This document shows, in pieces, positions 1 through 64,000 of a stretch of 64,000 nucleotides of DNA. Every line of letters starts with the position of its first letter. Within the stretch, counting starts at the first letter, position 1. The position numbers were made by a program, and so were the translations under genes. Below the pieces are notes generated by a model. That model saw nothing but the letters and a program-made list of their open reading frames with translations, was not told the DNA's origin and ran no database searches. This DNA is from Chelatococcus sp. YT9 (GTDB taxonomy: Bacteria; Pseudomonadota; Alphaproteobacteria; Rhizobiales; Beijerinckiaceae), in assembly GCF_018398315.1 (NCBI RefSeq), contig NZ_JAHBRW010000002.1:1534637-1598636 (forward strand), given 5' to 3'.

Positions 1-261
1 GGGAGCCTCGATGTCGTCTTGTCCTCGACGCGCGCGCAGACCTTCAGCCCACCCGTCTTCACCAATCTTGGCATCGATCTTGGCGCGAAAACCCTCGTGG
101 TGGTGAAGTCCTCCAATCATTTCTACGCCGCCTTCGCGCCGATCGCCGCGACCGTGCTCTATCTCGATACCGGGGGGCCCTATCCTTCGGACACCCGCAT
201 GATCCCCTACAAGAAGGCGCGACGGCCGCTCGCGCCGCTCGATCCAAACCCGCTCCTTTGA
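1..261 (+). CDS. MlrC-like M81 family protein, C-terminal fragment
   Basis: The frame is open from the first base and ends in TGA, so only the last 86 codons of a longer gene are present. The visible part matches the MlrC C-terminal domain: STRAQTFSP, then GIDLGAKTLVVVKSSNHF, and a closing RRPLAPLDPNP. The VKSS-HF and RP-PLD elements are typical of that domain. Family members are putative zinc peptidases related to microcystinase C. The metal-binding N-terminal half lies outside the window, so activity cannot be judged. A D-amino-acid-type enzyme follows 27 bp downstream on the same strand, and a second MlrC-like gene lies about 1.7 kb further on. Confidence 0.85.
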   Translation, partial: GSLDVVLSSTRAQTFSPPVFTNLGIDLGAKTLVVVKSSNHFYAAFAPIAATVLYLDTGGPYPSDTRMIPYKKARRPLAPLDPNPLL

Positions 262-288
262 TCCCCTTTACCTTCAAGGTCCGACGCG

Positions 289-1605
289 ATGGCTTCGACC
301 CACATCTCACCTCTGCCGCGGCTTGCGCTGGAGTCCTTGCGCACCGCCGTGCTCGATCGGTCGACCAAAGGCTTGCCGCCAGGCACGGAAGGGCTCAGGC
401 TCGCCGCGGTGGGCGAGCAGGGATGGCATGTGCTTGCGGGAGACCTGCCCTTGCCTCTCGCGGTTATCCGCAAGTCGGTTCTTGAGGCCAACAGCCGCTG
501 GATGAAGGCTTTCACGGCCCTGAATGGCCTGGAAATCTCTCCCCATGGCAAGACCACGATGGCGCCCCAGCTCTTCGACCTGCAGGCGGCGGACGGCGCC
601 TGGGCAATCACTGTCGCGACGGTGCAGCAGCTCGATGTCTGTCGCCGTTTTGGCGTCAAGCGGGTGATCCTCGCCAACCAGCCAATTGGGCGCCAGGCCA
701 TCAATGCATGTTTTTCATCCATTCGTGAGGACGCTATCGAGCTCTACTGTCTGGCCGACAGTCTGACGGGCGTCAACCTTCTTGCCGAAGGCGCTACCCG
801 GCTTCCGCCATCGCCTGCCAATCCACTCCAGATCCTTGTCGAGATCGGCTTCGAAGGCGGGAGGACCGGCACCCGCACCCGAGAGGAAGCGCTATCCGTC
901 GCGCGGGCGGTCGGCCAAGTGCCCGGCCTGCAACTCGCTGGTTTCGAGTGTTTCGAGGGACTGCAGCCGACGCCGGCCGGCGCGGACCGGCTCATTGACG
1001 AGGTGATCGCCGTCGCCCGGGAAGCGGACGCCGAGGGCCTCTTTGTTACCGGGCGCGCCATGGTGCTCAGTGCTGGCGGATCATCTCTCTTTGACCGGGT
1101 CGGCGAGCGCCTGAACGCCGCCGCGTTCTCACGGCCTGTAGTGAAGGTGCTGCGGTCCGGATGCTATCTCACGCACGATTCCTTGAGCTATGCCGCCGCT
1201 TTCAAGCGCATCCTCAACGACACCTCGCTTGCCCTGCCCGAGGGCGGGCTCGAGCCTGCGCTGGAGGTCTGGGCCTATGTGCAGTCCCGACCGGAACAAG
1301 GACGTACCATGCTGACCGTCGGCAAGCGCGACATCAGTTATGATGCCGGGATGCCGGTGCCGCTCCGCTGGTATCGGCCGGACGGCAGCATGGCGGCGCC
1401 GCAATCCATGCCGCCAGGTCATACGGTGCTCGCCTTGAACGACCAGCATTGCCATCTCGGTACGCCTCTCGACAGTCCAATCGCTATCGGCGACATGGTT
1501 GCCTTCGGCATTGGCCATCCCTGCACCACTTTTGACAAATGGGCGTTCTTGGCACTGGTCGATGACAACTACCGGGTCGTGGACGGGATCCGCACGTTCT
1601 TCTGA
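289..1605 (+). CDS. PLP-dependent amino acid deaminase (D-serine dehydratase/alanine racemase-fold)
   Basis: This 438-residue protein has the fold-type III PLP architecture. An N-terminal alanine-racemase-like barrel carries the probable Schiff-base lysine in LEISPHGKTTMAPQ (near residue 87). The C-terminal D-serine-dehydratase-like domain has the metal-binding His/Cys elements NDQHCHL and GIGHPCTTFDKW. Family members eliminate ammonia from D-serine or D-threonine-type amino acids in the cytoplasm. AAGGT lies a few bases before the ATG. The gene sits between two MlrC-like peptidase genes and upstream of a peptide importer, which suggests breakdown of D-amino-acid-containing compounds. The exact substrate is unknown; a D-threonine aldolase-like reaction is an alternative. 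Confidence 0.85.
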   Translation: MASTHISPLPRLALESLRTAVLDRSTKGLPPGTEGLRLAAVGEQGWHVLAGDLPLPLAVIRKSVLEANSRWMKAFTALNGLEISPHGKTTMAPQLFDLQAADGAWAITVATVQQLDVCRRFGVKRVILANQPIGRQAINACFSSIREDAIELYCLADSLTGVNLLAEGATRLPPSPANPLQILVEIGFEGGRTGTRTREEALSVARAVGQVPGLQLAGFECFEGLQPTPAGADRLIDEVIAVAREADAEGLFVTGRAMVLSAGGSSLFDRVGERLNAAAFSRPVVKVLRSGCYLTHDSLSYAAAFKRILNDTSLALPEGGLEPALEVWAYVQSRPEQGRTMLTVGKRDISYDAGMPVPLRWYRPDGSMAAPQSMPPGHTVLALNDQHCHLGTPLDSPIAIGDMVAFGIGHPCTTFDKWAFLALVDDNYRVVDGIRTFF

Positions 1606-2012
1606 TCTGGTTCCAGGCGTCGGCTCCGGCTGCGGAAACATCGCTTTCCCGTATCTCCATCGGCGCCGAACGGTTTGGTCGACGTCTTCTCGGTCGCGGG
1701 TGTCGCATGGATGCGCTGCCGTGCGTGGGCTCAACTCACATGAAGATGGCCCGGCCTCTGCGCTCGCGCTTCGCAAGCGCCGTAACGTTTCTTGTGACGA
1801 AACGAGGGGTTCTTGACGCGAATTCTGCGCGTTACTACGCTTCGATCATGGGGACCGGACAAGGCGGAGGGTGACGCTAGCCGGGAAGTCGGAACAAGCA
1901 ACGCCTTGGCGAGGAAAAGTATTTCCCAGTCAATTCGAAAATACCGGCCGTGATAAAGGCCAAAGGTGCTCGTTATTTCTGGTATTAACTTGTAAAAGGC
2001 GGGGGTGGTCAG
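1606..2012. other. Intergenic region, no gene supported
   Basis: Roughly 400 bp separate the deaminase gene from the second MlrC gene. Short open frames here have no ribosome-binding site and no recognisable protein. A weak TTGACG hexamer (1813-1818) with a poor -10 is the only promoter-like element I could point to. The region probably carries the promoter of the downstream MlrC/importer operon. Confidence 0.4.
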
Positions 2013-3500
2013 GTGCGACTAGCGCTCATTCATATTGGCCAGGAAACCAATGACTTCAACCCGGTTTTGACCCAGCTGTCCGACTACGCCGCCTTTGGAA
2101 TCCTCGAGGGCGCCGCCATCACGGCAGAGCTCAGCCAGCTTGGCCAAGTCGGCGGACACTATGCAGCGGTGGCAGAGTCCGGCCTTGCCGTCGAGACAAT
2201 CCCGATCATCCGGGCCTGGAGCGGTGCGGGGGGCCGTATCTCCCGTGAAGCCTTCGACTTTTTCCAGAAGAAGATCAGTGAGGGCCTCGCCGCCGCCAAG
2301 CCGGTCGATGGCCTTGTTCTGCAACTGCACGGCGCTTGTGCGGCGGAGGGCATCGATGACGTCGAAGGCGAGCAAGTCGCCCTCTGCCGCAGCATTCTCG
2401 GGCCTGACGTTCCCATCATGCTCGGGCTCGACCATCATGCCAATATCACGCAGAAGATCATAGACAACGCCACCATTATTGTCGGACATCGCACGCAGCC
2501 TCACGACACCTTTGACACCGGCAAAGTGGGCACGGACGTCCTCCTCAGGGTCTTGCGCAACAAGCTCAAGCCAGCGATGGCATGGCGCAAGATCCCGTTG
2601 CTGTCGCACCAGGAGCAATTCCTGACGTCGAAGGGGCCCATGAAGATCTGGTTTGATCGCGCACGGGCTCTGGAGGCCGATCCTCGGGTTCTGCAGGCCT
2701 CGAACTACCCGATGCAGCCATGGCTCGACGTGGCCGAGGGAGGGTGGGCAACGGTGGTGGTGACCGATAACGACCCCGCACTGGCCGAGCGTCTCGCCGA
2801 TGAACTCGCCGATCTCGCGTGGTCGTTACGCGACGATTTCCAGATCAAGGAAGCGGTTTCCGTTGACGAGGCCGTGATGATGGCCGACCGCGCTCCTGAC
2901 GGCGTGGTTGTCATCAGCGATACCGGCGACACCGTTTTCGGCGGCTCGGCGGGCGACAGCAACCTCATTCTTGAGGCAATCCTTCGCCTTGGCATCAAGA
3001 GCCCGACGCTCATTCCGCTGATTTCGCCGCGGACGGTGGCGCGGCTCGCGGAGGCGGGCGAGGGTGCGACAGTGACGCTTCCGCTCGGAGGAGACGCGGC
3101 ACCGGCATTCTTCTCGCCGCTTGAGGTGACGGGAACCGTACGCAAGGTCGCCGACGGCAAGATCCCCGTCGCTTTCAATCACCAGACCCATATCGACATG
3201 GGGCGCGTCGTCATTTTCGATGTGGGGCCATGCACGCTGCTGGTCTCGGAGTTGCGTGGCGTTGCGGGTAATATTCCCGCCGCCTATGAAGCCTTCGGGA
3301 TCAATCCGCGCGAATACAAGATCGCGGTCCTAAAAACCGCATCCAATTTCCAGTACTTTGCGCCCATTTCAACTCAGGTCATTCGCGCCGATACGCGCGG
3401 CCCTGGACAATCCGATGTATTCACACTGCCATGGAGGAATATTCCGCGGCCGGTTTATCCGCTGGAGCGTTTCGAGGACTGGCGTAATCCACAACAATGA
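2013..3500 (+). CDS. MlrC-like M81 family metallopeptidase
   Basis: A full-length (495 aa) MlrC-family protein. The N-terminus IGQETNDFNP corresponds to the family's H/Q-E-TNTF entry motif. Probable metal-site elements follow: LQLHGACAAEG, GLDHHANIT and VGHRTQPHDTFDTG, with the conserved ISDTGD-GG-AGD stretch near residue 300. The C-terminal domain ends with RPVYPLE, parallel to the fragment at the left edge. MlrC of microcystin degraders cleaves linearised peptides; most homologues have unknown substrates. The GTG start follows a purine-rich AAGGCGGGGG. It lies just ahead of a Dpp-type importer and is likely co-transcribed with it, so it may process the imported compound. Confidence 0.88.
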   Translation: MRLALIHIGQETNDFNPVLTQLSDYAAFGILEGAAITAELSQLGQVGGHYAAVAESGLAVETIPIIRAWSGAGGRISREAFDFFQKKISEGLAAAKPVDGLVLQLHGACAAEGIDDVEGEQVALCRSILGPDVPIMLGLDHHANITQKIIDNATIIVGHRTQPHDTFDTGKVGTDVLLRVLRNKLKPAMAWRKIPLLSHQEQFLTSKGPMKIWFDRARALEADPRVLQASNYPMQPWLDVAEGGWATVVVTDNDPALAERLADELADLAWSLRDDFQIKEAVSVDEAVMMADRAPDGVVVISDTGDTVFGGSAGDSNLILEAILRLGIKSPTLIPLISPRTVARLAEAGEGATVTLPLGGDAAPAFFSPLEVTGTVRKVADGKIPVAFNHQTHIDMGRVVIFDVGPCTLLVSELRGVAGNIPAAYEAFGINPREYKIAVLKTASNFQYFAPISTQVIRADTRGPGQSDVFTLPWRNIPRPVYPLERFEDWRNPQQ

Positions 3501-3555
3501 AGAGCGGGAACGGGACCTTGTAACGAGGCCCGATATGACAGAGTGGGAGAGCGGC

Positions 3556-5115
3556 ATGACTTACAGGACAATGGGGCAGCGCTTGCGGATGCTCGGCATC
3601 GCGGCTTGCGCTGCGGCGGGTCTCGCGATTGCGGGTTTGGCCGTGCCGGACACGGCGTCGGCGCAGGCTTTGAAAGGCGGCACGCTGCGCATCGGCGTTC
3701 TCGACGAAATCGCCAATTATGATCCGCAACAACTATCGACGGTGAACTTCTACGTCATCAAAAACCTCTATGACAGCCTCATTGAGTATACCGCCGATGG
3801 AAAGCCGGTGCCGAGCCTCGCAACCGAGTGGAAGATCGCGCCCGACAACAAGTCGGTCACGGTGACCCTGCGTGATGGCGTGACGTTCCATAGCGGCACG
3901 CCCTTCAAGGCCGATGGGGTCGTTGCAGCCCTCACCAAGGGCGCTGACCCCGCACGCGGCAAGAACGTCTACTCGACCATGGCGGTCGTGAAAGACTGGA
4001 ATACACCCGATGACCGGACTGTCACGATCAATTTCAAGGACCCGGTGCCGGACCGGCAGATCCTCGATCTTCTGCAATTTCTCATCCCAATCGATCCGAA
4101 AGGTGTTGAGACGGTGGAGACGGTGCCGGCGGGAACGGGCCCTTATCTGCTTGAAAGCCGGTCGGTTGGCCAAGGCATGAAGCTGAAGGCCAATCCGAAT
4201 TACTGGCGCAAGGGCGAGCCGGTTTCGAAGGAGATCGTCTTCACGATCTTCAGTGAGGATGCCGCAGCGACAGCGGCGCTCGAGTCCGGTGCGATCGACA
4301 TGGTTTATAACGGCTCCTCGCGCAGCGCAGCGCGCCTCAAGAATGCCGGCTATCAGGTATTCGATGGCCCCGGCAAGCTCGTTCAGGTGTTCCGCATCAA
4401 CTCGACGCGTGGGCCCTTCCGCAACAAGAAGTTCAGGCAGGCCTTCAATTATCTGATGGATCGGGATGGCATTCTGCGCGTGGGCTATGCGGGGATGGGT
4501 CAGGTCGTCGCCTTGCCATGGGCGCCGGCGAGCCCGGCTTTCGATGCCTCCTACGCCAAGACCTACGCCTATGATCTGGAAAAGGCGAAGGCGCTCCTGA
4601 AGGAATCCGGTCTCTCTCCCGCCGAGATGCAGGACTGGAAACTTCTGGTCAACGGCAGCGATGAGCCCTCCGTCCGGATAAGCCAGGTGGTTCAGGCGAC
4701 GCTTGCGCAGGCGGGCATTAAGATAGACCTCGACATCCGCCAGGGAGCCGAATTCGTCGATGCGCTGCTCAAGGGCAATTTCGATGCGGTTTTCGGCGGC
4801 GTCGGCAACGTGCAGAAGTTTCCCTCGCGGGTCGCCACGAATTCGATCTATCGCACCACGAAGAATCCGATCCTCAAGGATCCGCATCCACACCCCGACT
4901 ATGTGGCGGCCATTGGCAAGGTCGACACTACTTTCGGCTCGGGCGCCGACGTGAAGGCTGCCTATGACAACCTGAACAAGGTCTTGGTGGAGGAATCCTT
5001 CGGCATCCCGACCAACTCCTACGAAGTCGGTCTGATCGTTGCTTCGGACAAGATCGGCGGAATTACACCAGACATGGACAACCTGCTTGTCGCCCGGACC
5101 ATCGGGTTCAAGTAA
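3556..5115 (+). CDS. Dpp/Opp-type ABC transporter substrate-binding protein
   Basis: A 519-residue SBP_bac_5 family protein that captures peptides or similar solutes in the periplasm. The ATG was chosen because GGGAG sits 8 bp upstream and a classical signal peptide follows at once (RLRMLGIAAC, then a hydrophobic run ending ASAQA). An in-frame ATG seven codons earlier is less well placed. Family landmarks are GGTLRIG, ANYDPQ, ATEWKIAPD, FHSGTPF and the RQAFNYLMDR hinge region. It is the first gene of a five-component importer, followed by two permeases and two ATPases. The ligand is unknown; the flanking MlrC and deaminase genes suggest an unusual peptide. Confidence 0.92.
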   Translation: MTYRTMGQRLRMLGIAACAAAGLAIAGLAVPDTASAQALKGGTLRIGVLDEIANYDPQQLSTVNFYVIKNLYDSLIEYTADGKPVPSLATEWKIAPDNKSVTVTLRDGVTFHSGTPFKADGVVAALTKGADPARGKNVYSTMAVVKDWNTPDDRTVTINFKDPVPDRQILDLLQFLIPIDPKGVETVETVPAGTGPYLLESRSVGQGMKLKANPNYWRKGEPVSKEIVFTIFSEDAAATAALESGAIDMVYNGSSRSAARLKNAGYQVFDGPGKLVQVFRINSTRGPFRNKKFRQAFNYLMDRDGILRVGYAGMGQVVALPWAPASPAFDASYAKTYAYDLEKAKALLKESGLSPAEMQDWKLLVNGSDEPSVRISQVVQATLAQAGIKIDLDIRQGAEFVDALLKGNFDAVFGGVGNVQKFPSRVATNSIYRTTKNPILKDPHPHPDYVAAIGKVDTTFGSGADVKAAYDNLNKVLVEESFGIPTNSYEVGLIVASDKIGGITPDMDNLLVARTIGFK

Positions 5116-5275
5116 TGGGTGAAATGGGTCTGGTTTGTCTATCGGGAGATCTGTGCCGCAAGACCGCTGCTGCCGACTTCAGGCCGCGGTCACAAGACAT
5201 CGACGATAGTCCCTTGCGCGGCGTCGCGGGAAGCCGTTGCTTGGTCTCTTGCTGGCTGGCCGGGAGGGGCTGCCG

Positions 5276-6157
5276 ATGACGATCGGGCACGGCACGCCTG
5301 CCGGGCGGAGGTGGCACTCGCTGCCACCCCTGGGCTTGCTCCTTAGCGTCAGCTTCCTCGTCGTCGTGGTGTTCGGCGCGGTCTTCGCAGATGTTCTGCC
5401 GATCAATCCCCTCGCTCAGAACGTTGTCGACTCGTTGCAGCCGCCATCGAGCCGTCACTGGTTCGGCACTGACGAACTGGGCCGCGATATCATGGCGCGA
5501 GTGATCTTTGGGGCTCGCACGTCGCTGATTACCGCCGCGGGTGCTGTCGTCATCGCAGCGCTCGTTGGGGTACCGATCGGCCTCGTCGCCGGCTATTTCG
5601 GCGGATGGCGAGACACAGTCCTCATGCGTCTGATCGACGTGTTGATGGCCCTGCCGAACATCCTGTTCGCCATGGCACTGATCGCTGTGCTCGGCCGCAG
5701 CCAGACCGCCGCGCTGGTCGCCGTGGGCGTCGCGGGCATCCCGAGCTTCGCACGCATCGCTCGCGCACAGGTGCTGACCCTGCGTCAGCTCGATTTCGTC
5801 TCGGCGGTGCGCGGTTTCGGCTGCTCATCCAGCTACATCATGTTCCGCACGATCCTGCCGAATGCCTTGAGCCCGCTTATGGTGCAGGTGATCGTCCTCT
5901 CGTCGGTCGCGATTCTGCTGGAGGCAGCGCTCGCCTTCCTTGGGGTGGGTGTCCCGCCTCCGACGCCGAGCTGGGGTGAGATGCTGCGCACTGGCAAGTC
6001 TTATCTCTATGAAGCGCCCTATTACGCGGTTCTGCCGGGGCTCGTCCTGACGCTGACCATTCTCTCCTTCGACACGATCGGGAAGGAGCTCTCTATGGTT
6101 CTCGATCCCCGTTCGAGCGCCGGAACTCCCGGAGAACTCGAGCGAGCCAAGCCATGA
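5276..6157 (+). CDS. DppC-type ABC transporter permease
   Basis: An inner-membrane permease of the DppC subfamily (293 aa). It has an N-terminal membrane helix, the periplasmic segment FGTDELGRDIMARVIFGART shared by DppC proteins, and the EAALAFLGVGVPPPTPSWGE signature near the C-terminus. The ATG is preceded by GGGAGGGG; a TTG 13 codons earlier is possible but lacks a comparable site. Its stop overlaps the next start by 4 bp (ATGA). The order is unusual because the DppC-type permease comes before the DppB-type one, the reverse of most dpp operons. Confidence 0.92.
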   Translation: MTIGHGTPAGRRWHSLPPLGLLLSVSFLVVVVFGAVFADVLPINPLAQNVVDSLQPPSSRHWFGTDELGRDIMARVIFGARTSLITAAGAVVIAALVGVPIGLVAGYFGGWRDTVLMRLIDVLMALPNILFAMALIAVLGRSQTAALVAVGVAGIPSFARIARAQVLTLRQLDFVSAVRGFGCSSSYIMFRTILPNALSPLMVQVIVLSSVAILLEAALAFLGVGVPPPTPSWGEMLRTGKSYLYEAPYYAVLPGLVLTLTILSFDTIGKELSMVLDPRSSAGTPGELERAKP

Positions 6158-7101
6158 CGAGCTTCATCCTGCGTCGGCTGGCGCAACTCATCCCGGTCCT
6201 TCTCATCGCCTCCTTCGCTATCTGGGGCATGATATTCGCTGTGCCGGGCGGTCCGGTCGGCATGATGGTCGGTGAAAACGCGACAGCGGAAGAAATCGCT
6301 GCCGCTACCCGGAAGCTCGGCCTCGATCGCCCACTTCCCGTCCAGTACTTCAATTGGTTGACGAATGCGTTGCGCGGCGACTTCGGCCAATCGATCCATA
6401 GCCACGACCCCGTGACCAAACTGATCGGGGAGCGGTTGCCGGCGACGCTACAACTGGCATTGGTCGCAATACTCGTGGCGCTGCTCATTGGTATTCCGGT
6501 GGCCATCGCCGGCGCGGTGAAAGAAGGATCGTGGATCGACCGGCTGTTGAACGGCTGGAATGCGCTCGCGCTGGGCGTGCCGACCTTCTGGCTCGGCATA
6601 TTGCTCATCCTTCTGTTTTCAGTCGAGCTACGCTGGCTGCCGTCCGCGTCCCGCTACATACCCCTTTGGGAGGATCCTGTTCAGGCGCTACGCAGCCTTA
6701 TCCTGCCGGGCTTAACGCTCGGCCTTTATGTCTCCGGCATTTTGGCCCGGTTCCTTAAGGCATCACTCGTCAGCGAGGCGCGAGCCGACTATGTCCGGAC
6801 GGCGCGCGCCAAAGGGGTCTCAGAGCGCCAGATCGTCGGGTATCACATTATGCAGAACGCGCTGTTGCCCTTCATCACGATCGTCGGCCTGATGGTGGCA
6901 AACTTCATCGGCGGTGCCGTCGTAACGGAGGCGGTATTCACCTACCCGGGCCTTGGCCGACTCCTGATCCAGGCGATCAGCACGCGGGATTATCCGCTGA
7001 TTCAAGGATGCATCGTCGTGATTCTGGTGATCTACATGGCGATCAGCCTGATTGTTGACGTCCTCTATGCAGTCATCGATCCACGCATCGAGTACCGGTG
7101 A
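6154..7101 (+). CDS. DppB-type ABC transporter permease
   Basis: The partner permease, 315 residues, with six predicted membrane segments. DppB features are the N-terminal FILRRLAQLIPVLL, the extracellular segment starting LGLDRPLPVQYFNWL, and the cytoplasmic EAA loop ADYVRTARAKGVSERQI. The C-terminal AVVTEAVFTYPGLGRLL is typical of the family. Its start overlaps the DppC-type stop, so the two are translationally coupled. It forms the heterodimeric channel with the preceding gene product. Confidence 0.93.
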   Translation: MTSFILRRLAQLIPVLLIASFAIWGMIFAVPGGPVGMMVGENATAEEIAAATRKLGLDRPLPVQYFNWLTNALRGDFGQSIHSHDPVTKLIGERLPATLQLALVAILVALLIGIPVAIAGAVKEGSWIDRLLNGWNALALGVPTFWLGILLILLFSVELRWLPSASRYIPLWEDPVQALRSLILPGLTLGLYVSGILARFLKASLVSEARADYVRTARAKGVSERQIVGYHIMQNALLPFITIVGLMVANFIGGAVVTEAVFTYPGLGRLLIQAISTRDYPLIQGCIVVILVIYMAISLIVDVLYAVIDPRIEYR

Positions 7102-7256
7102 AGCTGCAGCCCACGCAATCCCGGCGCGGAGGGAAGCCGTTCTGCGTGGAGAGGACGGAGAAATAGGCCTTATCCGACGCAGCGGATTTGGCCGGATGCC
7201 CCGCGGTCAAAGGGGCTTGTCATGCGGCCGTCATCATCACGAGGGCAAATGCGGGA

Positions 7257-8396
7257 ATGATGATTGCCGCTTCCCAACACCCTCCCTCCGGGAGGCTATT
7301 GCCGTTGGTCCATCCAGCTGCCGCGGCTGTGCCGCTGCTCGCCCTGGACAAATTCACGGTTTCCTTCAGCCATGCGGGAGGCCAAACGCCTGTGGTGCAT
7401 GGCATTGATCTGACGCTTCAGCGCGGCGAGGCGTTGGGCATAGTTGGCGAATCGGGCTGCGGGAAGAGCGTGACCTGGCTTGCGGCGCTCCGACTTCTTG
7501 GCAAGCGGGCGGTGACATCAGGCCGTGTTCTGCTCGATGGCCGTGATATGTGCGCGTTCAGCGAACGCGAGATCGCAGATGTCAGGGGCGGCCGGATAGG
7601 CGTGATCTTCCAAGATCCGACAAGCTGCCTCAACCCCGTGTTGCGTATCGGCACGCAGATCGGTGAGGCGCTGCGCCTGCACCGCGGGCTCACCGGCAAG
7701 GCGGCAGAACGTGAAGCACTCCGTCTGCTCGATCGGGTTGGCATGGCCGACGCGCCGCGTCGTCTGCGCCAGTACGCGCATGAGTTGTCAGGTGGCATGA
7801 ACCAGCGGGTCATGATCGCGATAGCGCTCGCCGGCGAACCGGATGTACTCGTGGCCGATGAGCCCACCACGGCGCTCGACGCGACCATTCAGGCCCAGAT
7901 CCTTGACCTTATCCGCGACATTCGACGGGACACCGGCATGGGTCTCGTGCTGATCTCGCACGACCTCGGCGTCATCGCCGACCTATGTGACCGTGTGGCG
8001 GTAATGTATGCAGGGCGGGTCGTCGAGACGGCTGTGACCGACGATCTGCTCGGCTCACCCTGCCACCCCTATACGCGAGGGCTCCTGGCGGCATTGCCTT
8101 CCCTGGAGGGGCCACGCGTGCGTCTGACCCCCGTGAACGGCACGGTGCCCTCGCCGGAGGCGATGCCACCCGGCTGTGCCTTCGCGCCGCGCTGCGCCCA
8201 TGCAAAAACGGAATGCAACAGTCGCATACCAGTGTTGGCATCGGCCGGTCAAAGCCATCTGTCGGCCTGCCTTCGGCTCGATGTGCTAATGGGTGAATGG
8301 AGGCGCCAGTCGGCGCGTGACGCGAGCCGCCACGATCCCGTTACGCAGGATCTCGGTTGGCAGGGTAGCGATGGGCGCCGGGAGTTGTCGGCGTGA
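7257..8396 (+). CDS. DppD-type oligopeptide ABC transporter ATP-binding protein
   Basis: One of two ATPases driving the importer (about 379 aa). Walker A is GESGCGKS, the signature LSGGMNQR, Walker B VLVADEPTTALD and the switch His is in SHDLG. The C-terminal oligopeptide/dipeptide extension carries the Cys-rich CAFAPRCAHAKTEC. Two adjacent ATGs (7257, 7260) follow GAGGGCAAATGCGGGA; the exact start is uncertain, and an upstream extension has no obvious site. The 3' end overlaps the next ATPase by 4 bp (GTGA). Confidence 0.92.
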   Translation: MMIAASQHPPSGRLLPLVHPAAAAVPLLALDKFTVSFSHAGGQTPVVHGIDLTLQRGEALGIVGESGCGKSVTWLAALRLLGKRAVTSGRVLLDGRDMCAFSEREIADVRGGRIGVIFQDPTSCLNPVLRIGTQIGEALRLHRGLTGKAAEREALRLLDRVGMADAPRRLRQYAHELSGGMNQRVMIAIALAGEPDVLVADEPTTALDATIQAQILDLIRDIRRDTGMGLVLISHDLGVIADLCDRVAVMYAGRVVETAVTDDLLGSPCHPYTRGLLAALPSLEGPRVRLTPVNGTVPSPEAMPPGCAFAPRCAHAKTECNSRIPVLASAGQSHLSACLRLDVLMGEWRRQSARDASRHDPVTQDLGWQGSDGRRELSA

Positions 8397-9379
8397 GCGC
8401 ACTCCTGAACGTGCGGGATCTCGCGCGCCAATATCAGGTCGCGGGCGATCGCGGCGAGAAACGTTGGCTGCACGCCGTGGACGGCGTCAGCTTCTCCCTT
8501 GATGCCGGGCGGACGCTCGGCCTGGTCGGCGAATCCGGCTGCGGCAAGTCAACGACCGCCAAGCTGGTCCTTGGCCTCCTGCCGGCGACCCGCGGGCGTA
8601 TTACCTTCGCAGGGGAACCGGTCTCGGCAACACGCGACAGTCGGTGGCGTGCCATGCGCCGTAGCATGCAGATGGTGCACCAGGATCCTCTCGCGGCGCT
8701 CGATCGACGCCTCACCGTTGGCGAGCAGGTCGTGGAGCCGCTCGTTATTCACGGCTTGGAAGACGGTGCGCAGGCGCGACGGGAGAAGGCGCTCGCTTTG
8801 TTCGATGCCGTCGGCTTGCGTGCGGCGATGTTCGAGCGCTATCCTCACGAACTGTCCGGTGGCCAGAGACAGCGCGTCGTCCTGGCGCGTGCCCTTGTGC
8901 TCAATCCACAGCTGGTCGTCTGCGACGAACCAATCTCGGCGCTCGATGTGTCCGTCGCGGCGCAGGTCATCAACTTGCTGCAGGACCTGCAGCAGCGTTT
9001 CGGCATGGGCTATCTCTTCATCAGCCATGACCTCAAGGTCGTGCGACAGATCGCCGACGAGGTGGCGGTGATGTATCTTGGCCGGATCGTCGAGCAGGGC
9101 GCGCCTGATGACCTGTTCCACACGCCGGCGCATCCCTATACGGAAGCCCTCGTCTCGGCCGTGCCGACGGTAGCGCGCCCAGACCGCAAGCGTATCGTTC
9201 TTACGGGGGATCCGCCCAATCCGGTCGAACGTCCGGCGGGCTGCGCTTTCCACCCGCGCTGCCCGCGCGCGAATGCGGTTTGCCGGAGCGAAACCCCTCC
9301 ACTGCGGCGCGTCGCGGACGGGCGGCTGGCTGCCTGCCACTTGGTGCCGGCTGCCCAATCGCAGCCCGTTGCTGCGTAA
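8393..9379 (+). CDS. DppF-type oligopeptide ABC transporter ATP-binding protein
   Basis: The second ATPase (328 aa). It shows GESGCGKST, LSGGQRQR, LVVCDEPISALD and a C-terminal CAFHPRCPRANAVC cluster of the oligopeptide-transporter type. It begins with GTG overlapping the stop of the DppD-type gene, so the pair are probably made in equal amounts. It completes a full importer: binding protein, two permeases and two ATPases. Confidence 0.92.
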   Translation: MSALLNVRDLARQYQVAGDRGEKRWLHAVDGVSFSLDAGRTLGLVGESGCGKSTTAKLVLGLLPATRGRITFAGEPVSATRDSRWRAMRRSMQMVHQDPLAALDRRLTVGEQVVEPLVIHGLEDGAQARREKALALFDAVGLRAAMFERYPHELSGGQRQRVVLARALVLNPQLVVCDEPISALDVSVAAQVINLLQDLQQRFGMGYLFISHDLKVVRQIADEVAVMYLGRIVEQGAPDDLFHTPAHPYTEALVSAVPTVARPDRKRIVLTGDPPNPVERPAGCAFHPRCPRANAVCRSETPPLRRVADGRLAACHLVPAAQSQPVAA

Positions 9380-9434
9380 GGGAAGCCGCATCTACAGCGG
9401 CGGCATGAGCTTTGTCTATCAAGGAAGAATTGCT

Positions 9435-10907
9435 ATGGCGCAAGATGACAAGCCGACGGTCCGCCGGGTGATCGTGACAGTCTTCGACGGGTTGCGTCCG
9501 GATCTGGTATCGCCGGAGCTTACGCCGAATATTCTCCGCGTCGCCGCACAGGGCACATGGTTCCGCGAGGCGCGCAGCGTCTTCCCCTCAGTGACGCGCG
9601 TGGCGACGACTTCCATCGCGACAGGTGCCCCACCGACGGTGCATGGCATTGTCGGCAACGCCTTCTATCATCGCGAAGCGCTACCCGATGACATCTTTCT
9701 GACCGGTGACATCGACCACATCCGCCGGGCTGAGCGCTATCACGGCGGGCGGATGGTTGACGTGGATACACTCGGTGACGTGCTAGCTCGGGCGGGTCGG
9801 CGTCTCGCAGTCGTGCATACAGGGTCGGCCGGCGCCGCGCATTTCATCAACCCGCGCGCCAAGACGAATGGCCACTGGACATTCTCGATGCACGGACCAG
9901 AAAGCACGCAGACGCCCGAGGCAGTCGCGGAGGCCACGGCGCATATTGGGCCGTTGCCGAAGCGCGAATTGCCGCGTCTCGGCGAGATGCGCTACGCGGG
10001 GAGGCTGATGGTGGACTATGTGCTCCCGAAGCTTCAGCCGGATGTAGCCATCGTATGGTTTAATGAGCCTGACACGACCTTTCACTATAAGGGGCTTGGA
10101 TCGCAGGAGGCCAAGACCGGCCTCGCCGAGGCCGACCGGGCTCTGGGCGAGATTCTCGATTGGATCGAGAGCCAGCACGACGGCGAGAGCGTCGCCGTCA
10201 TCGTGGCGTCTGACCATGGTCAGATCTCTACGGGCGCCGTCCAGCCGCTGTTCGCCGATGCGACGGCGGCTGGGTTCAAGGTCAATACGGGCCATGACAT
10301 CAGCGATGTCATGCTGACTGTGACGGGGGGCATCAGCGGGGAAATTCGGTTGCGCGGTGACGATCAAGCCCTGGTCGGTCGCATGGCGCGCTGGCTTATG
10401 GAGCAGCCGCTCGTCGGTCATGTCTTTTCCCGCGCACGGAATGAGGTCGAAGGCGAGATCGCCGGCACGTTATCGCTCGACCTCATGGGTAACGGCCATC
10501 TTCGCCAGCCCGATCTCATGTTCATCCTGCGTTCTGACCTGTCCGAGGATCAGTTCGGCCTGCCTGGCCTTGGTGCCATGACGCCGGGCGACGTTCCGCT
10601 CGGCGGCGGAATGCATGGCGGCATCAATCCGCATGAGCTCAATACGGTTCTGATCGTCGGTGCCGAGACGGCAGAAGGTCGCGGCTCGCGGACGTCCATG
10701 CCAGCGGGAATCATCGACATCACGCCGACAGTTCTCGGGCTTCTCGGTATGGCGCCGTCCCAGACCATGCGTGGCCGTAATCTTACGCATCCATTTCCCG
10801 GGGAGCCGCAAGTCAAGCGGTATTCGGCTGGCGATGGTAGCTTCGCGCAGCATGTGGACATGGTCGAGCACGCCGGCAGACGGTTCATCCTGGGCGGCGG
10901 ACATTGA
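9435..10907 (+). CDS. Alkaline-phosphatase-superfamily phosphodiesterase/nucleotide pyrophosphatase
   Basis: A 490-residue type I phosphodiesterase/nucleotide pyrophosphatase-like hydrolase. The metal and nucleophile elements are visible: VFDGLRPD at the N-terminus, FPSVTRVATTSIATG with the probable nucleophile Thr, ASDHGQIS, and GMHGGINPHE. I chose the ATG preceded by AAGGAAGAATTGCT; an ATG ten codons upstream is weaker. No signal peptide is evident, so the enzyme is likely cytoplasmic. It follows the importer by 55 bp on the same strand, so the imported compound may carry a phosphodiester or phosphonate group. Phosphonoacetate hydrolase-like activity is an alternative. Confidence 0.85.
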   Translation: MAQDDKPTVRRVIVTVFDGLRPDLVSPELTPNILRVAAQGTWFREARSVFPSVTRVATTSIATGAPPTVHGIVGNAFYHREALPDDIFLTGDIDHIRRAERYHGGRMVDVDTLGDVLARAGRRLAVVHTGSAGAAHFINPRAKTNGHWTFSMHGPESTQTPEAVAEATAHIGPLPKRELPRLGEMRYAGRLMVDYVLPKLQPDVAIVWFNEPDTTFHYKGLGSQEAKTGLAEADRALGEILDWIESQHDGESVAVIVASDHGQISTGAVQPLFADATAAGFKVNTGHDISDVMLTVTGGISGEIRLRGDDQALVGRMARWLMEQPLVGHVFSRARNEVEGEIAGTLSLDLMGNGHLRQPDLMFILRSDLSEDQFGLPGLGAMTPGDVPLGGGMHGGINPHELNTVLIVGAETAEGRGSRTSMPAGIIDITPTVLGLLGMAPSQTMRGRNLTHPFPGEPQVKRYSAGDGSFAQHVDMVEHAGRRFILGGGH

Positions 10908-11027
10908 TCAGTCGCCTGCGCATCCCTCGCCATTGGCATCAATTGCCACGAAGAAGGATCTGATCTCCGCGCCTATACCGCATCGATCATAAGATTATCT
11001 CCCAATATCCTTTGGTTGGGAGTTCCG

Positions 11028-11465
11028 ATGCAGCGGGCGTGGTGGTTTAAACTGGTAAATGCCTTTGTCGGATTCAGCGCAGCGTTCCGAGCGCCGGTGA
11101 ACGCATCGGCTATGGGGTACGAGCAGTTTCGCGACGCCCTGGCACGTGGCGCCATGCCAGCTATTGTCGTTGACTTTGCCAGATGCCGAGACGACAAGGG
11201 AGAGAGAGGCCCGTCGGCGGTGGCTGTGATCCGCTTCCCAGCATACAATCTGTTGGATGCTTACATTGCGACATCAGGCACTCATCTTTTCGAAGCAGCT
11301 GATGGAACGATGAAGCTTGAGTATGTTCGGGCGCGGTTCAAGCCCGATAATGCCGTGGAGCTTACTCTCAAGCGCATCGATCCCGCGACTTACCAGCCAG
11401 CATCACCGATCTCGCGCTATCACTGCAATCTGCGCGATGGTTCGGTGCAGTTGAAGGGCGAATAA
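11028..11465 (+). CDS. Small secreted protein, possibly VirK family
   Basis: A 145-residue protein. The ATG lies 5 bp after TTGGGAG and is followed by a signal-peptide-like run that ends near NASA. The mature part, with YEQFRDALARGA, VVDFARCRDD, LLDAYIATSGTHLF and SRYHCNLRDGSV, recalls the short periplasmic VirK proteins of rhizobia and Agrobacterium, whose role is poorly known. Two Cys residues could form a disulphide. It stands alone between the phosphodiesterase gene and a phage-type hydrolase, in a stretch that looks accessory. The family call rests on remembered pattern only. Confidence 0.55.
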   Translation: MQRAWWFKLVNAFVGFSAAFRAPVNASAMGYEQFRDALARGAMPAIVVDFARCRDDKGERGPSAVAVIRFPAYNLLDAYIATSGTHLFEAADGTMKLEYVRARFKPDNAVELTLKRIDPATYQPASPISRYHCNLRDGSVQLKGE

Positions 11466-11780
11466 CACGTCCGCGCCTTCCAAGAGGGGCGCCTTCTTGG
11501 GAGGGCGCTCATTGAACAGGCTGCCGGCACACTGCGGTCCATTCGCATCGAGAGCGTGATGTGGTTTTGCGATCTGCAGTGAAGATGAGGGAATGCGATA
11601 AACCGAATTAAGTAGATTATTCTATAGAATATCGTGTCTATTTCTCGAAATCTGACGCATATATAGTATATCAAATCATTCTTGATTATTCTGTTTCTTC
11701 GATCTTCTGCGCATGATATTCTCGAATATACTTGACTTCATCAAGTATTGTTTTCGGTGTAACGTCATCTGGAGAAAATC
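11466..11780. other. AT-rich intergenic region
   Basis: Just over 300 bp without a supported gene. The first part holds an imperfect hairpin (listed separately). From about 11590 the DNA becomes markedly AT-rich compared with its surroundings, consistent with a promoter for the phage-type hydrolase gene and with recent acquisition of that gene. Confidence 0.45.
11473..11508 (+). terminator. Imperfect hairpin after the VirK-like gene
   Basis: GCGCCTTCCAAGA pairs with TCTTGGGAGGGCGC with one bulge, around a 9-nt loop. It starts 8 bp after the stop codon. No T-run follows, so it is only a candidate terminator. Confidence 0.35.
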
Positions 11781-12467
11781 ATGGCCAAAGAAGCAAAATG
11801 GTTGACGCTTGCGCGCGGCCACGTTGGCATGCGCGAGGTCCCGGGACCTGCGCACAACCAGGCCATTGTCGATTGGTGGAGGGACATGGGGGCGCCGTTC
11901 CGTGATGACGAGACGCCATGGGGTGGCGCCTTTATGGATCACATCCTTCGGAGCTCTGGCGAGGAGACGGTCGCCACGGGACAGGTTGCGCGCAAGTGGC
12001 TCAATTTGCCAGTCAAGCTCGACGCGCCGGCGGTCGGCTGCGTTGTTGTGCTCTGGCGTGATTCTCCCTCTTCATGGCAGGGTCATGTAGGCTTCCTGGT
12101 GGGGAAGACGGAGGCCGGCGATCTCCTCCTTTTGGCGGGCAATCAAAGCGATGCGGTGAGTATCGAAGCCTTTCCTGCCTCGCGGGTCCTTGGCTACCGT
12201 TGGCCGAGCGGGCAGCCTGATCGGGAGCTCTATGACCTCCCCACCCTCAGCAAAACGCAGATAGACGCTTTAAACGCGGCTGTGCCTGTTCATGACCACT
12301 CAGGGTCCGCGCGGTCGGCCCGCGCCGTCGATTTGCTCGCGGATGATGTCAGCGCACTACCGTCCGCTGACATCGACCTGAGGCCCGCCGTGGAGTTGGT
12401 TGGCCAAGTCGGTTCCGGGATGGCTACCATTGGCACCAGTCCGACAGTGGACGAGGTCTGGGCCTAG
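11781..12467 (+). CDS. TIGR02594-type peptidoglycan hydrolase-like protein lacking the catalytic Cys
   Basis: This 228-residue protein resembles the phage-associated TIGR02594 (NlpC/P60- or CHAP-like) family over its first 150 residues. Matching stretches are HVGMREVPGPAHNQAIVDWW, DDETPWGGAFMDHIL, GHVGFLVG, LLLLAGNQSDAVSIE and RVLGYRWP. In the family the segment usually reads PWC-AF with Cys as nucleophile; here it reads PWGGAF, so the Cys is replaced by Gly while the later GHVGF His is kept. The C-terminal 75 residues look linker-like. GGAGAAAATC precedes the ATG. It is probably a cell-wall-binding or decayed prophage remnant rather than an active amidase. Confidence 0.75.
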   Translation: MAKEAKWLTLARGHVGMREVPGPAHNQAIVDWWRDMGAPFRDDETPWGGAFMDHILRSSGEETVATGQVARKWLNLPVKLDAPAVGCVVVLWRDSPSSWQGHVGFLVGKTEAGDLLLLAGNQSDAVSIEAFPASRVLGYRWPSGQPDRELYDLPTLSKTQIDALNAAVPVHDHSGSARSARAVDLLADDVSALPSADIDLRPAVELVGQVGSGMATIGTSPTVDEVWA

Positions 12468-12865
12468 AGAAGTTCATCGCAATACTGAGACGACGTCACG
12501 CATCGGCTCCCAGCAAAGAGCGGGATCCGATGCGCTGCTGCTTACGCGACTGGTAACGATATTGATACCGGTAGCGGTGCGGATGATTACATCATATCTT
12601 TAGGCGCCGCGCTCGAGCGCGTCTTGATCGAAAGTCGAACTTCAAGGTCGCGCTATTGCCGTTCCGCTTCGGGGCGTGAACGCCTATGATGCGAGCGTGG
12701 CCTGACGTGATCCTCGCAGGTGAGCACGCCGTCGATGTTCGTTCCCGAGACCGGGGTCTCGGCGACTGTTCGTCGAGTGCAGCTACCTGAATCACAGGAT
12801 CGTCGGGCCGGACAAATCCAAAAGGCAGAGATAACTGCCGCAGCAATATTGAATGGGAGGATTTG
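12468..12865. other. Intergenic region, no gene supported
   Basis: Nearly 400 bp between the phage-type gene and the Liv operon. The open frames here lack start signals and recognisable content. It presumably contains the promoter of the Liv operon, but no convincing -35/-10 pair or operator was found. Confidence 0.4.
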
Positions 12866-14068
12866 ATGGGGCGTTTCGCCTGGAATCTCATGGCCGCTTG
12901 CGCCGTAGCCGCATTGTCAACGGCCGCCTTGGCGCAGGCCCCGACCAGCGTCAAGATCGGTGTGTTGAACGACCAATCGGGTGTCTATGCGGACTTTGGC
13001 GGGAAAGGGTCTGTCGAAGCGGCCCGGATGGCCGTTGAGGATATGAAGTCTGAGCTCGGCGACCTTAAAGTCGAGATCGTCTCCGCTGACCATCAGAACA
13101 AGCCAGATATCGCGTCCAATATCGCGCGGCAGTGGTATGATGTCGACGGCGTCGATATGATTACGGAGCTGACGACGTCCTCGGTCGCGCTCGCGGTCCA
13201 GGACATCACCCGCGAAAAGAAGAAGATCAACATGGTGGTCGGCGCGGCCACCGCAGCGCTCACGGGTGCGTCCTGTTCGCCCTATGGCTTTCATTGGGCC
13301 TACGACACGCGTTCCCTCGCGGTGGGCACAGGCGGAGAGGTAGTGAAGGAGGGCGGCGACAGCTGGTTCTTCCTGACCGCAGATTACGCCTTCGGCCATC
13401 AGCTGGAAAAGGACACCAGCGACATCGTCAAACAGTCGGGCGGGAAGGTCCTCGGCGCGGTACGCCACCCCTTGAATACCTCTGATTTTTCGTCCTTCCT
13501 GCTGCAGGCACAGTCATCCGGCGCAAAGATCGTCGGATTGGCCAACGCTGGTCTGGACACGACGAATTCGATCAAGCAGGCGGCGGAATTCGGCTTGGTC
13601 GCCGGTGGCCAGCGTCTGGCGGGGATGCTGTTCACATTGGCGGAGGTCCATGGGCTTGGTTTGCAGGCGGCGCAGGGGCTGGTGCTGACAGAAGGCTTCT
13701 ACTGGGACAAGGACGACAAGAGCCGCGCCTTTTCCAAGCGCTATCTCGAGCGCACCGGCCATATGCCGAACATGATCCACGCAGGGACGTACTCGACAGT
13801 CGTCAATTATCTCAAGGCTGTGAAGGCGGCAGGAACAAAGGATGCTGATGCTGTCGCACGCAAGATCCGTGAGACGCCCGTAGATGACAATTTTGCCAAG
13901 GGTAAGGTACTTCCCAACGGCCGGTTCGTCCATGACATGTATCTCTTCCAGGTGAAAGCGCCGAATGAATCGAAGGGGCCATGGGATTACTACAAGTTGC
14001 TCGGCACCATTCCCGGCGAAAAGGCCTTCTTCACGGTTGAAGAGTCGGGCTGCAAGCTGGCCGGCTAA
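12866..14068 (+). CDS. Liv-type ABC transporter substrate-binding protein
   Basis: A 400-residue periplasmic binding protein of the branched-chain amino acid (Peripla_BP_6) family. GGGAGG lies 5 bp before the ATG. The signal peptide runs through AALSTAALAQA. The mature protein begins with SVKIGVLNDQSGVYADFGG, a typical family opening, followed by VEIVSADHQNKPDIAS and the SSVALAVQDI segment. Such proteins bind amino acids, amides, urea or aromatic acids. The operon continues with two ATPases, two permeases and a 3-hydroxyisobutyrate dehydrogenase, so a branched-chain or hydroxy acid ligand is plausible but unproven. Confidence 0.92.
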   Translation: MGRFAWNLMAACAVAALSTAALAQAPTSVKIGVLNDQSGVYADFGGKGSVEAARMAVEDMKSELGDLKVEIVSADHQNKPDIASNIARQWYDVDGVDMITELTTSSVALAVQDITREKKKINMVVGAATAALTGASCSPYGFHWAYDTRSLAVGTGGEVVKEGGDSWFFLTADYAFGHQLEKDTSDIVKQSGGKVLGAVRHPLNTSDFSSFLLQAQSSGAKIVGLANAGLDTTNSIKQAAEFGLVAGGQRLAGMLFTLAEVHGLGLQAAQGLVLTEGFYWDKDDKSRAFSKRYLERTGHMPNMIHAGTYSTVVNYLKAVKAAGTKDADAVARKIRETPVDDNFAKGKVLPNGRFVHDMYLFQVKAPNESKGPWDYYKLLGTIPGEKAFFTVEESGCKLAG

Positions 14069-14085
14069 ACACAGGCCCCTCTCAC

Positions 14086-14110
14086 ATCGGGCGGCGTCCT
14101 GCCGCCCGAT
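14086..14110 (+). terminator. Perfect intercistronic hairpin after the Liv binding-protein gene
   Basis: ATCGGGCGGC and GCCGCCCGAT form a perfect 10-bp stem around GTCCT, 17 bp after the stop codon. There is no T-run. Hairpins in this position commonly protect the binding-protein transcript or partly terminate, so that binding protein exceeds membrane components. Confidence 0.6.
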
Positions 14111-14148
14111 CGTCGCGGCTGTCGGATTGGTCCCTGGTCGGAGTGTCC

Positions 14149-14904
14149 ATGAGCGCTGATTTCGTTCTGGAAGCCTTTAACTTGCGTCGGGAGTTCAAAG
14201 GGTTCGTTGCCGTCCGGGACGTGAATCTCAAGATACGACGCGGATCGATCCATGCCCTGATCGGTCCGAACGGGGCCGGCAAGACCACCGTATTCAATCT
14301 CATCACGAAGTTTCTGAAGCCGACGTCCGGCCGGATCATCTACGACGGCACGGACATCACGGCCGAAAAGCCCGCCCAGATCGCCCGTCGAGGCCTCGTC
14401 CGCTCGTTTCAGATCTCGGCCACCTTCCCGCACCTGACGGTGCTTCAGAACGTGCGGGTGGCCCTGCAGCGCAAGGCGGGTCTCGCCACGCAGCTCTGGC
14501 TTTCGGAGCGCGTGCTCACACGGCTCAATGGCCGAGCAGGCGAACTGATCGAGGCGGTGAACCTGCAAGATTATATCCATACCGAAGCGGCCGAATTGTC
14601 CTATGGGCGCAAGCGGGCGCTGGAATTCGCGACGACGCTCGCGCTCGAGCCCACGGTTCTCCTCCTAGATGAGCCGATGGCGGGTATGGGGCACGAGGAC
14701 ATCGACCGCATTGCGCAACTCGTGCAACAGGCGGCCGTCGGACGAACCATCCTGATGGTCGAGCACAATCTTTCAGTGGTCTCGCGGCTATGTGACACGA
14801 TCAGTGTGCTTCAGCGCGGCGAAATCGTCGCCGAAGGCAATTATGCAACCGTCTCAGCCGATCCGCGCGTGCGCGAAGCCTATCTCGGCACGGAGGTGGG
14901 GTGA
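14149..14904 (+). CDS. livG: Branched-chain amino acid-type ABC transporter ATPase LivG
   Basis: An ATPase of 251 residues with Walker A GPNGAGKTT, the signature LSYGRKRALE, Walker B VLLLDEPMAG and switch His in MVEHNLSVV. The long insert after Walker A and the C-terminal RVREAYLG are characteristic of LivG. GGAG sits 5 bp before the ATG; an in-frame GTG two codons earlier is possible. It pairs with LivF, whose gene begins 1 bp after this stop. Confidence 0.92.
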   Translation: MSADFVLEAFNLRREFKGFVAVRDVNLKIRRGSIHALIGPNGAGKTTVFNLITKFLKPTSGRIIYDGTDITAEKPAQIARRGLVRSFQISATFPHLTVLQNVRVALQRKAGLATQLWLSERVLTRLNGRAGELIEAVNLQDYIHTEAAELSYGRKRALEFATTLALEPTVLLLDEPMAGMGHEDIDRIAQLVQQAAVGRTILMVEHNLSVVSRLCDTISVLQRGEIVAEGNYATVSADPRVREAYLGTEVG

Positions 14905-14905
14905 G

Positions 14906-15610
14906 ATGGCGGATGCGTTGCTCTCTGTCGCCGGACTTGAGGCGTGGTACGGCGAGGCTCATGTGCTGCATGGCGTCACGCTGGATGTGCACGAGGGCGA
15001 GACCGTTACGCTGCTCGGCCGCAATGGTGCGGGCAAGACGAGCACGCTGCGGGCCATCATGGGGATGATCGGGCGGCGCACGGGCTCCATCCGTCACCGC
15101 GGTGCCGAGACAGTCAATCTCGCCTCACATTTCATTGCCCGCCGCGGTATTGGCTATGTGCCTGAGGAAAGAGGCATCTTTGCAAGCCTTACGGTCGCTG
15201 AAAATCTTGTTCTCCCCCCCGTTGTGGCGTCAGGCGGCATGACGGTGGAGGCAATCTACAGGCTCTTCCCAAATCTGGAAGAGCGCAAGGGGAGCCAGGG
15301 CACGAAACTCTCGGGCGGAGAGCAGCAGATGCTGGCCATAGCCCGCATCCTGCGGACGGGCGCGCGCTTCATTCTGCTGGACGAGCCCACGGAGGGGCTT
15401 GCGCCGGTCATCGTACAGCGCATCGGCGAGGTCATCAGAGCCCTGAAAAGTCAAGGCTATACCATTTTGCTCGTAGAGCAGAATTTCCGCTTCGCGCAGG
15501 GCGTGGCAGACCGCCACTATGTCATGGAGGATGGCCGCGTTGTTGCCCATCTCTCCAGCACAGAACTTCCTAACAGGATGGATGTCCTGCATACTTACCT
15601 GGGAGTGTAG
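14906..15610 (+). CDS. livF: Branched-chain amino acid-type ABC transporter ATPase LivF
   Basis: A 234-residue ATPase with GRNGAGKTS, LSGGEQQML, FILLDEPTEGLAP and LVEQNFRFA, the LivF pattern. GGAGG lies 9 bp upstream, inside the end of livG. It ends 3 bp before the LivH-type permease. Together with LivG it energises the heterodimeric permease. Confidence 0.92.
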   Translation: MADALLSVAGLEAWYGEAHVLHGVTLDVHEGETVTLLGRNGAGKTSTLRAIMGMIGRRTGSIRHRGAETVNLASHFIARRGIGYVPEERGIFASLTVAENLVLPPVVASGGMTVEAIYRLFPNLEERKGSQGTKLSGGEQQMLAIARILRTGARFILLDEPTEGLAPVIVQRIGEVIRALKSQGYTILLVEQNFRFAQGVADRHYVMEDGRVVAHLSSTELPNRMDVLHTYLGV

Positions 15611-15613
15611 CCG

Positions 15614-16486
15614 GTGATTTCCACGCAGCTCCTCTTTGGACAACTTTTGCTTGGGCTGATCAACGGATCGTTCTACGCGCTCATGTCGCTTGGGCTTGCT
15701 GTCATTTTCGGCATGATCAATGTCGTCAACTTCGCGCACGGTGCGCAGTACATGCTTGGCGCTTTCGCCGCCTGGCTACTGCTGCGGTTTGCAGGAATCG
15801 GATTCTGGCCAGCGCTTATCGTCGCCCCCCTGATCATCGGCCTGATCGGTATCGTGATCGAGCGCCTGATGCTGTCACGTCTGTACAAGGTGGATCATCT
15901 CTACGGCCTCCTTCTGACCTTCGGCCTAGCGCTGATCATTGAAGGTGGTTTCACCCACATCTATGGCACGTCAGGGCAGCAATATGCCGTACCGGCCGCG
16001 CTGACAGGCGGCTGGAATCTCGGCTTCATGTTCCTGCCCATCTATAGGGCCTTTGTGGTGCTGGCCTCGCTCATCTTGTGCATCGGGACCTGGCTCATTA
16101 TCGAAAAGACGCGGATCGGCGCCTATCTCAGGGCGGCCACCGAAAATCCGGCCCTGGTTCAGGCATTCGGCGTCAACGTGCCTTTGCTGATGATGCTGAC
16201 CTATGCGGGCGGCGTCGCTCTGGCGGGGCTTGCCGGCGTGCTGGCGGCACCGGTTTATCAGGTCAGTCCGCTGATGGGCAGCAACCTGATCATCATCGTG
16301 TTTGCGGTGGTGGTGATCGGCGGCCTCGGCTCGATCATGGGCGCGATCGTCTCCGGCTACGTGCTCGGCGTTTGTGAAGGCCTGACCAAGGTGTTCTATC
16401 CCGAAGCGTCGAATATCGTCGTCTTCGTCATCATGGCGATCGTGCTGCTGCTACGGCCGGCCGGGCTGTTCGGCAAGGGGGACTGA
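15614..16486 (+). CDS. livH: Branched-chain amino acid-type ABC transporter permease LivH
   Basis: An inner-membrane permease of 290 residues with about eight hydrophobic segments. It opens with GLINGSFYALMSLGLAVIFG, a LivH hallmark, and has the cytoplasmic loop RAATENPALVQAFGVNV. It starts with GTG after GGGAG at the end of livF. It forms the channel with LivM. Confidence 0.92.
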   Translation: MISTQLLFGQLLLGLINGSFYALMSLGLAVIFGMINVVNFAHGAQYMLGAFAAWLLLRFAGIGFWPALIVAPLIIGLIGIVIERLMLSRLYKVDHLYGLLLTFGLALIIEGGFTHIYGTSGQQYAVPAALTGGWNLGFMFLPIYRAFVVLASLILCIGTWLIIEKTRIGAYLRAATENPALVQAFGVNVPLLMMLTYAGGVALAGLAGVLAAPVYQVSPLMGSNLIIIVFAVVVIGGLGSIMGAIVSGYVLGVCEGLTKVFYPEASNIVVFVIMAIVLLLRPAGLFGKGD

Positions 16487-16490
16487 GACG

Positions 16491-17420
16491 ATGGACAAAA
16501 AGGCTCGCCTTGCCCTCGGCGCCGTGCTCGTTGCTCTCGCGCTGGTCGCGCCTTTCCTGCTCTATCCAACTTTTGCGATGAAGCTGCTTTGTTTCGCGCT
16601 GTTTGCAGTGGCCTTCAATCTGCTGATCGGGTTCACGGGACTTCTGTCGTTCGGCCACGCGGCATTCTTCGGTACGGGAGGCTACATTGCGGCTCACACG
16701 GCCAAGGTTTGGGGCCTCACCCCGGAACTCGCGATCCTCACGGGCATGGTCGCAAGCGCCTTCTTTGGTTTGATCATCGGTTTCCTCGCAATCCGTCGCA
16801 AAGGTATCTATTTCGCCATGATTACCTTGGCGATGTCGCAGATGATCTTTTTCCTCTACCTGCAGGCGCGCTTCACGGGCGGGGAAGACGGCCTGCAGCG
16901 TGTGCCGCGGGGTCATCTCTTCGGACTGATCGACCTCAGTCATCCACTGGCGATGTACTATACAGTCCTCGGCATCTTCCTGATCGGTTTCTTCATCGTC
17001 TGGCGGGTGGTGCATTCGCCCTATGGCCAGGTCTTGAAAGCGATCCGCGAGCATGAACCGCGGGCGATCTCGCTCGGATATGATGTGGATCGCTACAAGC
17101 TGATCGTCTTCGTCATCTCCGCCACGATCGCCGGAATGGCCGGCGGAACCAAGGCGATCGTTTTCCAGTTGGCGTCGTTGACAGATGTCACGTGGCAGGC
17201 ATCGGGACAGGTCGTTCTGATGACGTTGCTCGGCGGTATCGGAACGATGCTCGGGCCGGTCGTCGGTGCCTTTCTCGTTGTCTCGCTCGAAAATTACCTT
17301 GCCGCCTATGCCGTGCCCGTGCCGGTCGTCATCGGTGTTGTATTCGTGGCCTGTGTGCTCCTGTTTCGGCGTGGCATCGTCGGAGAAATTGAGCACCGTC
17401 TGGCGCGCAGCAGGAATTGA
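16491..17420 (+). CDS. livM: Branched-chain amino acid-type ABC transporter permease LivM
   Basis: The second permease (309 aa), recognised from NLLIGFTGLLSFGHAAFFG, the AIREHEPRAISLGYDVDRYK loop and the ending segment GGIGTMLGPVVGAF. It begins 4 bp after livH. With livG, livF, livH and the binding protein the importer is complete. Confidence 0.92.
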   Translation: MDKKARLALGAVLVALALVAPFLLYPTFAMKLLCFALFAVAFNLLIGFTGLLSFGHAAFFGTGGYIAAHTAKVWGLTPELAILTGMVASAFFGLIIGFLAIRRKGIYFAMITLAMSQMIFFLYLQARFTGGEDGLQRVPRGHLFGLIDLSHPLAMYYTVLGIFLIGFFIVWRVVHSPYGQVLKAIREHEPRAISLGYDVDRYKLIVFVISATIAGMAGGTKAIVFQLASLTDVTWQASGQVVLMTLLGGIGTMLGPVVGAFLVVSLENYLAAYAVPVPVVIGVVFVACVLLFRRGIVGEIEHRLARSRN

Positions 17421-17502
17421 GTGCACGGGATAGGCTTTCGAGCGGTATTCTTACCGGGACCCGCCGAGAAAAACCGACAGCACATGTTTCAGGAGAGCCA
17501 CC

Positions 17503-18432
17503 ATGCATAGCATCGCCTTCATCGGCCTCGGCAACATGGGAGCGCCGATGGCGCTTAATCTGGTCAAGGCTGGTCACGATGTTCGCGGATACGATCTCCT
17601 GCCGGCAAACTGTGAAGCCGTGCGCGCTGGTGGCGTGGCGATTGCGGAGTCTGCGCCTGAGGCGGCTGACACGGCCGAGATCGTCATCACCATGCTGCCG
17701 GCCGGCAAGCATGTTCTGGCGGTCTGGAACGATGTGCTGGCGAAGCGCGATCCGGGAAAGCCGGGCCCGCTCCTCATCGATTGCTCCACCATCGACGTTG
17801 CCAGCTCACGGCAGGCCCATGAGCGCGGTCAGGCAGCGGGCTGCCTGACCCTTGATGCCCCCGTGTCCGGTGGAACTGTCGGAGCGGCTGCCGCCACGCT
17901 GACATTCATGTGCGGCGGCAGTGCGGAGGCCTTTGCGGCCGCCGAGCCTGTGCTCGCAACCATGGGGCGGCGCGTGGTGCATTGCGGGCCGAACGGCAAC
18001 GGCCAAGCGGCGAAGATCTGCAACAACATGATCCTCGGCATCTCCATGATCGGCGTGTCGGAGGCCTTCGTGCTCGGCGAGAAGCTCGGTCTCTCTCCCC
18101 AAGCCCTATATGATGTTGCTTCGGTCTCTTCAGGCCAGTGCTGGGCACTGACCACCAATTGTCCTGTGCCTGGCCCCCTGCCCACGTCACCGGCCAACCG
18201 GGGTTACAAGCCCGGCTTCGCTACGGCGTTGATGCTGAAGGATTTGACGCTGGCCCAGGAAGCGGCCGCCGCGGTACATGCCGCCACGCCGTTGGGGCTC
18301 GAGGCGGCAGCGCTCTACAACACGTTCGCGGCTCAGGGCCATGGCAACCTCGACTTCTCCGCGATCATCGAGTTCCTGCGCCGGCGCAGCGGGGATACGT
18401 CCACGCCGGGGAGCTCCGGCGTGGCGCCCTGA
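17503..18432 (+). CDS. mmsB: 3-hydroxyisobutyrate dehydrogenase-like enzyme
   Basis: A beta-hydroxyacid dehydrogenase of 309 residues. The N-terminal NAD-binding loop is GLGNMGAPMA, the substrate motif is DAPVSGGTVGAA, and the catalytic Lys lies in GQAAKICNNM. The enzyme oxidises (S)-3-hydroxyisobutyrate to methylmalonate semialdehyde in valine breakdown. CAGGAGAGCC precedes the ATG. It lies 82 bp after livM and is the last gene before a strong terminator, so it may act on the product imported by the Liv system. Close relatives use other hydroxy acids, so the substrate is inferred. Confidence 0.85.
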   Translation: MHSIAFIGLGNMGAPMALNLVKAGHDVRGYDLLPANCEAVRAGGVAIAESAPEAADTAEIVITMLPAGKHVLAVWNDVLAKRDPGKPGPLLIDCSTIDVASSRQAHERGQAAGCLTLDAPVSGGTVGAAAATLTFMCGGSAEAFAAAEPVLATMGRRVVHCGPNGNGQAAKICNNMILGISMIGVSEAFVLGEKLGLSPQALYDVASVSSGQCWALTTNCPVPGPLPTSPANRGYKPGFATALMLKDLTLAQEAAAAVHAATPLGLEAAALYNTFAAQGHGNLDFSAIIEFLRRRSGDTSTPGSSGVAP

Positions 18433-18452
18433 GGGGCTGGGCATCTGACGAA

Positions 18453-18476
18453 AAAGGGCGGCCGAAGCCGCCCTTT
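18453..18476. terminator. Bidirectional rho-independent terminator
   Basis: AAAGGGCGGC and GCCGCCCTTT form a perfect 10-bp stem with a CGAA tetraloop, preceded by an A-run and with T residues at the stem base. It lies between two convergent operons and can serve both. Confidence 0.85.
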
Positions 18477-18498
18477 CCTGCTCATGGAGAGCTCGCGC

Positions 18499-20061
18499 TC
18501 AAACCTTGCCGAACGAGAGATTGTCCGGGCGCAGATCCATGAAATAGAAGGTTGTCGGACGCCAGGCGATCGACTTCTTGATCGCGTAGGCCTCGCTCGG
18601 CTGGTAGAGGATCGTAGCCGGGGCCTCGTCTTCCCAGATGTCGAGCATCTCGGTGAAGAGCGCCTTGCGCTTGGCGGGATCCGTCTCCGCTTCCAAGGCG
18701 CGGCCGGCCTTGTTGAAGGCGTCGGCGGATTGCCAGAAGCCCTGCTTCTGGATCTCGCCGTCGGCGCCCCAGGCCACCCAGATGGCTCCGAGCGGATCGG
18801 GCAGGCGCGTCGAGTTCGACCAGTTGAAGATCTGTGCACCGGGACCGCGCTGCTGCGTGGAGTTCTCGATGACTTGTAGTGAGGCGTTGATGCCGACAGC
18901 CTTCCATTGTTCGATAAGGATCTGGCCCGCTTCAAGCGCGTTCGTATAGTAATTCGCCTGCGTGCGATAGACGATCGGCTCGCCGTTGTAGCCGGCTTCC
19001 TTCAGCAGCGCCTTCGCCTTCTCCGGGTCGAAGGGCAGTTTGCGGCCTTCGACGAACATCTGGCCGTATTCCGGGAAATTGTGACTCTGAGGAACGAGCG
19101 CCGTGCCCTGCCACAGGCTGTCTACGAGCGCCTGCCGATCGATAGAGGCGACCAGCGCTTGTCGAATGCGCTTGTCGGACAGCACCTTGTCCTTCTCGTT
19201 GAAAGCAAGAACGTGGACATTGGCGAGGACGACCGAGCGAACGTCGATGTCCTTGTAGTCGCCTACCACGCTCATCTGGTCCGGCGGAATATTGGTGATC
19301 AGATCGTAGTCCCCCGCAACGAGGCCCGCGACGCGCGCCGCCAGTTCCGGGACGCGCTTGAAGGTCACGCGCTTGGCGGTGGGGCGGCCCATGAAGTAAT
19401 CATCGAAGGCATCGAGCACAGTGGCTTCCGACGCGCTGTGATTGACGACCTTATAGGGGCCGGTCGCCACTGGCTTCTTGGAATAGGCCTCGAAGCCCAT
19501 TTCCTCATAAGCACGCTTGTTGACGATCCACGCGCACCAGGACGCAAGGCGCTGCTCGAGCAGCACATCCGGAACCCGGGTGCGGAAACGGACGGTGTAG
19601 CGGTCGATCGGCTCGACGCTGGCCAGAACGCCAAAATAGGGTTTGCCGCCAGGGATCTGCGCCTTGTCGCCCCAGAGGCGACCGTCGCGGAAGGTATAGG
19701 CCACATCTTCCGAGGTCAGCTCGTCACCATTGTGGAACTTCACGCCTTCGCGGAGCGTCACGACAAGTTCCGACGGGGAGACGCGCTCCCATTTGGTGGC
19801 GAGATGCGGCTTCAGCTCCGAGCCGCCGCCGTCCGGCGAGCCAAGAAAATCGCGCCGGATCAGCGTGTCGAAGATCGAATAGGTCACGCGTGTGCCGACA
19901 TTGGAGAGCTCGCGCGCCGGTTCGAGCGTTGCCGGGAGGTCGGCAACTGCGATCGTGAAGTTTGGGCGGTCACCAGTGGCCGCAAAGCCACGGGTCGCGC
20001 TCATCAGGAAAGGAGCCGCGACGGCTCCTTCCAGAAGGCGGCGGCGTGTAAGGGAAACCAT
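18499..20061 (-). CDS. Dpp/Opp-type ABC transporter substrate-binding protein, Tat signal
   Basis: A 520-residue SBP_bac_5 family protein. The start was set at the ATG preceded by AAGGAG 6 bp away; it is followed by the twin-arginine-type SLTRRRLLEGAV and a hydrophobic stretch ending GFAA. A longer open frame upstream overlaps the preceding gene and is not believed. Landmarks include LATKWERVSPSELVVTLREG, FHNGDELTSEDVAYTFRD and KRIRQALVASIDRQAL. It is the last gene of a permease-permease-phosphodiesterase-binding protein operon. A phosphorylated or glycerophosphodiester ligand is inferred from the phosphodiesterase and the Pho box. Confidence 0.9.
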   Translation of the reverse strand: MVSLTRRRLLEGAVAAPFLMSATRGFAATGDRPNFTIAVADLPATLEPARELSNVGTRVTYSIFDTLIRRDFLGSPDGGGSELKPHLATKWERVSPSELVVTLREGVKFHNGDELTSEDVAYTFRDGRLWGDKAQIPGGKPYFGVLASVEPIDRYTVRFRTRVPDVLLEQRLASWCAWIVNKRAYEEMGFEAYSKKPVATGPYKVVNHSASEATVLDAFDDYFMGRPTAKRVTFKRVPELAARVAGLVAGDYDLITNIPPDQMSVVGDYKDIDVRSVVLANVHVLAFNEKDKVLSDKRIRQALVASIDRQALVDSLWQGTALVPQSHNFPEYGQMFVEGRKLPFDPEKAKALLKEAGYNGEPIVYRTQANYYTNALEAGQILIEQWKAVGINASLQVIENSTQQRGPGAQIFNWSNSTRLPDPLGAIWVAWGADGEIQKQGFWQSADAFNKAGRALEAETDPAKRKALFTEMLDIWEDEAPATILYQPSEAYAIKKSIAWRPTTFYFMDLRPDNLSFGKV

Positions 20062-20120
20062 GGTCAACTCCTTTGAAGTGTATGGATGATCTGCGCCGAT
20101 AGTTGGCGTACTCGTGAAAT

Positions 20121-20143
20121 GCGGGGCGCGCCTGGTGCCCCGC
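20121..20143 (-). terminator. GC-rich intercistronic hairpin
   Basis: GCGGGGC and GCCCCGC form a 7-bp stem around a 9-nt loop, in the 88-bp gap between the phosphodiesterase stop and the binding-protein start. It may act as an attenuator or mRNA stability element; there is no T-run. Confidence 0.35.
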
Positions 20144-20149
20144 GTGGGG

Positions 20150-20899
20150 TTACGAGCGGCCGGAGGCGATGAGCCGTGGGTCATCGAGAAGGATGGCGTC
20201 GGGCGCGATGGCCGCGAGCCCCTCAAGCCCCTCGTGATCGATATGCCCGACTGGGAAGGGCGGATATTCGCCAGGCAAGGGTTGGCTCCGCGGCTGGCCC
20301 ACCATGACCGCGAGGCGCAGGCCTTCCGCGCGCGCAGACTCGGCCCGCGGGGCGGTAGCGGCACCTTCCCACAGCCGGAACCAGTCGGCACCTGCGCGCC
20401 GCGCCTCGGGCGCTGAATCCGGATCATCGAGGAATGCGAGGATATTGACCGCGTCCGAACGCATCCGGGCGGCTTCGATCAGCGATAGATTGCGCAAGCC
20501 GAGCATGGTGCGCTCGATAGCCTCGCGTTCCGCCAGGAGCGCCATGATGGGAGCGAGGATCGCGCTGTCGGTGATCTTCACATCGAGAAGGACGCCTAAC
20601 CCCCTGGAAACCGTAAGCGCTTCGTCGAGCGTCATCACGGCCGGGAGGCAGTGGCGCAAGTCGCGGAGGCTTAGCGTACTGACCTGGCGCGGGTCTCCCG
20701 CAAGCCGTGAGAGATCGGCATCGTGCACGCAGACCAGAGCACCATCGGCTGTACGTCGCACATCCGTCTCGACAGCATGCGCCCCGGCACTGCGCGCTGC
20801 GACAAAGGCGGCCGGGGTATTCTCAGACGCCAGCAGGGCGCCTCCGCGGTGAGCAATGACGAGTGGAGGCGCCGCAGGCTCCATCCAGGCAAAGGCCAT
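20150..20899 (-). CDS. Glycerophosphodiester phosphodiesterase
   Basis: A GDPD-family enzyme (249 aa) that hydrolyses glycerophosphodiesters to glycerol-3-phosphate and an alcohol. The active-site set is present: VIAHRGG and SENTPAAF near the N-terminus, ETDVRRTADG (metal-binding Glu and Asp), and VCVHDADLSRL with the catalytic His. No signal peptide is seen, so it acts in the cytoplasm on imported substrate. It lies 6 bp downstream of the DppC-type permease gene and upstream of the binding protein. With the Pho box ahead of the operon this points to scavenging of lipid head-group diesters under phosphate limitation. Confidence 0.9.
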   Translation of the reverse strand: MAFAWMEPAAPPLVIAHRGGALLASENTPAAFVAARSAGAHAVETDVRRTADGALVCVHDADLSRLAGDPRQVSTLSLRDLRHCLPAVMTLDEALTVSRGLGVLLDVKITDSAILAPIMALLAEREAIERTMLGLRNLSLIEAARMRSDAVNILAFLDDPDSAPEARRAGADWFRLWEGAATAPRAESARAEGLRLAVMVGQPRSQPLPGEYPPFPVGHIDHEGLEGLAAIAPDAILLDDPRLIASGRS

Positions 20900-20905
20900 G
20901 TCGGT

Positions 20906-21781
20906 TTATCCTCGGTCGACGGTTGGATCGAGACGGTCGCGCAGCCAGTCGCCGAAGAGGCTCATCGCGAGCGTCGTCAGGAAAATGGCACAGCCCGGAA
21001 AAACGGCGATCCACCAGGCATTCAGGAGGTAGCGCCTGCCTTCTCCCAACATGAGGCCGAGCGATGTCCCCGGCGGCTGCACCCCGAGGCCGAGGAAGGA
21101 GAGGGAGGTCTCCAGAAGGATGGTGCCTGGAAAGTTCAGCGTCGCCTGCACGACGAGTGCCGCGACGATGTTCGGCAGGAGGTGCTTGAGGATGACCCGG
21201 CCGGAACGCGCGCCGAGGGCCTCGACGGCATTGATATAGTCGCTCGTCTGTTCAGACACCACGAGACCGCGGGCGAGCCGTGTGTATTTCTCCCACCCGT
21301 CGAGGCTGACGAGGATGATGAACAGAAAGACATTGTTGCCGAAGAAAGCAAGCATTGTCAGGGCGAGCAGCAACGCGGGGATTGCCGCCTGCGTATCGAC
21401 GAGCATCATGATCGCCTGGTCGGGCCAGCCTCGCAGCCGCGCAGCGATGAAGCCGAGTAGGGTGCCGAAGACGGCGCCAGTCAGCGTGCCGAGAACTGCG
21501 ATCAGGATTGATGTGCGGATCGCGTAGATGAGCCGGCTCAGGATATCGCGGCCGAGCTGGTCGGTGCCGAGATAATAGGTGAAATCACCTTGCACACTCA
21601 TCGGCGGCCGCAGCCGCGCGGCGAGATTCTGCGCGGTATAGTGAGCTGGCGCCAACCATTCGGCGAAGATGGCGACGAGGACCATGAGCACGAGAAAGGC
21701 GGCCGATACGATCACGACCGGCGACATGCCGAGAGAGGCGGAGGGGCGTCCGACTGGCGCCGAAGTATCGAGCGTCGCCAT
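20906..21781 (-). CDS. DppC-type ABC transporter permease
   Basis: A 291-residue permease with an N-terminal membrane helix, the family segment YLGTDQLGRDILSRLIYAIR, the EAA-like loop around EALGARSGRVIL, and ETSLSFLGLGVQPPGTSLG. Start and stop of adjacent genes overlap by one base (TAATG) with the DppB-type gene. The operon encodes no ATPases, so it must borrow them from another Dpp-type system. Confidence 0.9.
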   Translation of the reverse strand: MATLDTSAPVGRPSASLGMSPVVIVSAAFLVLMVLVAIFAEWLAPAHYTAQNLAARLRPPMSVQGDFTYYLGTDQLGRDILSRLIYAIRTSILIAVLGTLTGAVFGTLLGFIAARLRGWPDQAIMMLVDTQAAIPALLLALTMLAFFGNNVFLFIILVSLDGWEKYTRLARGLVVSEQTSDYINAVEALGARSGRVILKHLLPNIVAALVVQATLNFPGTILLETSLSFLGLGVQPPGTSLGLMLGEGRRYLLNAWWIAVFPGCAIFLTTLAMSLFGDWLRDRLDPTVDRG

Positions 21782-22722
21782 TACGCCTGGGCTCCCGAGG
21801 CTTTGCTGAAGCCGCCGAGGCGCGGATCGATCAGAATATGGAGGACGTCGACCAGGAGGTTTGCCAACACCATGATCAGGGTAATCGTGATGATCACCGC
21901 CTGCACCACCGGCAGATCTCGGGTCGCCACGGAGTCGACGAGCAGGCGGCCGATGCCCGGCCAGGCGAAGATGGTCTCGACAACGGCGCTGCCGGCAAGA
22001 ATGTTGCCGATTTCGATGCCCAGAAACATCAACAGCGGCACGGACGCATTAGGAAGCGCATGGCGAACGATGACGCCGACCGGCATCACGCCACGACCAC
22101 GAGCAGCTCGGATGAAGGGTTTGCCGAGAACTTCCAGCGTCGATGTGCGGGCAAAGCGGGCAAGGCGGCCCGCGAGGGGGAGGCCGAGCGTAACGACGGG
22201 CAGGATAAGATGAATAAGGCTATCGGAGCCCGCGGATGGAAGCACCCTGAGCTTTAGCGCAAAGAGGAGGATCAGCAGGATGCCGAGAAAGAAGACGGGT
22301 ACGGCATAACCAAAGACGGCCGATGCCATCGCCAGCCTGTCAATCGCGCTGTTATGCTTGAGAGCGGCCACAATCCCGAGCGGGAGGCCAATGACGAGTG
22401 CCAACAAAAGAGATGAGAAGCCGAGGAGGGCGGTATTCGGCAAGGCCTCGATCACTGCATCGAAAGCGGGGCGGTCGTCCGCGAAAGATAAGCCAAAATC
22501 TCCGCGCAGCGCGCTGGTAAAATATCGGATATACTGGTCGTATATTGGCTGATCAAGGCCCCACAATTCACTGTAGTAGGCACGTACTTCAGGAGGGGTA
22601 TCAACGGAAAGCATGATCTCGGCGGGGTCGCCCGCCAGCCGTAAAGTAATGAACACGGCTGAAACACAGATGAATAGCGTGAGAACGGCGCGAGCCGCCC
22701 GCACAGCCAGAAAGCGCAGCAT
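21781..22722 (-). CDS. DppB-type ABC transporter permease
   Basis: First gene of the minus-strand operon (313 aa). DppB features are the N-terminal membrane helix followed by RLAGDPAEIML, the segment ELWGLDQPIYDQYIRYF, the loop IRAARGRGVMPVGVIV and AVVETIFAWPGIGRLLVDSV near the end. No strong ribosome-binding site precedes the ATG. Upstream lies the Pho box. Confidence 0.9.
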   Translation of the reverse strand: MLRFLAVRAARAVLTLFICVSAVFITLRLAGDPAEIMLSVDTPPEVRAYYSELWGLDQPIYDQYIRYFTSALRGDFGLSFADDRPAFDAVIEALPNTALLGFSSLLLALVIGLPLGIVAALKHNSAIDRLAMASAVFGYAVPVFFLGILLILLFALKLRVLPSAGSDSLIHLILPVVTLGLPLAGRLARFARTSTLEVLGKPFIRAARGRGVMPVGVIVRHALPNASVPLLMFLGIEIGNILAGSAVVETIFAWPGIGRLLVDSVATRDLPVVQAVIITITLIMVLANLLVDVLHILIDPRLGGFSKASGAQA

Positions 22723-22779
22723 GGTGAAACCAATCAGATTCTGGTGTCCATATGAAAGGACCTATGTGCTCTCTGTTCC

Positions 22780-22797
22780 ACGACAGCCATATGACAG
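22780..22797 (-). promoter_or_regulatory. Near-consensus Pho box upstream of the Dpp-GDPD operon
   Basis: On the minus strand this reads CTGTCAT-ATGG-CTGTCGT. The PhoB box is known as two CTGTCAT repeats separated by 4 nt; here 13 of the 14 repeat positions match and the spacing is exact. It lies about 58 bp before the DppB-type ATG, a normal promoter distance. The glycerophosphodiesterase in the operon fits PhoB control. Confidence 0.75.
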
Positions 22798-22896
22798 CCC
22801 TTGCCGCGGTGCGACTCCAGGCCCGGCCGTCCCCCGAACATTCTGCAGACGGGAGCGACTTGTCGGCTAAACCATGTTTCACTCCAAGATGCCGTC

Positions 22897-24246
22897 TCAG
22901 GCGCGTAGCGCTGCTGCCGGTGATTGCCGATAGGCGAGGACGGCGGGGATCAGCGCCAGGAGCGCCGCGAAGACGACGAGGAGCAGCGCGGACCAGAGAT
23001 CGCTTCGGGCGAACTCCACGGGCAGCCTGACACCGCTGCCTTGGGTCACGAGCGCGGACAACGCAAGCGCTGCGGCATAACCAAAGACGAAGCCCAGCGC
23101 GATCCCGACGAGGATCAGCAGGAAAGGCTCCAGCCAGACGATGAGCGAGACTGACAGTTGGGGTGCGCCAAGCGCACGGAGCGCGCCGATCTGTCGGCGA
23201 CGCTGGGAGAGATGAAGGATCGTCACGAGCACGAGGGAGGCGGCAACCAAAGCCTGCGCGCCGATCGCGACGGCGGTGAGGACGAGCTTTGCATCACCCA
23301 GCGTTGCATAGAGCCGTGTCAAGACCTCACCGGGAAAGACCGCCAAGGATGTCTCGCTGCGATAATCCTGGCGTAGACGATAGGCATCAGCGATAGATTT
23401 GGGCTTGACGAGAACAGCTGGGATGCCGGGGGTGCCAGCGCCGAAGTCCTCGTTCAGCGTTGCCAACTGGGCCTCGCCCTGATGATGTTCTTCTTCGCTC
23501 GCGTGGGTGCCCTCGCTTCCATGGGCGTGGTCCTGCTGGCCCACCTCCCCATGATCGCCATAGGCGTTCTTGCCATCGACACCTTCGCCGTTGTGACCTT
23601 CACCGGCAGGCTCATGGTCATGCCCGGCGTGGTCGTGCGCTTCCGCCATTCCATGGATGTGCCAGACGGCGCTGATCGGCACAAAAATGGCACGGTCCCA
23701 TGGCGTTCCGGTCGGAGCCAGCTTGCCGACGACTGTATAGGCAAGTTCCGTATGGGTATGGCCACCGGTTTCGGCCGTACCGTGCACGGGCTTGATGACA
23801 GTATCCATTGGAAGATCAACGGCAGATCCGATCACTGCCTCGGTTTCCGAGGCGAAGAGACGGCCGGCTGAAAATCCTGATGACGTGTTCTGGACAAGGG
23901 TGGACGTCGTTCCGATGATGGGATACCCGGAAAAACTGTCGCCGAAGCCGACGGGCGCAGCCCAGACAACGCGCGGATCTTTTGTCAGATCCGCCAGGAC
24001 GCCGCCACGGAGCAACGGCAAGGCTGCCGGCTGCAGAAAGACCGTGGACAGAAGAAGCTGGGTTTCGCTGCCGGGCGCGCCGATGATAACATCGAACTTG
24101 TCGGCAGCGCGCGCACTGCCGAGGCGCAGGGCGCGCTCCTGCAGAGTGACGGTGACGCCGAGCGCCGTCGCGAGGGCGACAAGGGCAATGATCACGATGG
24201 AGCCTGCCCAGAAGCGTCGCAAATCGGCGAGGATGAAGTGAAGCAC
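22897..24246 (-). CDS. FtsX-type ABC transporter permease with a histidine-rich periplasmic loop
   Basis: A 449-residue MacB/FtsX-like permease. One membrane helix lies near the N-terminus (SIVIIALVALATALG), a large extracytoplasmic domain follows, and three helices occupy the C-terminal third (for example PFLLILVGIALGFVFGYAAA). The periplasmic domain contains a stretch of about 60 residues (roughly 196-255) with 13 His and many acidic residues, such as HDHAGHDHEP and DHAHG, typical of metal-binding loops. I chose the GTG after AGGGGACAGCT; an upstream ATG would overlap the ATPase gene. Its partners are the ATPase and the CPFC-motif protein just upstream, which suggests a metal-handling ABC system. 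Confidence 0.85.
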   Translation of the reverse strand: MLHFILADLRRFWAGSIVIIALVALATALGVTVTLQERALRLGSARAADKFDVIIGAPGSETQLLLSTVFLQPAALPLLRGGVLADLTKDPRVVWAAPVGFGDSFSGYPIIGTTSTLVQNTSSGFSAGRLFASETEAVIGSAVDLPMDTVIKPVHGTAETGGHTHTELAYTVVGKLAPTGTPWDRAIFVPISAVWHIHGMAEAHDHAGHDHEPAGEGHNGEGVDGKNAYGDHGEVGQQDHAHGSEGTHASEEEHHQGEAQLATLNEDFGAGTPGIPAVLVKPKSIADAYRLRQDYRSETSLAVFPGEVLTRLYATLGDAKLVLTAVAIGAQALVAASLVLVTILHLSQRRRQIGALRALGAPQLSVSLIVWLEPFLLILVGIALGFVFGYAAALALSALVTQGSGVRLPVEFARSDLWSALLLVVFAALLALIPAVLAYRQSPAAALRA

Positions 24247-24259
24247 AGCTGTCCCCTGG

Positions 24260-24943
24260 CTAGCACCGCGCCGTGTCAGCGACGATGCGTCCGTTCGCGA
24301 GCTCGATCCGTCGTTCGAAGCGCGCAATCAGGCGCTTGTCGTGCGATACGGTGATCAGTGTACTTTTCTCCGCCGTTGCCAGTTCGAAGATGAGGTCGCC
24401 AACCGCCTTGCCGTTGTCTTCATCGAGGCTGGCCGTCGGCTCATCCGCGACAATGATCGAGGGCTTGCGCAGGAGCGCACGGGCCACGGCGACGCGCTGC
24501 ATCTCGCCCCGCGACATCGTCTCGACGCGTTGCTGCGGCTGCTTGAGCCCGGCGCGCTCGAGAAGATCACGCGCACGTTGCACATGCTGGGGCATGGTCG
24601 CGAAGGCAAGGCGTGCGGGAAGCAGTACGTTGTCCAATGCGGAGAGGCCAGGAAACAGGTGGAAATCCTGCATCACGAGGCCAATGGTCTCACCACGCCA
24701 ACGGTCGCGCTCACCTTGCGAGAGGGTGCCGAGATCCGTGCTGTTCCACGTGATGCGTCCTTTGCTCGCGCGTTCGAGGCCGGTCACCAAATTGACGAAC
24801 GTGCTCTTTCCAGATCCCGAAGCTCCGGCGATGGCGACCCGCGTTCCCGCTTCGATCCTGAGGCTCGCAATGCTCAGCACGGGTGCCGTGAGTCCCGGGA
24901 AAATCATCTCGACGCCATTGAGGCACAGATCGTGAAGCGCCAT
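24260..24943 (-). CDS. LolD/MacB-like ABC transporter ATPase
   Basis: An ATPase of 227 residues with GASGSGKST, Walker B IIVADEPTASLD and switch His TVSHDKRL. The signature reads MSRGEMQR rather than LSGGE-QR, a mild departure seen in this subfamily. The overall pattern matches ATPases that work with FtsX-type permeases. It overlaps the stop of the upstream gene by one base (TGATG) and lies 13 bp ahead of the His-rich permease, so the three genes form one unit. Confidence 0.9.
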   Translation of the reverse strand: MALHDLCLNGVEMIFPGLTAPVLSIASLRIEAGTRVAIAGASGSGKSTFVNLVTGLERASKGRITWNSTDLGTLSQGERDRWRGETIGLVMQDFHLFPGLSALDNVLLPARLAFATMPQHVQRARDLLERAGLKQPQQRVETMSRGEMQRVAVARALLRKPSIIVADEPTASLDEDNGKAVGDLIFELATAEKSTLITVSHDKRLIARFERRIELANGRIVADTARC

Positions 24944-25413
24944 CAGACGATACTGTATTGAGCATCACGCAGGCGTAGAAGGCTGACGAAACCGGTCTCC
25001 GGATCGGTCCAGGATCCAGTTTCGAGCTTGCCATGAACTTCTATCGTCGTGCTCGGCTGAACAAAGGTCTGCTTGTCGCCGAGATAGACCACGACGATAT
25101 CGTCGGGCCAATCAGCGTCTGACGAACAAAAGGGGCAAAGCGCCATCGGAATCTTTGTCAAAACGAAAAAGTTCGCTTCAGCTTTCAACGGCGGTGCCAT
25201 GAATCCGCGCATCGCCACCGTTCGGCCCTTCAACGCATTGACCTTCGCCGAGAATTCGAGCCCGAGCACGCCGACCTTCCCGTAGAGCTCCTCGAATGTG
25301 AGGCTTGGCGCCGCAGCCCAAACCCTGGAGGCCCAGGCAGCGGCGGTTGTTCCGGCGAGCGTTCCCAGGATCTGGCGGCGCGTTGGGGCTGCGATGGTCT
25401 TTATCTTGGACAT
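24943..25413 (-). CDS. Exported DUF3299-like protein with CPFC motif
   Basis: A 156-residue protein. The likely start gives a twin-arginine-type signal (APTRRQILGTLAG, then a hydrophobic run ending VWAAA). The mature part includes VAMRGFMAPPLKAEANFFVL and ALCPFCSSDADWPDD, then VVVYLGD and a GSWTDPETGFVSLLRL region. The GFM-PL and FVL elements recall DUF3299; the CPFC pair could bind metal or be redox-active. It is translationally coupled to an FtsX-type ABC ATPase and follows the phoA gene. Function is unknown; a periplasmic metal-binding partner of the ABC module is a reasonable guess. The ribosome-binding site is weak. Confidence 0.65.
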   Translation of the reverse strand: MSKIKTIAAPTRRQILGTLAGTTAAAWASRVWAAAPSLTFEELYGKVGVLGLEFSAKVNALKGRTVAMRGFMAPPLKAEANFFVLTKIPMALCPFCSSDADWPDDIVVVYLGDKQTFVQPSTTIEVHGKLETGSWTDPETGFVSLLRLRDAQYSIV

Positions 25414-25449
25414 CGATGTCACTAATGTTTGCCAGTTTCCACGAATACA

Positions 25450-25479
25450 AACACACCCGGATGCGTGCCCGGGTGTGTT
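25450..25479 (-). terminator. Strong hairpin after phoA
   Basis: AACACACCCGG pairs perfectly with CCGGGTGTGTT (11 bp) around an 8-nt loop; on the minus strand a T-rich tract follows. It lies 17 bp after the phoA stop and 36 bp before the next start, so it probably ends or limits phoA transcription. Confidence 0.7.
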
Positions 25480-25496
25480 CATAGCCGTCGACGGGA

Positions 25497-27254
25497 TTAC
25501 TGCGTCTGCTTTACGCCGAGCGCCATGACATCGGCGAGGATCCGATAAACATCGCTCTGTTCCATGTAGCCTTTGAAGCTTTCAGAACCTGGGCCCGATG
25601 ACTGCAGCACGACGTCGTCGACCGCATGGACGCCGGTGTCGTTGTCGCGCGGGATGTTGCCCGCGACAAAAACGGCGCCGGGCACGTCCTTGTAAGCCTC
25701 GTTGGCCACATATTCCTTCTTCTCGTTCTGGATAGCCGGAACGAAGGGGCCATCGAGCTTCGGGCGATAGGTCTCGTAGTGATCCGGGCCGTTGTTGGCG
25801 TTCAGGAACAGACGACGGGACACGTCGACGCGATCCGGATATCCATCGCCATTGCTATCCACATAGTTCGGGAAGCCCGCGGAGGCATAAGTGCCAACCT
25901 TCTCGCGCATTTCATCGCCGGCCTTGCTGTCGTCAACTGTACCGATGATCGACACGCCGTGGGTATGATCGCCCGTCACGATGATCAGTGTGTCAGGGTT
26001 CTTGGCCGCGAAGTCGCGCGCCACACCGACGGCCTTGTCGAACTCGATGGTGTCGATGGCTGCGCGATCCCAATCGAGCGGATGGGACATCTTGTCGATA
26101 TTGGCCGCCTCGACCATCAGGAAGAAGCCATCGGGATTCTTCGACAGTTGGTTGAGCGCGGCCTGCGTCATTTCAACAAGACCGGGCTGGTTCGGGAACT
26201 TGTCGACCGTGCCCTTCTTCAGGAACTCACGGTCGAGCGTGGAGTCGAGATTGGCGGTGTGGAACAGGCCGAGCACTTTGCCCGTGTTTGTTCCGGCGAC
26301 GTGAGCGAGCTCGGCCTTGTCGGTGGCAAGCGCGTAACCCGCATCCCGGAAAGATTTTATGAAATCCTTCTCGTCCTTGCGCTTCGAGCCAGGCGTTGTC
26401 TTCGGCAGGAAATAGGCGGAGCCACCGCCGAGCACGACGTCCGGCTTAATCTCGAACATCATCTCGGTGATCTCGGCCTTGTCGGCGCGCTTGCGGGTGT
26501 GGGCGACGACGGCGGCCGGTGTCGCGTCCTGCAGCTCCGACGTGCTTACGATGCCGATTGACTTCTTCGTCTGGCGGCGCAGGGCCTCGGCCAGCGTCTC
26601 CACCCTGGGATCGTCGAGACTGTCGGGGGTGCGGTCGGCATAGACGCCCAGCGCGTTGACGGCCGTCTTGTGTCCAGTCATGTAGGCGGACATCGTGTTG
26701 GCGCTGTCGGTCGCCACAGCCTCGGTCGAGGACGTGCCGATGAAGGCCATGTGGTCGAGGTCGTCCATGTTCAGACGGCCATTCGCCTTACCCTCCATCA
26801 TGCCCTTGGACATGATGCGGGCAGCCGTGCGGTGGGCAACCGAGAGGCCATCGCCGATCAGGAAGATTACGTTCTTGGCCTTCGGCTTGTCGCCGGTATT
26901 GTAGACGTCCCAGGTGATGCTCTTCGTTTGGGAACCTGCCGACACATCGACCTTGTAGGCACCGGGAGTGGCGAGCGAGAGGCCGCGCAGGATGAGCGCA
27001 GAGCCGAGCACCTTGTCCTTTGCACCCTTTTCCTCGGCCACGAACTCGGCTTCCTTGCCGAAGACGGTCTTGTAGTCCTGGCCGTTGACGGTAACCTTGA
27101 TGTCCTCGGGCTTCACCACACCGTCGAACTCAACCTTGAAATCGAAAGGCGAGGAGGTGAGGATGGTCGCGCGATCCAGCGGGTAGACCGTGGCTGCTTC
27201 GGCGGCGCCGGCAAGGGCCGTGGTCGCGAGCAGTGCGACAAGAAACTGCTTCAT
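25497..27254 (-). CDS. phoA: Alkaline phosphatase, periplasmic
   Basis: A 585-residue alkaline phosphatase with signal peptide MKQFLVALLATTALAGAAEA. Catalytic landmarks: NVIFLIGDGLS (metal site), EAVATDSANTMSAYMTG with the DSA nucleophile Ser, VEAANIDKMSH, and TGDHTHGVS. It is longer than the E. coli enzyme, with an extra N-terminal beta domain of about 110 residues and a calcium-loop-like DSNGDGYPD insert near 25826-25862. The enzyme releases phosphate from monoesters outside the cytoplasm and needs zinc and magnesium. GAGG lies shortly before the ATG. It is divergent from phaC, with a possible weak Pho box upstream. Confidence 0.9.
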   Translation of the reverse strand: MKQFLVALLATTALAGAAEAATVYPLDRATILTSSPFDFKVEFDGVVKPEDIKVTVNGQDYKTVFGKEAEFVAEEKGAKDKVLGSALILRGLSLATPGAYKVDVSAGSQTKSITWDVYNTGDKPKAKNVIFLIGDGLSVAHRTAARIMSKGMMEGKANGRLNMDDLDHMAFIGTSSTEAVATDSANTMSAYMTGHKTAVNALGVYADRTPDSLDDPRVETLAEALRRQTKKSIGIVSTSELQDATPAAVVAHTRKRADKAEITEMMFEIKPDVVLGGGSAYFLPKTTPGSKRKDEKDFIKSFRDAGYALATDKAELAHVAGTNTGKVLGLFHTANLDSTLDREFLKKGTVDKFPNQPGLVEMTQAALNQLSKNPDGFFLMVEAANIDKMSHPLDWDRAAIDTIEFDKAVGVARDFAAKNPDTLIIVTGDHTHGVSIIGTVDDSKAGDEMREKVGTYASAGFPNYVDSNGDGYPDRVDVSRRLFLNANNGPDHYETYRPKLDGPFVPAIQNEKKEYVANEAYKDVPGAVFVAGNIPRDNDTGVHAVDDVVLQSSGPGSESFKGYMEQSDVYRILADVMALGVKQTQ

Positions 27255-27306
27255 GGGTGCCTCGTAGAGCATCGGATGATCGATGCCGGGCGTATAGCCC
27301 CTCCAC

Positions 27307-27324
27307 ATGACAACTCTATTGCGG
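27307..27324 (-). promoter_or_regulatory. Possible weak Pho box upstream of phoA
   Basis: On the minus strand: CCGCAAT-AGAG-TTGTCAT. One half matches CTGTCAT in six of seven positions, the other in four of seven, with correct 4-nt spacing. It lies 53 bp before the phoA ATG. The position and the gene support it; the sequence alone is marginal. Confidence 0.35.
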
Positions 27325-27471
27325 ACTGAAAAGCTTACCCGGCAACGTATCCGCGGCTGAGAGGCAAAAAGTTGGAAGCCGGTGCTCCCGCTTTTGTGAA
27401 ACCGGCCAGGGCGGTCGGCAGTGCGCCCCCGTCCAAACGCCCTCCCAACCGTGTGAATTACCCGTGAAGGA

Positions 27472-27485
27472 TTGATCAGGATCAA
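27472..27485 (+). promoter_or_regulatory. Perfect FNR/FixK box upstream of phaC
   Basis: TTGATCAGGATCAA matches the FNR/FixK/Anr consensus TTGAT-N4-ATCAA at every fixed position. If bound as a class II site, transcription would begin near 27520. That is too close to the ATG at 27526 for a leader, but leaves about 54 nt before the GTG at 27574. It predicts induction of the phaC-pta-ackA operon at low oxygen. Confidence 0.7.
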
Positions 27486-27573
27486 CCCTGCAGAAAGCTG
27501 ACACCTTACGGTTCGTCGTTACAGTATGCCACGTTCTGCAAATCGGTTCCCTGTACGACTGGTAGGTAACGCC

Positions 27574-29481
27574 GTGAAAAAAGATAGTACCGTGAGAAAC
27601 AAGTCCCGCGCGGGTGCTGTCGAGGCAGCGGTGATGCAGACCGGGCACGTCATGCCGTTCCCGGGGGTGTCGCAACCCTCACTGCGGCCGCAGGCACAGC
27701 CCGTGGCTTCGTCTCCAGCGGCACCCGTTCGTGCTCACCACCAGGCCGACGGCAGTGGCCATGAAGCCTTCGCGGCCGTTGACCGCATGCGCGAGGCGCT
27801 GACGGCTCAGATGACCGGGGGCTTGTCGCCGGCGGCGACGGCGCTGGCCCTGTTCGATTGGTCCGTTCATCTGGCTCATGCGCCGGGAAAGCAAACCGAG
27901 CTCCTGACAAAGGCAGTCCGGAAGGCGATCCGATTTGCGGGCCATGTTGCCGTGGCAAGCCATGAGCCGCAGACACCGCCATGCATCGAGCCGCTGCCCG
28001 GAGACAACCGGTTTTCCGGCGAGGCCTGGCAGAAGCCTCCGTTTAACTTTCTTGTTCAAGCCTTTCTGCTCAATCAACAATGGTGGCACAACGTGACACG
28101 CGATGTGCCCGGCGTGACGCCGCATCATGAGGACGTCGTATCGTTCACGGCGCGTCAGCTCCTCGATGTGGCGTCACCGTCCAACAACATTTTCACCAAT
28201 CCAGAGGTCATCGCCAAATCCTGGCAGACCGCAGGCCTCAACTTTCTCGAAGGCTACAAGAACTGGCTTGACGATGTCAGTCGCCTTGCGACCGGCCAGC
28301 CTGCCGCCGGCACGGAGAATTTCGTGGTTGGGCGGGATGTCGCCGTGACGCCGGGCGAAGTTGTCTTCCGCAACCATCTCATCGAGCTCATCCAGTATAA
28401 GCCGGCGACAGCAGATGTTTTTGCTGAGCCCATACTGATCGTGCCCGCCTGGATCATGAAATACTACATTCTTGACCTCTCCCCGCATAACTCTCTTATC
28501 CGTCATCTTGTGGAGAGCGGTCATACGGTGTTCTGCGTGTCCTGGCGCAATCCGGACGGGGCTGATCGTGACCTTGGGCTCGATGACTACCGTCGGCAAG
28601 GCGTGATGGCGGCATTGGAAGCCGTCAATGCCATCGTTCCCGGTGTCAAGATCCACGCGACCGGGTACTGCCTTGGTGGCACGCTGCTGGCGATTGCTGC
28701 AGCGGCTATGGCGCGCGCAGGTGACGATAGGCTCGGTTCCCTCACACTTCTTGCCGCCCAGACGGATTTCAGCGAGCCGGGAGAGCTCGCATTGTTTATC
28801 GACCATAGCCAGATGCACTTTCTCGATAGCATGATGTGGAGTCGCGGCTATCTCGCCGCTGACCAGATGGCGGGAGCATTCCAGCTGCTGCGCTCGAATG
28901 ATCTGATCTGGTCGCGGCTCGTGCATGATTATCTCATGGGCGAGCGTGCCCCGATGATCGACCTGATGGCCTGGAATGCGGATTCGACGCGGATGCCGTA
29001 TCGCATGCATGCGGAGTATCTTCAGAAGCTTTATCTGGACAATGAGCTTGCGGCGGGCCGCTTCATGGTCGATGGACGCCCCGCTGCGCTTCAGAACATC
29101 AGGGCGCCGATCTTCGCGGTAGGGACAGAGCGGGACCATGTCGCGCCTTGGCGCTCCGTCTATAAGATCCACTATCTCACCGATACCGCGGTGACATTCG
29201 TGTTGACCAGCGGTGGCCACAATGCCGGTATCGTGAGCGAGCCAGGCCGCCCCCGTCGCCGCTTCCGTGTGGGGGAGAAAAAGGCGACTGATGTGTGCCT
29301 GAGCGCGGACGAATGGGCCGAGGCGACAGGGCAGCAGGATGGGTCATGGTGGCTGGCGTGGGGAGAATGGCTGGCTCGACATTCGACACCGGAGGGTGTC
29401 GCTCCTCCTGCGATGGGCGCTGAAGACAAGGGCTACAGGCCGCTCGGCGCAGCGCCCGGCTCCTATGTTCAACAGAGGTGA
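27574..29481 (+). CDS. phaC: Poly(3-hydroxyalkanoate) synthase, class I-like
   Basis: A PHA synthase of about 635 residues that polymerises 3-hydroxyacyl-CoA at the granule surface. The low-complexity N-terminal 80 residues precede the PhaC_N domain (GEAWQKPPFNFLVQAFLLNQ, QWWHNVTRDVPGV). The alpha/beta-hydrolase core has the lipase-like box TGYCLGGTLL with nucleophile Cys, plus the catalytic His in TSGGHNAGIV. The GTG chosen follows GGTAGGTAACGCC; an in-frame ATG at 27526 has no ribosome-binding site and conflicts with the FNR-box spacing. It heads an operon with a MaoC-Pta fusion and acetate kinase, linking carbon storage and acetyl-phosphate metabolism. Confidence 0.9.
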   Translation: MKKDSTVRNKSRAGAVEAAVMQTGHVMPFPGVSQPSLRPQAQPVASSPAAPVRAHHQADGSGHEAFAAVDRMREALTAQMTGGLSPAATALALFDWSVHLAHAPGKQTELLTKAVRKAIRFAGHVAVASHEPQTPPCIEPLPGDNRFSGEAWQKPPFNFLVQAFLLNQQWWHNVTRDVPGVTPHHEDVVSFTARQLLDVASPSNNIFTNPEVIAKSWQTAGLNFLEGYKNWLDDVSRLATGQPAAGTENFVVGRDVAVTPGEVVFRNHLIELIQYKPATADVFAEPILIVPAWIMKYYILDLSPHNSLIRHLVESGHTVFCVSWRNPDGADRDLGLDDYRRQGVMAALEAVNAIVPGVKIHATGYCLGGTLLAIAAAAMARAGDDRLGSLTLLAAQTDFSEPGELALFIDHSQMHFLDSMMWSRGYLAADQMAGAFQLLRSNDLIWSRLVHDYLMGERAPMIDLMAWNADSTRMPYRMHAEYLQKLYLDNELAAGRFMVDGRPAALQNIRAPIFAVGTERDHVAPWRSVYKIHYLTDTAVTFVLTSGGHNAGIVSEPGRPRRRFRVGEKKATDVCLSADEWAEATGQQDGSWWLAWGEWLARHSTPEGVAPPAMGAEDKGYRPLGAAPGSYVQQR

Positions 29482-29488
29482 GGCTGAG

Positions 29489-30895
29489 GTGAACGATACT
29501 TTGCTCAAGAACCGGACGTTCGACGAACTCGCTCTGGGCGAAAGCGCCTCCCTGACCCGGACCGTTGGCCGCGATGATATCGACCTGTTCGCGACTGTCT
29601 CGGGTGACGTCAATCCGGCCCATCTCGATACCGCTTTCGCGGCATCCGATCGGTTTGGCCATATCGTCGTCCACGGCATGTGGACTGGAGCGCTGGTTTC
29701 CGCTTTGCTCGGCACGAAGTTGCCGGGTCCAGGAACGATCTATCTCGGGCAGGATCTGAAGTTCTGTCATCCCGTGCTGCCCGGCGATACCATCACGGTG
29801 ACGGCGACGGTCAAGGAGAAGCGCGCAGAGAAGCACATCGTGCGCCTCGACACCCGCTGTACCAACCAGAGGGGTGAAGAGGTACTGACGGGCGTGGCGA
29901 CCGTGATAGCGCCTCAAGCCTCGGTAAGCTGGCCGCGCATGAAATTGCCGGATGTCACATTGCGCCGTCATGACCGCTACGAGGCTTTCGTTCAAGCGGC
30001 TCGCGATCTGCCGCCTCTGCGCACCGCCATCGTGCATCCCTGCTCGCCGGAAGCGCTGAGCGCGGCCATCGAGGCGCGCGACGAGGGCCTCCTTGATCCG
30101 ATCCTCGTTGGACCCGAAGGAAAGATCCGGGCGGTTGCGGCAGCGGCGAAGATTTCGCTCGCGGAACTGGCAATTGAGCCTGTCGCGCATAGCCATGCGG
30201 CCGCCGCGCGAGCCGTGGAGCTCGCGGTCGCCGGCAAGGTCGCGGCGTTGATGAAGGGCAGCTTGCATACCGATGAACTGCTCGGCGCCGTTGTCCATCC
30301 TAACTCGGGATTACGTACGGAAAGGCGCATCAGCCATGTCTATGCCATGGATGTGCCAGCTTATGGAAAGCCGCTGATCGTCACAGATGCGGCGATCAAC
30401 ATTCAGCCCACGCTCGAGCACAAGCGTGACATCTGCCAGAATGCGGTGGACCTCTTGCGAACGTTGGGCATTGCCGAGCCGAAAGTCGCAGTGCTCGCTG
30501 CAGTCGAAACTGTCAACGCCGCCATGCCGTCGACACTTGATGCGGCTGCCCTGACGGTGATGGCGGCGCGCGGGCAGATCATCGGCGCTTGCGTGGATGG
30601 TCCGCTCGCCTTCGACAACGCAATCAATCCCGAAGCGGCGCGAACGAAAGGAATCGTCTCACCGGTGGCGGGGCAGGCGGACATCCTCCTTGTACCGGAT
30701 CTGGAGGCCGGCAATATGCTCGCCAAGCAGCTCATCTATTTCGCCGGCGCGGATGCCGCCGGCCTCGTGCTGGGAGCCCGTGTTCCTATCATCCTGACCA
30801 GCCGCTCGGACTCGCTCAAGGTGCGGATAGCGTCCGCCGCCTTGGCCAAGCTGGTTTCCGCCGGCCGTGCCATCGTCAAGGAGGCGGTGCGGTGA
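29489..30895 (+). CDS. Bifunctional MaoC-like enoyl-CoA hydratase/phosphate acetyl(butyryl)transferase
   Basis: A 468-residue fusion. Residues 1-140 form a MaoC hot-dog domain with DDIDLFATVSGDVNPAHLD, HGMW and GQDLKFCHPVLPGD, matching R-specific enoyl-CoA hydratases that feed PHA synthesis. From residue 150 on it is a Pta/Ptb-type acyltransferase: ALMKGSLHTDELLGAVV, YAMDVPAYGKPLIVTDAA and a C-terminal KQLIYFAGADAAGLVLGA. The transferase exchanges CoA for phosphate to make acyl-phosphate, which the next gene's kinase uses. A GTG start follows TGAGG; the 3' end overlaps ackA by 4 bp (GTGA). Confidence 0.9.
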   Translation: MNDTLLKNRTFDELALGESASLTRTVGRDDIDLFATVSGDVNPAHLDTAFAASDRFGHIVVHGMWTGALVSALLGTKLPGPGTIYLGQDLKFCHPVLPGDTITVTATVKEKRAEKHIVRLDTRCTNQRGEEVLTGVATVIAPQASVSWPRMKLPDVTLRRHDRYEAFVQAARDLPPLRTAIVHPCSPEALSAAIEARDEGLLDPILVGPEGKIRAVAAAAKISLAELAIEPVAHSHAAAARAVELAVAGKVAALMKGSLHTDELLGAVVHPNSGLRTERRISHVYAMDVPAYGKPLIVTDAAINIQPTLEHKRDICQNAVDLLRTLGIAEPKVAVLAAVETVNAAMPSTLDAAALTVMAARGQIIGACVDGPLAFDNAINPEAARTKGIVSPVAGQADILLVPDLEAGNMLAKQLIYFAGADAAGLVLGARVPIILTSRSDSLKVRIASAALAKLVSAGRAIVKEAVR

Positions 30896-32088
30896 GCGAT
30901 CGGCTGCTCCTCACGTTCAACGCAGGTTCGTCTACGGTCAAGATCGGACTGTTCGGGCGTGTCGACGGACGCTGCCTTCGGATTGGCAAGGGGACGATCG
31001 ATTTCCGGCGCAGGCCGCTCACATTCCACCTCACCGAGGGGCCGGCTACAGCAGATGTAGCCCTTGCAGCGGCGCCTGACGGACCCATCGAGGACGTGCT
31101 GGCTGAAACCTTCCAGTGGCTAGCGCAGCATTTCGATATCGCTGCGGTGACTGCCGTGGCCCACCGCGTTGTGCATGGTGGCGACGCCTACTCCCAGGCG
31201 GTGCTGATCGACGACGCGGCACTGGACGGGATCACTGCGCTAACACCCCTCGCGCCATTGCATCAGCCGCAATGTGTGCGGTTGATCCGCGCGATCCGCC
31301 ACCTGCGCCCAGCCTTGCCGCAAACGGCCTCCTTCGACACCGCCTTCCACCGCACCCAGGGCGACGTGGTGCGCCGTTTCGCGCTGCCGCGTGTGCTGCA
31401 TGATGCAGGGATCAAGCGCTACGGCTTCCACGGATTGTCCTACGCGTTCATCGCCCGGGAACTTGCGCGGCTCGCACCAACTGCTGCCGAAGGCAAGGTT
31501 GTCGCGGCTCATCTCGGCAGCGGCGCAAGCCTCTGCGCACTCGAGGCCGGTGTGAGCCGGGATACGAGCATGGGCTTCTCAACCCTCGACGGCATTCCGA
31601 TGGCGACGCGCTGCGGTGCGCTCGATCCGGGGGTGATCCTGTATCTCCTTGAGGATGGAACGCGGGATCTCGCCGCGGTCAATGATATTCTCTACAAGCA
31701 ATCCGGGTTGCTCGGCATGTCCGGGATCAGCGCCGACAGCCGCGAACTGCTGGCGAGCGACGAGCAGGCAGCCCGTGAGGCGTTAGACGTTTTCGCATTC
31801 CGCATCGCGGGGGAGATCGCGCGTCTCGCTGCGACGCTCGGCGGCCTCGATGCGGTGGTTTTCACCGCGGGCATTGGCGAGAACCAGCCACAGGTGCGTG
31901 CCGCTGTCGCCAAGCGTCTCGCTTGGCTCGGCCTCGCGCTCGACGGGCGTGCGAATCTGGCGAATGCGGAGGTGATCAGCGCAGCGGGGAGCCACGTGAG
32001 CGCGTTCGTCATCCCCACCGACGAGGAACAGGTGATCGCCGACGAGGCCGAGGTGGTGTTGGCTCAGGCGCTTTCTAGCGGGGGCTAA
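30892..32088 (+). CDS. ackA: Acetate kinase
   Basis: A 398-residue acetate/propionate kinase converting acyl-phosphate and ADP to acid and ATP. Family motifs: LLTFNAGSSTVKIGLF at the N-terminus, VAHRVVHGGD, FDTAFHRT, YGFHGLSYAFIA, AHLGSGASLCAL, DTSMGFSTLDGIPMATRCG and FTAGIGEN. It starts with GTG inside the stop of the fusion gene. With Pta and PhaC it gives the cell a route to spill or store acetyl-CoA, which fits the FNR box ahead of the operon. Confidence 0.93.
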   Translation: MSDRLLLTFNAGSSTVKIGLFGRVDGRCLRIGKGTIDFRRRPLTFHLTEGPATADVALAAAPDGPIEDVLAETFQWLAQHFDIAAVTAVAHRVVHGGDAYSQAVLIDDAALDGITALTPLAPLHQPQCVRLIRAIRHLRPALPQTASFDTAFHRTQGDVVRRFALPRVLHDAGIKRYGFHGLSYAFIARELARLAPTAAEGKVVAAHLGSGASLCALEAGVSRDTSMGFSTLDGIPMATRCGALDPGVILYLLEDGTRDLAAVNDILYKQSGLLGMSGISADSRELLASDEQAAREALDVFAFRIAGEIARLAATLGGLDAVVFTAGIGENQPQVRAAVAKRLAWLGLALDGRANLANAEVISAAGSHVSAFVIPTDEEQVIADEAEVVLAQALSSGG

Positions 32089-32106
32089 TGGAGCCGGCGC
32101 CCGACC

Positions 32107-32547
32107 TCAGTGGCTCGTGGATTGCGGAGCCGCTTTGGCAGGCTGGTATTCATCCGGCCGCGCGAGCCTTCCTTCCTCCGCCTTGAAGAAGAATTGGCTT
32201 GCGACCAACCAACCCTTAAGCGGCCTGAGGGGAAGGATGCAGGAAACAAGCAGCACGGGTAGGGTCGTGAGGAGATGAACCCACCACGGCGCTTCGAAGG
32301 CTACATCGATCCACAGGCCGAAAAGAACGGCCGGGATGCAGACGAACATCATGACGAAGAAGGCCGGGCCATCAGCGGGATCGGCGAACTTATAGTCGAG
32401 GCCGCAGACCTCGCACTCCGGCGCCAATGTCAGGAAGCCGTTGAAAAGATGGCCTTGCCCGCAGCGCGGACAGCGCCCACGCAAGCCTGTGCTCATGGGC
32501 GGCAACGGCGGCCACTGCTCGTTCTTCGACATCATGTCCCGGGACAT
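32107..32547 (-). CDS. DUF983 family membrane protein
   Basis: A 146-residue protein with a zinc-ribbon-like pair of CxxC motifs (RCPRCGQG, ECEVCGLDY) and two hydrophobic helices (FFVMMFVCIPAVLFGLWI and LLTTLPVLLVSCILPL), the usual DUF983 layout. The ATG chosen follows GAGGA by about 8 bp; a longer frame upstream has no support. It converges on ackA, with only 18 bp between stops. Function in the family is not established. Confidence 0.85.
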   Translation of the reverse strand: MSRDMMSKNEQWPPLPPMSTGLRGRCPRCGQGHLFNGFLTLAPECEVCGLDYKFADPADGPAFFVMMFVCIPAVLFGLWIDVAFEAPWWVHLLTTLPVLLVSCILPLRPLKGWLVASQFFFKAEEGRLARPDEYQPAKAAPQSTSH

Positions 32548-32589
32548 AGCATGTTCCTCGATAGGGGAAGGCCGGCTGCTCACACAGTC

Positions 32590-32612
32590 TGTATGGTGAA
32601 TGTATGCATACA
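32590..32612. promoter_or_regulatory. Operator candidate: TGTATGG plus perfect palindrome TGTATGCATACA
   Basis: A TGTATGG half-site is followed after 4 bp by a perfect 12-bp palindrome. It lies about 43-65 bp upstream of the DUF983 start. The TGTATG/CATACA pattern resembles GntR-type operators. The regulator is not in the window. Confidence 0.4.
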
Positions 32613-32713
32613 TAATCCGCGTTCAATGGCCAATAAGCCATGGTGTCGCTGGCGGAGCCGCACAAGGTGAAGAGAAAGCGGACTTGCGGAGGAATCCTGA
32701 GCTACGATCAGAT

Positions 32714-32736
32714 CCATACATCATATAATTGTATGG
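32714..32736. promoter_or_regulatory. Operator candidate: CCATACA-N9-TGTATGG
   Basis: A perfect 7-bp inverted repeat around an AT-rich 9-nt spacer, using the same hexamers as the element 100 bp upstream but with wider spacing. It may be a second site for the same regulator, ahead of the Gfo/Idh operon. Confidence 0.4.
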
Positions 32737-32954
32737 CTATTCGCCCGTCATTTACGAAGCGGCCCTTCGCCGCCGGTATCAGGCGATGGCAGGCGGCGCG
32801 CCCGCGCCGTTCGCCTCTGGCCGGTTCCTCTCGACGCTCTCAAGTCAGGGCTTTGTAAGTTCGATGGGATGCTTCATCGTGGCGTATCTGAGCACATAGT
32901 CCGCGACGCGTCGGATCCCGCCCCTTCTTGTTCAATAAAGACGAGGCTGTCACC

Positions 32955-34130
32955 ATGAATGCTGTCATTCAACTGCTTGGTCGCCGTTTGCGCCTCGGCC
33001 TCATCGGCGGGGGAGGGACCTCCCTCATCGGCCCGGTGCATCGTACCGCAGCCCGATTCGACGATGGCTTCGAACTTGTCGCCGGCGTTCTATCCTCCCA
33101 GTCCGACCGTGCGATGAAGGAGGCGGAAGTGCTCGGTCTGCCCCGGGGCTACAGCGACGTGGCGACTATGCTGGCGGCGGAGGCTGAACTGTCCGACGGC
33201 ATCGATGCGGTTGCGATCATGACCCCGAATGATAGTCATGAGAGATTCGCCGAAATGGCCCTCGATGCGGGTCTCGATGTGATTTGCGACAAGCCGCTGA
33301 CGAATGATTTGGTTTCGGCGCGTGCCTTGGTGACCAAGGCACGCGAGCGCGGCCTCATTTTTTGCCTCACTCACAACTATTCAGGCTATCCGATGCTGCG
33401 CGAGGCGAAGAGCGCGGTCGCGGCCGGTGAACTCGGCACCCTGCGGCTTGTCCAGGCGAACTACGTGCAAGGGTCGCTCGGCTCGCATGTCGAAGGCAAC
33501 CCCGGCGCCATGACGGATCGCCTGCGCTGGCGTCTCGATCCGGCGCGCGGCGGGTTGAGCCATGTGCTCGGCGATATCGGTACCCACGCCCATCAGATGC
33601 TGACGTTCGTGACCGGGCGCAGGGTTGAGGCCGTGCTGGCGGACGTCGGCGCCGTCATTCCCGGCCGCGAGGCCCACGATACGGCGTCGGTGATCCTGCG
33701 GCTCGAAGGCGGCGCGCGCGGCGTGATGTTCGTGACCAAGGCGGCCACCGGTGCTGAGAACGCCCTGACCCTGGAAGCCTATGGGGAGGAGGGGGGGCTT
33801 GCCTGGGCACAGGCCAGCGCCAACGAGCTGCGCGTCATGCGCAATGCGCGGCCGGCGGAGGTGCGAACGCGGGGGCTGCCGACCCTCCATCCCTACAGCC
33901 GGCAGGCTGCGCGCCTCCCGCCGGGACATCCAGAAGCCTTCTTCGAAGCCTTCGCCAATATCTACCGGGATTTCGCATCGCTCGTCGCATCGCGGCGCGC
34001 GGGCCGTGAGCCGGACAGTTTCGCGCGCATGGTGCCGACGGCCGCGGACGGGGCGGAAGGTCTTGCCTTCATCGAGGCTTGTCTTGCCTCGACCGCAAGC
34101 GGCACATGGGCGCAGGTTCCGCACGTCTGA
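32955..34130 (+). CDS. Gfo/Idh/MocA family oxidoreductase
   Basis: A 391-residue NAD(P)-dependent dehydrogenase of the Gfo/Idh/MocA family. The N-terminal Rossmann domain begins LRLGLIGGGGTSLIGPVH, and the family's EKP motif appears as CDKPLTND. The C-terminal beta-sheet domain follows from LVQANYVQGSLG, with the conserved DIGTHAHQM. Such enzymes oxidise or epimerise sugars and inositols. GAGG lies about 8 bp before the ATG. It is followed 59 bp downstream by a 2-hydroxyacid dehydrogenase gene and is likely co-transcribed. The substrate is unknown. Confidence 0.88.
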   Translation: MNAVIQLLGRRLRLGLIGGGGTSLIGPVHRTAARFDDGFELVAGVLSSQSDRAMKEAEVLGLPRGYSDVATMLAAEAELSDGIDAVAIMTPNDSHERFAEMALDAGLDVICDKPLTNDLVSARALVTKARERGLIFCLTHNYSGYPMLREAKSAVAAGELGTLRLVQANYVQGSLGSHVEGNPGAMTDRLRWRLDPARGGLSHVLGDIGTHAHQMLTFVTGRRVEAVLADVGAVIPGREAHDTASVILRLEGGARGVMFVTKAATGAENALTLEAYGEEGGLAWAQASANELRVMRNARPAEVRTRGLPTLHPYSRQAARLPPGHPEAFFEAFANIYRDFASLVASRRAGREPDSFARMVPTAADGAEGLAFIEACLASTASGTWAQVPHV

Positions 34131-34189
34131 CCGATTGTCGGGCGCAGGTCGCCGGGCATTCATACAATGACAGAGCAGGGGAGGACGTG

Positions 34190-35233
34190 ATGACAAAGCC
34201 GGTCGTGCTTCTAGATCCCTTTCCGCGCCAGCGCCAGCGCATCTTCAATGCGGCGCAATGGGAGCGCCTATCGGCAATGGCCGAGATCATCGAGGACGAG
34301 CAGGGACCGATGCGCGATAGCCTGGTCGAGGCGCGACTTCCCGAGGCCGTCGCCATCATCGGGCAGACGGCTTTGCCGACTGCACGCGTGGAGCGCGCCG
34401 CCAAGCTGCGGGCCGTTTTGAATGTTGAAGGCAACTTCTACCAGAACATTGACTATCACGCCTGTCTGGCGCGCGGCATCGCGGTATTGTCCATCGCGCC
34501 CGCTTTCGCAGTGCCCGTGGCGGAGATGGTGCTGGCTTTGGCGCTCGACCTTGCACGGGGCATCACGGCGGCCGACGGCGCAGTACGTGCGGGGCGGGAG
34601 CGCTACGGCCTCGCAGGAAACGCCGATGCCCTGCTGATCAGCGAGGCGCGAGTTGGGCTGATCGGCTACGGCAATATCGGGCGAGCCCTTCGCCGCCTGC
34701 TCAACGGTTTCGCGGCCGATATCCAGGTCTATGATCCCTGGTTTCCGGATAACGTGTTGCGTGCCGAGCAGGTGCGGCCAGCGGATCTCGGCACCGTGCT
34801 GTCCACCTCCCGATTTCTCTTCATTCTCGCGGGAGTTACGTCAGACAACCAGGGGTTTCTTGGACGCCCGGAACTCGAGCGCATCGGGCGCGACAGTGTG
34901 GTTGTGCTTGGCAGTCGCGCGGGCGTGGTGGACTTCGAAGCTTTTGTCGACCTCGCCAATGCCGGACGTTTTCGAGGGGCAACGGACGTGTTTCCGGCCG
35001 AGCCGATCGGTGTTGGTGACCCCGTGCGCCAGAGTCGTCTATTGCTTTCTCCCCATCGCGCCGGTGGCATTCCCGCCGCGATGGAGATGATCGGCGAGAT
35101 GGTGCTCGATGATCTCGGCCTCGTCCTGCGCGGCTTGCCGCCACAGCGCATGCAGCCGGCACGCTGGGAAACGGTCTGTAAGATGCGCAGCCCCCCGGCA
35201 CAGGGCGGTCATCCCACCGACGAAAAGGATTGA
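34190..35233 (+). CDS. D-isomer-specific 2-hydroxyacid dehydrogenase family protein
   Basis: A 347-residue NAD-dependent dehydrogenase. The nucleotide-binding loop is GLIGYGNIGRALRR followed by acidic VYDPW. The catalytic Arg appears in GSRAGVVD, Glu in FPAEP and His in LSPHRAGG. These enzymes interconvert 2-keto acids and D-2-hydroxy acids. GGGGAGG lies 6 bp upstream. It is downstream of the Gfo/Idh oxidoreductase gene, suggesting a two-step oxidation of a sugar or sugar acid. Confidence 0.87.
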   Translation: MTKPVVLLDPFPRQRQRIFNAAQWERLSAMAEIIEDEQGPMRDSLVEARLPEAVAIIGQTALPTARVERAAKLRAVLNVEGNFYQNIDYHACLARGIAVLSIAPAFAVPVAEMVLALALDLARGITAADGAVRAGRERYGLAGNADALLISEARVGLIGYGNIGRALRRLLNGFAADIQVYDPWFPDNVLRAEQVRPADLGTVLSTSRFLFILAGVTSDNQGFLGRPELERIGRDSVVVLGSRAGVVDFEAFVDLANAGRFRGATDVFPAEPIGVGDPVRQSRLLLSPHRAGGIPAAMEMIGEMVLDDLGLVLRGLPPQRMQPARWETVCKMRSPPAQGGHPTDEKD

Positions 35234-35832
35234 GGGCTCGGGCCGCAACTGCCGCTATTCGGGCGGCTTGATCTGCCCTGCTTGCCAGAGAGTTGGCCGG
35301 GATGCCTCTTCACGTCCGGAGAACGCCTTCTCATGGCGCGGCTTAGCGCGCTTGTTCCTCATTCTGCATGACGATCCGCTCGGGTGGCCTGATTGATTTT
35401 CTGACGCAGAGGAGCATGCGTTGAATAGGACCTGCGTGAACGCCACCGTTGTGCTGGCCTTATCACAAAGATTAGAGAAATAATAATTTGTGATTGCTAA
35501 ATATTTCCCTTCCCGTTTGACGGGGCGACTTGCGCTGAATCGAATTAGCCGATATGTGTGTGGCCGTCCGTGTATCGGAAGTATCGTTGATCGGAGGCCG
35601 TTTGAAAAATTCAGCGTCGTGATGAAGATATGATTTTTAAATTCGATTTATTCCGCTTTATGATCTATTTTTAAATATTTCAAATACTGGGATATATTTT
35701 ATTGAACATTGGAAATGGGAGCGTTTTAGATTTTGCGCTGCCGCAATTTCCGAGGATATGGACCTGCCGATAATTCGGTTCGCACAGCGATGCTTCGCGA
35801 GCGGAAGCCTCCGGTGGAGATTGAGGATCGAT
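35234..35832. other. Long AT-rich intergenic region
   Basis: About 600 bp with no gene I could support. From roughly 35450 to 35760 it is far more AT-rich than its surroundings. It contains an 8-bp inverted repeat, ATCACAAA (35462-35469) with TTTGTGAT (35487-35494), around a 17-nt spacer. Promoters for the small downstream genes are likely here. The composition suggests acquired DNA or a nucleoid-protein-bound stretch. Confidence 0.5.
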
Positions 35833-36111
35833 ATGAGCGTTATTCGTGAGCGCGATGTGGCGGCGGTCGTAGGAAGGGTGGACCGCTTAGTCGTTGAGGA
35901 GTTGCTGCGAACCGGTGCAACTAGACTGGAGCTGAAATGCGCCTATGCCTTTGTAAAAGGGCCGGCCAACGCGAGCGCGAGGGCCTATGACGTGCTGTCG
36001 CGACGCATGCAAAGGCTTGTCGATCTCCTGACCGTCGCGCTGGTCGATGCCGCGGATGCGCCGGTGTCCGCCGCCTCATGCGAGGAAAGGATCGGGTATC
36101 GTGCAGCGTAA
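35833..36111 (+). CDS. Hypothetical small protein
   Basis: A 92-residue protein that I do not recognise. TGAGG lies 7 bp before the ATG. It is mostly helical by appearance (DVAAVVGRVDRLVVEELL, SARAYDVLSRRMQRLVDLL), with no signal peptide, membrane segment or Cys pair. The stop lies inside the next small gene, an 11-bp overlap that implies coupling. It follows an AT-rich region, so it may be part of an acquired two-gene unit. Confidence 0.5.
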   Translation: MSVIRERDVAAVVGRVDRLVVEELLRTGATRLELKCAYAFVKGPANASARAYDVLSRRMQRLVDLLTVALVDAADAPVSAASCEERIGYRAA

Positions 36112-36415
36112 TACATCCTCGGAGGACAGGAGCTTCTACGAAGTCGAGCTGCGGCAGGCAGTCATGGCGGCATTCTGCAATGTGTTGCACGGCAGCCGTC
36201 TGCCGCCGATGACTGTCCTGAGCATGGCGGCCGAAGCACTAGGCTCGGTCTACAGGGAAATTCACGATGCTCATCGTGGCGACAATGCATGTCCTTGTGG
36301 TTGGCAACCGGATCCTCAAGCGGATATCGCAATGCTGCAAAAGGCACTGGTGATGACGGCGCAGCGCAGTTCCGACCCGGATCTCCGCCAAATGCAGATT
36401 GCCGGCCGCGCTTAA
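36101..36415 (+). CDS. Hypothetical small protein
   Basis: A 104-residue protein without a family I can name. The GTG start follows AGGAAAGG and lies within the end of the preceding small gene. Visible features are a charged N-terminus, a helical middle section (YEVELRQAVMAAFCNVL) and a CPCGW motif near residue 68. The two-gene overlap supports that both are translated. Confidence 0.5.
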   Translation: MQRNTSSEDRSFYEVELRQAVMAAFCNVLHGSRLPPMTVLSMAAEALGSVYREIHDAHRGDNACPCGWQPDPQADIAMLQKALVMTAQRSSDPDLRQMQIAGRA

Positions 36416-36527
36416 GTCACCGCAATTGGCTTGTAACGAGCCGCGCAGCTGTGACGTAACGCGGACCATCCTGCGGCAGGTCGCGGCGATAAATCTATCC
36501 CTCGAAGCCCCGCTTGCGTTCGCAATA

Positions 36528-37032
36528 TTATGAACGCACCAGACGCGCGACGACCTTGTCCACCAAGGCATCCGGCGGTTCAGTGCCATCCAGGGTCAAC
36601 ACGCTTTCATCAGTGTCCGGTAGCTCGAGGGCTGCGAACTGGCTGTCGAGCAGCGATGGCGGCATGTAGTGGTCCGTTCGGCGCTTCATTCGTTCCGCGA
36701 TCATGTCTCGATCGCCGACCTGGTGGACGAAGAGAATGTCGGGACAGCCTTCGCGCAGGCGATCACGATACCGCCTCTTGAGCGCCGAACACGCGAGCGC
36801 CACGGAGCGGCCTTCGGCGATCGAGTCATGCAGGAGCGCGGCGAGCCTTTCGAGCCAGGGAGCCCGGTCGTCATCGTTCAGTGGGATGCCGGCGGACATC
36901 TTGGCGACATTGGCCGGCGGATGGAAATCGTCGGCGTCATAGAACGCGACGCCGAAGCGCTCGGCAAGCGCGAGGCCGAGTGTGGTCTTGCCGCTACCCG
37001 CGACCCCCATGAGTACGATGGCGACCGGCTGA

Positions 37033-37058
<26 letters not shown>
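36528..37058 (-). CDS. gntK: Gluconokinase
   Basis: A 176-residue gluconate kinase that makes 6-phosphogluconate from gluconate and ATP. Walker A is GVAGSGKTT after the strand AIVLM; the family motif DADDFHPPANVAKMSAGIPL follows, then CSALKRRYRDRLR and the C-terminal DGTEPPDALV. The 5' end overlaps the dehydrogenase gene upstream. The exact start is unclear: this ATG has no clear site, while a TTG at 37046 follows GGAGG by 5 bp. It is the last gene of the idonate/gluconate operon and supplies substrate for Gnd. Confidence 0.9.
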
Positions 37059-37800
<742 letters not shown>

Positions 37801-37915
37801 GACGTTTTCTGTCCCGTGACGTTCCACCATCGGCGAACCGCAGTACCGAGCGGTCTTGATCATCGCGCGCCGTGTCGCTCCTCCCCGGGGCGACACCCTA
37901 GGCTCATTGAGGGTA

Positions 37916-39331
37916 TCAGACCGGTGGCCATTCGTGATGGAAAACCCCATCCCGGTCGAGCCGGCGGAAGGTATGGGCGCCGAACAAGTCGCGCTGCGCC
38001 TGGATCAGGTTGGCGGTGCCGCGCGGCCGGCGCAGGTCATCGAAATAGGCGAGTGCGGCCGAGAGCGCGGGAACCGGGATGCCCGCGAGCACAGCCTGCG
38101 CCACCACCCGCCGCAGCGCGCCCTGGCCTGCCTTTACGCGGTTCACGAACTCTGGCACCTGGAGGAGGTTTTCCGGTGCCTCGCTCGCATCGAACGCGCG
38201 CGTGATATCGTCGAGGAAGCGCGAGCGGATGATGCAGCCGGCACGCCAGATCTCAGCGATCTTGCCGAGCGGCAGGTTCCAGCCAAAGGCTTTCGATGCC
38301 TCCTGCATGATGACGAAGCCCTGCGCATAAGCAATGATCTTGGCTGTTTCTAACGCCTTTTCGAGCGCGTCCAGGTCGATGCCGGAGAGCTTCTCGGCGG
38401 GCGCGAGATCATAAATTGCTCCCGTGCGGGCGCGTTCAGCCCGATGGGCGGAGATGATGCGTGCTGAGACCGCGGCTTCCAGGGTCGTGGCGCTGACGGC
38501 GAGTTTCTGCGCCTCGATCACCGCCCAGCGGCCGGTGCCCTTCTGACCGGCCTCATCGACGATCACATCGACCATCGGCTTGCCAGTGTCAGGGTCGATC
38601 TCCGCGAGGGTGACGCCCGAAATTTCGATGAGATAGGAGGAGAGTCCGCCCTCGTTCCAGCGGGTGAAAACCTTCGCCGCCTCAGCGGCCGGCAAGCTGA
38701 GACCATCGCGCATGATGCCGTAAACCTCGGCGATCATCTCCATGTCCGCGTATTCAATGCCGTTATGGATGGTCTTGACGAAATGACCGGCACCGTCGGG
38801 TCCCATATGCGCCACACATGGCACACCGTGGTACTTGGCGGCGATGCGCTCGAGGATCGGGCCGATGATCGCATAGACGTCGGCATCGCCGCCCGCCATG
38901 ATCGATGGTCCATGGCGGGCTCCGAGCTCGCCACCCGACACTCCCATTCCGACGAAGCGGATTGGGCTGTCTTTCAGCGCTGCCGCGCGGCGGCGGGTAT
39001 CGTTGAAATCAGCGTTGCCAGCGTCAATGACGATGTCGCCCTTTTCGAGGAGCGGCTCGAGCGCGGCGATCTGCTCGTCGACGGCCGCGCCGGCCTGCAC
39101 CATGAGAATGATGATCCGCGGGGTGGAGAGGGCGGCGACAAAAGCGTTGAGGCTATCGGTAGGGACCAGGGACTGCGCGAGCGCCGGATTGGCCTCCACG
39201 AGTTCCTGCGCCTTGGTCGTCGTGCGATTAAACAGCGCGACCGTCTGTCCGCCTTGGTCCGCCAGGTTAAGGGCGAGATTGGCGCCCATGGTCCCGAGAC
39301 CCAGAACGCCTACTGATGCCTTTGTCGTCAT
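37916..39331 (-). CDS. gnd: 6-phosphogluconate dehydrogenase, decarboxylating
   Basis: A 471-residue enzyme converting 6-phosphogluconate to ribulose-5-phosphate and CO2 with NADP. Motifs: GLGTMGANLALN, NRTTTKAQE, GMGVSGGELGARHGPSIMAG, KTIHNGIEYADMEM and the long all-helical C-terminal domain ending near EWPPV. AGGAACGAG precedes the ATG. In the operon it follows idnD and precedes idnO and gntK, so gluconate-6-phosphate goes to the pentose phosphate pathway rather than an Entner-Doudoroff dehydratase. Confidence 0.95.
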   Translation of the reverse strand: MTTKASVGVLGLGTMGANLALNLADQGGQTVALFNRTTTKAQELVEANPALAQSLVPTDSLNAFVAALSTPRIIILMVQAGAAVDEQIAALEPLLEKGDIVIDAGNADFNDTRRRAAALKDSPIRFVGMGVSGGELGARHGPSIMAGGDADVYAIIGPILERIAAKYHGVPCVAHMGPDGAGHFVKTIHNGIEYADMEMIAEVYGIMRDGLSLPAAEAAKVFTRWNEGGLSSYLIEISGVTLAEIDPDTGKPMVDVIVDEAGQKGTGRWAVIEAQKLAVSATTLEAAVSARIISAHRAERARTGAIYDLAPAEKLSGIDLDALEKALETAKIIAYAQGFVIMQEASKAFGWNLPLGKIAEIWRAGCIIRSRFLDDITRAFDASEAPENLLQVPEFVNRVKAGQGALRRVVAQAVLAGIPVPALSAALAYFDDLRRPRGTANLIQAQRDLFGAHTFRRLDRDGVFHHEWPPV

Positions 39332-39434
39332 ATCTCGTTCCTGTTTCGCGCGAAGGCGGGATATTCCCTGACCAGCAGGGCCGTCTCGCGATACGCCATC
39401 CCTGCTGAGGGCAGGGCCGAGGTTGGGCCGTCGA

Positions 39435-40478
39435 TCAGGTGAAAGCCATCTGAACCTTGACGGCGCGTGAGCGGTCAAGCGCAAGGTTGAAGGCCTCATT
39501 CGCCTCCCGGAAAGGGATCGTGGCGGTGAGCAGCGGTTTCACATCGATCAGCCCACGATTCATCAGCTCAACCGCGAGGTTGAACTCGGAATCGAAACGG
39601 AATGTCCCACGCAGCTGCAGTTCCTTGGCCACGATGACATTGATGGGGAGGGTCATGTCACCACCGAGCCCAAGCTGCACGATGACCGCGCCCGGCCGTA
39701 GGGCGGTCAAGGCGCCCACGAGAGCGGACTGGTGTCCGGAGGCCTCGAACAGCACATCGAAGGTGCCCTTCTCGGCTCCATAAGCCTCAAGGGCATCAGG
39801 CTCGGCGGCGATATTGATGGCCCGCGTGGCGCCGACCTGGCGCGCGATCGTCAGGGGGAAATCGCTGACATCGGTGACGACGATCTCGGCCGCGCCTGCA
39901 TAACGCGCGACGATCACGGTCAACATGCCGATCGGCCCGCAGCCGGTGACGAGCACGCGCTTGCCCATCAGCGGCCCGGCTTGGCGCGCGCCATGCAGGC
40001 AGACAGACAGGGGCTCTCCCATAGCGGCTTCACCCATGGTCACGGTATCCGCGATCGGCACCGCCTGTTCGGCCTGTATCGTCAGGCTCTGGCGAAAGCC
40101 GCCCTGAGCGTGCGGAAAGCGCATGGCGCTGCCGAGAAAATGCATGTCGAGGCACTGCCGCTGGGCGCCCTCGCGGCAATATTTGCAGACGCCGCACGGG
40201 CGGCTCGGATTGACGGCGACGCGGGTGCCGACGGCGAGATGACTGACGCCCGCACCGAGTTCCACCACCGTCCCGGCTATTTCGTGGCCGAGCACCATGG
40301 GCTCCTTGATCCGGATCGTGCCAAAGCCGCCGTGGCTGAAATAGTGCATGTCGGATCCGCAAATGCCGCCGGCCTCAATACCGACGCGCACTTCCCCCGG
40401 GCCTGGCGCGACAGCTGCAACCGCCTCGACGCGCAGATCCTTCGGTGCATGAACGACAACGCCCAATGGTGACGACAT
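39435..40478 (-). CDS. idnD: L-idonate 5-dehydrogenase-like zinc alcohol dehydrogenase
   Basis: A 347-residue medium-chain zinc dehydrogenase. Catalytic zinc ligands appear in GGICGSDMHYF and VLGHEIAG; the structural zinc site is RPCGVCKYCREGAQRQC. The Rossmann loop is VTGCGPIGMLTV. The enzyme oxidises L-idonate to 5-ketogluconate, which idnO then reduces to gluconate. It is the first gene of the four-gene operon and has a short palindrome upstream. A related sorbitol or threonine dehydrogenase activity cannot be excluded, but the neighbours favour idonate. Confidence 0.87.
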   Translation of the reverse strand: MSSPLGVVVHAPKDLRVEAVAAVAPGPGEVRVGIEAGGICGSDMHYFSHGGFGTIRIKEPMVLGHEIAGTVVELGAGVSHLAVGTRVAVNPSRPCGVCKYCREGAQRQCLDMHFLGSAMRFPHAQGGFRQSLTIQAEQAVPIADTVTMGEAAMGEPLSVCLHGARQAGPLMGKRVLVTGCGPIGMLTVIVARYAGAAEIVVTDVSDFPLTIARQVGATRAINIAAEPDALEAYGAEKGTFDVLFEASGHQSALVGALTALRPGAVIVQLGLGGDMTLPINVIVAKELQLRGTFRFDSEFNLAVELMNRGLIDVKPLLTATIPFREANEAFNLALDRSRAVKVQMAFT

Positions 40479-40553
40479 GTGGTTCCTCGAACAATTCTCA
40501 TGGCTGGACCACGCCGGCCCATTTCCGCGTGAGAGTCTATATCGGTTTGCGCG

Positions 40554-40817
40554 ATGTCCGTCATGATGACGAGCACGAGCAGCACAGTGCTTGTTCTACG
40601 CCCCGTATCGGGCCAACTCCAAGGATACAACGACCTCTTCCATCACTTTTTTGCACAGATGGAATGCGACGCGGCCCGCGGCATGGGTGATGATGCTTGC
40701 CGTGCCGTGGCTTGGCGGTTATCCACGGGACAGGGCATTGGCACTGCGGTAGTTTTTCCCATGGGTGAAGGCTCGATCCTGATCCGTTCGGCTGCGTCCG
40801 GCGCGCTTGGCCTGTGA
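40554..40817 (+). CDS. Doubtful small ORF upstream of the MFS gene
   Basis: An 87-codon frame whose TGA overlaps the MFS GTG start (GTGA). The MFS gene itself lacks a good ribosome-binding site, so coupling to this frame is conceivable. Against it: no ribosome-binding site before the ATG and no recognisable protein. The rest of the roughly 335-bp gap between idnD and the MFS gene holds only a palindrome. Confidence 0.2.
   Translation: MSVMMTSTSSTVLVLRPVSGQLQGYNDLFHHFFAQMECDAARGMGDDACRAVAWRLSTGQGIGTAVVFPMGEGSILIRSAASGALGL
40559..40571. promoter_or_regulatory. Palindrome CGTCAT-G-ATGACG upstream of idnD
   Basis: A perfect 6+1+6 inverted repeat about 80 bp upstream of the idnD ATG. It is a possible operator for an idonate/gluconate regulator, which is not encoded nearby. 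Short palindromes arise by chance, so this is weak. Confidence 0.25.
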
Positions 40818-42124
40818 ATAAGCGCGAGGCACCGCCAGATGATGCTCCCGGCGCATCGAACCAAAGCACGGCGGCAGTGACATTCGTCGCCCGCGTTCAA
40901 AAACACTTCTTCTATGGTTGGATCATCGTCGCGGCTGGTTTTTGCGCGCAGATGATCACCAGCATCTCCATGCAGGGGCTTGCCATCTACGCCCAGCCGT
41001 TGCGCCAGGAGTTCGGCTGGACGGCGGCGCAGATGTCGTTCGGGCGCTCGATCCAGACGGTCGATACGCTTCTAGGGCCCTTGGGTGGTGCCCTTGTTGA
41101 CCGGTTTGGCGCCAAGCGCCTGATGATTGCGGGAACGATCCTCTATTGCGCAGCCTTTGCCCTTTTTGGGACGATGAGTTCGCTGGTTGGCTTCTACATT
41201 GCCTGTCTGAGTATGGGCCTTGCCAATAGTCTGATCGGCCTTCTCACGGTCAGCCAACTCGTCAATAGTTGGTTTTCTGCACGCCGTTCCACGGCCATGG
41301 GGCTTGCTGTCGCGGGATTCGCGGTGGCGGGCTTTGTTGCGCTTCCGTTGATCGTCCTGGCTGAGAGCCATGTTGGCTGGCGTCTTACCGCTATCGGCAC
41401 CGGCTTCGCGATCGTTGGTTTCGGCCTTCCGGTGATGCTGCTGGTGCGCAGCCATCCTGAAGCACTGGGGCTGAGGCCCGACGGGCAGCCAGTGCCCGTC
41501 GCGGGCGCGCTTCCCCCCAAGCCTTCCGGATCCGAGGGGCTTTCGCTGCGCCAGGCGCTCGGGACAAACGCATTCTGGTTCGTGACTGCGGCCATGGCGT
41601 TTTCGAATTTCCATCAGGCGGCGCTCCTGGTGCATCTCTTTCCGTATCTCGAGGGGGTCTCAGGCCGCGCTGTCGCTACCCTCTTTCTCGCCGAGGTGAA
41701 TGTCTTCAATCTTGCCGGCCGCATCTTTGGCGGCATGCTTGGCGACCTTGCGCCGAAGCGTGTGCTCCTCGGCACCAACGTCGTCGCCGCGGCCGCGGCC
41801 CTCATGATTCTCGCTGCTTCACCCAGCGTGATCGCCATCGCGATCTTTGCCGCGATTTTCGGCTTCGCCTGGGGTACGCGCACCGCCGTATCAAGCGCCC
41901 TTATCGGGGAATATTTCGGCCGCCGCTCCTACGGCAAGATCGCGGGCATCGTGCAGACCTTCGCGGCGGTCGTCACCATCATCAGTCCGGTCGCTGTCGG
42001 GCTTATGCTCGACGCCTCCGTGGGCTATGCGCAGGTCTTCATCGCGCTCGCGGCGCTGACGGCCCTTTCAGGCCTATTCTTCTTTCTCGCTCACAGGCCA
42101 ACTCCGAAAGGAGCGATGCCATGA
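40814..42124 (+). CDS. MFS transporter
   Basis: A 436-residue major facilitator with about 12 membrane segments. The first helix region reads FYGWIIVAAGFCAQMIT, and the loop 2-3 motif is GGALVDRFGAKRLMIAG; the second half has GRIFGGMLGDLAPKRVLL. It resembles the oxalate/formate or monocarboxylate (OFA-like) group. The GTG start has no clear ribosome-binding site. Its 3' end overlaps the deformylase-like gene by 4 bp (ATGA). It diverges from idnD and might export or import an organic acid; the substrate is unknown. Confidence 0.85.
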   Translation: MNKREAPPDDAPGASNQSTAAVTFVARVQKHFFYGWIIVAAGFCAQMITSISMQGLAIYAQPLRQEFGWTAAQMSFGRSIQTVDTLLGPLGGALVDRFGAKRLMIAGTILYCAAFALFGTMSSLVGFYIACLSMGLANSLIGLLTVSQLVNSWFSARRSTAMGLAVAGFAVAGFVALPLIVLAESHVGWRLTAIGTGFAIVGFGLPVMLLVRSHPEALGLRPDGQPVPVAGALPPKPSGSEGLSLRQALGTNAFWFVTAAMAFSNFHQAALLVHLFPYLEGVSGRAVATLFLAEVNVFNLAGRIFGGMLGDLAPKRVLLGTNVVAAAAALMILAASPSVIAIAIFAAIFGFAWGTRTAVSSALIGEYFGRRSYGKIAGIVQTFAAVVTIISPVAVGLMLDASVGYAQVFIALAALTALSGLFFFLAHRPTPKGAMP

Positions 42125-42621
42125 CAGCGCGTCCCATCCTGCGCTATCCCGATCCCCGCCTGCGTGACGTCGCGCAGGCTGTGGTCGCTTTCGATGGGGC
42201 GCTACGTCAACTGGCGGATGATGTCGCCGATACGCTCGAGGCAGCCGCCGGCCTCGGACTCACGGCGCCCCATATCGGGATCCTGCAAAGGGTTGTGGTC
42301 ATCAGCATGCCTGAGGACCGGACCGCCCGCATCTATGTTAATCCGACGATCGTTGAGGCCTCCGAGACGCTCATGCGCCATGAGGAAGGCAGCTTATCCA
42401 TGCCGGGTGTATCCGCCGAGGTGGAGCGGCCGCGCGAGGTGGTCTGGCGATATCAGGATCTGAATGGCAATGAGCACACCGAGAGGGCGGAGGGGCTCCT
42501 CGCGATCTGCCTGCAACACGAGATAGACCAGCTCGATGGCATCTTTTGGCTACAACGGCTGTCGCGCCTGAAACGCGAGCGGCTCGTCAAGCAGTACGAC
42601 AAGCTGCATAAGCGAGGCTAG
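42121..42621 (+). CDS. Peptide deformylase-like protein lacking key active-site residues
   Basis: A 166-residue protein with the deformylase fold signature from RPILRYPDPRLR onward. The three motifs are altered. The usual GxGLAAxQ reads GLGLTAPHIG (Gln to His), EGCLS reads EGSLS (metal-ligand Cys to Ser), and HExDH reads HEIDQLDG (second metal-ligand His to Gln). Only one His ligand and the catalytic Glu remain, so normal Fe/Zn-dependent deformylation of nascent proteins is unlikely. It is translationally coupled to an MFS transporter. It may be a repurposed binding or regulatory protein. A housekeeping def gene is expected elsewhere. Confidence 0.85.
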   Translation: MTARPILRYPDPRLRDVAQAVVAFDGALRQLADDVADTLEAAAGLGLTAPHIGILQRVVVISMPEDRTARIYVNPTIVEASETLMRHEEGSLSMPGVSAEVERPREVVWRYQDLNGNEHTERAEGLLAICLQHEIDQLDGIFWLQRLSRLKRERLVKQYDKLHKRG

Positions 42622-42764
42622 CGGGACTTAGCGGTCGTCATCATGAACGAAGCTGCAAAGATGGATGCGGGTTAGTCTTGCAAGCCGGCGTTCAAGCAAA
42701 CCGCTTGCGCGAAAGGCGCCTGCGATCCTTTGCCGTGTCGCAAGCCGAGATGTCGCGGAAGGGG

Positions 42765-43199
42765 TCACGAACGGATGGCCGAACTTCTGAAAACGACGAA
42801 GTTATAGAGCAGGAAGTTGGAGACGAGCCCGGCGCCTACGCCGGCTGCCAGCGCAATGAAGGGGAGGAGGCCTTCACGTCCGAGCGCTGCGATGACGAGA
42901 AGATAGAGTCCGATGTTGATGGCGCCTGAAAAGAGCGTGCAGAGACCATAAAGGGCAAGCTCCGAGCCACGGCTACGGCCGCGGTCCCGCTGCCTGGCAA
43001 AGGCGATGCTGCGGTTGAGCACCCAAGTCGTCAACATGGCGGCGGTGAAGGAGATGCCCCGAGCCGAGAGCGCCGAGAGCTCCCAGCTGTTGAGGCCGAC
43101 CCACAACAGGCCGGCATCGACCAGGAAACCGACACCGCCCGCAATAAGGAAGGCTGCAACCTTAGCAGCGCTCTCCCTGTTCAGCATCCCGTCGATCAC
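42765..43199 (-). CDS. GtrA family membrane protein
   Basis: A 144-residue protein with four membrane helices and the GtrA pattern: FLIAGGVGFLVDAGLL at the start, TTWVLNRSIAF in the middle and FLLYNFVVFR near the end. GtrA-like proteins are thought to flip polyprenyl-phosphate-linked sugars. It starts with GTG overlapping the stop of the glycosyltransferase gene (GTGA), so the two are coupled. Confidence 0.9.
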   Translation of the reverse strand: MIDGMLNRESAAKVAAFLIAGGVGFLVDAGLLWVGLNSWELSALSARGISFTAAMLTTWVLNRSIAFARQRDRGRSRGSELALYGLCTLFSGAINIGLYLLVIAALGREGLLPFIALAAGVGAGLVSNFLLYNFVVFRSSAIRS

Positions 43200-44134
43200 C
43201 GACGATTTGCTGCGGGGGCTGCCAAGCTGAGATAGCTCAACAGCTTGAACTCGCGACGCGCGCGGGCGACGCTGTCGAGAACGAGCCCCGCCGTCAACGC
43301 CAGAAGCGACGAAATGACAAGTCCGGTCGCCAACAGAGCGGTCGGCAGTCTTGGCACGAGACCGGTTTCCGCGAACGTGACGACGACCGGCACGCCGAAG
43401 GCGATGGCAAGGAGCGCGAGCACGGCAGCGACTGCCGCGAAGAACTGCAGGGGCTTCTCGTCGCGAATGAGATGGCTGATCAACCAGATAATGCGGAAGC
43501 CGTCGCGATAGGTACGCAGCTTACTCTCTGATCCCTCTCCGCGCTCGCGATATGGGGTTTGGATTTCCGCCACGGGGAGACCAAGCTCGAGGACGTGAAT
43601 CAAGAGCTCCGTTTCGATCTCGAAGCCGCTGCTCTTGATGGGGAAAGATTTCACCATCCGGCGGGACAGGGCCTTGTAGCCCGAGAGCATGTCGTTGTTG
43701 CGCTTGCCGAAGATCATGCTGACGAGGGTCGACAGCATCCTGTTCCCGAACTTGTGCCCGGCCCGGAAAGCGGCCTCGTTTGTGGGCACGCGTGCGCCAT
43801 TCACGAGATCACAATTGTCACGCAGGACAAGCTCGACGAGGCGGGGAGCCGATGCGGCGTCATAGGTGTCGTCGCCATCGACGATCACGTAAACGTCGGC
43901 ATCGACATCCGCGAACATGCGGCGCACAACGAAACCTTTGCCCTGCCGGGGCTCGCTCCGCACGATGGCACCTGCTGCCGTCGCGATGGCCACGGTATCG
44001 TCAGTAGAATTGTTATCGTAGACGAAGATGTCGGCTTGAGGCAGGCTTGCGCGAAAGTCCCTGATCACCGCACCGATCGACGCGGCCTCGTTGTAGCAGG
44101 GTACCAAAACGGCGATGCGTGGTTCGGACGACAT
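43196..44134 (-). CDS. GtrB/DPM1-like family 2 glycosyltransferase
   Basis: A 312-residue glycosyltransferase. The N-terminal GT-A domain has AVLVPCYNEAASIG, DNNSTDDT and the metal-binding VIVDGDDTYDA. Two C-terminal membrane helices (FFAAVAAVLALLAIAFGVPV and LLATGLVISSLLALTAGLVL) match bactoprenol glucosyltransferases that load a sugar onto polyprenyl phosphate. An alternative GTG start lies two codons upstream. With GtrA downstream and a large membrane GT upstream it forms a three-part glycosylation unit. Confidence 0.88.
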   Translation of the reverse strand: MSSEPRIAVLVPCYNEAASIGAVIRDFRASLPQADIFVYDNNSTDDTVAIATAAGAIVRSEPRQGKGFVVRRMFADVDADVYVIVDGDDTYDAASAPRLVELVLRDNCDLVNGARVPTNEAAFRAGHKFGNRMLSTLVSMIFGKRNNDMLSGYKALSRRMVKSFPIKSSGFEIETELLIHVLELGLPVAEIQTPYRERGEGSESKLRTYRDGFRIIWLISHLIRDEKPLQFFAAVAAVLALLAIAFGVPVVVTFAETGLVPRLPTALLATGLVISSLLALTAGLVLDSVARARREFKLLSYLSLAAPAANRR

Positions 44135-44261
44135 GCTCACCTAGTCTTCGTTCGTGACAGCCTCAACGGGCTATCGCCGCCTGTTTCGGCGTTCATAGCG
44201 CATCATCCATGCGCGTTGGCAAGAGGGAAGTCGCTTCATCTTCCCGCCGAGGCCTCATCGT

Positions 44262-46649
44262 TCACTTCGGCGCGTCATCGAGAGGCTGGCAGGCGCTCAC
44301 GCTCAATTGAGACACGGCAAAATTGAGTGGCCGTGTATCGTCCGATATCTTGAGGGTCGCTGGCGACTGGATGTCTGAATCTGTCTGGAAGGTCAGTAAT
44401 ATGGCACCCTCCTTGGGTAACTGCGCGGCTGGAATGCATAGATCCTGAGGGCCCGGGTCTCTTGTCAGGTTCAGGGTAGCCACCGGGGCGCCGCCGACCA
44501 AAACATGAACGACCTTGCTTCTATCTTGCGGTCGGGGCAAGGCGTGCGCGGTCAGGGTGAGGCGTACGCCATCCGGAAAATCATCGCCAACGAGGCGGAA
44601 GACGAGGGTCGCCGCCTGGCCACTGGCCCAGGTACCCCAGCTTTCAGGTCGAGACCATCCATCCGCCAGGAGAAGAGTACCTGCCTCTCCGCCAGCAAAA
44701 GAAACCTCTTCGCCCTCGCGCAGGCCGAGTGCCAAGCGAATGTCTGCTGGCTCCTTCACTGGTTCTCCAGCGCAGACGAGGAGGGGAGTGCTCTTGTCGG
44801 CGATCGTGCGGCACGGAAGGCGCAGTGTGCTGTCTCCATAGCGATGCGCCAAAAGTGTTCGCAAAGCGAGCGGGATCGGGCCGACCGGGCTCACAAGTCC
44901 AGCCATCGCCAGCTCCGGTGCCGGCGCAGCAGGGGGGGGCTGCGGTGGCGTAACAAGATGCCAAGTGAGGCTTTTAAGGTCGAATGCGCAAAGCCCGTCC
45001 GTCAGATCATGCGCTTTCGCATACTCGTAAACCCGCCAGGAGTAGTCCGGCGACAGCGGATCGGTAAGGTCCCATCCCGGCGGTATGAAGGTATGCATGC
45101 CGAGCAGAGTTGGGAGATTGATCCTTTCGGCGATTAGCATCGCTTCCGTGCTGTGAATGTAATACTTCGTATTGACCGCCGACTCCCCGTCAGAACGATA
45201 GGGATTGATCGTGTAGAACGTTTTGCACTCGCGGGGTGGTTTTCGAATGTCGCCCAGCGCTTTGACGTCCGCAGCCTTTACACGCGCGATCGGAAAGCCG
45301 GAATATTGCTCGGCGAGAACGGCCACACCCATCAAGATCGCGGCCAGGCTGCTCCAGGGCGCGCGATATCGGGCGAAAGCGTCAAGCGCGATCGCCAAGG
45401 CGATAGCTCCAAATGTCAGCAGCAATAATTCGAAGCGCACGATGACGCGTACCGCCTTCGCGCCGGGCACGACGTAATAGACGATCCCCCACAACGTGAA
45501 GCCGCCAACCTGAATGAGCAAGACGAGGCCGACTGCCAACCCCACGAGCAAGCATCTGAAGGCGAAATCTTGCCGCGTTGGCAGGATTGCCGGAAACTTG
45601 AAGGCACCAATGAGCGCCAAGACGAGCAACAGGAGGTGGAGGGGAGTAAACCCTCGCCAGAGCTCGAACTCGCCGATGCCTTCGCCGACCGTCGCAAAGC
45701 GCAGGCTCTCGAACGTCGCGCTCCATATCGGATTATCCGGACCGACATTGATGACATCGACCAGGCGGGGTGCATTATGAATGACGGCCGAGAACTGATG
45801 CATCCCGGTTATCGCGGCTGTGGGGCCGTAAGTTAACCAAAGCGGATGAAGTCCCACTGCGAAGATCAAAAGGCCTGGAACGAGGACGAGCCAGCGGTGG
45901 CCAGCCGTCAATTCGCGAGCAATCCCCATCACCGATCGACTGTCGACCACGAGCGCTGCACAGAGCGTTATGATCATGAATAGGCCGGTCATCCAGAAGG
46001 TGTAGAAGGACGTCATCGGCCAACAGGCTAGCAGAAGACCAGTTAGGCAGCCCGTGATCAGGGCCGCCCGCCGACGTTCCTTCATCAGCAGTTCATGGAT
46101 GCGGGCTATCAGGCAGAACAACAGCGGGGCATAGGCGACCGTTGTTAGCTGTGTATGCATGGTGCCGAGATATATGCCGTTCGCGATCGTAGCCAGCGTC
46201 GCGCCAAAAGCCGTTGCGGGAATGGATAATCCGAAATATCGGCGCATGAGCACCCAAGCCGCAAAAAAGCCCACCGCTCGCGTACCCGCGTGGGTCACTT
46301 CCATGGCCGCGAAGGGGTTGAGGCCCGCAAACCTAAGGATTGAATAGGGAATGCTGGCTAGAAAATAGCTGTCGTTGTATCCAAGAACGTTCTCATAAGG
46401 TGCAAACACGATAGGATTGCGCCACTCGTACCAGCCGCGGAATACTCCGAACCAGTGTTCTAATATGGATGCCTGGATAACGGGATCGAACCGGTCAAAC
46501 GTGTATCGGAATGTGTCTGAGCCGATATGCGTTCTGTAGAAGTATAGTAACGCTATTGCGCACAAGATGAGAGCAAGACAAGCTTCAAGAGCCGTGGAAC
46601 GCCCTGAAATGCCGCGCCCACGCGCAAGATAATCGCTCGTCCGCATCAT
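44262..46649 (-). CDS. Large multi-spanning membrane protein, probable GT-C glycosyltransferase
   Basis: About 795 residues. The first 460 contain roughly ten hydrophobic helices, beginning ACLALILCAIALLYFY, with acidic loop residues such as YNDSYFLASIPYS as expected in GT-C enzymes. The C-terminal third is soluble and probably periplasmic. No exact family is claimed; resemblance to YfhO-like membrane proteins is loose. The position upstream of GtrB- and GtrA-like genes suggests it transfers the flipped sugar to a cell-surface acceptor. The start was placed at tandem ATGs close to the first helix; the ribosome-binding site is weak. Confidence 0.65.
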   Translation of the reverse strand: MMRTSDYLARGRGISGRSTALEACLALILCAIALLYFYRTHIGSDTFRYTFDRFDPVIQASILEHWFGVFRGWYEWRNPIVFAPYENVLGYNDSYFLASIPYSILRFAGLNPFAAMEVTHAGTRAVGFFAAWVLMRRYFGLSIPATAFGATLATIANGIYLGTMHTQLTTVAYAPLLFCLIARIHELLMKERRRAALITGCLTGLLLACWPMTSFYTFWMTGLFMIITLCAALVVDSRSVMGIARELTAGHRWLVLVPGLLIFAVGLHPLWLTYGPTAAITGMHQFSAVIHNAPRLVDVINVGPDNPIWSATFESLRFATVGEGIGEFELWRGFTPLHLLLLVLALIGAFKFPAILPTRQDFAFRCLLVGLAVGLVLLIQVGGFTLWGIVYYVVPGAKAVRVIVRFELLLLTFGAIALAIALDAFARYRAPWSSLAAILMGVAVLAEQYSGFPIARVKAADVKALGDIRKPPRECKTFYTINPYRSDGESAVNTKYYIHSTEAMLIAERINLPTLLGMHTFIPPGWDLTDPLSPDYSWRVYEYAKAHDLTDGLCAFDLKSLTWHLVTPPQPPPAAPAPELAMAGLVSPVGPIPLALRTLLAHRYGDSTLRLPCRTIADKSTPLLVCAGEPVKEPADIRLALGLREGEEVSFAGGEAGTLLLADGWSRPESWGTWASGQAATLVFRLVGDDFPDGVRLTLTAHALPRPQDRSKVVHVLVGGAPVATLNLTRDPGPQDLCIPAAQLPKEGAILLTFQTDSDIQSPATLKISDDTRPLNFAVSQLSVSACQPLDDAPK

Positions 46650-46950
46650 TGCTGGATATCGACGCCGGAAGGCGGAATAGCGCCAGCTCCTGCGGCGGAG
46701 AGACTCCGCGACGAGAGAGGGATGCACGCCGAAAGAGCACCGCACGACCGCATAAGATTATTTGCCACTGCGTGAGAAATACCCGTGTAGCCACGAGTTC
46801 ACGCTCCTGCCTACACCGTCCCAGCGCGCCGTGGCAAGTGACATCCCCTGCTCGCGGCGCATCAAAATATGCGGCCTGTCTCAACGTGGCATGCCGTCTT
46901 CTCTAGGCAAGGTCACAATCCGTGCGTCCGCTATCGCTATCCCCCGGGAA
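46650..46950. other. Intergenic region, no gene supported
   Basis: About 300 bp between the GT-C gene and the end of the Dpp-type operon. It contains a small GCGGAG-AGA-CTCCGC hairpin near 46694. Nothing else is supported; it probably carries the promoter of the glycosylation genes. Confidence 0.4.
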
Positions 46951-48717
46951 TCACGCGGCGCGCAGTTCGAAGCCCGCGATTGTACTGCGCATCACGGGCG
47001 GAGCGGACCAGGCGGCGCGCAGATCCGGATTAAGTTCCGGCCAGCGCCGATCCGGGTCAGGCCATGGAATGGCCTCAACCAAGCTGCGCGTATAGGGGTG
47101 AGCGGGCTTTTCTATGACCTCGGCGGGGGGGCCGGCCTCCACGAGATGTCCTTCGTGCAGCACCAGCACATAGTCGGCGACATGATAGGCGGTCGCCAGG
47201 TCATGGGTGATATAGATCACCGAGATGCCATGAGCGGTGCGCAGCTCCTGCATATTCGCAAGGATGGACATGCGGAGGGACGCGTCGACCATCGACACGG
47301 GTTCGTCGGCGACGATCAGCTTCGGCTTCAGCAGGAGAGCGCGGGCAACCATCAGGCGCTGACGCTGACCGCCCGAGAGCTCATGCGGGAAGCGGCCGAG
47401 AATTTCGCCGGCACGCAGGCCCACGGCGGCGCAGGCTTCTTCCATCCGTGCATAAATGGCCTTCCGCCCTTGGGCGAGGCCAAAGCTGAGGAGAGGTTGC
47501 GCGAGGGTGCGATCAACCTTGTAGAACGGATTGAATGAGCCATAGGGATCCTGGAAAATCGCCTGGACGTCCCGACGATAGCGACGCGCCGCGTCACGCG
47601 AAAGCTGCGCCAGGTTGTGCCCGCGATAGAGCACAGCGCCAGCACTCGGCGTCTCGAAGCCGAGGACGAGGCGGGCCATCGTGGTCTTTCCCGAGCCCGA
47701 TTGGCCGACGACCGCCACAATGCGTGGCGCGTCGCTCTCGAGCCGAAAACTGCAAGGCGCCAGGGCCGTCTTGGGCGGGCCCGCGAAAAGACCTCCGCCG
47801 AATGTCTTGCTGACTTTCTCGAAGGCAAGCAGGGGCTCCGTCGATCGCGACGGCAAGGCACCATCCGCTCTACCATCGGGCTCCTGGCGCGCCCCAAGTG
47901 TTGGCACGCTCTCGATGAGCATGCGCGAGTAGCTGTGCCGCGGCTGGCGGAACAGGCTGCGTACTGCAGCGTCCTCGACGATCAGACCGTCCTGCATCAC
48001 GATCATGCGGTCGGCGACCTGTGCCATGAGGCCCATGTCATGACCGATGAGGATCAGGCCGCAACCCATTCGCTCCTGAACTTGCGTCAGGGTTTTCATG
48101 ACCTGGCGCTGGGTGATGACATCGAGCGCGCTCGTCGGTTCGTCGGCGATGATCAGGCTTGGCTTCAATGCAATGGCAATGGCGATGCAGGCGCGCTGCT
48201 TCATGCCCCCGGAGAGCTGATGCGGATAGCGCATGGCAACCGCTTCTGGCAGACCGACGCTCGTGAGCACCTCCGCCACAAGCGTATCCTGCGCGGCCTT
48301 CGCGAGAGGCCCGCCGTGGTCGGTCACGCCGTCCAGAATCTGCTCCCGGATGCGGAGCACCGGGTTCAGCGCATTCATCGCGCCCTGCGGAACATAGGAG
48401 ACGTGGCGTAGACGCGCCTCACGGATCGCGCGCCCTTGCAAAGACAATAGATCCATCTCGCCGAGATGCGCGGTACCGCCCGCGATGCGGCCGGGCGGCT
48501 TGATCATACGCATGAGCGCGAGCGCCGTCGTTGTCTTGCCGGAACCGGATTCGCCGACGAGCCCGACGCGTTCGCCTGCCGCGACGTCGAATGAGACGTT
48601 GCGCACGGCATGGACGACTTTCGTGGCTGTGTAGAAATCGATGCTGAGATCCCGCACGGAGAGGAGCGGAGCTTGGAGGAGGGGGGCTTGGAGGAGAGGA
48701 GCTTGTCCGGCATCCAT
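46951..48717 (-). CDS. Fused DppD-DppF-type ABC transporter ATP-binding protein
   Basis: A 588-residue protein with two complete ATPase domains. The first has GESGSGKTT, LSGGMKQR, LIIADEPTSALD; the second GQSGSGKTT, LSGGQRQR, LIVADEPVSMVD. It replaces the two separate ATPases of other Dpp systems. Unlike those it lacks the usual Cys-rich extension in the middle. The N-terminus carries three QAPLL repeats from a 15-nt tandem repeat. GGAGGG lies about 10 bp before the ATG, and the DppC-type permease gene ends 4 bp upstream. Confidence 0.9.
   Translation of the reverse strand: MDAGQAPLLQAPLLQAPLLSVRDLSIDFYTATKVVHAVRNVSFDVAAGERVGLVGESGSGKTTTALALMRMIKPPGRIAGGTAHLGEMDLLSLQGRAIREARLRHVSYVPQGAMNALNPVLRIREQILDGVTDHGGPLAKAAQDTLVAEVLTSVGLPEAVAMRYPHQLSGGMKQRACIAIAIALKPSLIIADEPTSALDVITQRQVMKTLTQVQERMGCGLILIGHDMGLMAQVADRMIVMQDGLIVEDAAVRSLFRQPRHSYSRMLIESVPTLGARQEPDGRADGALPSRSTEPLLAFEKVSKTFGGGLFAGPPKTALAPCSFRLESDAPRIVAVVGQSGSGKTTMARLVLGFETPSAGAVLYRGHNLAQLSRDAARRYRRDVQAIFQDPYGSFNPFYKVDRTLAQPLLSFGLAQGRKAIYARMEEACAAVGLRAGEILGRFPHELSGGQRQRLMVARALLLKPKLIVADEPVSMVDASLRMSILANMQELRTAHGISVIYITHDLATAYHVADYVLVLHEGHLVEAGPPAEVIEKPAHPYTRSLVEAIPWPDPDRRWPELNPDLRAAWSAPPVMRSTIAGFELRAA
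48661..48705 (-). repeat. Three 15-nt tandem repeats encoding QAPLL
   Basis: Three successive 15-nt units, each differing from the next at one to three positions, encode residues 5-19 of the fused ATPase as three QAPLL copies. They lie before the first domain, so copy number could vary without loss of function. Confidence 0.85.
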
Positions 48718-48721
48718 GGCG

Positions 48722-49630
48722 TCATGCCCTCCTTCGCAGGCGCGGATTGGCGAGTTCATCGAGGCCCGCATTGATGAGATAAAGACCGACAAAGAGAACG
48801 ATGAGGATTCCGACCGGTGGGAGGATCCACCACCACAGCCCCCGCAGGAAGGCCGAGAACTCCATGATCCAGAATATTGTCATGCCCAGCGTCGGCTCGT
48901 TCTGTGGGCCGAGACCCATCGCCTCCAGCCCGACGCTGGCGAGAATCGCGGCCGCGACCGCGGTGACAAAGGAGGAGACAAGGAAGGGCAGAAGATTGGG
49001 CGCAATCTCGAAGAAGATGATGCGCAGCGGGCCAAGGCCCGAGAGCTTCGCCATATCGACATAGCCCGATGATCGCATCACAAGCATCTGGCTGCGGACC
49101 TGCCGGGCGGGGCGGCGCCACGCGAGTGCAGCGACGATGAGTGCCATCCCGACCGAGGTGAGGCCCGTCTGCACCACGGCGGAGATCATGACGAGGAAGA
49201 GGATGGCAGGAACCGTCAGCAGCACGTCGACGCACCAGGTGATAATGCGGTCCGTCGTGCCGCCGAAATAGGCGCTGATGAAGCCGATCGCACTGCCGAC
49301 CACGACGCCGAGCCCGCCTGCGATGACGCCTGTTCGGATGGTGAGCCAGGTACCCTCGATCATCACCGCCATGAGGTTGCGGCCTTGCGGATCTGATCCA
49401 AGCGGCAAATCCGGGCCGGGTGGTGCGGCAGGCGGCGCTGAGAGGGGCGCGGCAAGCTTCACGTCCATGATGAGCCGGCCAAAAAGGGTGAAGGCACCGA
49501 GTGCAAGGATTAGCCCAAGGCCCATCACAAGGGAGGGATTGCGCAGGAGGTAGCGACCGCAGGCCAGCATCTTCCCGTGGAACGAACCCCAGTCGGCCTC
49601 TTCGGCGATCTGCACGACACGATCTGACAT
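48722..49630 (-). CDS. DppC-type ABC transporter permease
   Basis: A 302-residue permease. It has an N-terminal helix (VMGLGLILALGAFTLFG), the segment PLGSDPQGRNLMAVMIEGTW in the position of the DppC GTD-LGRD motif, and a coupling loop at MAKLSGLGPLRIIF. The C-terminal part reads LEAMGLGPQNEPTLGMTI. The motif differs from classical peptide permeases, as is common in sugar- or plant-compound-type members. It is tightly packed between its partner genes (3- and 4-bp gaps). Confidence 0.88.
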   Translation of the reverse strand: MSDRVVQIAEEADWGSFHGKMLACGRYLLRNPSLVMGLGLILALGAFTLFGRLIMDVKLAAPLSAPPAAPPGPDLPLGSDPQGRNLMAVMIEGTWLTIRTGVIAGGLGVVVGSAIGFISAYFGGTTDRIITWCVDVLLTVPAILFLVMISAVVQTGLTSVGMALIVAALAWRRPARQVRSQMLVMRSSGYVDMAKLSGLGPLRIIFFEIAPNLLPFLVSSFVTAVAAAILASVGLEAMGLGPQNEPTLGMTIFWIMEFSAFLRGLWWWILPPVGILIVLFVGLYLINAGLDELANPRLRRRA

Positions 49631-49633
49631 GGC

Positions 49634-50635
49634 TCAGGCCTCCACCCGCACGCGTGGATCGAGCAAGGGATAGATCAGGTCCACGATGAGCATCGACAGG
49701 GCGACCGTCAGCGTCAGGATGAAGACGATGCCGTATATCGTCGGGAAGTCGTAAAGCTTGATCGAGTCGAGTAACAAGGTGCCGACGCCGGGATACGCAA
49801 AGACGATCTCGACGAGAACTGCACCAGTGACAATCTGACCGAAATAGAGGGCAAGAGCAGTGACTTGCGGGAGTACCGCGTTGCGCATGCCGTAGCGCAG
49901 GAAGAGGCGGCCGGGGCGAAGGCCCTTTGCGTCGGCAAAGGTCATGTAGTCCTCGCCTTCGACCGTCACCATCATGCCGCGCATGCCGATGGCCCAGGTG
50001 CCGATCGAAGCGATGATGATGGACAGCGCAGGCAAGATGGAGTGGTACAGCACTTCCAGCGCGAAATCCCACGACCAGTCGGGAATGGAGATGATGCCGT
50101 AGCCGCCGGAGAGGGGGAACCAGCCGAGCTTGGCAGCAAAGAAGTAGATGAGTACGAGACCGATCAAATAGAACGGGATCGCCGAGAAGACCATCATGAG
50201 CGGCGACAACACCTGCAGTATGCGGCTGTCGCGCTTCCAGGCGGCAGCGGCGCCGAGCAATGTTCCGAGAATGAAGGCGATCAATGTCGTCGTGACCATC
50301 AGGCCGATCGTCCAGGGCATCGCCGCGCCGATCAGCGCTGAGACTCGCACGGGATATTGCGTGATGGACTGGCCGAAATCGAACGTGAATACATCATGGA
50401 GATAGCTCAAATACTGCTGCCAGAGTGGTTTGTCCAAGCCGAACTTGACGTTGAACGCTTCGGCCATTTCCTTGATCTTCGCCGGATCGACGCCGGATGT
50501 GCCCGCCATTTGCGTGAGCTTTTCGGCGATTGGATTCTTCGGCGCGATCCGAGGGATGAAAAAATTGATCGTGCCAGCAGCCCAAACAACGGCCAGCACC
50601 ATCACGAGACGACGCGCTATCAGGCGAAGGGGCAC
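49634..50635 (-). CDS. DppB-type ABC transporter permease
   Basis: A 333-residue permease with six membrane helices. It opens RLIARRLVMVLAVVWAAG, has FNVKFGLDKPLWQQYLSYL in the extracellular segment, the coupling loop MTFADAKGLRPGRLF and AVLVEIVFAYPGVGTLLLDS near the C-terminus. The start is GTG. It follows the binding-protein gene by 29 bp and partners the DppC-type permease. Confidence 0.9.
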   Translation of the reverse strand: MPLRLIARRLVMVLAVVWAAGTINFFIPRIAPKNPIAEKLTQMAGTSGVDPAKIKEMAEAFNVKFGLDKPLWQQYLSYLHDVFTFDFGQSITQYPVRVSALIGAAMPWTIGLMVTTTLIAFILGTLLGAAAAWKRDSRILQVLSPLMMVFSAIPFYLIGLVLIYFFAAKLGWFPLSGGYGIISIPDWSWDFALEVLYHSILPALSIIIASIGTWAIGMRGMMVTVEGEDYMTFADAKGLRPGRLFLRYGMRNAVLPQVTALALYFGQIVTGAVLVEIVFAYPGVGTLLLDSIKLYDFPTIYGIVFILTLTVALSMLIVDLIYPLLDPRVRVEA

Positions 50636-50664
50636 GACTGCCTCCGTGTCCGCACGATGATTGA

Positions 50665-52425
50665 TCAGGATGCCGGCTTAAGCTTCGGCATGACATAGCC
50701 AAAGCTTCCGGACGTATACCAGAAGCTCGGCTGCATATAAGGATCCTCCTCGCTCGGCCAGCCCGTCCAGTAAGTCTGGTTCATGGGAACGCGGTGGTAC
50801 CATTCCGAAATGGGTGCCTCGACAGCTTCGCGCATCCAGATTTCCATCGCCGCTTTGACGAGATCCATCAAGCGCGGATCATTAGGCGGCACTTTTGCGG
50901 CCTCATCGACGATCTTGTCGTAATCGGCATTCGACCATCGGGCAGGCAGGAGGATCGGTTGCCCCACCGGCAGGGCATTGCGGCTGTGGTAGTTTTCCAG
51001 CGTCGCATAGGGATCGCTGATCGAGCCGCGATGGCCGAAGAGGCATAGATCGTATTTGCCGTCTCGCATGATCGCGCGGCTTTCTGGGGTGGAGCGGAAG
51101 CTCGCGTCGACCCCGGCGTTCTTCAATTGCTGGGCGACGACCGGCCCGATCGCATTCAGAACCGGGATTGCCTCAATCACGGCCGACAGCGGCTTACCGT
51201 CCTTCGCCCAGATGCCGGCATCGTTCTTCGTATAGCCCGCCTGCTGCATCAGCGCGTCGCCCTTGGCCTTGTCAAAATGGCCAATGCCGTATTTGTCCGC
51301 GATGGGGCGGATTGCGTCGATGTAGGGTTTGAGCGAGCCAAAACCGGGATAGGGATCGTATTTTGCCTCGCTCGCGCCGGCATAGGCGGTATCGATGAGT
51401 TGCTTACGGTCGAGATAATGGTTGAGAGCGCGGCGAACATTGACATCAGCCCATTTCTCGCTCTTGTGATTAAAATAGAGCGAGGTCGGCCACCAGTCCT
51501 TCGCTCCATAAGGCGAGTTCTTACCTGTAAAAGTCGTAATCTTCGGGTTCTGGGTGACGAGTTGCTTCATCACCTCACTGATCTGGATGTCGTTGACGAT
51601 ATCGACTTGGTTGGCTGCGACGAGCTGGGCCATCCGATCCCGGGTGCCGCCAGGGATCGTGATGACGCGCTCCATGGCGGGCATGGTCGCAAGGCCAGCC
51701 TTTGTCGCCCACCATTCCGGCCGCCTGTCCATGAAGATCTGATTGTCTGTGAAGCGCGTTACCTTCCACGGACCGGTGGTGAGAGGCCAGCCCTTGGCGA
51801 CGTCAAAAAAGGAGAATGCCGCCGGGTCGGATATATCGCGCCAGACATGGGCCGGCAGCCATTGCAAGCCGATATCGAAGTAGTTGATCAGATACTTGAA
51901 AGCAAAGCGCGGGTCGCCTTTGTTGAGATCGATTTTCACAGTCAGCGGGTCGAGCTTGGAAACGGCTTTCACTGCCTCGGCGACGCCGGACGATTGTGTG
52001 AGATCGCGCTTCCCCTTGCCGTTCGCCATCAGCATCTCAAGCGTATAGACGACATCATCGGCGGTGAAGGGCTTGCCGTCGCTCCAGGTGACGCCGTCAC
52101 GCAGCTTCACCGTGAACGAGGAATAGTCATCGTTGTTGTCAAGGCCAGCGGCAACCCACGGAATGACCTCATTCTTGTTGGAGTTGTAGTAAAACAGCGG
52201 CTCAAACATGTTGATGATCGAGCCGCGGAAATCTTCGTTATTGATCGAATAGGGGTTGGCTTGGCCGACGTTGCGATAGACCGGTGCCTCAGCCTGAACG
52301 GCGACGATCAGGGTCTTGTTGCGGGCAACACTGCCAGGCGCCTGGCTGAACGCGGCCTTCGGGGCGGCGACGCTCAGGGCGGCCATCGAGACGGCGAGGC
52401 TATTGAAACTCCGGCGGGTAATCAT
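50665..52425 (-). CDS. Dpp/Opp-type ABC transporter substrate-binding protein
   Basis: A 586-residue SBP_bac_5 family protein. GAGGAGGAACAGC gives a strong ribosome-binding site. The N-terminus ITRRSFNSLAVSMAALSVA is a Tat-like signal. The mature part includes NPYSINNEDFRGSIINMFEP, WSDGKPFTADDVVYTLEML and VRRALNHYLDRKQL. The genes upstream encode an SDR and an enolase-superfamily dehydratase, so a sugar acid or oligosaccharide is a better guess for the ligand than a peptide. Confidence 0.9.
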   Translation of the reverse strand: MITRRSFNSLAVSMAALSVAAPKAAFSQAPGSVARNKTLIVAVQAEAPVYRNVGQANPYSINNEDFRGSIINMFEPLFYYNSNKNEVIPWVAAGLDNNDDYSSFTVKLRDGVTWSDGKPFTADDVVYTLEMLMANGKGKRDLTQSSGVAEAVKAVSKLDPLTVKIDLNKGDPRFAFKYLINYFDIGLQWLPAHVWRDISDPAAFSFFDVAKGWPLTTGPWKVTRFTDNQIFMDRRPEWWATKAGLATMPAMERVITIPGGTRDRMAQLVAANQVDIVNDIQISEVMKQLVTQNPKITTFTGKNSPYGAKDWWPTSLYFNHKSEKWADVNVRRALNHYLDRKQLIDTAYAGASEAKYDPYPGFGSLKPYIDAIRPIADKYGIGHFDKAKGDALMQQAGYTKNDAGIWAKDGKPLSAVIEAIPVLNAIGPVVAQQLKNAGVDASFRSTPESRAIMRDGKYDLCLFGHRGSISDPYATLENYHSRNALPVGQPILLPARWSNADYDKIVDEAAKVPPNDPRLMDLVKAAMEIWMREAVEAPISEWYHRVPMNQTYWTGWPSEEDPYMQPSFWYTSGSFGYVMPKLKPAS

Positions 52426-52502
52426 GCTGTTCCTCCTCGATCGGCGCTCCTGTCACGCGGAGCTTTTCTTACGAATTCTTTTGAATGGCGGAGCCTCGAT
52501 CG

Positions 52503-53360
52503 TTACTCGGCGGCGTGCCTTCGTGAAGCGTTGGGACGCCATGGAATGTGAGCGCCGCCTGTGACCTGGATCGTCGCGCCCGTGACGAATGATGCGGCAT
52601 CAGAAGCGAGATAGAGCGCCGCCCCGACGATATCATCGGGTTGTCCCGCGCGGCCGATCGGATTGGCGGTGGCCGCAACCGCCTGCCATGCCGCCGGGTC
52701 ACGGCGGCGAAAGGCGTTGCGATCGGTCTGAACGAGGCCCGGGGCGATATTGTTGACAGTAATGCCATATGGAGCGTTCTGGACGGCGAGATTACGGACG
52801 AGATTCTCCAGCGCGCCCTTCGTCATGGCATATATAGGCATCTCGCCGGAAGGGGCCGTCTCCTGAACACTGCCGATAGTGACGACACGCCCCCAGCTTT
52901 GGTCGCGCATGAAGGGCAGGACGCCCTGAAGTATCGCGATATTTGACAGCACGTTGATCTGGAGCTGCTGCATGACATCGGCGTGGGATTGCTCAAGGAA
53001 GTCCTTGTGAATCTGGATGGACGCGCTGAGCACCAGAATGTCTATGCCCCCGAGTGAAGCGATAGCTTCTGCGGCGACCTGCTCTGCGCATCCGGGCAGC
53101 GTGAGATCTCCTTCGACAGTCGCGGCTATGCCCCCGGACTTTGCGATTTCGCCCCGCAGGCGATCCGCGGCATCGGCAAAGCCAGCGCGGTTGTCGGCCT
53201 GCGCGCAGTAATTCAGGGCGAGTCTCGCACCACATGCGGCGAAGCCACGCGCGATGGCGGCGGCGATGCCGCGGCTGGCGCCGGTCACCAGCACGCGACG
53301 GCCTGTGAGATCCGCCGTGAGAGGCATGGCCGCGGCAGAGGTGCGGATCGGAATGGTCAT
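52503..53360 (-). CDS. Short-chain dehydrogenase/reductase
   Basis: A 285-residue SDR with cofactor loop GASRGIAAAIA, a catalytic Ser in IGSVQETAPSG and the pair YAMTKGALEN; the C-terminal loop NNIAPGLVQTDRNAF fits the family. The ATG overlaps the stop of the enolase-superfamily gene (ATGA), so the two are made together. A role as a 2-keto-3-deoxy-aldonate or aldose dehydrogenase in the same pathway is inferred, not shown. Confidence 0.88.
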   Translation of the reverse strand: MTIPIRTSAAAMPLTADLTGRRVLVTGASRGIAAAIARGFAACGARLALNYCAQADNRAGFADAADRLRGEIAKSGGIAATVEGDLTLPGCAEQVAAEAIASLGGIDILVLSASIQIHKDFLEQSHADVMQQLQINVLSNIAILQGVLPFMRDQSWGRVVTIGSVQETAPSGEMPIYAMTKGALENLVRNLAVQNAPYGITVNNIAPGLVQTDRNAFRRRDPAAWQAVAATANPIGRAGQPDDIVGAALYLASDAASFVTGATIQVTGGAHIPWRPNASRRHAAE

Positions 53361-54553
53361 GCGTCACCTCCTGCGCCAGCGATGCCGGCAAGGCTTGCCG
53401 GGCGTGTCAAGTTTTGTGTCGTATGGCGCGCGAGGACCTGCCGATCAGGCTCTGTCCCGAACCCTGGCAAGGGATCGATCGCGATCACGCCTCCCGCGAT
53501 CTGGCCGGCTGCGCCGCGGATTTCATCAAAGAGCGGGCTCTCGCGCACCTGCCGTTCAAGAATGAGGAAGGAGGGGAGTGCCGCTGCCATCTGGAGGCTG
53601 ATGCGATCAAGCACCGGACCGACGGGATTGTGCAGGCTGACGGCGACACCGGATGCGGCCGCCAGTTCGAGAATTGCCAGTCCAGAGCGCAGGCCTGTCC
53701 AGCGCAGGTCCGGCAGGATGGCGTCGCATGTGCCGCGCACGAGGAAATCGCGGGCTTCGGTCATCGTCGCGAGCTGCTCGCCGCCGGCGATCCTGACCCC
53801 GCGATCATTCGCAAAGCTGCGCAACGCCCTTGCCGTTTCGCCGTCGAAGGCGTGCTCGTCAAGAGGCTCTTCGAACCAGAAGAGAGATGCCCCGTCGACG
53901 GCGCGCAGCGCCTCCCGAGCCATTACCGGTGAAAGGCGTGAGTGGCAGTCCACGAGCAGGGCCGCATCTGGCCCGATCGCTTCGCGCACGGCCTCGATCC
54001 GCGCGATGCCGTCAGCGAGCAAACGCTGGCCTGTGGCGTAGTCGGCGCGCGCCCAGTTCAGGCCATCGAACGGGGCGATCTTGACGGCCGTATAACCGTC
54101 CATCGTTACGACCTCGCGAGCGCGCGCGGCAAAGCCCGCGGGGCTGCGGTCAGCAATGCCGCGGTTGATATTGGCGTAAACGGGGATGCTCATGCGCTCG
54201 GGGCCCCCAAGGAGCGCTGCGAGCGACAGGCCCGCGCGGCGGGCGAGCGCATCAAGAACCGCCTGCTCCACCGCGCGCATGACAATTGTTCGGGCCAGGG
54301 ATGCATGCGCCACGCGCAAGCGGCCGACAATCTCCGCGGGGCCGGCGAAGCCTACCCCGAGGAGCAGCGTGTTGGCGTGGGCGATTTCCGCGAGAACGGC
54401 TTCTTCCGCGCCGGCGAGCGTCGCTTCCCCCCAGCCTGTTGTGCCCTCGGCCAGGGTCAGTTCGACGATGATCCAGTGTGTCTTCTGCGAAACTGCCACG
54501 AGGTGGGCATGCAAGGTCTGGATCACCAGCGGCTTAGCCCCGTCCATGGACAT
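53357..54553 (-). CDS. Mandelate racemase/muconate lactonizing enzyme-family dehydratase
   Basis: A 398-residue enolase-superfamily protein. The barrel motifs are visible: AVKIAPFDG (Lys on strand 2), LLVDCHSRL (first metal Asp), FWFEEPLDE (Glu), AGGEQLA (Glu), PDLRWTG (Asp) and VSLHNPVGPV (His). The His-Asp pair is the base of acid-sugar dehydratases in this family, which convert aldonates to 2-keto-3-deoxy acids. GGGGAG precedes two alternative ATGs. Its operon continues with an SDR and a Dpp-type importer and is divergent from an IclR-lactonase gene, which fits sugar acid breakdown. Confidence 0.85.
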   Translation of the reverse strand: MSMDGAKPLVIQTLHAHLVAVSQKTHWIIVELTLAEGTTGWGEATLAGAEEAVLAEIAHANTLLLGVGFAGPAEIVGRLRVAHASLARTIVMRAVEQAVLDALARRAGLSLAALLGGPERMSIPVYANINRGIADRSPAGFAARAREVVTMDGYTAVKIAPFDGLNWARADYATGQRLLADGIARIEAVREAIGPDAALLVDCHSRLSPVMAREALRAVDGASLFWFEEPLDEHAFDGETARALRSFANDRGVRIAGGEQLATMTEARDFLVRGTCDAILPDLRWTGLRSGLAILELAAASGVAVSLHNPVGPVLDRISLQMAAALPSFLILERQVRESPLFDEIRGAAGQIAGGVIAIDPLPGFGTEPDRQVLARHTTQNLTRPASLAGIAGAGGDA

Positions 54554-54580
54554 TTTCTCTCCCCGCGTGTTATTAGTTCC

Positions 54581-54623
54581 ATATCATGAGACTATTGCGA
54601 TTGATGTCAACTTGATTTCTCAT
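54581..54623. promoter_or_regulatory. AT-rich divergent control region with inverted repeats
   Basis: The 98-bp gap between the dehydratase and IclR-lactonase genes contains ATGAGA (54586-54591) inverted with TCTCAT (54618-54623). Between them lies TTGA-TG-TCAA (54601-54610). It is a natural place for the IclR domain to bind, but no specific site can be proven. Confidence 0.35.
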
Positions 54624-54651
54624 TTATGCAGATCTGAAACGGGAGACCGAT

Positions 54652-56382
54652 GTGACGGAGCCGGCAAGTGAGACGGAGCAGGACGGTGATGTCCCGGGCG
54701 CGCAAGCTTTGTTGCGGGGGCTCGATGTCTTGCTCGCCATCGGAACGGCGCCGCAGCCGCCGCGCTTCCGGGACCTCGAGAAGTCCATCGGCATCCCGCG
54801 CGCGTCATTGCATCGGCTACTGGCTGCGCTGGCCAGCAGGCGCCTGATTCGCCATGATGACCGCACGCGCACCTATCATGTCGGGATGCGCGTGCTCGAG
54901 CTTTCGCGCCGCAGCCTCGATCAGAGCGGCATCATCCGCGCTGCCAAGCCCGAACTCGCCCGTGTCGCGCGCCTGCTGCAGCGTACGATCTGCGTGATGG
55001 TTCTCGATAATGAGGACGTCTTCGTTCTCGATTTCGAGGATGCTGATCCATCCTATGGGCGTCTGGTGCGCTTCTGGCCGCGCTCACGCGCCATCGAAAG
55101 CGCGGCGGGGCGCTCCTTGCTCGCCGCCCTTCCAGAAGATCGCTGTGACGCCTTCCTCAAGGGGCTGCTATCGCAGCCGCCCCTTGAAAAAGCGGCGATG
55201 GACAGGCTACGGGCCGATCTCGGCGTAGCCAAGGCTCTCGGTTATGCGGTGATGACGCGCGAGCCGGTCTCCGGGCGAGCCGGCGCAGCATCGGCTATCC
55301 TCGACGAGACGGGTTATCCCATCGGCGCCTTGGCCTGTCTGTTCGAGACCGATCAGGTTGCTGCGGAGGACCTCCATGATGCGGGCCGTGCCCTCGTCGA
55401 GGCGGCGCGCCGCGCCTCCGGCCATATCGGGATGGGCTACGCAACGCGCCCTGTTCAGCCGCGACCGGAGAGGCAGGTTGGAAGCCAAGTGGAGGTCTTG
55501 CCAACGGGACGCGACTTCGTGGGTGAGAATCCGGTCTGGAGCCATACCCGCAGGCGCCTCTATTGGGTGGACGTGCTGGCGCCGGCGCTCCGCTGGTGGG
55601 ACCCGGCGAGGCGTGAGGCAGGACGCATGGAGCTTCCACGCTTGACAGCGGGCATTGCCTTTGACGATCAGGATCGCCTGATCGCCGCCGGTCAACATGG
55701 GTTGTTCCTGCTGGACACCGACAATGGTTCGGAGCGCCGGCTCGTCGATCCCGAGGCGGACCGTGTCGATAACCGCTGTAACACGGTCGGCGTCGACGCC
55801 AAGGGCCGGCTGTGGGTCGGGAGCATGGCCATCAATCACGAGATCGGGCGCGGTAGCCTCTATGCGGTGGAAGGAGATCTCGCCGTACACCGCCGCATCG
55901 ATAAGGTGGGGATGGCTAAGAATGTTGCCTTCGATACCAGGAGCGAGCGGCTTTACTTCGCCGATTCGGCAAACAGTGTCGTTCTTGCTTTCGACTATGA
56001 TTTGGAAAGCGGCCTGATCACGAATAGACGCGAGTTCCTGGACGCCACCGTGTTGCCGGGCAACCCGAATGGGATAACCGTAGATGCGGAGGATCATCTC
56101 TGGGTCGCGTGCCTTGGCGGCTGGCGCGTATGCCGCTATGCGCCCTCTGGCCGCCTCGCCGAGGAGATCATTCTGCCTGTCCCGATGCCGACCAACTGTG
56201 CCTTCGGCGGCGATGACCTTTCAACGCTTTACGTGACATCGACATGGATTCGCCTCCCGGCCGGTCTCTCCGCTCAAGCGCCGGCCTCCGGTCAGGTGCT
56301 CGCGATCCGCACCGGCACACGCGGCCAGCCGAGCCGGCGCTTTCGCGAAAGCGCCGTGGAGGTGCACCGCTCATCCGATTGA
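54652..56382 (+). CDS. IclR-type regulator fused to SMP-30/gluconolactonase domain
   Basis: A 576-residue fusion in one uninterrupted frame. Residues 10-90 form an IclR winged-helix DNA-binding domain (ALLRGLDVLLAIG, IPRASLHRLLAALASRRLI). Residues 95-260 form the IclR effector domain (AAGRSLLAALPE, LGYAVMTREPVSGRAGAASA). From about residue 285 it becomes an SMP-30/regucalcin beta-propeller: GENPVWSHTRRRLYWVDV, VDNRCNTVGVDAKGRLWVGS, GMAKNVAFD and GNPNGITVD with metal-ligand Asn and Asp positions. Lactonases of this family open aldonolactones. A GTG start follows GGGAGA. It is divergent from the dehydratase operon and may sense and process the same lactone. Confidence 0.88.
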   Translation: MTEPASETEQDGDVPGAQALLRGLDVLLAIGTAPQPPRFRDLEKSIGIPRASLHRLLAALASRRLIRHDDRTRTYHVGMRVLELSRRSLDQSGIIRAAKPELARVARLLQRTICVMVLDNEDVFVLDFEDADPSYGRLVRFWPRSRAIESAAGRSLLAALPEDRCDAFLKGLLSQPPLEKAAMDRLRADLGVAKALGYAVMTREPVSGRAGAASAILDETGYPIGALACLFETDQVAAEDLHDAGRALVEAARRASGHIGMGYATRPVQPRPERQVGSQVEVLPTGRDFVGENPVWSHTRRRLYWVDVLAPALRWWDPARREAGRMELPRLTAGIAFDDQDRLIAAGQHGLFLLDTDNGSERRLVDPEADRVDNRCNTVGVDAKGRLWVGSMAINHEIGRGSLYAVEGDLAVHRRIDKVGMAKNVAFDTRSERLYFADSANSVVLAFDYDLESGLITNRREFLDATVLPGNPNGITVDAEDHLWVACLGGWRVCRYAPSGRLAEEIILPVPMPTNCAFGGDDLSTLYVTSTWIRLPAGLSAQAPASGQVLAIRTGTRGQPSRRFRESAVEVHRSSD

Positions 56383-56574
56383 AGCACTGAACCTCAGCCG
56401 TCATGCCGGGCTGTCCCGGCTATCCCGAGAGGTGCGGTCCTCTGCAGTCCCGGTCCATGGGCAATATGGCAGCAGCCGCGTTGCCGTCCGCGGGTGAGGG
56501 GAGGCGCCTCACCTCGCAGCTGTTTCCCTTCTCCCTCTCCAGCCGGGAAGAGGCCCGGGGCGGCCTGCTTGGTC

Positions 56575-57621
56575 TCAGGCCAGCCGGACCGGACTATCCT
56601 GGCGTATCAGTCCGGCCGCCTTCAGCTCGTCCCAGAAGCCCATGGGGATAGGGAGCTGGATCATCTCCGCGGCCTGTTTCACTTCCTCTGGCGAGCTGAA
56701 GCCCGTGGCGACACTCGCAACGAGTGTATGTCCTAGCGCGAACTGCAGCGCGGCGGCGATCAAGGGAACGCCGTGGCGCTCACAAATAGCTTCGATGCGG
56801 CGGGTGCGGTCGAGAATGTCAGCCGGCGCGTCGGTATAGAAATATTTCGCCCCGTCGCGTGCGCCCGTTGCGAGTATCCCCGAATTGAAGGGCGCGGCCG
56901 CTATCACCGATATGCCCTCGCGCTCACATCGGGGAAACAGCGTATCGAGCGGCGTCTGTTCCAGCAGCGTGTAGCGCCCCGCGAGCATGAAGCAGTCGAA
57001 CTGTCCGGCATCGGCAAAGCGAACGAGGATGTCGCTATCGTTGACGCCGACACCGATGGCTTTCACCTGGCCGGATCGCCGCAATTCATCGAGGGCGCGG
57101 TAGCCGCCCCCCATGACTTCATCGAAGCGCCGATCGACTTCGTCTCCGTGCCATCGCCTATTCACGTCATGAATGAAGACGATGTCGAAGGCGAGGAGTC
57201 CCATGCGCTGCTGGCTGTCCTCGAGCGAGCGCATGACCCCATCATAGCTGTAGTCGAACACGACCTCGAAGGGCAGCGGATCGACATACATGCTTTGGGG
57301 CCTGACACCGCTCGCCGGCGGGCGCAGGAGCCGGCCTATCTTCGTCGAGAGAACGCACTCCTCGCGCCTGTCGCGTAGAGCGTCGCCCAGGCGACGCTCG
57401 GCGCGCCCGAGACCATAGAAGGGCGCGACGTCGAAATAGCGTAGGCCGCAATCGAGCGCCGCGGCGACGGTCTGCTCGGCCTCAGCATTGCTCAGGCTGC
57501 GATAGATGCCGCCCAAGGGCGCTGCGCCAAAGCCCAGCACCGAAATGTCGAGCCCGCTGCGACCAAGTGGCCGCGTTGGCAGCAGCCCTTCGTTCGCAGG
57601 CGATCGTGTCATGGTCATCAT
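56575..57621 (-). CDS. Aldo/keto reductase (D-threo-aldose 1-dehydrogenase-like)
   Basis: A 348-residue aldo/keto reductase with the catalytic tetrad in place: Asp and Tyr in YFDVAPFYGLG, Lys in LSTKIGR and His in FIHDVN. The opening PLGRSGLDISVLGFGAAPLG and the insertion around SMYVDPLPFEVVFDYSYDG match the subgroup that oxidises L-fucose, D-arabinose or pyridoxal at C1/C4. The ATG overlaps the preceding stop (ATGA). It is the last gene of the NitT/TauT operon. With the two nearby lactonases it suggests aldose to aldonolactone oxidation. Confidence 0.87.
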   Translation of the reverse strand: MMTMTRSPANEGLLPTRPLGRSGLDISVLGFGAAPLGGIYRSLSNAEAEQTVAAALDCGLRYFDVAPFYGLGRAERRLGDALRDRREECVLSTKIGRLLRPPASGVRPQSMYVDPLPFEVVFDYSYDGVMRSLEDSQQRMGLLAFDIVFIHDVNRRWHGDEVDRRFDEVMGGGYRALDELRRSGQVKAIGVGVNDSDILVRFADAGQFDCFMLAGRYTLLEQTPLDTLFPRCEREGISVIAAAPFNSGILATGARDGAKYFYTDAPADILDRTRRIEAICERHGVPLIAAALQFALGHTLVASVATGFSSPEEVKQAAEMIQLPIPMGFWDELKAAGLIRQDSPVRLA

Positions 57622-58520
57622 ACGCCCTGCTTCATGCGCACCGTCACGCCCGCTTTCTCCTCGCGCAGGCGCAATATTGAGGTCACGTCGAGGTCGGCAA
57701 GCCCGGAATTCTTCGCTTCCCGAAGGGTGGCATGGGCGGCGGCACCAACGGGTGTCTCGACGCCGAGGGCTTCGCCCATGGCGATGGCGAGGCGCTGATC
57801 CTTCTCGCCCAGCTTCACCATGAAACCGGCGCTGAAGTCGCCAGACAGGCCCTTTTTCGGCAGCGCAACGGCGAGCTGGTTGTTCCACGCCATCGTCGTG
57901 CGCATGACGTCGGTCATCAGCTCGAGAGAGAGCCCCGCCTTCGTGCCCATGACGAGAGCCTCGGTCGTCGCGGAGAGAATGGTCGCGGCGAGGAAATTGT
58001 TGGTCAGCTTCAGGGCCTCTCCCATGCCGAGCGCGCCGCAGTGGAAAAGGTCCGCACCCATGCAATGGAGGATGGGACGCACCCGTTCGATGGCGGCCGT
58101 GTCCCCGCCCACCATCAATGTCAAGGTGCCGGCGATCGCGTGATCGACCGTCTTGCCGACGGGGCTGTCGACCATGACGATACCTTTTGCGGCCAGTGCC
58201 GCGCCGACCCGGCGCGTCACGGCCGGGTCGATCGTGCTCATATCGATGAGGACCGAGCCCGGCTTCATCACGTGGATGAGCCCACCTTCGCCTAGGACTG
58301 CCTTTTCCACGTCGGGCCCGTCGGGCAGCATGGTGATGACGACATCGGCCCCCTCGGCGACGTCGCTGAGCGAGCGCGCCGCCTCACCGCCCGCCGCGAC
58401 ATGGGCTTCGATGGCGGCCGGATTGAGGTCGAAACCCTTGACCACATAGCCTTTGCGCAGAATGTTGCGCGCCATCGGACCGCCCATCGTGCCAAGCCCG
58501 AGAAACCCGATTCTATCCAT
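57618..58520 (-). CDS. Beta-hydroxyacid dehydrogenase (3-hydroxyisobutyrate dehydrogenase family)
   Basis: A 300-residue NAD(P)-dependent dehydrogenase. The cofactor loop is GFLGLGTMGGPMARN, the substrate motif appears as VDSPVGKTVDHA rather than DAPVSGG, and the catalytic Lys is in GEALKLTNNFL. The altered substrate motif suggests a substrate other than 3-hydroxyisobutyrate. An ATG after GAGGACAGTAAAG was chosen; a GTG at 58556 overlapping the upstream stop (GTGA) is an alternative. It lies between the binding protein and the aldo/keto reductase. Confidence 0.87.
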   Translation of the reverse strand: MDRIGFLGLGTMGGPMARNILRKGYVVKGFDLNPAAIEAHVAAGGEAARSLSDVAEGADVVITMLPDGPDVEKAVLGEGGLIHVMKPGSVLIDMSTIDPAVTRRVGAALAAKGIVMVDSPVGKTVDHAIAGTLTLMVGGDTAAIERVRPILHCMGADLFHCGALGMGEALKLTNNFLAATILSATTEALVMGTKAGLSLELMTDVMRTTMAWNNQLAVALPKKGLSGDFSAGFMVKLGEKDQRLAIAMGEALGVETPVGAAAHATLREAKNSGLADLDVTSILRLREEKAGVTVRMKQGV

Positions 58521-58552
58521 CTTTACTGTCCTCTTCGGCTCGACGCCGTTGC

Positions 58553-59776
58553 TCACTTCTTGACTGTCCAGCGCTCACGCTCCCATGTCGGGAGACCACG
58601 CAGATCGCTCGCGTCGCTTGCCGTGAAAGCGCTCATTTCCGGCTTCGAACCGGCCATCTCATAGGCTTGGCGCATCAGCGGCGCGGCCTTGCCGACATTG
58701 TCGAGCACAACACTCCATTCGAGAGGCGCCGGGATGAGCTTGCCTTCCACCATGAACTTCGATGTCTCGACGATGGCACCGACGTCCCCCTGGGTCGGCC
58801 AGATCCAGCCGCGTTTGAAGAGCACCTCGTCTCCAACCACCTTGGCGCCGAGGTCGGATGGCAGTCCCCAATATTTTTCCACGCTGTCCGATATCGCAGC
58901 CGGCGACATACCGCCGAGAGCATCAACCGCTTCCTGCATGGCTACCATGAAGGCGACCGCGAGCTTCGGATTCTGCTCAAGCAGACTGTCACGCGCCATC
59001 CAGAAGGATCGATGGAGATAATATCCATCGGGGTAGAAGGCCGACTTTTTGACCGATTCCAGGAGATGTCCAGCGCCTTCTCCGGCCGGACCCTTGTAGT
59101 GATCCTCCGTATAACCGAAGGAATTGACGATCCCGACCGTGCCCACCTCCTTCTGGGCCTTGAGAAAGGCCGGATAGATGAGGACCGCCGCATCCATGCC
59201 GCGTGGAATGGTGGCGGCCTGCGCCTGGGTCGGCGTGTTGATCATCTTGATGTCGAAGTCGCGCGGATTGCCCGACCCAAGTTCCGCGAGAATGATCTGG
59301 GAAAACGCGTTGTAGGGGTCGCCACCAAGAAGTGCGCCAACGGTCTTGCCCTTGAGATCCTGAATGTTCCGGATGTTGGAATCGGCCCGGGTCGCAACGA
59401 CGAAGCGGAAATGGCCCTCGCCCACATTGAGGACGCTCCAGGGCTGCTTGGCCGCGAGGCCACGAATGATTGGCGTGTTGCCCCACATGCCGAGGTCGAG
59501 GTTATTACTGACGAATGCTTCGACCATGGGCTGCGCAGACGGGTAGTCGCGCCAGTCGACCGTGAGGTCGTAGCCGAGCTCCTTCGCTTTCTTTTCGAAA
59601 GTCTTGTTGTTGATCATATATTGTGTTGTCGGCGAATTACCCGCGGCCCAGGGCTGACGGCCGATTGAAATCTTGGCTTCTTGCGCCCGCGCAAGGTGCG
59701 GTGCGGCGACTAGCGCCGTACCTGCGGCAGCTGCGGTGGCGATGAAGCGCCGCCGGGAAAATTGTTTCTCTGTCAT
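58553..59776 (-). CDS. NitT/TauT-type ABC transporter substrate-binding protein
   Basis: A 407-residue periplasmic binding protein with a Tat signal (QFSRRRFIATAAAAG, ending AHLARAQ). The mature part shows the family's PSAQPMVEAFVSNNLDLGM and NIQDLKGKTVGALLGGDPYN, where the second motif forms part of the ligand site. Relatives bind nitrate, taurine or sulfonates, but many ligands are unknown. Its neighbours (aldo/keto reductase, hydroxyacid dehydrogenase, LacI regulator, lactonase) point to a sugar-related or organic ligand instead. Confidence 0.9.
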   Translation of the reverse strand: MTEKQFSRRRFIATAAAAGTALVAAPHLARAQEAKISIGRQPWAAGNSPTTQYMINNKTFEKKAKELGYDLTVDWRDYPSAQPMVEAFVSNNLDLGMWGNTPIIRGLAAKQPWSVLNVGEGHFRFVVATRADSNIRNIQDLKGKTVGALLGGDPYNAFSQIILAELGSGNPRDFDIKMINTPTQAQAATIPRGMDAAVLIYPAFLKAQKEVGTVGIVNSFGYTEDHYKGPAGEGAGHLLESVKKSAFYPDGYYLHRSFWMARDSLLEQNPKLAVAFMVAMQEAVDALGGMSPAAISDSVEKYWGLPSDLGAKVVGDEVLFKRGWIWPTQGDVGAIVETSKFMVEGKLIPAPLEWSVVLDNVGKAAPLMRQAYEMAGSKPEMSAFTASDASDLRGLPTWERERWTVKK

Positions 59777-59822
59777 GCCTTGTCCCTCCCTTGTCCGCTT
59801 CGTGCGGTGTTCATTATGAAGT

Positions 59823-60656
59823 TCAGTGCCTGTCTATCGTCGCCTCATAGGCCTCATGGCGGATGAGCTGCCAGATGTCGTCCGCGAGCTTCTGGAACTC
59901 CGCTGTCGCGCGCAGGCTCTCGCGGCGAGGTCGCGGCAAATCGATCGTCATAAGCGTTTTGATATGTCCCGGATTGTTGCTCATGACCGCGACGCGGTCG
60001 GCCAGAAAGACAGCTTCATCGATGCCATGGGTAATGAAGACGACCGTCTTGCGCTTGGCGCGCGGTAAATCTTCTCCCCAGATGCGCAGCAGTTCTTCCT
60101 GAAGGATCAGGCGCGTCTGCGCATCGAGCGCGGCAAATGGCTCGTCCATGAGCAAGACTTCAGGCTCGTTCGCAAGCGCCCGCGCGAAAGCGCAGCGCTG
60201 GCGCATGCCGCCGGAGAGTTCATGCGGATACTTCGCTTCTGAGCCCGTCAGCGAGACAAGATCGATATAATGGCGCACAAGCTTGTCGCGCTCAGTTGCG
60301 GGCATCGGCGCCGACGCCCTGTAGCGCGGGCCGAATTCGATATTCTCGCGCACGGTTTTCCACGGAAAAAGCGCATAGTCCTGGAAGACCACTCCCCTTT
60401 CGGCCCCGGGCGCGCGAATGGGCTTGTCGTCCATCGTCAAGCCGCCCCGGGACGGTGCGGCGAGCCCGGCGATCATATTCAGGATCGTGCTCTTGCCACA
60501 ACCGGAGGGCCCAACGATGCACAGGAACTCGCCCTGGAAAATGTCCAGAGACACGTCGGAGATTGCGAGCGTGCGCTGGCCGGTCCGCGGCGCAATATAT
60601 TCCTTCGTGATCCCCTCAAGGCGGATCTTGGGTACCGCTAAATCTAACGCTTCCAT
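59823..60656 (-). CDS. NitT/TauT-type ABC transporter ATPase
   Basis: A 277-residue ATPase with GPSGCGKST, LSGGMRQR, VLLMDEPFAALD and switch His in FITHGIDEA, the TauB/SsuB pattern. Its 5' end overlaps the second permease by 13 bp. It drives both permeases of the operon. Confidence 0.92.
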   Translation of the reverse strand: MEALDLAVPKIRLEGITKEYIAPRTGQRTLAISDVSLDIFQGEFLCIVGPSGCGKSTILNMIAGLAAPSRGGLTMDDKPIRAPGAERGVVFQDYALFPWKTVRENIEFGPRYRASAPMPATERDKLVRHYIDLVSLTGSEAKYPHELSGGMRQRCAFARALANEPEVLLMDEPFAALDAQTRLILQEELLRIWGEDLPRAKRKTVVFITHGIDEAVFLADRVAVMSNNPGHIKTLMTIDLPRPRRESLRATAEFQKLADDIWQLIRHEAYEATIDRH

Positions 60657-61414
60657 GGGATCATCCAGTGTTCGATAGCGCGTATGCCGCGATCAATGAC
60701 CAGCGCAACCAACCCGACGCCGATCATGCAGACGATTATACCGGAGAGATCGACGCTGTAGGCGTAGAACACGAACATCATCTGGCCGATGCCGCCTGAG
60801 GAGCCTCCGCCGGCCTTTGCGCCGACGGCGAGCTCGGCGGCGATGATCGATGTCCAGGCCATGCCGAGCGCGAGCCGCGCGCCGACGAAGAGATTGGGGA
60901 GCGCGCCCGGCAGAACGATGGTTCTCAGGATCGTGGCCTTGCCGACGCCGAGCGTGCGCGCTGCCCGGATAAGCCCCTGGTCAATGCTGCGCACGCCGTG
61001 AATGGTGTTGACGAGCATCGGAAAGAAGGCCGCATAGCCGACGATGAAGGCCGCAGCTGGCGTTCCCGTGCCGAACCATAGGATGGCGAGGGGCAGCAGC
61101 GCGATGGGCGCGATTGGCCGGAAGCTCTCGACGATCGGATCAAGGTTGCGACCCACGGGCTCGAAGGCTGCCATGGCTGTTCCGAGGACGAGCGCGAGCG
61201 ATGCGGCGCAAGCGAAGCCAAGGAGAACGCGCTGCAGGCTTTGGATCATCGCAAGCGGGAGCTCACCGCTGGACAGAAGCTGCCAGCCCGTGGCGACGAC
61301 CTCGGCTGGAACCGGCATGCGGCTCGTCGAGGCGTAAGTCATGGCCGCGATCTGCCAGACAGCGAGAAGCAGTAGAGGCAGGACGAAGGGCTTGTAGCGG
61401 AGCTGGAGGTTCAC
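60644..61414 (-). CDS. NitT/TauT-type ABC transporter permease
   Basis: A 256-residue permease with six membrane helices. The cytoplasmic coupling loop is RAARTLGVGKATILRTIVLP, and PIVESFRPIAPIALLPLAIL is typical of the group. The GTG start overlaps the upstream permease stop (GTGA); longer frames upstream are not supported. It carries an unusual Gly/Ser-rich loop (GAKAGGGSSGGIGQ). Together with the other permease it forms a heterodimeric channel. Confidence 0.9.
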   Translation of the reverse strand: MNLQLRYKPFVLPLLLLAVWQIAAMTYASTSRMPVPAEVVATGWQLLSSGELPLAMIQSLQRVLLGFACAASLALVLGTAMAAFEPVGRNLDPIVESFRPIAPIALLPLAILWFGTGTPAAAFIVGYAAFFPMLVNTIHGVRSIDQGLIRAARTLGVGKATILRTIVLPGALPNLFVGARLALGMAWTSIIAAELAVGAKAGGGSSGGIGQMMFVFYAYSVDLSGIIVCMIGVGLVALVIDRGIRAIEHWMIPWKR

Positions 61415-62283
61415 GCGACAGTCCCCCCCGCCTGCGACCACGGCGTCAGCCGGCTTTGGAGGCCTCGCAACAGCCGGTCGAAGAGATAGCCGAGAAGACC
61501 GATGATGAAGACGAATGCCAATACTTTCGGAGTCATCAGCAATTCCCGGTACCACTCGATGGCGAAACCGAGCCCCGATGGCGCACCGATAAGTTCAGCA
61601 GCAACCATTGCCATCCAACCCGCGCCGGCTCCAAGCCGGGCGCCCACCAGAATATTCGGCAAGGCAGCCGGCAGAACAACGTGGCGCACGATGGAGTGCT
61701 GGTTGACGCCGAGAACCCGGGCGGCGTGGATCAGGCCGGGATTGACGGATGTGACGCCGACGACAGTATTGATGACGATGGGGAAAAAGGCGCCATAGAA
61801 CATGATTGCTGTCGGCAGAGCTTCGCCAACACCCAGAATGAACATGCCAAGCGGGATCCAGGCGATACCGGAGATCGGCCGCAGCAGCTCGATAAGGGGA
61901 TCAACGAGTTCGAAGACGGTACGATAGAGGCCCATGGCAAAGCCGAGGGCAATTCCACATATGAGCGCAAGCCCGAAGCTCACCGCGAGCCGAGATAAGC
62001 TTGCCGCTACATTGCTGAATATTTCTCCATCGGCAAAGAGTTCAAGCAAGGCCTCGAAGCTGTCGAGCGGCGAAGGCAGAAGAATAGGGTTGGCCACCCA
62101 CATCGAGCCGAGATGCCAGACCACAAGGAACACGGCCATCGAACGCAGATAGACGAGGAAGGCGCTCAGCCAGCCGAGCAAGCGCACCATTGCAGGCGAG
62201 GGCCAAGCAGCACGCGAATTGGCATAGGCGCGCATGTCCTTGGCCGCTGATGCGGCGATGCCGTTGTCTTGTCGAGCCGCCAA
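61411..62283 (-). CDS. NitT/TauT-type ABC transporter permease
   Basis: The first gene of the minus-strand operon, about 290 residues and six helices. It has the coupling loop HAARVLGVNQHSIVRHVVLP and VDPLIELLRPISGIAWIPLG. A TTG start after GGGAGGAG at 6-bp spacing is best supported; an ATG at 62337 would lie within the LacI-type operator, and an ATG at 62235 is a later option. The operon encodes two different permeases where most NitT/TauT systems have one. Confidence 0.88.
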   Translation of the reverse strand: MAARQDNGIAASAAKDMRAYANSRAAWPSPAMVRLLGWLSAFLVYLRSMAVFLVVWHLGSMWVANPILLPSPLDSFEALLELFADGEIFSNVAASLSRLAVSFGLALICGIALGFAMGLYRTVFELVDPLIELLRPISGIAWIPLGMFILGVGEALPTAIMFYGAFFPIVINTVVGVTSVNPGLIHAARVLGVNQHSIVRHVVLPAALPNILVGARLGAGAGWMAMVAAELIGAPSGLGFAIEWYRELLMTPKVLAFVFIIGLLGYLFDRLLRGLQSRLTPWSQAGGTVA

Positions 62284-62319
62284 TGGGCTCCTCCCAAACG
62301 ATTTTTGTTGAATTGCGAA

Positions 62320-62339
62320 GAATGGTACCGGTATCATTC
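62320..62339. promoter_or_regulatory. LacI-family operator between divergent operons
   Basis: GAATGGTACCGGTATCATTC is an inverted repeat matching in 18 of 20 positions around the central ACCGGT. LacI-family sites typically have a central CG dyad with this symmetry. It lies 37 bp before the permease start and about 70 bp before the LacI gene, so it can control both directions, including autoregulation. Confidence 0.75.
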
Positions 62340-62405
62340 GACAACGTCAAGCGACGAGAGTATGCGACAGGCATGGTCGATGTCTCGGAACCTCCAGGGC
62401 GCGGA

Positions 62406-63464
62406 ATGAAGCGCGCCGGCATTCGCGATGTGGCGCGGCTCGCAGGGGTCGCGCCGATGACCGTTTCGCGCGCCATCTCCTTTCCGCATCTCGTGTCTGA
62501 AGAAACGCGCAAGAAGATCTCGGTTGCCATCGCGGCGACCGGCTATATTCCGAACCGCGTGGCGAGCAGCCTGTCGTCAAACCAGACGATGACCATCGGC
62601 GCGGTTATTCCAACCCTGCGCAACTCGATCGCTGCCGATTTCGCCGACGGTTTCGGCCATGTTCTCAAGGCGCGCGGTTATCATCTGCTCCTCGGCAACA
62701 GCGAATTCGCACCGAAGGATGAAGAGACCATCGTCGCTGAATTCCTCGCCCGGCGGGTTGACGGCATCTATCTGACAGGCGCGACCCATACCACCAGGAC
62801 CCGCAAGATGCTGCGGGACAATGCGATTCCGACAGTTGAGATCGCGATCCTGCCGCAGGATCCCATCGATATGGCCGTCGGCTTCTCAAATTTCGACGCA
62901 ACCTATGACGTCACCCGCATGTTGGCCGAGCAAGGTTACCGTAAGGTGGCGCTCTTCACGACCTTCACGAAGGACAATGAGCGGCAGAGCGAGCGACAGG
63001 CAGGATACCGTGCTGCGGTGCGCGATTGCGGGCTCGATCTTGATCCCGGCTTAGTCGTGGAATTGGAGATGAGCCTGAAGGCGGGTGGCCGCGAACTGCG
63101 CGCACTGATCGATCGGCGGCCGGACGTCGAGGCGCTGTTTTGCACCGGTGACTATATCGCCGCGGGCGCGCTGTTTGAGGCGCAGCGTCTCGGCATTCGC
63201 GTGCCGGAGGACCTCGCCCTCGCCGGTTTCGAGGGTTTGGAAATCGCCGAAAATCTCAATCCGTCGCTCACGACGGTGCGGATCCCGCGTTTCGAGATCG
63301 GCGCTCGTGCCGCCACAATGCTGCTCGACCGTGTGGCCGGGTTGCCGGTCGAACAGCGCGTCGTCGACATGGGATTCGAGATCATCAGGCGTGGCTCGAC
63401 GGCTGCAACCGGCCGGAACGCGCCGGCTGTGGCCAAGAAGAAGGCGAGGGGAAAAGCAACGTGA
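62406..63464 (+). CDS. LacI-family transcriptional regulator
   Basis: A 352-residue regulator. The N-terminal helix-turn-helix is IRDVARLAGVAPMTVSRAI, followed by a hinge helix VASSLSSNQT and a periplasmic-binding-protein-like ligand domain (VDGIYLTGATH, FCTGDYIAAGALFEA, DLALAGFEGLEIAE). Such proteins bind sugars or sugar acids and release a palindromic operator. The ATG chosen has AGGGCG nearby; one 33 bp upstream is also possible. It is divergent from the NitT/TauT operon, with the operator between, and overlaps a lactonase gene downstream by 4 bp (GTGA). Confidence 0.9.
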   Translation: MKRAGIRDVARLAGVAPMTVSRAISFPHLVSEETRKKISVAIAATGYIPNRVASSLSSNQTMTIGAVIPTLRNSIAADFADGFGHVLKARGYHLLLGNSEFAPKDEETIVAEFLARRVDGIYLTGATHTTRTRKMLRDNAIPTVEIAILPQDPIDMAVGFSNFDATYDVTRMLAEQGYRKVALFTTFTKDNERQSERQAGYRAAVRDCGLDLDPGLVVELEMSLKAGGRELRALIDRRPDVEALFCTGDYIAAGALFEAQRLGIRVPEDLALAGFEGLEIAENLNPSLTTVRIPRFEIGARAATMLLDRVAGLPVEQRVVDMGFEIIRRGSTAATGRNAPAVAKKKARGKAT

Positions 63465-64000
63465 GGGCCGTCACACAGGCAATAGACGTGCTGGGCGAAT
63501 CGCCGGTTTGGTCGCAGTGCGAAGAAGCACTTTATTGGGTCGACATTCGCGCGCCGTCCGTGGCCAGACTTGACGCAAACGGCGTTGTGACGCGGTGGCC
63601 GCTGCCCGAGCTCGCGGGTGCGGTGATGTTGCGTCGTGGAGGAGGGCTTGTTCTGGGACTGAAGTCCGGCCTTTATGCGTTCGATACCGCCACCGCGGCT
63701 TTGCTGCCGCTGCTGCCGGTGGAGGAAGGCCACGCGGATAATCGCATCAATGACTCGCGATGCGACGCGCGAGGGCGCATCTGGTTCTCGACGATGTGGG
63801 ATTTCGGACGCGCCACCACGGGAAGCCTCTATTGCGTCGGTCCTGGTGTGTCCTGCAAAAGGGTCCTTGACGGCTTGACAGTTCCCAACGCGATCTGTTT
63901 CTCCCCGACGGGCGACAGGGCCTATTTCGCCGATTCCTCACGCGGTGCGATCGAGTGCCTGGATCTCGATGTCGATACCGGTGAGATCAAGGGGCGAAGG
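63461..64000 (+). CDS. SMP-30/gluconolactonase family protein, 5' part
   Basis: The frame starts with GTG inside the LacI stop and stays open to the end of the window (180 codons). The sequence has the SMP-30 pattern: LGESPVWSQCEEALYWVDIR with the metal-ligand Glu near residue 13, then DNRINDSRCDARGRIWFSTM, and VPNAICFSPTGDRAYFADSS. It is a cytoplasmic lactonase that opens aldonolactones. It is a stand-alone form, in contrast to the IclR-fused copy at 54.7-56.4 kb. The C-terminal part lies outside the window. Confidence 0.88.
   Translation, partial: MRAVTQAIDVLGESPVWSQCEEALYWVDIRAPSVARLDANGVVTRWPLPELAGAVMLRRGGGLVLGLKSGLYAFDTATAALLPLLPVEEGHADNRINDSRCDARGRIWFSTMWDFGRATTGSLYCVGPGVSCKRVLDGLTVPNAICFSPTGDRAYFADSSRGAIECLDLDVDTGEIKGRR

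Follow-up and report, generated by a model that had tools for sequence, protein, structure and literature searches.

An IclR-family regulator of Chelatococcus sp. YT9 with a C-terminal SMP-30 lactonase fold that may have become a ligand-sensing domain

The fusion gene described here, located in a 64,000-nucleotide stretch of the Chelatococcus sp. YT9 genome (the window, at its full length), probably encodes an IclR-family regulator in which a C-terminal SMP-30 lactonase fold has been turned into a non-catalytic ligand-sensing domain, a reading of the sequence to which we assign a probability of roughly 0.6. Since the metal centre of the propeller is mostly replaced and the domain is nevertheless still conserved, the propeller is more likely a sensor than an enzyme. 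A wider proposal, offered tentatively and at well short of even odds, is that IclR-SGL fusions form a natural enzyme-to-sensor series, in which the metal site was lost several times independently and, in the clade of the window's protein, the sensing role passed from the older pocket of the IclR part to that of the lactonase, which holds no metal and in which a lysine takes the place of the metal ion. The features on which the analysis was based are listed in Table 1.

Table 1. Genes, domains, pocket residues and candidate regulatory sites in and at the end of the window
Feature	Position	Strand	Details
Importer ATPase with two stretches each of ABC_tran and oligo_HPY	46951..48792	-	
Importer permease, dppC-like	48722..49630	-	
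Importer permease, dppB-like	49634..50635	-	Pfam, NCBIfam
Family-5 solute-binding protein, dipeptide-type ABC importer	50665..52425	-	Pfam
SDR dehydrogenase	52503..53360	-	Pfam
MR/MLE (mandelate-racemase/muconate-lactonizing) sugar-acid dehydratase-like gene	53357..54553	-	PF13378/PF02746
Candidate operator GTTCCATATCATGAGAC	54576..54592	.	Sole genomic match to GTTCCANANNATGNNAC
Sigma-70-like promoter TTGACA-16-CATGAT, towards dehydratase operon	54583..54610	-	1 found vs 0.5 expected by chance
IclR-SGL fusion gene	54652..56382	+	Single 576-aa open frame from a GTG start to the stop at 56382
HTH_IclR (helix-turn-helix), residues 19-69	54706..54858	+	PF09339, 42.4 bits (cut-off 22)
IclR_C effector-type domain, residues 88-256	54913..55419	+	PF01614, 41.7 bits (cut-off 24)
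SGL beta-propeller, residues 290-531	55519..56244	+	PF08450, 224 bits (cut-off 26.3)
Glu292, Glu18 equivalent, kept	55525..55527	+	Alignment
Arg375 and Asn377 (Arg101/Asn103 equivalents, kept), Thr378 (Asp104 equivalent, lost)	55774..55785	+	Alignment; roles from the accessible part of PMC3551927
Lys423, replacing metal ligand Asn154	55918..55920	+	Alignments
Asn473, replacing metal ligand/proposed catalytic base Asp204	56068..56070	+	Alignments
Solo SGL lactonase, intact triad	63440-64000, continuing in L095 98-958		Followed by a galactarate/altronate-dehydratase-like gene past the window end

The first-pass annotation had described an IclR helix-turn-helix and effector domain followed in frame by a lactonase domain, and both this architecture and its coordinates proved correct, as evidenced by the Pfam matches within a single 576-aa frame. 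HTH_IclR and IclR_C are both present above their Pfam cut-offs, which places the protein in the IclR family, and the SGL match spans profile positions 1–245 of 246; the relationship to regucalcin was evident with phmmer (1.7e-34). When the reading frame was checked in related genomes, the in-frame fusion recurred in the same-genus genomes G003 (95% identity) and G001 (86%), and more distantly in G934 (58%) and on a plasmid of Sulfitobacter mediterraneus (43%). A Chelatococcus asaccharovorans contig also carries it in frame with 86% identity and is probably the G001 copy. This recurrence ruled out an assembly error or a split gene.

According to the accessible portion of PMC3551927, the metal ligands of SMP-30 are Glu18, Asn154 and Asp204, and the substrate contacts are Arg101, Asn103 and Glu121; Asp204 is put forward there as a possible catalytic base, Asp104 touches the metal in one human complex, and mutagenesis cited in the same portion indicated that the metal and Asn103 are critical. 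Alignment of the window's protein with regucalcin placed Glu292, Lys423 and Asn473 at the positions of Glu18, Asn154 and Asp204, so that only the first of the three metal ligands is retained. Judged by its sequence as an SMP-30/gluconolactonase enzyme, the protein has the SGL propeller domain and lacks the Glu18/Asn154/Asp204 metal triad. The nearest solved relatives by sequence are SMP-30/regucalcin (PDB 3g4e and 4gn7) and the SMP-30/Cgr1 family protein 7plb. Like regucalcin, the window's protein possesses an SGL domain with the equivalents of Glu18, Arg101 and Asn103; unlike regucalcin, it has replaced the equivalents of Asn154, Asp204 and Asp104, and it is fused to a regulator. The clade of the window's protein comprises the fusions of three same-genus genomes, G934, Sulfitobacter and G953 (support 100/99 in the fusion tree). 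Lys stands at the Asn154 place in all six clade members found, at pairwise identities of 31–95%, and Asp is absent from both the 204 and the 104 places in 6/6, with the Arg101 equivalent kept in six and the Asn103 equivalent in five. Asn occupies the Asn154 place in 31/31 intact fusions and 17/17 stand-alone lactonases.

A one-residue register error, by which Asn424 would be the ligand, was considered and rejected: the HMMER alignment against regucalcin is gap-free between the lid loop and the Asp204 equivalent, and separately built MAFFT alignments likewise put Lys at the Asn154 place. A backbone shift might escape a comparison made at the sequence level. The two replacements, Asn to Lys and Asp to Asn, may be compatible with another metal site or chemistry.

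The dN/dS ratios (Nei-Gojobori) of the SGL domain were 0.041 against G003 and 0.102 against G001, far below 1, demonstrating that the domain is under purifying selection and not decaying freely; the corresponding values of the IclR part were 0.027 and 0.066. The IclR_C scores of the six clade members were 41.7, 46.1, 39.6, 45.3, 27.7 and 63.2 bits (Pfam), as compared with 73.5–161.3 bits in 17 intact fusions and 94.5–138.7 bits in seven decayed fusions outside the clade; these scores cover 17 of the 31 intact fusions with L074 left out, and the Pfam scan of L061 was made from the annotated start, which excludes the HTH. In the Sulfitobacter orthologue the IclR_C match extends over profile positions 4–78 of 174 only. 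Four residues of the IclR part found in nearly all intact fusions, namely Tyr125 (30/31), Arg129 (27/31), Gly142 (31/31) and Arg196 (31/31), are each replaced in five or six of the six clade members. The low IclR_C scores and the replaced residues led us to propose that sensing has shifted to the propeller in the window's clade, and the proposal is restricted to this clade, because the seven other decayed fusions score ordinarily for IclR_C. Even here, IclR_C might still act as the effector site.

The strongest of the competing explanations, albeit an unlikely one, regards the propeller as a structural or oligomerization module and leaves the sensing of the ligand to IclR_C alone. It would agree with an IclR_C domain that lies above the Pfam cut-off in 6/6 clade members and with dN/dS values that are lower for the IclR part than for the SGL domain. 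However, the same IclR_C is weak-scoring throughout the clade and only partly matched in Sulfitobacter, and a purely structural propeller sits poorly with a polar pocket that has been kept (Arg375 in 6/6, Asn377 in 5/6) and in which Lys423 is fixed.

The fusion was confirmed to be divergent from a dehydratase operon, as had been noted from the sequence, by the Pfam labels of the minus-strand neighbours; the start-to-start gap between the fusion and the dehydratase-like gene is 98 bp. The top NCBIfam model for the latter gene is gluconate/galactonate dehydratase, at 143.5 bits well under the cut-off of 750. It is the presumed target of the fusion regulator, and the SDR gene is presumed to share its operon. 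In Sulfitobacter, too, the orthologue is divergent from an MR/MLE-SDR-SBP5-permease-ATPase gene set, and an intact solo SGL lies immediately behind the fusion. Overall, an MR/MLE gene was found at five of the six clade loci, with none at L089 within the stretch read. The region behind the importer genes (window 43196–46745) encodes a family-2 glycosyltransferase and contains an 827-aa frame whose only match, to DUF7024, is below the cut-off.

Within the gap, the pattern GTTCCANANNATGNNAC gave one match in the 6.74-Mb genome and its reversed control gave 0, bearing in mind that the pattern was derived from the loci where it was subsequently found. It recurs upstream of the orthologues in G003 and in Sulfitobacter, the Sulfitobacter copy being the near-palindromic TGTTCCACAATATGGAACA; an exact match is absent at three of the six clade members (G001, which has an imperfect version, L089 and L094). 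The predicted -10 element of the promoter directed towards the dehydratase operon falls inside the candidate operator, the promoter match alone being near chance level, and a candidate operator that covers this -10 element fits repression.

An intact solo SGL is located approximately 7 kb from the fusion at all three same-genus loci. The one at the window may serve another pathway, because of this distance and because a galactarate-dehydratase-like gene follows it. The solo SGL of G953 lies 5.6 kb from the fusion; in G934 none was detected within the 20 kb read around the fusion, and there are 13 SGL places genome-wide. At window 57618–61555, a 3-hydroxyisobutyrate-dehydrogenase-like gene stands beside an SsuA/Tau-type ABC importer, and this region may represent a sulfonate or sugar-acid pathway. 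The nearest model for the former gene is sulfolactaldehyde 3-reductase, under the cut-off; this match, together with sulfatases near L056 and L094, was judged insufficient to claim a sulfonate or sulfosugar pathway. Genes for a beta-keto-acid cleavage enzyme (BKACE) were observed near two clade members (L089 8034–9020 and L094 13446–14552) and may hint at a keto-acid ligand.

Less probable again than a structural module is a pocket with new, metal-free chemistry, for example an imine formed by Lys423 with a 2-keto sugar acid, which would make the propeller an enzyme or a covalent sensor. The lysine is invariant in 6/6 members despite pairwise identity down to 31%, the products of the MR/MLE genes at five of the six loci would be 2-keto-3-deoxy acids, and the BKACE genes at L089 and L094 point in the same direction. 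Set against this, the potential acid/base residues Asp104 and Asp204 are lost in the same clade, and we know of no relative with metal-free (imine-type) chemistry in the SMP-30 fold.

To place the window's protein among its relatives, 44 distinct fusions were read, a non-random sample that began with the window's relatives and was enlarged by a kin search for two decayed members. The set omits earlier loci including L012 and L017 (of the intact group; the same fusions were reread as L112 and L113) as well as three fusions with identical cores, and L104, annotated with IclR_C, fell below the SGL score threshold used. The metal triad is kept in 31 of the 44, and the other 13 have lost at least one ligand: four are without Asp204 only (one of them carries Asn there), five are without two ligands and four are without all three. 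Among stand-alone SGLs, 17/17 keep the triad. In four same-genus genomes, for which 30 of 37 SGL places were read, the triad is kept in all 21 solos, even divergent ones (six of these overlap the 17-solo set), and in four of nine fusions, which make up one orthologue group; the five decayed fusions are the window's group in three genomes plus one extra each in G003 and G001. Within the sample read, triad loss is confined to fusions. The window's own genome harbors a second IclR-SGL fusion, L067, which is 38% identical and has an intact metal triad.

The gene surroundings were compared by best BLAST hit at 26 intact-fusion loci, and revealed MR/MLE genes at 24, SDR genes at 25, DHDPS-family genes at 23, an ABC sugar-binding protein at 24 and 2-keto-3-deoxygalactonate kinase at 13. 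A nearby solo SGL was found for 6/13 decayed fusions (three of which are one orthologue group) vs 0/26 intact fusions judged, in a tally that omits the short loci L038–L040, L075 and L083; since no solo SGL is nearby in 26/26, the fused lactonase could itself serve the pathway at the intact loci. The fusion is inside an operon in 1/12 decayed vs 17/27 intact cases judged, and outside in 11/12 vs 10/27, with L075, L077, L078, L083 and L088 omitted. Both sets of labels were set by hand, a divergent lactonase under the score threshold would be missed, and neither a nearby solo SGL nor operon position was significantly associated with triad loss once relatedness was counted (4 independent pairs).

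These comparisons bear on the idea, put forward in the first-pass annotation, that the fused lactonase consumes the regulator's own inducer, so that the inducer drops as the lactone is opened by an active enzyme fused to a repressor. That annotation had itself named loss of the lactonase ligand residues as the observation that would speak against it, and such a loss is what the alignments revealed: the metal ligand Asn154 is replaced by Lys423, the metal ligand and proposed catalytic base Asp204 by Asn473, and Asp104 by Thr378, all three original residues being absent across the clade, and the 21 solo paralogues read in four genomes all keep their triad. We therefore find the idea unsupported and consider an active lactonase improbable in the window's protein, in spite of the correctly described architecture, the retention of Glu292, Arg375 and Asn377, the triad-bearing majority of sister fusions (31/44, with an MR/MLE gene at 24/26 such loci read) and the precedent of an active ArsR-methyltransferase fusion in the part of PMC10190100 that is accessible. 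For the sister fusions with an intact triad, L067 included, the active-enzyme version is possible. An error of sequencing or annotation, or a gene remnant in decay, either of which only the ligand loss would suggest, can be dismissed given the in-frame fusion in several genomes and a propeller dN/dS far below 1.

The IclR-SGL architecture is real and sparse, and in this sample belongs mainly to Alphaproteobacteria. With the own genome counted each time, matches were found in 4/4 genomes of the genus and 8/60 relatives, and in at least 16/397 genomes at the level of the order, at least 6/385 of the class (one with the SGL only) and at least 3/398 of the phylum, the last three counts being lower bounds because only the best three candidates per genome were scored. 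Among plasmids, 139 of 686 matching records span at least 80% of the query, and the best 40 matches are mostly from Sinorhizobium, with Roseibium/Labrenzia.

On an unrooted tree of the fusions, from which the trait columns were excluded, triad loss needs four changes, and four are forced by well-supported branches; the Asp204 position changes four times and the Asn154 position twice. The root was not inferred, and the changes are read as losses rather than gains because every solo and both references read are intact. A tree of the SGL domain recovered the window's clade (support 99/93) and fits a single origin of the fusion (one change, in 92% of bootstrap trees, at a weak branch support of 93/14). 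The nearest relatives of the clade differ between the two trees, being the L054/L067 group in the fusion tree vs L079/L090 in the SGL-domain tree.

If the propeller is indeed a non-catalytic sensor, the system could operate as follows: (i) the fusion protein would bind the candidate site at 54576–54592 and repress the divergent dehydratase-SDR-importer operon, (ii) the propeller would bind one of the pathway's sugar lactones or sugar acids, (iii) by homology to regucalcin, the ammonium group of Lys423 would take the place of the metal cation in the pocket, and (iv) ligand binding would lift repression, with the ligand not consumed. The ancestor was probably an active lactonase-regulator fusion encoded with its catabolic genes, as are most sister fusions read. 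Loss of catalysis may then have yielded a steadier sensor, with lactone hydrolysis, where needed, left to separate SGL enzymes.

Enzyme-derived effector domains are an accepted feature of transcription regulators. The closest precedent identified, BzdR, as described in the accessible portion of PMC3602430, combines an HTH-XRE domain with a shikimate-kinase-like effector domain, an enzyme fold that became the effector domain; a catalytically dead chimera answered the inducer in vivo and an active one did not, the paper regards the loss of enzyme activity as important to the inducer response, and the path was rebuilt with synthetic chimeras. As far as this portion allows a comparison, the window's protein resembles BzdR in that an enzyme fold with replaced catalytic residues is joined to a DNA-binding domain and maintained by purifying selection. 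It differs in its fold, and in that a complete IclR regulator precedes the SGL, whereas the enzyme fold of BzdR is the effector domain itself; moreover, intact and decayed IclR-SGL fusions are both natural, in contrast to the synthetic BzdR chimeras. By analogy, the window's protein may work like BzdR, but it is not a member of the BzdR subfamily, its domain being SGL and not shikimate kinase-related. The logic of BzdR, on this partial account, is opposite to that of an inducer-consuming device, because an active enzyme spoils the signal. That other kind of device, a regulator with an enzyme acting on its signal, is represented by ArsRM of Brevundimonas sp. M20, an ArsR-methyltransferase fusion for which the accessible part of PMC10190100 reports both DNA binding and enzyme activity; unlike ArsRM, which belongs to other families and has an active enzyme, the window's protein has its metal site replaced.

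Closer to hand, the intact-triad fusions of Agrobacterium, Chelatococcus daeguensis, Labrenzia and Terrarubrum, which are annotated under the lactonase name, have the same domain order as the window's protein, a similar length and MR/MLE genes nearby; what sets the intact-triad fusions apart is a full metal triad, a stronger IclR_C and, by hand scoring, the location inside an operon in 17 of the 27 judged. Ordinary IclR regulators (the BhcR, PcaR/PcaU and KdgR models) share the order of HTH and IclR_C with the window's protein, but these models have 248–267 positions and no propeller, and the window's protein scores far under their cut-offs (BhcR, 80.9 of 350 bits). A literature search returned no title on an IclR-SGL fusion; its coverage excluded most subscription papers, which leaves absence unproven.

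Within one family, fusions with an intact triad stand beside catabolic genes and decayed ones lie mostly outside the operon (11/12, judged by hand), and an intact (L067) and a decayed fusion (that of the window) coexist in one genome. Since intact and decayed fusions both occur naturally, the order of fusing, losing catalysis and shifting sensing becomes testable on natural proteins. A caution applies to naming: many records, among them many plasmid records, name the fusions by the lactonase alone, as 'SMP-30/gluconolactonase/LRE family protein', and 13 of the 44 fusions are without at least one metal ligand. Two fusions carried by plasmids, L059 (7914–9563) of Sinorhizobium americanum and L061 (7899–9557) of Bradyrhizobium, have all three metal ligands gone and are split off by a long, fully supported branch. 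In L093 (9094–10929), Asp204 alone is replaced, by Gly, in a fusion within an otherwise canonical catabolic operon, and this fusion is a possible intermediate step of the loss.
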